Below are positions 1 to 31,955 of a stretch of DNA of 31,955 bases, piece after piece (within the stretch, counting starts at the first letter, position 1; every line of letters starts with the position of its first letter). The notes beneath the pieces were generated by a model. It was not told the origin of the DNA, did not search any database, and was given only the letters and a program-made list of their open reading frames with translations. The stretch comes from Podaxis mareebaensis (lineage: Eukaryota; Basidiomycota; Agaricomycetes; Agaricales; Agaricaceae). Where the stretch lies: contig JAEUWP010000183.1 of the NCBI GenBank assembly GCA_018524725.1, positions 1 through 31,955 on the forward strand, in the 5' to 3' direction. Position numbers and translations under genes: made by a program.

Positions 1-300
1 TCCTCTTCCTTCTCATCCTGGACCTTGGTAGGGGTGGGAGAGGAAGGGAGAGCAGAAGGAGCAGTCTTGGCCTTGGGGGTAGTCTGCTCATGAAGGGGAG
101 GGGGGGAGGTGTCAAGTTCCATTGCAAAAGAGGCTGAGCTCTGGGACTGCCCAGCAGCACCAGCAGAAGCAGGATTGGGGGTGAATAGATCCCTGATCCA
201 TTGTCATTCAGGAGGTATTCATCAGCCTTCTAGGTTGGGCCAGGAGGAAGGAGTAGGAGGATGGTTTAGGTCCTCCAATGTGCATGGCGGGTGATATGAT
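1..300 (-). pseudogene. Decayed proline/serine-rich retroelement ORF remnant
   Basis: Read on the minus strand, this edge is an open Pro/Ser/Thr/Ala-rich frame (for example PNPASAGAAGQSQ, then KAKTAPSALPSSPTPTK) that runs off the left end of the window. Further upstream, at about 190-220, the same frame carries a TGA-TGA pair and one more TGA. Low-complexity composition of this kind is common in ORF1 or gag-like proteins of basidiomycete retroelements and resembles the style of the plus-strand ORF at the right edge of the window. No catalytic domain is visible, so the family assignment is inference. The stops and the scarcity of CpG point to a decayed element. Confidence 0.35.
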
Positions 301-2165
301 AGATCTGACCAACTTGAGGAGGTCGGACATTGTTGCTGGGGGGTCTTGGGGACTTCAGAGAGGTCAAGGGGTTTGAATTTATTTCTTCATTTGCCCATAG
401 TGTTACAAATAACTGACCACAGAGGGAGATGGTGGTGGTTACTGGAGGAGGAAGGTGTGAAACTTAGGCCTTGTTACAGCTTGAGGGAGAGTGTTGGAAC
501 ACAAGCATGTACTGAGTCAGGTGCTAGAGCAGGAACAATGTGGCTGACAAGACATTAAGTTACAGACTTAGTATGACATAGTAGATGGACATTTTTTCTC
601 CTAGCCAACCTCCTATACTGTAATTTATATATGTACAGTAGATGTGTGTTTGCCTCAGCCCTTGTACTGTCAAGGAGTGACTGAGGTAAGCTGCCACTCA
701 ATATCCTTAGTACTCTTTACTTATCACTCATAGTTTCCATTGTTTACAGGTACTTAATTTATATAGCCCTTGTACCATCAATGAGTGACTGAGTTTCCAT
801 TGTTTACACTTACTGTAGTTTTCTTGATCTAGGTGTCTAGACCTACCACTGGATAGATCTTCATGGGGTGCTAAGGTCACTTCTAGCATAGGTTCATACT
901 CTGTTACTTAAGCCTCACAATATTGTTGTATTAGAATGTAACTGCTGCTTTCATGGCTGAAACAGTTTCATCCATAACACCATAAAATATGGATATGGAG
1001 CAGTCTGAACCATGGCAACATCTCCAAATTCCTTGGACTTTCTCAGGAGTTTGGCAACCCTGAACTTCCTGCTCTCATTTTGCCTTACTGTAGCAATGGC
1101 ATAATAAATAGACACCTTCACCACAATCCAGGAAAGGATAGGATGTTCCTGGTAAGCTTCCTAATGTTATTCATTGAGTTGGATGCCTGATGACCTGTTA
1201 ACTTGGCAGTTGCACTCTGTAGATAAAGGGTATAGTGTGAAGTCTTGAGTACCTCCATCAAAATGATATATTTCATGGTTATCTCAACCCAGTGTGTATG
1301 CCTGACTTCTAATTTCTCAGATCTGGGCAGGTGAAAAGCCATATTCTGGTCTCAAATGTGAATCTATCATTGATAGTATTATAAAGGAGTTAGACCTGCA
1401 TGGCCATCCCTGCTGATCTATGGGCAGAATGTCATATGGTCCATTCTATAAGGATGTTGGAGGATCACTGCAGGTGATTGACCTGGTATACAGGAAGTGA
1501 TGCAGAGATTGCAGAAATCCCAAGAATGAGCCTTGTAGGCAAAAACACTCAATTGGCCTGGCATTCTTAACGTTAAAGTCTGGCTTGAACAGATTTAAAG
1601 TGGATTCAAACCCAATCAGCAGGTGAACAGCCCCGAATTTAGTTATACCAGCCAACGAAATGCGTGATGATTTGTTTCGGACCGTCAACATGGATATTGA
1701 TCTCCACCTGTGCTGCATCGGCTCATGATGCTTCGGAGTCTCTCCATGTACTGGCATCTAGGCCACCCGTCCTGATGTTAAAGGCAACCCATCGAGCAAT
1801 ATTTATTCAATTATGGTCAACACTAATCAGTAAGTAAATAGTAAACCAAACAAAAGCGAGTTATCCAAAGAACCAACTTCATTAAGTATAAGTATATCAG
1901 TGTCGCGGAAATGAATTGTGAGAATATTAGGTCCACATGGATGAAGCGAACGAGACAGGAGAGTTCCCAATAATCAAAGGTGCCAATTCACAGGGGAAAA
2001 GCGAGGGAAAAAAAGACAGTAAGGAGCGAAGGTTCCCAAAGTCAAGGGAGGAGACAAAGGAGCGACCAAGAGGGGGGAAGAAGATTACTTTAACAGCTAA
2101 ATAACCGAGTATTTAATCCTCATTACAAGAATCACTCACGGTTATGCATGCAATAAACATGAAGA
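300..2165. other. Gene-poor flank; CpG-poor to CpG-normal transition
   Basis: I see no convincing gene here. Up to about 1,555 the DNA is poor in CpG like the transposon tract on the right; from there on CpG becomes frequent again, as in the gene island. A minus-strand ATG frame of 103 codons (1,446-1,757) straddles the change and resembles nothing I recognise, so I do not call it. The stretch 1,760-2,165 would contain the 3' untranslated region and terminator of the F-box gene, which ends at 2,166. Confidence 0.4.
657..815. repeat. Short interleaved direct repeats
   Basis: A 29-nt block beginning AGCCCTTGTA and ending GAGTGACTGAG occurs at 657-685 and again at 765-793 with four differences. 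A second motif, GTTTCCATTGTTTACA, occurs at about 732-747 and 793-808. The two repeats interleave with different offsets (108 and about 61 nt), so this is a mosaic and not a simple tandem array. The surrounding DNA is AT-rich, CpG-poor and without a credible gene. It may be part of a degraded LTR or a non-autonomous element. Confidence 0.55.
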
Positions 2166-4941
2166 TCATTTTCGCCACTCAGCCCCAGACAAAAATACGA
2201 CACGTTCCAGGTCTGGACAATGCTTCGTCCATTGGCGTATGTACGCCTGTTCCGGCGGCGACAACACCTTTTTGACCGGATCACCATCCTTGATTTTAGC
2301 TGAGGCTGTGATGTCGGCGAAGACACTCGGCGTAGGTGTAAGTGGAAGGGGAGAATTCATCGGCGAGGCACCGGACGTCGCTACTAATGGTGGTATTGTA
2401 GGAGATGTTGCGAGGAGGTTCGGCGATGACAGTGTGGTGCTTTGTGTGTATGAGAGTCGAAGGACGCGAAGGTATGGGTAACGAGGTATTGCTGAGCTTA
2501 TCATCTTATGCAACGCCTGAATCAAATACCCCGAGCTAAGCACAATAAACAAACATTAAAAATCCAACACGCACCTCATCAGACCCAGGTCCACCCGCAA
2601 CGAAACTCACATCCAACTGCACTAACCCCTGCCACTCGCCTTCACCAAATCGATACCCCTTCCCCAACCCTCGCTCTTCCTCCTTTTCCTTCCCTTTCTC
2701 CTTCTGCATGTCCAACCCGCACGCATTCCCACCCAACGCACTCCCCGCCGCTCCAAGCACTTTTTCCACTGTTCTCCGATCTACGCTTTCGCCAAACCTC
2801 AGCCCTAAACTCCTCGTTATGCCTACGAGTCGGTTAACGATCGCCGCTGGGCGAAGACCTGAATATAAAGTTGAACTGATGTTGAGGGTGACGGTTTTCA
2901 GTGGTCGTGTCCGCGGGCGGCTGCTGTATGTGTCATGAGGCGAAACGGAGGGGGGAGAGGATAAAGCAGTGATGAGTGACGGTGGGCCTTGTAGGGTCGT
3001 CAGGTTCGGTAGAAGCGTTGGAGAGGTTAAGGGAGAGGTTTGATACTGAGTGTGTGTAGGTATATGAGTGTTGACATTGACAACGTGTGGGATAATAGGA
3101 GTGTGGTTGTAAGGGGTCGTTGTAGTAGTCGCTTGAGGTAGTTCATTGATAGCCGTTGAAGAACCTGAGGTTGGGAAGGGGATTTGCGAATTTGGAGGGG
3201 GCAAATATGAGCGCGCGGATTCGTGCGATCCTGAAGAAGAGACCGAAGACGGAAATGTTGTAGTAGCATACGAAGGTGAGGAAGGTGCTGCAGTTTTCGG
3301 TCTTGGAGACAGTTTGGGTGATGGTGTTCGTGGGGCAGGTGATTTGGGATTTGGCGAGGATGCGGAGGGTAAGGGGACCAAGAATGGGGCGACGAGGTAT
3401 TTCTTTCCTTGGCTTTGACCTTGACTCACTATCCCGTTAGATGTCGCTGGCCGGGCCGGGCAAGGGGAAGGTGTCACGTTCGTAGGCGGCTCTTGAGGGA
3501 GACCATAATCGGAATCCTGCGAGAGATTGGGAAAAAGCAATGTTGTGATATTGGTCTGTCCATCAAGCCATGCGAACAGCTCATTTGCCTCTTCTCGTGA
3601 GAGCGAGGAACACATGAAGGTGATGCTCCGCAAACCGAATGCAGTGTGATACGCAAGGAGGTCGTGATCATATGCTGGGAGTGTTAGAGATGTGAGATTC
3701 GACATTCGTTGGAAAGCTAGGGTGAATGTTGCGGTGAGAAGGCTGTTACGATGTTGGGTATCAGGATCATGATTGCCATTCGGGTCGGTCAGAATTGATG
3801 CATATGTCGATGTGGACGAGGGTGATACGGCTGAGTATAACGGAGATATCGCCGCGGACGACGCTGTCGTCGAGAAAAACCTCGGCCAGGTCTCGCAAGC
3901 AAAACTGCGCACGAGGTCTGTAAAATCGCGTCGGGTCGCCAACAGTGCCACGAATCTCTCCAGCTGCCCCGCACTCAATTCTCCGAGATCAAAGTGCGTA
4001 TACAAAACGGTCCGACTGGCGTGTAAAAATAGCCGGCAAGTGCGACCGATTTGTGCTACATCGGATTTGGGAAGATGAGTGAAGATGATAGCAATTGTTT
4101 CGACCGGGATGCACGAGATTGTTGTTATGCTGTGCGCATTCGCGGTTGTAGTGGTGGATAGATGAACTTGAGATCCAGTGTGGGACGATGAATTTCCGCG
4201 AGGTGGCCGATTTTTCTTTTTGTTAGAGCCTTTGGAACGGAGGCTGAAGGAACGCAGGACGTTGGGAGTGCTGGTGGCGCGCGCGCGCATGTGGCCAAAC
4301 GGCGGGGAATGAGAATCAGACGAAGTCGGATCGGAATGTTGGGAGTGTTGGGGGTATGATGGGCTAAAGGGAGATGGTGGCAAGGATCTGTTAGACGATA
4401 TGGACACGGCGCTGCCTAGCCCACTTGGTCGGCGTATATCATCCTCCTCCGAATTCGCCAGGGAGTGCATACTTGAGTTATGCGACTCGTATATATTGGA
4501 AATGTTGGCATGGGCGAATTGGAGTGTAGATGGACGTTTTTTTCGCGATGAGAATATGGAGGAGACACGTCGAATGAGTTCCCCTGCGGTGGATGGGCCG
4601 GAACGATTGCGAGGAATATTTTCGATTGGGCCCATATTAGGAAGGTTTGGGAGTGGCTTGTCGTGAGCAGCAGATGTTGGAGAAGCAGAGTCGCGCTCGA
4701 GCTGAGTGAGGCCCATTGAGCGACGGCGGTGGAGAAAGTCCATCGTCATCATGGACCAAGGCGATCGAGGACCGTCGCGATGAAGGAAGAGTGCTGAGTA
4801 TGTTTTCTTGTCCAAGTCAGGATCATGGCGACCAATGAGGCGAGGTAGCAACCCGCACACTATTCAAAATTTACGTCACGACGATGGGAATCAATCACTG
4901 CATCCCTGATCTTCCAGATGAATATGTGGTAAAACATTCAT
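2166..4941 (-). CDS. F-box protein with leucine-rich C-terminus
   Basis: Probable substrate-recognition subunit of an SCF-type ubiquitin ligase. The main exon is 4,859-2,575 and the last exon 2,516-2,166 (TGA stop). The 58-nt intron between them has a GTGCGT donor, a CTTAG branch-like site and a TTCAG acceptor, and keeps the frame. After a basic, Ser/Pro-rich N-terminus, an F-box (ISCIPVETIAIIFTHLPKSD) begins about residue 250 of the main exon. Pro/Ser-rich linkers and leucine-rich pieces follow, and the protein ends with a CPDLERVVFLSGAEWR-like motif seen in basidiomycete F-box proteins. The main exon has no good early ATG. A short first exon (4,941-4,899, MNVLPHIHLEDQGC) would join in phase through a 39-nt intron, giving 892 aa; that start is inference. 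The gene diverges from SMC2. Substrate unknown. Confidence 0.8.
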
Positions 4942-5660
4942 GCTAACGTTAGCCAGCTCCACTCTTGAATCTCTGAATGATGGCCTTGATGGACTTCCGG
5001 AGGACAATCCCAGCGAACAACCCTGGAACAACCCGACCAACCGAGTGTCCAGTTGTGTCCAGTCGTTGGTGAGAAAATTTGATATGAGAGGATATGAGGC
5101 ATCAATCCGTTTGTCCTATTTTTACCGATACCCGGATATGCATAGAAATCGTTTCTTGTTCTGGATAGCAGAGGCGCCGGCCACCACCTCAAGCGTTCCT
5201 GCACAAGTGCCCAAGTTTGCGTTTGGGTGTTTGTAGTACTGTGGGCACCATTAGGAGCGGCGGAGTAACCGATGTAGGGCCGCTAAATGAATGCTACGTA
5301 CACAAGGCACAGTTTGCTTGAATTCCAAGTGTCTTTGGCTTTGGTGCCTACACACCCTACATTCCCCCGCTCTATAGAGAGCAGTTTGTCCTCCCCTTTG
5401 CGCACCTCTTCGAGTTGCGTTCGGTGAATCGCTCGTGCACGTTCTTGATGCCAGGACATCGTAACAAGATCATCAAGAATATTTGACTTTTTTCCGAGAC
5501 ACACAGCATCTTCAAGCGCTTCCTCGGTTTTTTTCGCTCGTCTTCTGAGGAAGTTTTTCAGTGATATGTGTATATTGCGTCCGATCATCCCAACGGCCCT
5601 GATATAACAGCCCGAGGTATACGTTTGTGGCGCATTGTTGGCACTAGTAACTAGGGACAA
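4942..5660 (-). other. Unresolved interval, possible small minus-strand gene
   Basis: This CpG-normal stretch between the F-box and SMC2 genes has coding-like pieces I cannot join. A 125-codon minus-strand frame (5,660-5,283) contains a charged helical segment (SLKNFLRRRAKKTEEALEDA, then HRTQLEEVRKGEDKLLSIE) but opens with TTG, not ATG. Further down, two frames overlap at 5,204-4,938; one ends VVPGLFAGIVLRKSIKAIIQ, a short hydrophobic-basic tail. Candidate GT and AG sites exist, but no combination I tried kept phase. It could be a small spliced gene, upstream exons of the F-box gene, or non-coding DNA. RNA-seq would decide. Confidence 0.25.
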
Positions 5661-5695
5661 ATAGCGTCCAAATAACTGCCAATTGAGAAAGTTAA

Positions 5696-5708
5696 ACGCG
5701 CGACGCGT
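5696..5708 (+). promoter_or_regulatory. MluI cell-cycle box pair upstream of SMC2
   Basis: ACGCGC (5,696-5,701) and ACGCGT (5,703-5,708) lie 68-80 nt before the SMC2 start codon. ACGCGT is the known core bound by MBF-type (Mbp1/Swi6-like) factors that drive G1/S transcription in fungi. A condensin gene is a sensible target. The site is seen; its use here is inference. Confidence 0.45.
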
Positions 5709-5775
5709 ATGTCACATGACTACTTGCCTCGCGACAAATTAGTTGTCCAATTAACAAACTGTGTCTCCTTCCAAC

Positions 5776-8700
5776 ATGCGGATAGAAGAACTCATTATCG
5801 AAGGTCAAACGCTCCACGACTGGTGGTGAATCGATGCTAAATGTGATCTAGGCTTCAAGTCATATCCTCAACGAACGCAAATCAGCGGCTGGGATCCCTC
5901 TTTCAACGCAATTACTGGCCTCAATGGTTCTGGCAAATCCAACATTCTCGACGCGATATGCTTCGTCCTCGGTATCACAAATATGTCGGCGGTACGATTC
6001 TTGTACTCCATATCAGAAATACAAGCTCTAATCATGCGTTTGCACACAATACAGATGCGGGCTCAGAATCAACAAGACCTCATCTACAAACGCGGTCAGA
6101 CAGGCATCACCAAAGCCAGTGTAACAATAGTCTTCGATAACTCTGATAAAAACAACACCCACCCCGCATTCGAGGGCCTACCCCAGATCACCGTCACTCG
6201 TCAAGTGCGTAGGCTCATTTTTTACCCCCTTTCACAACTCATACGAAAGGACCATAACAGATTGCACTACCGAACACTTCAAAGTGGCTCCTCAATGGCC
6301 ACAAAACGACACAACAAAACATTCTCTCGATATTCCAAGCCGTACAGCTCAACATCAACAACCCCAACTTCGTCATCATGCAAGGCCGTATCACGAAAGT
6401 CCTCAACATGCGCCCCCAAGAGATTTTAGGTATGATTGAAGAAGCCGCTGGGACGAGAATGTTTGAGGAGCGGAAGGACAAAGCGAAGAAGACCATGGGG
6501 AAGAAGGAAAAACGCGTGGAAGAGATCAATGAACTCCTTCGGGAAGAAATCGAACCGAAACTCAACAAACTACGGACGGAAAAGAAAAACTTCATTCAGT
6601 ACCAGAAATCCGTTACGGAGCTTGAGAAGATTGGTCGTATACTGCGAGCTTGGGAGTATTCAGAAGCGGAGAGCAGGGTTGAGGAGAAGGAACAGGAGAT
6701 TCAAGAGGCTGGTGCGCAGAGGAAGCAGTTTGAGGCCGAGATCAAGAAAGCTGGAAAGGAATGTCAGCAGGCGGAGAAAGACTATGCTGAGGTGGTGAAG
6801 AAGCGAGATGCGGAGATGAAGAAGGGCGGGAAGCTTGCCAAGTTGAAGGATGAGGCAGAGGAGCTTGGGAAGCAGATGGTTAAGATTCGAACGCAGGCTG
6901 AAATTAAGCGGGCGACAATTGAAGAGGAGGAAAAGAACTTGGGGGAGATTCAAGCTGAGATTTCGAGCGTGAGTATTCGATACCCCTATGCCTTCCTACT
7001 CGTTGACCCATTCCGCCATAGCTCGAAGAAGCCATTGCTAACGAGACAGCAAAGCTCAAACAAATGACCGAATCTCACAAGTCCGTCAAAGACAAGCACA
7101 GCGAAATGGAAGCGGAAGTCCATAAATCGGAGGAACTCCTACAAACACTCCTCACTGGCGTCTCATCCAAGCAAGACAACAACACGGGTGGAGGGTACAT
7201 GGGTCAACTCGCAGAAGCCAAAGCACGTATCGCTCAAGGCAAAGCCGAGGAAGAACAATCTCGCGTCAAGTTAGGGATGAGGGAGAAGGAGTTACAGGCT
7301 CTCCAGAAGAGGATGAAAGAGGTTGAACGAGAGGCTGGAGAGAACCAGAAGAAGGTCAAGGATATGAGGACGGTCGTCGAGCAGCACAGACAGAAGCTTG
7401 CCAAATGCAAATGGAATGCCGAGATTGAAGAGCAATTTGAGACTCGGTCGAAACAGCTCAGACAAACTGTTCGAGAGCTTACGGAAGTGGGTCCCTGAAT
7501 TCTCTCCAATACTATTATAATGCTAACATTGACTTGCAGAAACGCGAACGAATTAGACAAACCATGAGCCGTCTCAACTTTGAATACACCGATCCATACC
7601 CAAACTTTGACCGCAGCAAGATCAAAGGATACGTCGCGCAACTCACCTCTCTCGACAAAGCGAACTATGACAAAGCTACGGCCCTAGAAGTCGCCGCAGG
7701 TGCCAAACTCTTCAATGTTATTGTAGAAGATGAGCAGGTCGGCAACCACCTCCTGAAAAATGGCCGCCTAAAGAAACGTGTTACAATGATCCCCTTAACC
7801 AAGATCAAGTCCTATCCCATCCCTCAACAGGTACCCAAATTCTTTTTCACGTATGCGCTCCCCACTAACACACCACTCACCAAACCAGAAAATCGACACC
7901 GCCCAGCGCATCGCTCCAGGCAAAGTCCACTCTGCGATTTCTCTCGTTGGGTATCCCGAAGAAGTAGCCAAAGCCATGCTCTTCGTCTTCGGCGGTACCT
8001 TTATATGCACCGACGCCGACACCGCTAAACGGGTCACCTTCCACGATGCCATTCGCACGCGTTCCGTCACGCTCGATGGGGACGTCTATGACCCCCAGGG
8101 ATCTCTCAGTGGTGGATCTGCGCCCAGCGGGAACAGGACCCTGATCGAGGTGCAGGCATTGCTGGAGGTTGAGACACTGGTACAAAGTGCGAGGAGGGAG
8201 TTGAGTGAAATCGAACGAGAGGAGGTGCAGAGTGCGAAGGTGAGAGAGGAGTGGAAGAGGCTGAAGGCAGAGTTGGAGATCAGGGAGCATGAGTTGAAGT
8301 TGCTCGAAGAGCAAGTTGGAGGGAGTAATGCGTCGAGGGTGAGGGATAAATCTGTTGGGTGCTATGAAGTTGTTGACATGGATATGCTAGATTGCCGCCA
8401 ATGTGGAAGAAGCACAGAAGAATATTCAGGAGCTCAAGGACGCCGTTCAGGCGGCGAAGGATAAGCAGCAGAATGCCCAAGCTGAGTGCGCGAAACTCGA
8501 GCGGGACATGAACGAATTCAAGAATAATAAAGAAGGGAAGATTGAAGAGTTGAAGGTTTGCAACATCAATCTTCTGAATTTCTGTCCTCGCTCAGACTGG
8601 TCTTTACAGAGAGAAATCGCTAAAAAGAAAGCGGCACTCCAGAAGCACGCCGTCATTGTCAAGACTCAGCAGAAAGAGCAACAGACGGCCACTCTCGAAC

Positions 8701-10200
8701 TAGGTACGATTCTGACTTTCCACTGTGAATAACGAGACTGACCTCTGATTTGATGTTGGCGAACAGAGCAGCAAGAGAAGGATCTTGAAGCTGAGAAGAA
8801 GAAACTTGAGGATGCCCAGGCGCACGTGTCCCATCTCAAGAAAGAGCTAGTGCGAATGAGCGAAGAAGTGACGATTTGCAAGGTCTGCCAATCCTCTCTA
8901 ATCTACTCGACGGCTAATTCCCAGCATGGTCAATCTAGGCTCGTCACGAAGAAGCCGAACGCAAGCTGAAGGAAGAGCAAGAAACACTTGGACGTTTTGA
9001 TGCCGAACTCAAGTCGCTCGAAGAGGTCATCAAGGCTCGAAAGAATAGTGTCTCTGAATCCGAACTCAAGATCCAAGAACTGGACCACCGAGTCCAGACG
9101 TTGCAGAAGGAGAAGGTGACAGCCCAGAACCGAATGGAACATCTGGAAAAGACGTATGAATGGATTGCACATGATAAGCAGTACGTGATCTCCTGATTCT
9201 TTCACGTTGGTGGTGACCCCTTATGTCGGTTCGACGATACCATTTTCGCCTTTATAGCCAGTTTGGTCAATCGAATACACAATATGATTTTAGCGCTGGG
9301 GATATTGACCAACTCCGTGCTAAAGCACAAGAAATGGAGAAGTCTCAACAGGGGATCAAGAAGAAAATCAATCCGAAAGTGATGAACATGATTGATAAGT
9401 ATGTATACCTCCTCTTCCCCTTGTCCGATGATGCCGAAACAGATGGTATTTTTAGCGTTGAAAAGCGAGAAGCCGCGTTGCAGAAGATGCTCACGACTGT
9501 CAAGAAGGACAAAGAGAAGATCGAAGCTACGATCGAGGAGCTGGATAGATACAAACGAGACGCGCTACAGAAGACTTGGGAGAAGGTCAATGGGTACGTG
9601 GCCTCCTGGGAGGTGTTCCTGCACGGTAGTGGTTCTTACGTGGCTAAATCTGAATGCGCCCGCGTGCAGTGATTTTGGCGCTATATTTGCCGAGCTATTG
9701 CCCGGCAACTTCGCCAAGTTGCAACCACCTGAAGGGCAGGATTTGATGGACGGACTAGAAGTCAAGGTTCGGCTGGGTTCTGTCTGGAAGCAGAGTTTGA
9801 CTGAGCTGAGTGGTGGTCAACGGTACGTTGCAAGATATATGCGAAAGTCGGCGATTGTAATAATATCGATTCCAGGTCCCTCATCGCCCTCTCCCTCATC
9901 ATGGCTCTCCTCCAATTCAAACCAGCCCCAATGTACATCCTTGACGAAATCGACGCCGCGCTCGATCTATCTCATACACAAAACATTGGTCAACTCTTCC
10001 GGACGAGATTCAGGGGCTCGCAGTTCATCGTTGTGTCCCTTAAGGAGGGGTTGTTCACCAATGCTAACGTGCTCTTCAAAGCCAAATTCCGAGATGGTAC
10101 TTCCATCGTTGAACGGACAGCGCAGAGATCATCATCGACACTGTACAACGAGCAGCGTGGCGATGATGAGGAAATGGGTGGCAGGCGGAGACGAACGTAA
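5776..10200 (+). CDS. SMC2: Condensin ATPase subunit SMC2, complete
   Basis: Core subunit of condensin; with SMC4 it forms the ATP-driven ring that compacts mitotic chromosomes. I place 15 exons: 5776-5803, 5852-5991, 6055-6204, 6261-6968, 7022-7486, 7540-7830, 7889-8338, 8391-8555, 8610-8703, 8767-8882, 8939-9180, 9258-9398, 9456-9593, 9670-9822, 9876-10200. All junctions keep frame, giving 1,201 aa, the usual SMC2 length. Landmarks: SMC2-type N-terminus [18 protein letters not shown]; Walker A GLNGSGKS (32-39); long coiled coil; hinge from [18 protein letters not shown] to [13 protein letters not shown] (about 525-670); second coiled coil; ABC signature LTELSGGQR (ending at 1094); Walker [21 protein letters not shown] (D1117, E1118). 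No key residue is missing. The first intron has a weak GTCAAA donor. A 107-nt piece of exon 15 is copied at 12,298-12,404. Confidence 0.97.
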
Positions 10201-10381
10201 GCTAGAAGACGATTGGACCGTAGAGTTTGTTGCTTTTTCATGAGGTCTTCTATGTGTACTTGTGTCATAAATAGTTCTCATGCATTGTAATATGTACCAA
10301 TTGATCAAATCTGACAAAGCTTTTGTGGAGTTTGAATATCAAGCACATTTGTAGCGTTAACCTTCTTTTCCTTGTACCATC

Positions 10382-11712
10382 ATGCCATTAGCGAACAAAA
10401 GCAAACCTCAGTCCTTGCCTGATAATCCTTTTGATCCCGCAAGTCCAACTTGGACGGCCTACGAGCATTGTCGAATCCTTGAGACAAATCAAGCATGGAA
10501 TCAGTTCTTTGAAGAGCTTCAAAAGGACGACTCCGAGGCCTTTCTAGACCTTGGCCCAGGCGTTGCCGCACGTGTGCTCGGTCATGGCTTGCGGTTTGCT
10601 CCCAACGAAGAGGGTCGCGCTGCTTTGACGCGTGACATCAATGATTGCCACGGTGATCAAGAGCTCTTGGCTGGCCTGGCCCACCTGTATGTGTATGGGC
10701 TTATCCGCGTGTGTGCGCTCTTTTATACACGCATCTCAAGTTGTTTCTGACGCTAATGTTCTTGTAGTTTATAATCCGAAAGGTCCCACGTCATCTATCT
10801 CAGCTAGTCAAAGTCCTAGGTATTCCTTCACAGAAGCCACGGAAAAGGCGCAGCACATACTCAAGCAACCATCAATCTCTACCGAAGATTTGCGCCAGCT
10901 GGTTGGTGAATTTGTTGACTTTGTGAACTGACTGCTGAATGTGTTCGTCAAGACATTGTTGCGCGATGGTTCTCGTTGCGTCTTCACCGGCGCTCTGGAC
11001 TACGCAACATTTGAGGCTCATCCTTCCTCTTTAATTCCTGCCTCGGGAGTGTGTATCTCGGAGGTGGCTCATATCATCACTCAATCACTAACGGAGAACA
11101 TTACTGGACTCTCGGAAACAGCACGTTCCAGGGTGACCTTTTTCCCATATCGTATATATATGCTTCTGATGTCTGTCTTTGGTCAGTTCCAATGGGCCAA
11201 GACTGCGGCAGCGATCCTAGAGCGCTTTGGAAAATTTTCGGCAAGAGAGATTCTCGGTGATAAGGGTCTCAATAATCCTGTAAACGCATTCACGGCCTCA
11301 CATGACATGCATGTCATGTTTGACAACCTTAACTTATGCTTGACGCCAGCTAAAGTATGTTAATTCATGGCTATTTCATGCGCCCTTGGCTGAAGATCAC
11401 TAGGACGATGAAGAAGCGATTATACCTCATACATATGACGTTAATTTCCTCGGGCTGGCGAGGGCCTTCAATGCCATGAATATTCGGAAAAGAATCCAAT
11501 TCAATGATACCACAGAAGTGCCTGCCCCCCACCCCCATCTTCTTGCCCTTCATGCAGCCTGTACCCGGATTGCGCATATGTCTGGTGCTGCGGAACACCT
11601 GGAGGAAATTTTCCGGGATCGCGAAGATATCAAAGAAATGACCGAACCGAATGCCGTTTACGAGCTGGCGCGAGCTCTGAAGGCCCAGCAGCTTGTTTCC
11701 TCGATGGCTTAA
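10382..11712 (+). pseudogene. HNH_2-type nuclease gene with one in-frame TGA
   Basis: Exons 10382-10712, 10768-11132, 11187-11354 and 11404-11712 join in frame to 390 codons ending in TAA. The C-terminal half matches the mushroom-expanded HNH_2 nuclease family: LLRDGSRCVFTG with the metal-site cysteine, SEVAHIITQSLTENITGL, then NNPVNAFTASHDMHVMFDNL with the late His. The N-terminus (ILETNQAWNQFF, YVYGLIRVFYNPKG) also resembles family members. Codon 165 (10,929-10,931) is TGA, just before the nuclease domain, so the predicted product stops at 164 aa without the catalytic part. I tested short introns across it and found none with good sites and correct phase. Otherwise the gene looks fresh: no frameshift, splice sites intact. 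Options are a recent nonsense allele, readthrough, or an unusual intron. It follows SMC2 by 181 bp. Biological role of the family unknown. Confidence 0.75.
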
Positions 11713-12120
11713 CAGGATCCCGCTACTCCTCGCCTTTCTTCTGGTAGTAGACTTCTTGTATCGGAGTTCTTCCGTCAAAGAAGTGGGTGGCCCTCTGGTG
11801 TTTGTTAGTAGTTACATGGGTCATCATTGCCTTTTCCGTTTCATGTGTGAGAGCATGCTATGTGATACCGTATAGTTCTAAAGTACCTTTCTTACAATCA
11901 CGCAGACGGAATGAGTCGGATGGTCTCGTACACGCTCAATTCGTAAGGATATCCCAGGGATATCCATAGAATTATGTCACGACGTCATGGTCGGCATATC
12001 TCTCAAGTCATGCCAGGATATTAGGGACTTTTTGAAAACCAGCACAGACAAGGAGTTCGCCCAAGCTGATGCTCCAATTGTCTGGCTCCACTGTGCACCA
12101 AGGTCGCCACTTCATGACCA
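11713..12120. other. Non-coding stretch after the HNH gene
   Basis: I see no gene here. Short open frames on the plus strand have no recognisable motif. CpG is present but becomes rarer towards 12.1 kb, where the retrotransposon tract begins. Confidence 0.5.
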
Positions 12121-12214
12121 TATGATAAATATTAGGGACTGCTATCGCGCACCCGTTTGTAGTAGCTAGTCTATTGCAATAAATGTTGATTTAAAAAAAA
12201 TATGATAAATATTA
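12121..12214 (+). mobile_element. 66-bp LINE 3' tail flanked by target-site duplication
   Basis: A 66-bp insert (12,135-12,200) starts at GGGACTGCTATC and ends in TTTAAAAAAAA. It is bounded by perfect 14-bp direct repeats, TATGATAAATATTA, at 12,121-12,134 and 12,201-12,214. The first 49 bp match, in reverse orientation and with two CpG-site changes, the 3' end of the minus-strand LINE at 12,431-12,479. A poly-A end, extreme 5' truncation and a duplicated target are the classic marks of target-primed reverse transcription. It contains no coding sequence. Confidence 0.85.
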
Positions 12215-12479
12215 ATTCATGACTGTTAACATCATAAACAAATGACATCTATGTACCCCCATCTGCTTTTTGCTAGCTTTCTGAGCACACTACTCCATTC
12301 ATCATTGTGTCCCTTAAGGAGGGGTTGTTCACCAATGCTAACACACTCTTCAAAGCCAAATTCTGAGATGGTACTTCCATTGTTGAATGGACAGTACAGA
12401 GATCTTTTTTTTTTTTTTTTTAAATCTGAGTTTATTGCAATAGACTAGCTACTACAAATGGGTGCACGATAGCAGTCCC
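12135..12479. repeat. Inverted 49-bp LINE ends bracketing an SMC2 fragment
   Basis: The arms are 12,135-12,183 and 12,431-12,479 (49 bp each, two differences, both CpG to TpG/CpA). They are the 3' ends of two LINE copies inserted in opposite directions, so the bracket looks like two independent insertions and not a transposon terminus pair. The interval between holds the SMC2 exon copy. Confidence 0.8.
12298..12404 (+). pseudogene. Duplicated SMC2 exon-15 fragment, CpG-stripped
   Basis: This 107-nt segment aligns without gaps to SMC2 positions 10,024-10,130 (the region just after Walker B, from FIVVSLKEG to the basic tail). I count nine substitutions. All six CpG dinucleotides of the parent are gone (to TpG, CpA or, once, TpA), and seven of the nine changes sit at those CpGs. 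It has no start, no splice sites and one C-to-T stop, so it cannot be functional. It abuts the poly-T (poly-A on the minus strand) of the LINE to the right. How it was copied here is unknown. Confidence 0.9.
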
Positions 12480-13395
12480 AATACTGAAACTAAGGAAAAG
12501 AAAGAGAGAAAGAAAATGAGAAGATGAAGAGAGCAGGAAAGATGGGCCTAGCTAGAGACAATGAGACAAAAAGAGAGATGAACTAACTTATTGAAATGTG
12601 AAAGATAGAAAAATAGAGAGAGAAAATTCGAAATAGAAGAGATGTGGGAGTGGGGAGCTACCTATGAGGCAAGATGAGAAAGAAAAACCCTTCAATGAAC
12701 ATCTGGGACTCCATTGGCAGTAATGTGTTCTCTCTGAGTGAGGCAGCAGGTGGCGAATTCCTCTTGAGTAAGGGGTCCTTGTATCTGGTCAGTGAATGAG
12801 AATGCAGAAGGGTTGCATTCAAGGAAATTGATGAGCCAGTAGAAACCATCACAGATTCCTACTGGGTAGTGAAAGTGTTTGCATTGGTCAAGAATGTGTT
12901 TGCATGTTTCTAATGGCTCCCTGCATGGGCAGGAAGTGATGTGGTGTCTGGGGAAGAAGTGCTGTTGGAAAGCACTGATGGGTGCATGGTTGGTGATGCA
13001 GCAGGTGAAGCACATGCATAGTTGGGTGTCTTGGCTGAGGGGTGAATTCAACCAAGTTCCCCCTTTGGCATATTTGGAAAGGAGAGGTTGCTTGGCTGGA
13101 TTGACAAGCAGGAGCCACAAGTGACCACAGTATGAGGGGTTGTTCATGAGGAGATGCCACTTGTTGAGGCATTTCTTGGTGTAATGGTTGTGAACAAACC
13201 TGAGGGATGTGCAGTATGGCTGTTGTCAATTATTGGTGAGACAGAGGGACTTTGCCAACTGGTGTGCTTGTAAATGAATGGACCATTGAGCAGATGATGG
13301 GATGGACCAGAAGTGGACATGGTTGAGAGGAGAGGAAGAGAGCCATTGGTGAAGGAGAGGTGCAACTGTGATGGAGTCTTGATGTGCACTGTGGG
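12405..13395 (-). mobile_element. 5'-truncated non-LTR retrotransposon (LINE), decayed
   Basis: On the minus strand this is the 3' part of a LINE: poly-A tail (poly-T at 12,405-12,420), 3' untranslated region, then the end of ORF2. The frame 13,147-12,692 has the terminal hallmarks of mushroom LINEs with RNase H: KYAKGGTWLN, then ITNHAPISAF, then a cysteine-histidine cluster CPCREPLETCKHILDQC, then FLECNPSAFSF. A second frame just upstream (about 13,390-13,150) reads as the RNase H end, so at least one frameshift or stop separates them. Reverse transcriptase and endonuclease are missing. The inferred 5' truncation is near 13,395; I found no clear target-site duplication at that side. Confidence 0.8.
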
Positions 13396-13990
13396 GGCTA
13401 TAAGAAAATAAATGTTTAGCAGAAGAGATTGAGTCTGTAAAAACTACAATTGAGGAGATGTTGAGAGATGAGGCAAGAGAAATAGAAGAAAATAGTCTGA
13501 GATGTAAAGCATACAGTTCAGAGTCTGAAGATGTAACTTCACCACAAGGGTGGACAGAAGAGGAGAGAACATTTGTGGGAGAGGAACCAAAAATGAGAAA
13601 TGTGGAGGTGGCAGAGAGGGAAGAATTGGAGGGAATGGAGCCATCTGTAGCTACAACAAGAGAAACAGGAGAGGAAAAAGAAAGGTCCTGAGCTCAGGAT
13701 GCATTTGTAATGTGGAGTGCCATAGCACCTTCTTTTGAAGGGCTGGGACACTTGATGAACTTGATTTGGTTGCTAAACAAGTCCAGCAGACACTGGCCAG
13801 GTTTAGCACTAGGGTGGAGACACTGGAATTGGTCCATGACCAACTGAGTGTCTGAGACAAAGTTGAGCACTGTAGAGTACTGTTTAGTGTGATGGGCATC
13901 AAGAGGGTTGATGTCTTGCATGAGGAGTTTAAGGGGGTAGGAGGGAGGGAGGGTATGGAAACAAAGGGAATATCTCTTTGTGAGCTTGAA
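13396..13990. other. CpG-free transposon-like filler, unassigned
   Basis: No CpG is present in this stretch. The minus strand carries a frame over about 13,990-13,694 that looks protein-derived (NPLDAHHTKQYSTVLNF, QCLLDLFSNQIKFIKCP) but I cannot assign it to a family. The plus strand at 13,458-13,690 has a Glu-rich open frame that may only reflect purine bias. It probably belongs to another broken element lying between the LINE and the gypsy tail. Confidence 0.35.
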
Positions 13991-14735
13991 AAGATGTAAT
14001 GTTATGAATATTGCAGAGTCTGAGACCACTGAGGAGACCAAAGAGACTGAGGAGACCAAAGAGACTGAGGAGCTACCATTCAAGGAATGGGATCTGATGA
14101 AGTGCATGATGGTAAGTCTCTGGCAGGAGACAACAGAACTTAGGCAGACATTAGACTGGAAGATGTGTGAGAAAGTGGATGAAGCATGCTGGTATCATGG
14201 AGTATACTTCCCTTGCAATGACAACCTGTGATGAATGCTAAATTTATCATTTCTATCTTTAGACATTTTCTATTCCTAGGACTTGGTTAAGTTTAAACCT
14301 TTCTGTCATATTCATGTTGCATCAATTATGTTCACTCTGGCAGACTTTTACCTATATGCCTATATGCCTTATGCCTTCCTTCTTCTATGCCTTATGCCCT
14401 ATGCCATATGCTTTATGCTTTCCTTTTCTATGCCTTCCCTCCTCTAGTTCATCTTCTATGCTACATTTGATCTACTTCCTTAAGTAGTCACTTGGACTTC
14501 TATATGTATGCTGCTTGGACTTGTAGATTAGCCAAGTCTAATCTTAATGGTGTCTCACCTTTAACAGTGTTCTAACCAGTGTAGTCTTCTACCTGAGTTA
14601 ACTATTAACTATCTACATCTCTTCACCCTTGTCCAAGTGTCCTCTCTGGCTTCTCGTCAACATCTGTCCTATGGAGCATGCAATCTATACAAGTTCACTG
14701 CCTAGTACAATGTAAACAGCCACTTGTGTTACAAG
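13990..14735 (+). mobile_element. Gypsy family 1: 3' ORF tail plus LTR, plus-strand copy
   Basis: Positions 13,990-14,226 encode the tail of the family-1 3' ORF (TEETKETEE repeats, FKEWDLMKCMMVSLWQETTE). From TGTGATGAATGC at 14,227 to about 14,735 lies the LTR. The same order occurs in reverse at 15,505-14,832, so this is a second copy of the family in opposite orientation, cut off at its left end near 13,990. The exact inner LTR end is uncertain by some ten bases. TATGCC-type simple repeats occur inside it at 14,350-14,450. Confidence 0.7.
14022..14073 (+). repeat. 18-bp coding tandem repeat
   Basis: The unit GAGGAGACCAAAGAGACT occurs almost three times and encodes EETKET. The minus-strand copy of the same gene tail, at 15,440-15,485, has fewer units (EETKETKEQ), so the repeat number varies between copies. 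Confidence 0.7.
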
Positions 14736-14831
14736 GTTTCTTCTTTGGCTCACAACACCTAAGTTGGGGCCTATCCTTGTAAGAAGGGTGAGCAGAGGCA
14801 CTTGTCCTGTATGGGTCTGAAGCTGCTTGCT

Positions 14832-15294
14832 TGTTTAACCTCAGGTGGCTGTTCATGTTGTACTAGGCAGTGAACTTGTATAGATCACACACTCCATAGG
14901 ACAGACATTGACAAGAAGCTAGAGAGGACACTTGAACAAGGGCAAAGAGGATGTAGACACTTAACAGTTAACTCAGGTAAGAGATTATGCTGGTTAGAAC
15001 ACCATTAAGATTAGACTTGTCTAATCTACATGTCCAAGCAGCATACATATAGGAGTCCAAGTGACTACTTAAGGAAGTAGATCAAATGTAGCATAGAAGA
15101 TGAAAAGGAGGGCATAAGGTATAAGGCATATGGGCATAGGGTAGAAAGAGGAGTGCATATGTCCTAGGATGAAAGTCTGCTGAAGTGAACATAATTGATG
15201 CAGTACAAATATAACAGAAGGGTCAAAACTTAACCAAGTCCTAAGAATAGAAAAGTGTCTAAAGATAGAAGCAGTAAGTTTAGCATTCATCACA
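14832..15294 (-). repeat. LTR of gypsy element 1
   Basis: In element orientation it starts TGTGATGAATGC (plus-strand end at 15,294) and ends near 14,832. The start is shared exactly with the inverted copy at 14,227. The inner boundary is approximate because the copies diverge there. Confidence 0.6.
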
Positions 15295-15376
15295 GATCAT
15301 TGTCACAAGGGAAGTATACTCTGTGATACCAGCATGCTTTGTCTACCTTTTCACACATTTCCCAATCAAGTGTTGG

Positions 15377-16860
15377 TCAGAGCTCCATGGTTTCTTGCCA
15401 TAAGCTGACCATCATGTGCTTCATCAGATCCCATTCTTTGAATGATTGCTCTTTGGTCTCTTTGGTCTCCTCAGTGATCTCAGAGTCTGCAATATTTGTA
15501 ACATGATCCCCTTTGTAATGTTGAGTGTCCTCACTCGATTCAATGACTCCTGGTGATGTTTTCATCATCATAAGGATATTCATGCATTCCCTCTCCTGTG
15601 TTGTCCATGATGCTTTGGAGGGTGCATTCAATTGATCGAGCTGACTGTCATTGAGGGTGGATGTGTTGATTGGATGCTCTGGGGATGATGGTGTTGTTGA
15701 TGGCATAGCAGGAGAGGCATGGAGGAGATCTGTCATGGTATTTGTCAGTGAATCAAGGGCCTTGGATGTTGTCAGCAGTGGTGAGTCTTGCCCAAAGGAC
15801 AGTGTGGCCTTGGTGGTGGCATGAATGAATGGACAAAGGAGAGTTTGAGTCTCCTGATGATGGGGGTCAAGCTGCAGAGGAGGAGGGAGTTGAAAAGGAG
15901 AGAGCTGGGGAATCAAGAATCTGGGATCAATCATTTGTGGGAGTGCTAGTTCCTCATCTACTATCCTGCTGCCTGGCAGACTGTTCAGCAAGTCTAGTGG
16001 TGGCAAGTTGGGCTCTGTCAGTGAGGATTCTGGCATAATAGAAAGGGGGGCATGTTCTGATGGGATTAAGGAGACAGTACTTCTGGTAATGTCTGGGGGC
16101 ATAGTGGTGGCAGAAGGGGCAATAGTATCTTGGGCATTGATCTGCCCTATGACCCACATTGCTACATTGATAGCAGGTGGCATGTTGGTTGGATAGGGTG
16201 AGGATAGGGCTGTCAGAGAGAGGAGGTGCTGTATCTCCAGAAGTTCCTGTTTCAGTGTGTTGTCAATCCACATCATGAAGTTGCTTGGATACTGAAGGGG
16301 CTTCTTGGTTCCATCAGGGCAAGGGGTTGTGAGTAACATTGCCAGATCTAAGTCCAACTTGTGGGTGGAGAAAAGCAGATATGTCCTCTTATGCTTGCAG
16401 AATTGTGCAGTGGGCACCCAAGAGGTATCACCTTTCCTGATCAAGTCCTGGCAAGTCAATAACCTGAGTAAAGCAGGCACTGACTTTGTCAGCCAGTCTG
16501 TTAGCATGGAGCTGGCAATGTATTGCATCAAACCAGGTCAACCTGAAAGTGTCGAGTACTTCAGTTGGTTGACCACTGCACTCAAGAGTGGACCTTGCTC
16601 AGGAAAAGGAATCTTCATATAAAGATTTGAGTTGTATGGCAGCAGAAAGAGCAGCATCACTTGCTTCTTGTAGGGAACTAGTTGGAAAGGTTTGCCTTTG
16701 GGCACTTTGTGCTTCATATAGTTCAAACACCTGGGATATTTGGCAGCAGACCTCTGCGATGTCAGTGACTTGTCTTTGCAGCTCTTCATAGTGTAGGGAC
16801 TCTGGGGTAGAAGGACAATCTTCTGGCGAGGGTGTCAGTTCGTAGGTGAGGGGAGTAGGT
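15377..16860 (-). pseudogene. Element 1 3' ORF with tandem zinc knuckles
   Basis: This coding region follows the chromodomain of element 1, where many retroelements have nothing. A helical N-terminal part (LHYEELQRQVTDIAEVC, about 16,795-16,740) leads to a CCHC knuckle CYQCSNVGHRADQC (plus-strand 16,175-16,134) and directly to a second cysteine-histidine cluster CPFCHHYAPRHYQKYC. A Ser/Pro/Thr-rich region and the tail EITEETKETKEQSFKEWDLM follow. The longest open frame (16,531-15,377, 384 codons) is in a different frame from the knuckles, so at least two frameshifts exist. The knuckles suggest nucleic-acid binding; a Gag-like or RNA-packaging role is a guess. Confidence 0.6.
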
Positions 16861-17034
16861 GGAACAGAGATGAGAGTCTATGATGATTCTTGAGTAAAAG
16901 AAGTGTGGGAGGTGGGAGTGGTTGGGTAGTCAGTTGTGGTAGTGTTGTTTGAAGTGATAGACATTTGAGTAGCTTGAGACTTAGTAAAGGTTGTGTCACA
17001 GTTTATAAGCATTGAGGAGGGTCTTGGAATTGTG

Positions 17035-17300
17035 CAGGTCTGTCAAATTTTGCCAGGTTCATTCTGATTCTGGGTATCCCTTCCAATGCACTAGAAACTC
17101 TAGTCCTTGTCTTTTGGTATAATGGTGCACCACTTTGGCTTTGACTTGCCATTCTTCTTCTCCTTGGATGAGGTCAGGTGGGGGTCTTGAGAAGTGTTTA
17201 CCATAAATGTCATTTTCAGTGATGGGATAGAGGTATTGGATGTGGAAGACATTGTGTATTTTCTAGCTCTTTGGGAGAGATAGCTCATAGGATATGTTTC
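17035..17300 (-). pseudogene. Element 1 chromodomain
   Basis: The minus strand reads GLEFLVHWKGYPESE, a TGA, then TWQNLTDLH, the core of a chromodomain (the VHWKGY aromatic strand and the helix after TW). Chromodomains at the integrase C-terminus guide chromovirus insertion to modified histones. One stop lies inside the domain. Confidence 0.75.
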
Positions 17301-17469
17301 CATGTTTCCTAATAACAGTGAATGGGCCTAGTCAATGGGCAGTGATTTTCCTTGACACAACCTGAATTCATAGGTTTTGAGCATTAAGCCAAACTTGCTG
17401 GCCAGGTTCTATTTTTGGTAGTGTGCACAATTGTGTCCATTCTGTCATAATCTTGCATGAAGTTTCATG

Positions 17470-18500
17470 TGCTATTTTTGCAGCTTCTCAGATATTGATA
17501 ATCCAGTTCTTTCTTTCTTTGGCTGATAGGGAGTTCATTGGAGCTAGCTTGGTAGGGAAGGCTTTGAGCAGGTGACTGTATATTAGCTCAAATGGGGTTT
17601 GTTGGCAATTGGCATGTGTCCTGGAGTTGTGGGAGAATTTGACTAGCAGGAGGTGTTTGGGCCAAGAGTGGGGGTTTTGGGTGCAATAAGCTGACAGGTA
17701 CATCTCGATTTCCTGATTAAACCTTTCAGTTGATCCATCTGATTGGGGGTGATAGGTGGTAGAGGGGGCATGATCGATATTCAGCTTCTTGAACATAGCT
17801 TGAATTGATTTGGCCATAAATTGAGGATCTCTGTCTGAAATGATTTTGTTGGGAATTCCTATGTGAATGAACACATGCTTGATCAAGATATCAGTGATTT
17901 GATCAGCTTGGCAGATTTCAAAGTGGGGACTATGATTATCCCTTTCATAAGACTGTGGTCCACCATGGACAATATTGCATCATAACCATTGGAATCAGGG
18001 AGGTCTGTAATGAGGTCCATGGACATCTGGGCAAAAGGCCATGATGATTGGGGACCTGGAATTGGTTGTAGGGGAGGCTTCAAGGGTTGTTGATTGATCT
18101 TAAATTCCTGGCAGGTTGGGCAACCTTTGACATAGTTTGTAATGTAGGCACATATACCAGGCCAGGTGACATATTCTTGAAGTTTCTGAAGGGTTTCAGT
18201 GACTCCAGGGTGTCCCATAGCTGGTGCATCTGCAATAAGCACTTCTTAAGTGCAGAGTCCATGGGGAGTTGGATATGACCTTCTTGATCCAATTCTATGG
18301 TTCCATCTTTCCCTTTTTGGGCTTCTTTCTCAGCATCAGGGTCTATGATGTTGATTTCATCATTTTCTCCTAAATTAGCCAATTTCATGTTAGCATTTGT
18401 AAAGTCACTAGCTTGAAACTTCTCTAGCAGAACGGCCACTTTGGTGGTTTCGAGTTCTGTGTCTTTACTGGTTGAGGTGTGGTCTGGTCTTCTAGACAAA
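17470..18500 (-). pseudogene. Element 1 integrase (DDE) with H2C2 finger
   Basis: The zinc-binding region reads GHPGVTETLQKLQEYVTWPG and then GCPTCQEFK. The catalytic core has MSMDLITDLPDSNGYDAI (first Asp), IISDRDPQF (second Asp region) and DGSTERFNQEIEMYL (Glu), so the DDE residues survive. The reading frame changes near 18,240 and 17,885 and stops occur, so no intact enzyme is encoded. It lies between RNase H and the chromodomain, as in other chromoviruses. Confidence 0.85.
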
Positions 18501-18905
18501 GTATTGGCAGTGCAGTTCTTAGAGCCAGGGATATGGCAAATCTTGATCTTATAGGTGCTGATTGTAGTGGACCATTGAATGGTTCATCTTGAGAGTTTTG
18601 ATGGCTTGGTCCAGTGGATAATGTTGTCATAATCTGTCTATATAGTGGTCTTGTAAGGTGATCCATTGATGTAATGACACCATTCTTGTAAGGCACAGAT
18701 TATGGCCAGGAATTCTTGTTCCAATGCATGGTAATTCCATTCAGCTTTGGAGAATGGCTTGGAGTAGTAGAAACAGGGGTGCAATACTCTGTTTGAGTCT
18801 TTCTGAAGGAGGACTGCCCCTGAAGCATATGCAGATGCATCAGTTTGAATTTCAAATGGTTTGGAGGGGTCCAGAGTGATAAGGACAGGTTCCTCCAAAA
18901 AGCAT
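18500..18905 (-). pseudogene. Element 1 RNase H domain
   Basis: The frame 18,898-18,638 reads ITLDPSKPFEIQTDASAYA (first catalytic Asp), then YHALEQEFLAIICALQEW (Glu) and, past a TGA, TDYDNI (second Asp). It degrades the RNA strand of the cDNA hybrid. Catalytic residues are kept, but the frame is broken by stops and followed by CHIPGSKNCTANTLSRRPD, the usual linker to integrase. Confidence 0.85.
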
Positions 18906-19797
18906 TGTTTTAATTTTCTAAAAGCATCATCAGCTTCTTTTGTCCAGCAAAAAGGAGTATTGGCCTTTTTGAGCAGAGTGTTGAGGGGTAGGGACAGGTG
19001 GGCATAGTGCTTGATGAATTTGTGATAGAAGTTACAGAACCCAATGAACTTCTACACATCTCAGACCATCTTTGGGGTAGGCCAGTCTGCAATCCCTTTA
19101 AGTTTTGCAGGGTCCATTTTGAGTTCATTTGGGGAAATGATGAATCTGAGGTAGGTGAGGGTTGTCTTTTCAAATTTGCATTTCTCAGGCTTGAGGTACA
19201 GATCATGCTTTCACAAGATCTTGAATACTTCTCAAGTCATCTTCCTTAGTTCAGCTTTTGTTGGGGTGTGGATGAGGATGTCATCCATGTAGACAATGAC
19301 TTTGTTTTGCATGATGAGGGGAGTGAGGATGGTATCCATCATGTTTTGGAAGGTGGTAGGGCTGTTGCACATTCCAAAAAACATGACTATTGGTTTGAAT
19401 AATCCTTGATGGGTATGGAATGCTCCTTTCCATCAGTCTTCTTCCACGATTCAAATGTTGTTATAGCTGAGTCAAATGTCTAAGGCAGTGAAGTATTTTG
19501 AGCCTCAAAGTTTATTGAGTATGGACTGGATGGAGGGGATTGGGTAGCTGTTTTTGACTGTATAGTCATTGAGGTAGTGGTAATCCTGACAGGGCCTAAG
19601 TTTTCCATCTTTCTTTGAGAAAAAGAAAAATGGAGAGGCCATAGGAGATTTTGAGGGTCTGATGTATCCTTTCACAAGGTTTTCTTTGAGGAATTTGTCA
19701 AGTTCCTTTTCTTCAGTAAGGGAGAGTTTGTAGGAGGGAAAAGCCTTTGGAACAAAGGATTCCTTTGTTTTGATCTGATGGTCCCATTGTTGAGCAG
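18905..19797 (-). pseudogene. Element 1 reverse transcriptase
   Basis: Visible motifs: [20 protein letters not shown] at the N-terminus, [39 protein letters not shown] and the active site VYMDDILIH (YMDD at plus-strand 19,291-19,280). Between these I read four TGA codons within about 80 residues (19,430-19,510), at or next to positions where the family has arginine, the result expected from CGA-to-TGA change. The sequence begins at the junction with the element 2 LTR. Confidence 0.88.
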
Positions 19798-19799
19798 GA

Positions 19800-20064
19800 T
19801 GTAAGCCTACTGAGGCTTACTTAGAGCTTAGACCTTAAGTTCACACTGACATACAATAAACCTGATGTATTGGGATGTACATAGTGTAGGTATAAGGTCA
19901 GCTGTCATGACAACAGCTGACAATGAGAATATAAGGGATATTTTCCTGATGGATTAAGTAATCCATCAGGGTTAAGTGGACAGCAGGAATTAAACAAATA
20001 ATTAATACAATATTGATTAACAAGAAAAGGAGATGGCCACAATAGTAAGGACTTAACCCTTACA
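19800..20064 (-). repeat. LTR of gypsy element 2 (265 bp)
   Basis: It begins TGTAAGCC and ends CCTTACA on the plus strand, giving the canonical TG...CA ends within a 6-bp inverted TGTAAG/CTTACA. In element orientation it is preceded by a purine-rich GGGGTGTG (20,065-20,072), a plausible polypurine tract. Both ends are themselves small hairpins (19,801-19,820 and 20,045-20,063), and a hairpin with 12-bp arms sits inside (19,945-19,970). The left neighbour CAGGA (19,795-19,799) would be the target-duplication candidate, but the partner side is not in the window. Confidence 0.7.
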
Positions 20065-20234
20065 CACACCCCATTGAGACCATAAAGTATGGTCAAGAGT
20101 TCCAATGCACAAGTAATGAGGTTACTTGTGGTGATGAGCAGAAGACAGGGACATGTATAGTGCCCAGTCAACAGTGAGGTTTAAACAAGGTGATGGATCA
20201 CCTCGTAGGGGAAGCAGGGTTTGAGTTGACTTGA

Positions 20235-23200
20235 TCATGAGGGTGACAAGGATGAATGTGAGTAGGAAGAGGCAATCAATGAGGATTCACTAATGATGTC
20301 TTGAGAGGAGGAGGCAGAGGCATTGGCCTCAGCCAGAACAGTGATGGGTAGGTGGTCAGATGCAAGGGCAGAAGTGGTGGCCTCAGTCATGGTTGTGTCT
20401 GATGGGTGATGTTTGGCAACATCAGGGGCAGATACAGAGGCATTGGCCTCTATCATTTGGGTGTCTGTTTCAGTAGCCATTTCATAGGAAACTGCAGGTG
20501 CTGACTCATTGAAGGTTAGTGTGAGAGGGTGAGTCAACCACAGTTGGGAAGGGGGTGGCTCCAGCAGGTGCTGAGGGTAGTCATGGTTCTGTAGGAGCCA
20601 GAAGAAGGGCAATGCCCCTGCTGGTAACCATCTATGGGGAACAAAATGCTCCCCTTTCTCTTGTTGGATGTTCTTGTACTCAAAGTACAAGAACTGGTTG
20701 AGGTCATCATCAGTGGGATGTCTCCACCCATCCCACTCTGGAATTGCTGGTGGTTCATGGTACCAGTCGAGGTATTCCACCCAGCGGTTGTCATGTTCAT
20801 TGTACAGATCATGGTGAAGTTGGTCACCATGATAGGAGTGGTTCAACCACCACAACCTGAAAAGATAAGCATGGTCTACCCAAGAAGTGGGTATACCATT
20901 ACAAATAAGGGTGTGAGCCATGTTGTTGAGGCTCAAGTTATGTGCAGCATAGGAGGTCATGTCTAGGGGCCATATTGAAAATACAGGCCTGTTTTGTGAG
21001 GAGTAGGCACATTCTTGTGGAATGTGACTGTTATACCTGGCAATGAGTTCCTGGTATAAGTTCAGAGTCACAATGAGGATAGCAAATAGCCTCATGAATT
21101 TCTGCGAGGTGCTCTTGTCAGATAGGCTCAATGCTCAGCCCAAACTGTAACTGAAGATACAACAGCAGTGGACAAGTCTTTGCCATTTGAATGCAATGCC
21201 ATTGTAGGCATTGTGGGTATTAGGATTTCCATGGATGAGGAGATATTGACCTAAGAGGTCAATATCAAAAAGCTGAGGGCTGGTCAGCATCAGGAGGCCT
21301 TTACCCTCATTCTGTTTGAGAATGTTCCTAGTGCTGTGATCTTGCACAGTGCACAGAATGGGCTTGAGCCTGGTCATATATTCCCATTGCATCCCAGGCA
21401 CCAGGAAGTTGGGGTTGTACCCCTCGAGGTTCAATATGAAGTCCATAGCATCATCATGATGCTCTGGTATGGTTGAGGTTGCAATGTTGTGCAGTTCTCA
21501 GAGTAGGAAGTATGCCTTGAATCTGCTGTAGATGTTGACATGGCAGTTATTCATGAACTACCATAGTCATATGACTTGTCTCAGGGTCATTGGTAGACCC
21601 CAACCTGCGATGTGGTGCACTGTGCCCTTCTTGTTGCTGTGCATGAACTCCCTGTCTTGGAGTTCAGTGTTGGTGACAAGTCAGGCATTTGTGCCTGCAA
21701 ATACCATGTTTATTCACTGGCAATAATATATGTCATGCAACAACATTTCTCTCATGGAGTTGTCATGTTCTCTGATACCAGGCTCGGTACCCCAAAGTCC
21801 CCAGAGGTCAGGAATTCTGCCTCCTCATCCAATGAGGTTGGAGATGCTGGTGCAATCATCATCTCCAGATGATTGTGCTTTTTGGTTTTTCTTGTTTTTC
21901 TTATGACAATTCCTTGATGAATTGTCATCTTCATTGCTTGAGTATTCCAGTCCCAAAAGCCATTCCTCTGGGTCATCTGGACTGTATTGGACAAACTTGT
22001 GGTGGAGGTAGATTATGGGTTCTGGTAGGAGATTTCCTGGTGGGTGTACCAGGATAGGTTGGCTGAAGGAGAGTCCCTCAAAGAGGGACTCTGATGGTAC
22101 AATACTGCTCAAGGTCAGTTTCATTGACCTCAAGGCTGTGCTTGTCGAGGGTTTGTGCATGGGGACATCAATATCCCCAGATGGTACTTCCTTGATATAG
22201 AGTAGGGTGATGTTGGCCAGGGGTGGTGGTGGCCGATGTGATGATGATGTAGCTGGTGGTGGTGAGGGTTGGTGGCATTGGTGAGGTAAGGGTTTTACCT
22301 CATTGCCCATACATGGTGTTGGGGTAGTGGGGTCTTGTGGGGTGCTTGGCACCCCCCATTGAGATGACATTGTTGATTGAGATGTCATGCACCATTTTGC
22401 AGGCTGTTCTTCTTCTTGGTCTGACTTCTCACTCAACTGTCATTGCAGGTTCAAGACCTGCCTCTGCAATAGGCTGTTTTATCCTTCAAGCATGATGAAA
22501 CAGTCTTGTAAACTGCAGAGCTTTGTTAAAAGCTCCTTGATAATGGCATTGCAGCCAGCATGTTTTGAGCTGGTGCTCAGCTCAGATATCAGGTCTATGG
22601 GTAGACCTGCCTCATTGAGTCAGTTCATCAGCTCTTGGACATATTGATTGTCCTCGAGCTCTATATCTACAACCCTTTGCTTTCCTTGAGCTTTTGAGGA
22701 AAGCACAGCTGGTGCTGGTTCAGATGGGTTCTGTTTACCCTTGTCCTTAGAGGATGAGGGTAGCATGGGTTTTTGCACTTTGCTCCTTCCTTTGGCTGAG
22801 GTGGCTGAGGGAGGTCAGGACAGAGGAACATCATTCCTCCATGCATCAGTTGCTGATGATGTTGTTGGGGCCAGCATCATTGGTCATGTTGTTGTAGCTG
22901 GCTGATCTTGGGTCAGTGACTGTGATTGTTGTGGTGTGGGCACTGTCTGTTGGAATGGCATGAATGGTTGTTGGATGAGTGGCACTGGGTAATGTCCATA
23001 CAGTTGTGGAAAACTGTACATGTGTGGGGAGGGAGGAGGGTAGAATGCAGGGTACAGGAAACCCTGCATGAACTGTGGAGGTGGCAGAGGCATCGCATGT
23101 AAATGTGATGGGTCCAGTTGGTTTGGGCCTTGTGGTATCGAGCCCACAAGGTTAGATAGTAGTGCTTGCTGGGCAGCAAGTTGCTGCCCATTGTGGTGAA

Positions 23201-23468
23201 GAGCTAGGATCAGGTCGGGTGATATATCCATTGCCCTCCCCCCTTTGAGGCCCATTGGAGGGCCTCCAGGTTGTGCAGGGTGATTCATGTCACCCTGTGC
23301 TGATGTGTGTTGTTGGTTTTGCATGTGTTGCAGTTGTTGTGCATCCATGGTAGTGGTGCTGAGGTGAAGATGGATTAAAGTTATTTGTCCCATCTCTGTG
23401 TTCCCAAACATTGGGAACATGATCCTCAGGGTTGAGTGTCCAATTTTGGACACCATCAATTTTTCCAT
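20235..23468 (-). pseudogene. Element 2 post-chromodomain ORF, about 1,080 codons, unknown
   Basis: Four open segments (23,468-22,884; 22,436-21,825; 21,446-21,135; 21,131-20,235) share one frame and are separated only by stops; the three I checked (22,884, about 22,440 and 21,135) are TGA. In order: a Gln/Pro/Met-rich part (QLQHMQNQQHTS, MPLPPPQFMQGFLYPAFYPP); an acidic-basic linker; a globular-looking part (MDFILNLEGYNPNFLVPGMQ); then a Trp/Tyr/His-rich part (SWVDHAYLFRLWWLNHSYHG, WVEYLDWYHEPPAIPEWDGW) and a Ser/Thr/Ala-rich tail. It is not an obvious envelope: I see only one weak hydrophobic stretch (LFAILIVTLNLY). I do not recognise a domain. It may be a separate ORF starting near the chromodomain stop or a fusion. 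Confidence 0.65.
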
Positions 23469-23498
23469 GGATAGTCATTGACTGATCCATGGTAGCTG

Positions 23499-23756
23499 TC
23501 AGATTGACTTAGCACCTTTCAGCTCTAGATACCAATCTAGAGCTGCTAGGTCTTTACAATGGCTATATGGCTCCCAGGTCGTATCACCTAGACTCCAGTG
23601 GACTTGGAACTCTGCCTTGCCATCATTTGTGAAACAATGACTGATGATTTCATTGACAAACCATTCATGTTTGTTGTCTATGCCAAAGTCATAGGGTTCC
23701 AGTTTATTTTGGCTTGGGAATAGTGCATTGTCTGATGCATTATAGGGCCAAAGCAA
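23499..23756 (-). pseudogene. Element 2 chromodomain
   Basis: The frame reads EWFVNEIISHCFTNDGKAEF, then VHWSLGDTTWEPYSHCKDL and ALDWYLELKG, a chromodomain of the mushroom gypsy type. It ends in TGA, with another TGA shortly after, before the C-terminal ORF opens. Confidence 0.85.
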
Positions 23757-23780
23757 TGATATGTAGAATATCAGGTGTAT

Positions 23781-24800
23781 TCAACATTCCTGCAGGGCTG
23801 GTGGTAGCTCGAGATGGTAGTTAGACATCTCAGGTTTGGCTTCCAAGACCTTAAAGGGTCTGATGAACTTTGGGCAGAGCTTCCAAGCTCTGCCTTTTGG
23901 TAGGTTTAGATTTTTGGTGGAGAGGAACACCAGGTCTCCAGCTTTAATGTCAGGTTCAGGTCCTCTCCTTTTGTTTGCCTGGTGGGTTTGGAAAACCTGT
24001 GCTTCTATAATGGTGTCATGAGCAGATGCCAAGTTCATCAGGGCAGCTTCAGCAAATAGTCTAACACCCTTAGGGGGTGTTAGGTCACCCTATATTTCTC
24101 AGATCATACTGGGCATGTATCTGCTGTTCAATTCAAATGGTGCATACCCAGTAGTGGCAGATATACTTGAGTTTATAGCAAACTTGGTCATGGGTACCTT
24201 GTCTACCCAGTTTTTTTGGTCATGGCTGACTATTGCTCAGAATATCTGTCTGATATTCTGGTTCATGCAGTTGGTCTGCCCATCCATTTGTGGGTGGAAT
24301 GATGTGGACATTAGGAGCTTAGCTCCTAAAATTTTATGGAGTTCTACCCACCAAACAGAGGTGAACTTTGAATCTCAATTGCTAATGATCAAGCTGGGGA
24401 GGCCATGCAGCCTCATGATTTCTCATAAATATATCCAGGATAACTTGGATGCTTTCATCTGCATATGCACTGGGATAAGGTGTACCATGCTAGTCATTCT
24501 ACAAATGATGACCCAAAGGTAATCAAAACCCTTGGATTCAGGGAATGGACCAATGAAGTCCATTCTGATGGAGTCCCAAGGTTTGGTTGGGACCAGTAGT
24601 GAGTGTAGTTCTCCAGAAGGTTTCATATTCAAGACCTTCGAGCATTGACATATCTCACAGGTTCTACAGAACATGCATGTGTCTTTGGCTAATCTTGGCC
24701 ACCAGTACTACCTTCGGAGGTACTCTGCTGTCTGTTGGTCACCAAAGTGACCAACGATCTTGTGAGCTTTATTCAGAAGCTCTGTAATTAAGGATTGATC
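23781..24800 (-). pseudogene. Element 2 integrase
   Basis: From 24,800 down: an H2C2 region (KAHKIVGHFGDQQTAEYLRR, then CRTCEICQCSK), core start WDSIRMDFIGPFPESKGFDY (first Asp), WVIICRMTSMVHLIPV, then EIMRLHGLPSLIISN, a TGA, DSKFTS, and the C-terminal domain PDIKAGDLVFLSTKNLNLPK with KLCPKFIRPFKVLEAKPEM. Two TGA codons fall where the family has Arg (before EIMRLHG and before DSKFTS), and the Asp expected just before that second stop reads Asn. The enzyme is dead. Confidence 0.85.
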
Positions 24801-25399
24801 ATTGGGAATGCATACTACCTCCCATCCTTGGGGGGTAGTTCTTCAAATAATACTGTTATCGTTGATGGTAAAACCACTGTATTTCTCAGGTGCTTCAAGC
24901 ACCACTGAAAATACAGGGTCAGATGCATATCCCAATGTGATTGTTTTTGTCACATCAATTGGGAGCTCCATTGGAGCTTCAGTGGTGACATTACCCATTA
25001 ATGCGTCTCCCAGTGTTGGGGACTCGATGATTCATTCTTGTGGCTCCTGTTGAGCAACCTGTCTCTGGGCTGCTTCTTGAAGCTCATGAGCTTCAATTTC
25101 TTGTTCTTCCTGCCATTTGTGCAGGCAGGTGCTTCAATGCAATGGTCACTTGACCATTGCCTTGACTCTGTCGAGGAGATGCTCAATCTCCTCAGCTCAT
25201 TGTAGAGGTAAGTCTTCACAGTGAGGATCGATTCTGTGATTGACTTGGACATATTCTCCAGGAGAGTGTTCCTCTCCTGGAGTATTGCTTTCAAAGTAGC
25301 GAGACAAGCAGTCTGCTACTTTATTTCATTCTCCTTTGACATATGTAATGTCAAAGTTAAAGTGTGATAGATAGTCCATCCATTGTCATTGTCAGCTAG

Positions 25400-26600
25400 A
25401 CAATTACATTTGAGTTTTGAAAAACTCCAGTGCCTTGTGATCCATGATAACATGGATCCAGTAGCTGATGAGCTTGTCCTCCCACTTCATTAGCACTTCT
25501 AAAATTGCTAGTGTCTTGAGTTCATGCACAGCATAGTTCTGCTGTACTGGGGTGAACTTCTTGGACATGAACCCTGCTGGGTGGCAGTCTGCCCAGGTGG
25601 GTCCTTGTCCATACATAGCTCTGACACCTGTCTTAGAGGCATTGCAGATGATCTATATGGGTTCTCCAGTTCTGGGGTCTATCGGTTTGACAATAGGGGT
25701 CTTCTCATAGATCCTCTTCACCATGTCAAAGCAACACTGGTGAAGGGGTCTCCAATGGAATGGGGTTCCATTCTGGGTGATTGTGAGCAGTGGCCCAGTG
25801 TATGCAGATACATCTGGCAAAAAGTTTGCCAGGTAGTTGATGAGTCCAATGAATTGTTGGACATCAGTATAGTTTCTGGGAGTGTGCCACCCCTGAATAC
25901 AAGTCAGTTTGTCTTCATCTGGGTGTATCCCTTGGTCATCAATAATATGACCAAGGCAGTTGACACAATCTGCATACAGATTGCATTTGGATTGTTTGAC
26001 ATATAACTTGTGTTCATGCAGTTGCTCGAACACAAGTCATAGATGATCTTCATGTTCATCTATTGAGTCAGAGAATATGAAGATGTCATCAAGGTATACA
26101 TGTACACATATACCTATGACATTGTGAAATATAGCAGTCATTAACCACTGAAAGGTTGCAGGGGCATTACAATCCCCCTGCTGCATTATATTGCTGACAT
26201 ACGTGCCAGCAATTGTGGCAAATCCTGTTTTGTCTACATCTTCCAGATGTATTCAGACTTGCTTGTAGGCATCAGAAAGATTGATTTTGGATCAATATTG
26301 CACTTGAGCGATGTCTTCTTGAATGACATCTTGGTCTGGCAAGGGTGTGGCATCCTTGATGGTGTTTTCATTTTGTTGTCATGCATCTATGATGGTTCAT
26401 AGTCAACTGTCTTTCTTTGGGATGCACAGTAACAGTGCTGCTTGGGAGACATGTCATGGCTCCCACCATTTTGTGTTCACATAACAGTTGAGTTTCTGGT
26501 GAAACTCCCTGTGTAGAGATTGAGGGCATTGAGGAGTGAAGTAATTGTACTTCTTATTCTCATCGATGAGGTTTATTTCATGATTTACTTCATGAAATGG
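25400..26600 (-). pseudogene. Element 2 reverse transcriptase and RNase H
   Basis: The reverse transcriptase active site reads YLDDIFIFSDSIDEHEDHL (YLDD at plus-strand 26,096-26,085) followed by TGA, then LHEHKLYVKQSKCNLYADCV, LGHIIDDQGIHPDEDKLTCI and FIGLINYLANFLPDVSAYTG. The RNase H part reads ICNASKTGVRAMYGQG, FTPVQQNYAVHELKTLAIL and VIMDHKALEFFKTQM. The family has CDAS and HELE at the first two sites; here they are CNAS and HELK, both explained by G-to-A changes that remove catalytic residues. Upstream of YLDD the fingers region (26,100-26,600) is recognisable only in pieces between stops. Confidence 0.85.
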
Positions 26601-27299
26601 TGGTAATTTGTTGGGAGGACCTTGCAAGATGTCCTTGAATTTGCTGAACCACTGCTGGCACAGAGTCGGTATGTCTTTCTTGGAATACTGATCTTGTCAC
26701 TCAGGGTGGCAATTCCTCTTTTCAGCATTGATACAAGTGTTTTGTATCTGCATTTCTGATTCATCTTCCACTGGAAGATGGGTGATAAGCATACTGCAGA
26801 GTTGATCTTGTACCATTTTATCAGGGTAATGTACCCTGATAAACTCCTGGGTTTCAACTATGTCATTGAGGTTGGGTTGTGTGAACCCAGTTGATGTTGG
26901 TAGTTTGTCCCCAGGACAATGCATTTCCCATATGCTGCAGACCATGGTATTCCATTCTGCAGGCATTTGGGGGTTGTAATACCACTTGAACATTGGGTTC
27001 TGAGCTGGTCTGTCTATCAAATGAGACTTGTATCTTGTTTTTTGTGGTCCATGAGGGGCATTTTGTCCCTCTTGATTTGGTGAAGGAGGTGCTTTCTCCT
27101 TCAGTTTGTTCTTCTTGGATGAGACCTTGTGTTCTTCTTGACCCATGTCCCCCCTTTGAGAGTTCATGGAACTCTCGACCTTTTCTAGGAGGTGACAGCT
27201 ATTATGGGGTAATGTTTCCCCTTGGGAGCTTTGTTTGTCATCTCAAACTGCTTCTATGGATATTTGATGGACATTGTCCCATCAAACATCCTCCACAAG

Positions 27300-28085
27300 T
27301 CAACTTGGCTTGTTTTTGTCAGTTGCACAGTGGCAGTGCAGGTGAGTATCTGATTCACCAGTGAAGTTTGCTACTTCTATGGTTTTGCTTCCAATTCTGA
27401 CTTCATTCTTGATGAAGTCGAGGATGACATTGTTCACACACATGAATGGCATACTGATTATCATGTCATAGCAATCAAAGTTCACTACATCTACATACAT
27501 ATGGGTATGTATGTTTCCAATGGTGACATTTACTGTTGCTCCATACTTGACAGTGGATCAACTGCCCACTGTCCCCAGTTGCAGTGTGTGAGGGTCTAAT
27601 AGTTTGTTGACCCTGATGCCAGCTACTTGTGCAAACATGGGGGTGATGCCAGTAGTTGTACTACTAGAGTCCCACAGTGTCCAAGTGTCAATACCATTGA
27701 CACTGATGAGAGTGGTGAGACATTGTTTCTCACTGAGGGAGGCTTGGGGTCGAAGGATTTTATCCTTCTCTTTATGGATGGTAACATGATGTACCCTTAC
27801 TTTGTGGTCTGGTTTCTCACTGGGCTTGACAGTGAGAGTGTCGATGACATCGAAGTCATTGCAGTCTTTGTTGTTGACATCTTCTGCATTGCTAATCATG
27901 GTGGTGAAGTTGTATTTGTCATCAACATCAGATCCATAGTCTGATTCAATGACTTTGACTTGTACTAGTTCATCTCTGTTTGACAAACTAGACTCTGGTT
28001 CTTCTTGGACCTCAGTGTTGTCATCTGAGAGTGAGTCCTGTTCAATTTCTTCAACTTCTTGTTGAAGAACTTCTTTGTCGTTCAC
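27300..28085 (-). pseudogene. Element 2 aspartic protease
   Basis: A charged acidic lead (VLQQEVEEIEQDSLSDDNTE) precedes the retropepsin core ISVNGIDTWTLWDSSSTTTG, then ITPMFAQVAGIRVNKL and, after a stop near 27,555, FDCYDMIISMPFMCVNNVIL, the second retropepsin strand set. The usual catalytic Asp-Ser/Thr-Gly is Asp-Ser-Ser here (GGT to AGT), so the enzyme would be inactive. It cleaves the polyprotein in related elements. Confidence 0.8.
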
Positions 28086-28089
28086 TGGA

Positions 28090-30446
28090 ATGACTGTGTG
28101 TGCAGCTCGTACATAGCTGTGTCATTTCCCCTTCTCTGGGCATTCTTGTGCCCAGTGACCATGTTTTCTGCATTCATAACAAGGCCCTTTCTCTGTGGCC
28201 TTGTTGCCTTGGATTGGCTTCACAGGTGCTCTGTTTTGTACCTGGGGTTTAAATTGAGCCTTGGGTTTCTGTTGTTGAGGTGGGGGTCTTGACAGTCACT
28301 TTGGTGGGAAGGTGTTTGAGGGTTGCCTTAGCTTGTGAGCAGGAATACAATCCCATCCTGCAGATATGCAATAAGGTACCCATGCAGTCCTCGTTCTTGA
28401 TTCAGCTGTGGCAGGTTTCTTTGAGAAGCCTGCAGATGGTTCATGTGATTGAGAAGGTTTCAACACCTTCTTGAAGAAAGCACTGCTTTGCATCTGATTC
28501 TCATAATCAGCTGCATGTGCCATGAAGTCCTCAAGTTGATTCATCTCAGGAGAAAGTCCTCTATTGAACATGAGGAAGTGCCTCATGGTTTGCAGGAGAC
28601 CTTCCAAGAAGGTCTCAATAAGAGAATAATTGTCAGGGTGGATTGCCATGTCTTGTGAATAACCCAAGATGGCATTGTAATAGTGTTGAATCCCTTCTTT
28701 GGGATTATACCTGACCCCTTTGAGGCTCTCACAAGCCTCATGCATTGACATCAGTCTGATGAATCTGTCATAGAGTGCCATAATGATGCTCTTGAGTGTC
28801 CAATCATATTTACTACAATCTATACTAAGTACATGATGAACGAACATATCCTTCACCTCTCCAATGAGGTAATATTGGAGGGTTAGGATTTGTAGTTGAT
28901 CCATAACAGGACTCTGTCCCCCTAGTCTCTTCATGGCGAAGTCAGCACAGAGACTTGTTATAAATGACAACAAGTCTCTGAATCAGTGACTTCCACCATA
29001 TGGCTCTAAGCTCTTTTCTGTGGGGAGCTTGTTCAACAAAGGTTTATAACCTTCAGGGTACTCAATTGGTTGCATGAGGTATTGGTTGATCATTCAATGT
29101 AAACAATCATACATGAGGTTATTGTAACTCTGAATGGATTGTATGATCCCCAGAGTTACTGACTTGTCACATGCCTCTCTGACTGGAGAGTATTGATGGG
29201 TCCCTCAGTTCAGCATGGGGAGTCATGAGGTGGTGTACACCTCCTGCTCCTCTTTTGTATCATCTTCTTCCTCTCCTTCTTCCTCTTGGACAGGAGGAAG
29301 ATTTTGGAGGGGATGTAGATTGTATAGCAGGGGCAGATTTTGCCCCTGCAAGGATGGTTGTTGGGGTGGGGAGGCCATTCTGACCATTTTGCAGGTATTA
29401 ACCATTTGAGGTGTCTTGAGAGGGCCTCCAAAGAACACACAAGTAGCTGCCTTTTGCTCCTCATGTTCCAACATGGTGGCCTCAATGGGTATATGTCCAT
29501 TGAACCTAATATATTGGTCATCTATCAGAGATGACCCATGGGTGTGGATGTCTTCATTTTGCATTCATTGTAGGGTGACCCAGTTGCTCCACTTATCAGC
29601 ATAAGGGGTTCATTTAGCCATAGGCAATATGAACAGGGTGCTTGAGGCTTGGAATGAGCCAGTGTTCATAGGAACACTAGTGGCAGAAGGTAGCTTGGCT
29701 TTAACATTTGATGTTGAAGCCACTGGGGATTTTCCACTGGCTATGGGTTTGGCCAATGGTGATCCCATAATTTCAGGATTCATTGCAGGGTAGTTACTAC
29801 CCTGTGCCATTGTTCTTGGCGATGGTACACCCATTGGTCCTTTCCCTTTGGGAGAAGGGATAGGGGGTAGTCAAGGTGACCAATGTGGGTTGAGGGTAGT
29901 GATCTGACCCCAGGGGTCAGGTTGCATTAACAGGGGAGGCAGTGGTCAGGATTGTGATGCCCCAGTGGTTGGGGCATGGTGTTGCAATTGGTTCATGAAG
30001 GTATCATTTCCTGGGATCGTCTCACTGTCTGTGATGGTGGACCCATCAATGGTGAAGTGTGCAGCCCTTAGGCCATACCCTTGTGCATGTCATCATTGTG
30101 CACTGAGGCACTCATTGTAAGCTTGATCTGTTTCCCCTGGTTTCCTGGGCACATGTAAATGTGCCATAGCTTGGGCAGTATTCAATAAAGCAGTTAATGA
30201 GGGAGATGGATGGCATTGGTGTAATTGAGGCATTGCAATGTGGAGTTGTAGTTGAGGCATTGCCAGTGGTCTGTTGTTATTGCATTGATGGTGGTGCTTG
30301 TGCACTGGGTGTTGTTTGGCCCTCTTGATTGCTTCGTCAATTTTGGTGTTGAGGGAATCATAGGTGATCCCATCATTAGTGGAGTCGAGGATGTGCTTGA
30401 GGTACTGTTGAGTAGGTTGTATTTTATATACACTGTGCATGGGCAT
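28090..30446 (-). pseudogene. Element 2 Gag with CCHC knuckle
   Basis: The N-terminal parts (30,446-30,093; 29,834-29,610; 29,564-29,223) are low-complexity and acidic (PPVQEEEGEEEDDTKEEQE). The capsid-like part (28,973-28,296) reads FAMKRLGGQSPVMDQLQILT, YDWTLKSIIMALYDRFIRLM and MNQLEDFMAHAADYENQMQS, typical of retrotransposon gag in mushroom gypsy elements. A knuckle CYECRKHGHWAQEC (C-x2-C-x4-H-x4-C) lies at plus-strand 28,190-28,149 and is followed by a TGA. All segments share the frame of pol, so Gag and Pol look like one polyprotein in the ancestor. Confidence 0.8.
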
Positions 30447-30704
30447 AAGGTCAGTTTGTCAACCTTCCTTTCTCAGTAACCACCACCTCAAATCTCATGG
30501 AACAGTTATTCATAGTTCAAGGAATAAAGCTTTCAGTTCTAAATCACTATAGCAGAGTCCAAAGGCCCTTCAGGTGTCACTGGAGCTCTGAACAAGGCTG
30601 CTTCCAAAGTATTTCATCATCATTGTTCAAATGCTAGTTTGGCACCTTCTTCTACCCTCCCCTGAGCCACTTCTGAGGGACCATTCTTCAAACCTACCAG
30701 CTCT
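30447..30704. other. Junction without recognisable gene
   Basis: I see no LTR, tail or coding motif between the end of the element 2 frame and the plus-strand ORF. The 5' LTR of element 2 would be expected near here on a complete copy and is absent. Confidence 0.4.
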
Positions 30705-31955
30705 GTGAGCTTCATTCACAAGCCCCCCTCACCCACCCCTTCTCTGGGTACTAAACAATTAATTTCCACTGATCAATTACTCTCAAATGAGGCTTGTAAA
30801 AGCCTCAAAGTCACTGACAATGATGACACTGCTTCCTCAGTCCACTTGGCTGAAGAAGACCAACAAGATTCAGAAGGAGTTAGTACTCCTCAATCCCTTC
30901 ATCCCTCTCTCACACCAGTTCACGAGGAACACTTCATGTCTCCTGAGATTGCACCATCATCTCACTGTGCCCTCACTGCCTCCCAATCCATTGCAGCCAC
31001 TCATGGATTTGTCCCCCCAACTCCTGGCACCACTTGGGATGAGTCCCAACCTTCAGACCCACTTTCCACTCTCCCAACCTTCACTCCTATCTCCCCTCCT
31101 CCTATTCCACAGCACCAAGAGGCTGTGCAGCTGTCCTATGGAACCAATTGGTCAGTGGTTCATAATGCCCTCAGTGACATCTTTGCAGACATTGACATCA
31201 CAAATTCCTCTGATGCCAAAGGACTTGACATCCTTACAGCACTCATGTCATTCATGTCCAGTTGGTTCTCTTCCTGGGCCAATAATGGAGGGGATTTCTC
31301 CACATTCAAGGGCACTCCCTCCCTCATTAATCTTCTTCAAACAATTGCTCACTCAGAACAACTCTGTAACAAGGCCATTCCTTTTGGCAACCATAACATA
31401 TGCCTCTATGATGCTATCTCAATGCAGTTCCCCCCAGCCCACACCCTCTCTCCCACCCTGACCCCTATGTCAACTAGTCATTGCCAAGAATGTTGGGCTG
31501 AAAAAGCACTGGCCATATCTTTCCCTTCCCCTGAAGACACTACTAGGCCTCCCCAGAGCTCTTCCATTACTCCCCCTGACATCACTGGGAATCCCCAAGA
31601 TTCAGACTTGCAATTCGCTAAAGACACAATGTGAGCAATTGCTCTATCATGTCTTCCCCCACCCAATTTGAATAAACCAGGTGAGTCTTCAGGCTCTAAT
31701 GTTGATGCTGAAATGCTCCCCCCACCTCCCACCACTGTCACCCTTCCTGAAACTAAACCTGGAGCTCAAGACTCTGGGAAAGTTAACCCACCCCTCAGCT
31801 CATGGTCCACCATCACTCAATGGGCACCTTGTAAACCAGTAGCTGCCCAAGTTCAGCATAAGCCTATCATCGCTCCCACCTTCCCTCCCCAGGCCCCTTC
31901 TAAACCTTCTCCTCCCTCCTCCACTCCCCCCCCTATCAACTACAAGACCTGCCCC
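30705..31955 (+). pseudogene. ORF1/gag-like retroelement frame running off the right edge
   Basis: A Ser/Pro/Thr-rich plus-strand frame stays open from 30,705 to 31,634, meets one TGA (31,632-31,634), and then continues in the same frame to the end of the window. A more compact middle part (YGTNWSVVHNALSDIFADID, LTALMSFMSSWFSSWANNGG, FSTFKGTPSLINLLQTIAHS) is flanked by proline-rich linkers. Low complexity around a small helical core fits the first ORF of a LINE or a gag, and the far end resembles the decayed minus-strand ORF at positions 1-300 in style. No catalytic domain is in view. The frame has no obvious ATG at its upstream end (it opens with GTG), so the true start is unclear. Confidence 0.5.

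What the first reader, a model, noticed from the sequence alone, without database searches (positions are those of the whole stretch)
19801..30165. A retrotransposon written almost entirely in short perfect palindromes
Gypsy element 2 carries more than 50 perfect inverted repeats with arms of at least 8 bp (several 10-12 bp, loops mostly 0-10 nt) in 10.3 kb, in the LTR, gag, pol and the 3' ORF alike. About two would be expected by chance (10,300 positions x 11 loop lengths / 4^8). The adjacent element 1, of similar type and composition, shows almost none above 6 bp in the parts I read. Many hairpins sit inside conserved protein motifs: 25,930-25,956 encodes the RT motif LGHIIDDQG, and 23,170-23,190 encodes NGQQLAAQ. 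Arms are perfect despite heavy CpG decay around them, so they seem to have been formed or homogenised after or during the decay. Template switching at foldbacks during reverse transcription, or selection for RNA structure, could do this. I know of no described fungal element with this property.
Basis: partly seen in the sequence, partly recalled or inferred. Interest (0 to 1): 0.9.

Follow-up and report, generated by a model that had tools for sequence, protein, structure and literature searches.

The report
Mushroom retrotransposon packed with perfect hairpins
A jumping gene in what is probably a mushroom genome is filled from end to end with short perfect hairpins that are kept up while it multiplies, for a reason that comparison of its copies narrows down but does not settle.

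Summary
Element 2 (minus strand, window 19,800 to about 30,457) carries 61 perfect inverted repeats with arms of 8 bp or more; 200 dinucleotide shuffles give mean 2.7, maximum 9; element 1 has 3 against 1.7.

It is a Gypsy family with 28 other copies at 84-93% identity (two partial) and a sister family at 62-64%, also hairpin-rich; 13 sampled loci of other Gypsy lineages in the genome are not.

In the active lineage hairpins are maintained: arms vary half as much as other third codon positions, and double changes restore pairing in 65 of 72 cells, against 72 of 212 in slid controls. Yet G-U is not preferred over A-C and perfect stems exceed those of simulated selection on folding.

Best guess: hairpin-perfecting template switching during reverse transcription (0.42), though block copying was not found. 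Genome-wide RNA structure is the main rival (0.33). Nine paper searches listed no such element.

The parts
19800..30457 (-). hairpin-rich Gypsy element, 5'-truncated in this window
   Evidence: limits from where identity to other genomic copies stops; 61 inverted repeats with arms of 8 bp or more
19800..20064 (-). 3' LTR (about 265 bp, by analogy with copies on C312, C287, C279); contains several hairpins
   Evidence: LTR pairs in other copies; hairpins at 19897-19921 and 19945-19970
25395..26252 (-). reverse transcriptase / RNase H segment (stop codons inside in this copy)
   Evidence: match to P0001; Pfam RVT_1, RT_RNaseH, RT_RNaseH_2 on P0001
24100..25380 (-). integrase segment (approximate, placed by alignment with L023)
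   Evidence: Integrase_H2C2 in the aligned frame of L023; rve only below its cut-off
23507..24098 (-). C-terminal SH3_Tf2-1-like segment (approximate, placed by alignment with L023); chromodomain-like end judged by eye only
25930..25956 (-). hairpin, 10-bp arms, 7-nt loop, inside the RT motif LGHIIDDQG; in family 1 but not family 2, although L030 of family 2 keeps the residues LGHIID
23170..23190 (-). hairpin, 10-bp arms, 1-nt loop, in ORF 22884-23468 (NGQQLAAQ); a hairpin of 7 bp or more at this place in 12 of 13 rows
19945..19970 (-). hairpin, 12-bp arms, in the LTR; a hairpin of 7 bp or more at this place in 12 of 13 rows of the 3' piece
26817..26843 (-). hairpin, 12-bp arms, 3-nt loop, in ORF 26697-27167; other copies have 7-bp arms here
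28948..28980 (-). hairpin, 12-bp arms, 9-nt loop, at the 5' end of ORF 28296-28973 (gag-like by position only)
20235..21131 (-). 3' ORF of unknown function, 298 aa
   Evidence: no Pfam match
21825..22436 (-). 3' ORF piece of unknown function, 203 aa
   Evidence: no Pfam match

Best explanation
The element belongs to a clade of Gypsy LTR retrotransposons whose replicating genome is written as dense, local, exactly Watson-Crick hairpins. Shown by comparison of copies: the hairpins are shared, kept while the lineage replicates, lost neutrally after insertion, replaced at other places over longer times, and built mostly through synonymous codon positions. Inferred: they are made and kept chiefly during reverse transcription. 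When the growing strand or its template folds back at an imperfect hairpin, the reverse transcriptase copies one arm from the other, so that mismatches are removed and arms lengthen by single bases; changes that damage the proteins are purged. After integration no reverse transcription occurs, so the arms then drift apart independently.
For: Arms covary: non-CpG double changes pair in 65 of 72 cells (19 of 25 events), slid controls 72 of 212 cells (24 of 91 events). G-U is not favoured: single changes in stems G-U 54 against A-C 79 events, shared ones 26 against 39 summed over three alignments, interrupted stems 17 against 37 (7:14, 12:19 and 7:11 at stricter limits), outer flanking pairs at the frequency of composition. 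Folding energy gain is about equal on the two strands, 5-9 kcal/mol per 120 nt. Perfect stems exceed those that arise when synonymous codons are selected in silico to equal folding energy: 20 against 4 (sense), 4 (antisense) and 5 (both); 21 against 5.3 and 7.3 (L013), 11 against 1.3 and 2.7 (L037), while interrupted stems are 9.0 against 6.0 and 6.3, and 3.0 against 3.7 and 3.0. Pairing is local. CpG decay after insertion hits the arms independently. One sister-family hairpin with 11-bp arms has its loop in both orientations (TCC/GGA), and a 4-nt and a 1-nt loop in family 1 also differ by inversion. The property follows the element lineage within one host. Polymerases are known to turn imperfect into perfect inverted repeats by switching template (PMC7202029, passages read).
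Against: Clusters of transversions that equal the reverse complement of nearby sequence are not clearly in excess: 6 of 451 in the 3' piece against 10 for reversed, 12 for direct and 4.25 for distant controls; 0 of 48 in the 5' piece; 6 of 85 and 5 of 40 in the two pol families against 3.0 and 1.0 for distant controls. No arm looks overwritten relative to the sister family. In the pooled two-family pol alignment non-CpG doubles in stems paired in 87 cells and did not in 82. Arms vary less than other sites and hairpins prefer codon registers with synonymous freedom, which selection explains directly and template switching only with a protein filter. As a percentage the energy excess is larger on the sense strand in 5 of 5 hairpin-rich pieces. 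Loops and flanks are rich in A and poor in G on the sense strand, which fits RNA folding, though A-rich Gypsy relatives with only weak hairpins exist. Other Gypsy elements also use reverse transcriptases and show no such hairpins. Loop inversions are few.
Confidence: 0.42

Rival explanations
1. Genome-scale ordered RNA structure. Selection on the genomic or messenger RNA favours many local stem-loops, for example to shield it from RNA silencing or other recognition, as proposed for persistent RNA viruses. Places are free to turn over as long as density is kept.
For: Folding energy is 25.4-33.0% beyond shuffled sequence in 350-nt fragments on the sense strand of five hairpin-rich pieces, against -0.5 to 3.4% in three Gypsy controls and element 1. 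Shared variants at third codon positions: arms 22 of 284, other sites 155 of 972, loops 17 of 76. Density is conserved but places are shared between families in only 2-5 of 17-22 cases, as described for coronaviruses (PMC7642675, passages read). Hairpins avoid the register with least synonymous freedom, for example 5 of 42 in L013. A-rich, G-poor loops on the sense strand.
Against: No preference for G-U over A-C (in one search outer flanks at composition, inner flanks G-U 13 against A-C 54, one small class 5 against 4); energy gain about equal on the antisense strand; simulated selection on sense folding gives 4 perfect stems where the element has 20, and too little antisense structure (-1130 against -1278 kcal/mol).
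Confidence: 0.33
2. Selection for hairpins in DNA: in single-stranded cDNA during reverse transcription, or as cruciforms in the integrated copy, where both strands count equally.
For: Strand symmetry of energy gain, exact pairing and covariation; hairpins also dense in the LTR.
Against: Hairpins decay neutrally after insertion, so the integrated copy is not where they matter; I know of no function for dense cDNA hairpins; arms differ in sequence, so no shared protein site is evident.
Confidence: 0.15
3. A mixture: template switching supplies perfect hairpins and selection on structure keeps part of them.
For: Each single model leaves one class of results unexplained.
Against: Less economical; not separable with the data at hand.
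Confidence: 0.08
4. Sequence composition, coding constraint, homogenisation during CpG decay, or an assembly artefact.
For: The copy is CpG-depleted, and at some places CpG decay made a stem perfect (aligned site 2224).
Against: Dinucleotide, codon-order and synonymous shuffles remove the signal; many separate copies and a sister family share it; a copy with intact CpG has it (L013); CpG arms decay independently.
Confidence: 0.02

Closest known systems
Genome-scale ordered RNA structure (GORS) in positive-strand RNA viruses
   Same: many local stem-loops throughout coding sequence, large folding-energy excess, poorly conserved places, paired sites less variable (PMC7642675, passages read)
   Different: here an LTR retrotransposon; excess 25-33% against 15% for SARS-CoV-2 and 23.4% as the highest quoted there for vertebrate RNA viruses (shuffling methods differ); G-U is not favoured and the antisense strand gains about as much energy
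Quasipalindrome correction by template switching
   Same: imperfect inverted repeats become perfect by copying one arm from the other (PMC7202029, passages read)
   Different: described there for DNA replication at particular sites; here proposed for a reverse transcriptase across a whole element
Chromovirus-type Ty3/Gypsy LTR retrotransposons of fungi (name recalled)
   Same: RT, RNase H, integrase zinc finger, Tf2-1-like SH3 segment, LTRs
   Different: 13 sampled loci of other Gypsy lineages in the same genome have few or no such hairpins
Conserved Hairpin Site of fungal GalEa Copia elements; palindromes of Ty3 genomic RNA
   Same: palindromic hairpins in fungal LTR retrotransposons (PMC5445492 and PMC11381356, passages read)
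   Different: one or a few sites there; a property of the whole element here
Small inversions at hairpin loops of chloroplast DNA
   Same: loop sequence flips between palindromic arms (search listing only; otherwise recalled)
   Different: organelle DNA; only three candidate flips seen here

Membership tests
Chromovirus-type Gypsy LTR retrotransposon | RT and RNase H of Gypsy type | tested here: met
   RVT_1, RT_RNaseH, RT_RNaseH_2 on P0001; a relative is named Ty3-G Gag-Pol by its source (P0007)
Chromovirus-type Gypsy LTR retrotransposon | integrase downstream of RNase H | tested here: met
   Integrase_H2C2 above cut-off; rve 24.2 bits, below its cut-off of 32.6
Chromovirus-type Gypsy LTR retrotransposon | chromodomain at the C-terminus | tested here: inconclusive
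   Pfam found SH3_Tf2-1 but no chromodomain in the frame tested; the end looks chromodomain-like by eye only
Chromovirus-type Gypsy LTR retrotransposon | long terminal repeats | tested here: met
   3 of 3 copies tested with both ends: 265-270 bp, 91.3-97.4% identical; the window copy lacks its 5' LTR
Genome-scale ordered RNA structure | folding energy well below shuffled controls over the whole genome | tested here: met
   25.4% over 59 fragments of the window element; 27.6-33.0% in four less decayed pieces
Genome-scale ordered RNA structure | less variation at paired sites, poor conservation of places | tested here: met
Genome-scale ordered RNA structure | acts through RNA pairing, so G-U should be better tolerated than A-C (my inference of what RNA selection predicts) | tested here: not met
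Genome-scale ordered RNA structure | hairpins form in the RNA in cells | not testable with these tools
   needs chemical probing
Template-switch (quasipalindrome) mutagenesis | clustered changes identical to the reverse complement of the neighbouring arm | tested here: inconclusive
   not clearly above controls; three candidate loop inversions
Template-switch (quasipalindrome) mutagenesis | imperfect arms become perfect | tested here: inconclusive
   covariation and shortage of interrupted stems fit, but the direction of change was not shown

The most novel reading that the evidence does not exclude
A retrotransposon lineage whose own reverse transcriptase keeps rewriting its genome into perfect hairpins: a self-imposed mutational drive towards palindromes, limited only by protein function, that has lasted through the divergence of at least two families.
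Probability: 0.35. Interest if true: 0.9.

Novelty: new variant of a known kind. Interest (0 to 1): 0.76.

Why it matters
If confirmed, this is a cellular retrotransposon clade with a larger folding excess (25-33%) than the figures quoted for structured vertebrate RNA viruses (15-23%, PMC7642675; methods differ), in a genome where other Gypsy lineages without it serve as ready controls. The lack of G-U preference makes an open question testable: whether genome-wide structure is always selected in RNA, or whether a polymerase can drive it through template switching.

Tried and rejected
Rejected: chance, composition and coding. Rejected: homogenisation during CpG decay. Rejected as evidence: two of the five loop inversions flagged (TGTG/CACA and one in a 10-nt loop) and most reverse-complement alleles, because CpG decay to TG or CA makes them trivially. 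Tried without a clear result: one-arm overwriting relative to the sister family; block template switching; covariation within pol family 1 alone, where doubles are few (9 cells paired, 2 not, against 190 singles), and between the two pol families (87 paired, 82 not, 842 singles). Dropped before counts: L029 from the first alignment on; L003, L018, L019, L026 from the pol alignment (partial or rearranged); L057 and L076 from the end-piece alignments (63-65% identical to the window, dropped from then on); the outermost and innermost pair of each stem; L042 from the tree. Relatives of the RT in other fungi were found only as proteins (681, best 120 listed), so hairpins could not be checked there; viral contigs gave none. 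Papers: nine searches, several with lists cut to the best 6-20; passages of four papers read. No listed paper is about an LTR element with genome-wide hairpins, judged by title and start of abstract. That is a statement about these searches only.
Full report
Where it lies. The window is contig C73 of an unnamed 36.95-Mb genome. A host F-box gene in it (2536-4860, minus) is 66% identical over 94% to a Macrolepiota fuliginosa protein and 46-48% to Leucocoprinus and Agaricus proteins, so the host is probably a mushroom of the Agaricaceae (family placement recalled); the species is not known. Element 2 lies on the minus strand. Identity to other copies stops at 19,800 on one side, where the element 1 family begins, and at about 30,457 on the other, where a different repeated sequence begins. 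Copies on C312, C287 and C279 have LTR pairs of 265-270 bp, 97.0, 97.4 and 91.3% identical. The window copy keeps only the 3' LTR.

The observation. Perfect inverted repeats with arms of 8 bp or more and loops of 0-12 nt number 61 in 19,800-30,457; 200 dinucleotide-preserving shuffles give mean 2.72 and maximum 9. Element 1 has 3 against 1.67 and the host genes 2 against 1.8. Synonymous-codon shuffles of a little-decayed pol copy (L013) give 0.72 against 24. The excess is inverted only, not direct or mirror, and mainly at gaps under about 20 nt. In 350-nt fragments folding energy exceeds that of shuffles by 25.4% on the sense strand of the window element (18.9% antisense) and by 27.6-33.0% in four less decayed pieces (18.5-25.7% antisense), against -0.5 to 3.4% in element 1 and three other Gypsy loci and -2.7% in host genes. 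A study of coronaviruses gives 15% for SARS-CoV-2 and 23.4% as the highest then recorded for vertebrate RNA viruses, with a different shuffling method (PMC7642675, passages read).

Who has it. A search with window 25,000-26,000 found 28 other copies at 84-93% identity (L026 and L029 only in part) and 11 further places at 70-73%; only 40 of 48 candidates were scored, so these are lower bounds. Of the 30 loci held from that search, 29 carry 13-25 hairpins in 3-4 kb; the exception, L029, is a contig-end piece with 422 bases of match and has 1. Six more of the sister family have 10-21 in 2.6-3.8 kb, and seven further loci at 67-77% protein identity have 11-15 in 2.6 kb. From 88 other Gypsy places listed I took 13, 32-39% identical in RT: 8 have no hairpin of this size, 4 have one and 1 has three. 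On an RT tree of 35 rows the 11 hairpin loci need one change (support 100/99, with a warning on long branches). A second, separate group (L051, L052, L056 with L046; 100/97) shows a mild excess of arms of 6 bp or more (z 3.8 to 6.2 against -0.1 to 1.7 for the other nine); of these L056 has an energy excess of 8.8% and L046 of 0.9%.

When they formed. CpG observed/expected ranges from 0.02 to 0.99 among copies, and hairpin counts do not follow it: L013 (0.99) has 22, L001 (0.10) has 24. At 36 places where both arms hold a mirror-image CpG in some copy, 24 copies were tabulated. When both CpGs had decayed they still matched 212 times and did not match 195 times, which is chance. Hairpins therefore arose in the replicating lineage and drift apart after insertion. 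Decay can also make a stem perfect (site 2224), and at two places the window copy's arms are lengthened by changes it shares with none or one of the other copies.

Upkeep in the active lineage. Leaving CpG changes out, pairs of copies differ at 3.2-3.6% of arm sites, 5.3-5.4% of other sites and 6.5-7.9% of loop sites, with hairpins taken from one of three reference copies and differences from 80 pairs of other copies. Among variants shared by at least four copies, third codon positions vary at 22 of 284 arm sites, 155 of 972 other sites and 17 of 76 loop sites (here hairpins were chosen as present in a quarter of copies, which can favour quiet sites). Hairpins of 7 bp or more avoid the codon register with the least synonymous freedom: 5 of 42, 6 of 41, 7 of 40, 4 of 33, 4 of 38 and 4 of 30 in six copies, where a third is expected if registers were equal. 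Over four alignments that span the element, non-CpG changes on both sides of a pair restore pairing in 65 of 72 cells (19 of 25 events), against 72 of 212 (24 of 91) when partners are slid by 1-3 bases; cells count copies, not independent events. Within pol family 1 doubles are few, and across the two pol families 87 paired and 82 did not. Between the two families, 62-64% identical in DNA, 2-5 of 17-22 hairpins are at the same place in seven comparisons, where 6-9% is expected by chance; within a family 13-17 of 17-24 are shared in four comparisons. So density is kept and places turn over.

Which molecule. If sense RNA were selected, G-U pairs should be tolerated better than A-C. They are not: non-CpG single changes in stems G-U 50 and A-C 67 (family 1), 32 and 31 (family 2); 54 and 79 over the element; shared variants 26 and 39 summed over three alignments; interrupted stems 17 and 37, or 7:14, 12:19 and 7:11 at stricter limits; pairs just outside the arms at the level of composition, pairs just inside 13 and 54, and a small class of continued stems 5 and 4. 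Allowing for mutation rates at unpaired sites the expected share of G-U is a little under one half (my arithmetic counts and base composition), so the lean to A-C is not firm. The energy gain per 120 nt, 5-9 kcal/mol, is about the same on the antisense strand, although as a percentage the sense strand is higher in five of five pieces. In a null model, synonymous codons were selected to equal local folding energy; this gave 4 perfect stems (sense), 4 (antisense) or 5 (both strands) where the element has 20, and sense selection left the antisense strand too weak. With three seeds on L013 and L037 the picture was the same. The element thus seems to have longer and more exact stems than folding energy asks for, within a model that allows synonymous changes only. 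Against this, loops and flanks are A-rich and G-poor on the sense strand, which fits RNA, but some Gypsy relatives are A-rich throughout.

Direct traces of template switching. One sister-family hairpin with 11-bp arms has its 3-nt loop in both orientations (TCC/GGA), and a 4-nt and a 1-nt loop of family 1 also differ by inversion. Two further flagged cases were discarded because CpG decay explains them. A systematic search for clustered transversions copied from the other arm found no clear excess, and neither arm looks overwritten against the sister family. Changes are mostly single bases.

Reading. Exact, local pairing without G-U preference, covariation, neutral decay after insertion and lineage specificity fit upkeep during reverse transcription by template switching at imperfect hairpins, with protein-damaging changes purged. 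Slow arms and register bias fit selection on structure as well. I put 0.42 on the first, 0.33 on RNA structure of the GORS kind, 0.15 on selected DNA hairpins and 0.08 on a mixture. Shown: the hairpins, their specificity among sampled loci, their origin before insertion, upkeep and covariation. Inferred: the agent.

Novelty. Nine searches of open papers listed no paper on an LTR element with genome-wide hairpins. The nearest fungal cases seen are single or few functional hairpins (PMC5445492, PMC11381356; passages read). I call it a new variant of a known kind: a Gypsy element with a GORS-like genome, not filed as GORS because the G-U expectation was not met.

Noticed in passing
L046, L051, L052, L056 (G000 contigs C45, C108, C104, C403): A second, separate Gypsy group with a mild excess of arms of 6 bp or more (z 3.8-6.2); it may show a weaker or younger form of the same property.
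   Followed up: partly
window 13999-15504: A nested set of long inverted repeats, 79-91% complementary, making an imperfect 1.5-kb foldback inside the element 1 region.
   Followed up: no
window 10024-10130 and 12298-12404: A 107-nt direct repeat, 92% identical, one copy inside the host gene region and one at its boundary with the repeats.
   Followed up: no
   Followed up: partly
L001-L028: Copies of one family range from CpG observed/expected 0.02 to 0.99, so insertions of very different age, or differently methylated copies, coexist.
   Followed up: partly
window 30462-31900: Another repeated sequence (68-78% identical places elsewhere) abuts and truncates element 2 at its 5' side.
   Followed up: no
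window 19800-23500: The 3' half, with ORFs of no known family and the LTR, is the most variable between copies and has the most long arms (up to 12 hairpins with arms of 10 bp or more in 3.9 kb).
   Followed up: partly
window 11300-11319 and 11947-11965: Two perfect inverted repeats (arms of 10 and 9 bp) near the end of the host gene region; possibly transcription-end signals, not tested.
   Followed up: no
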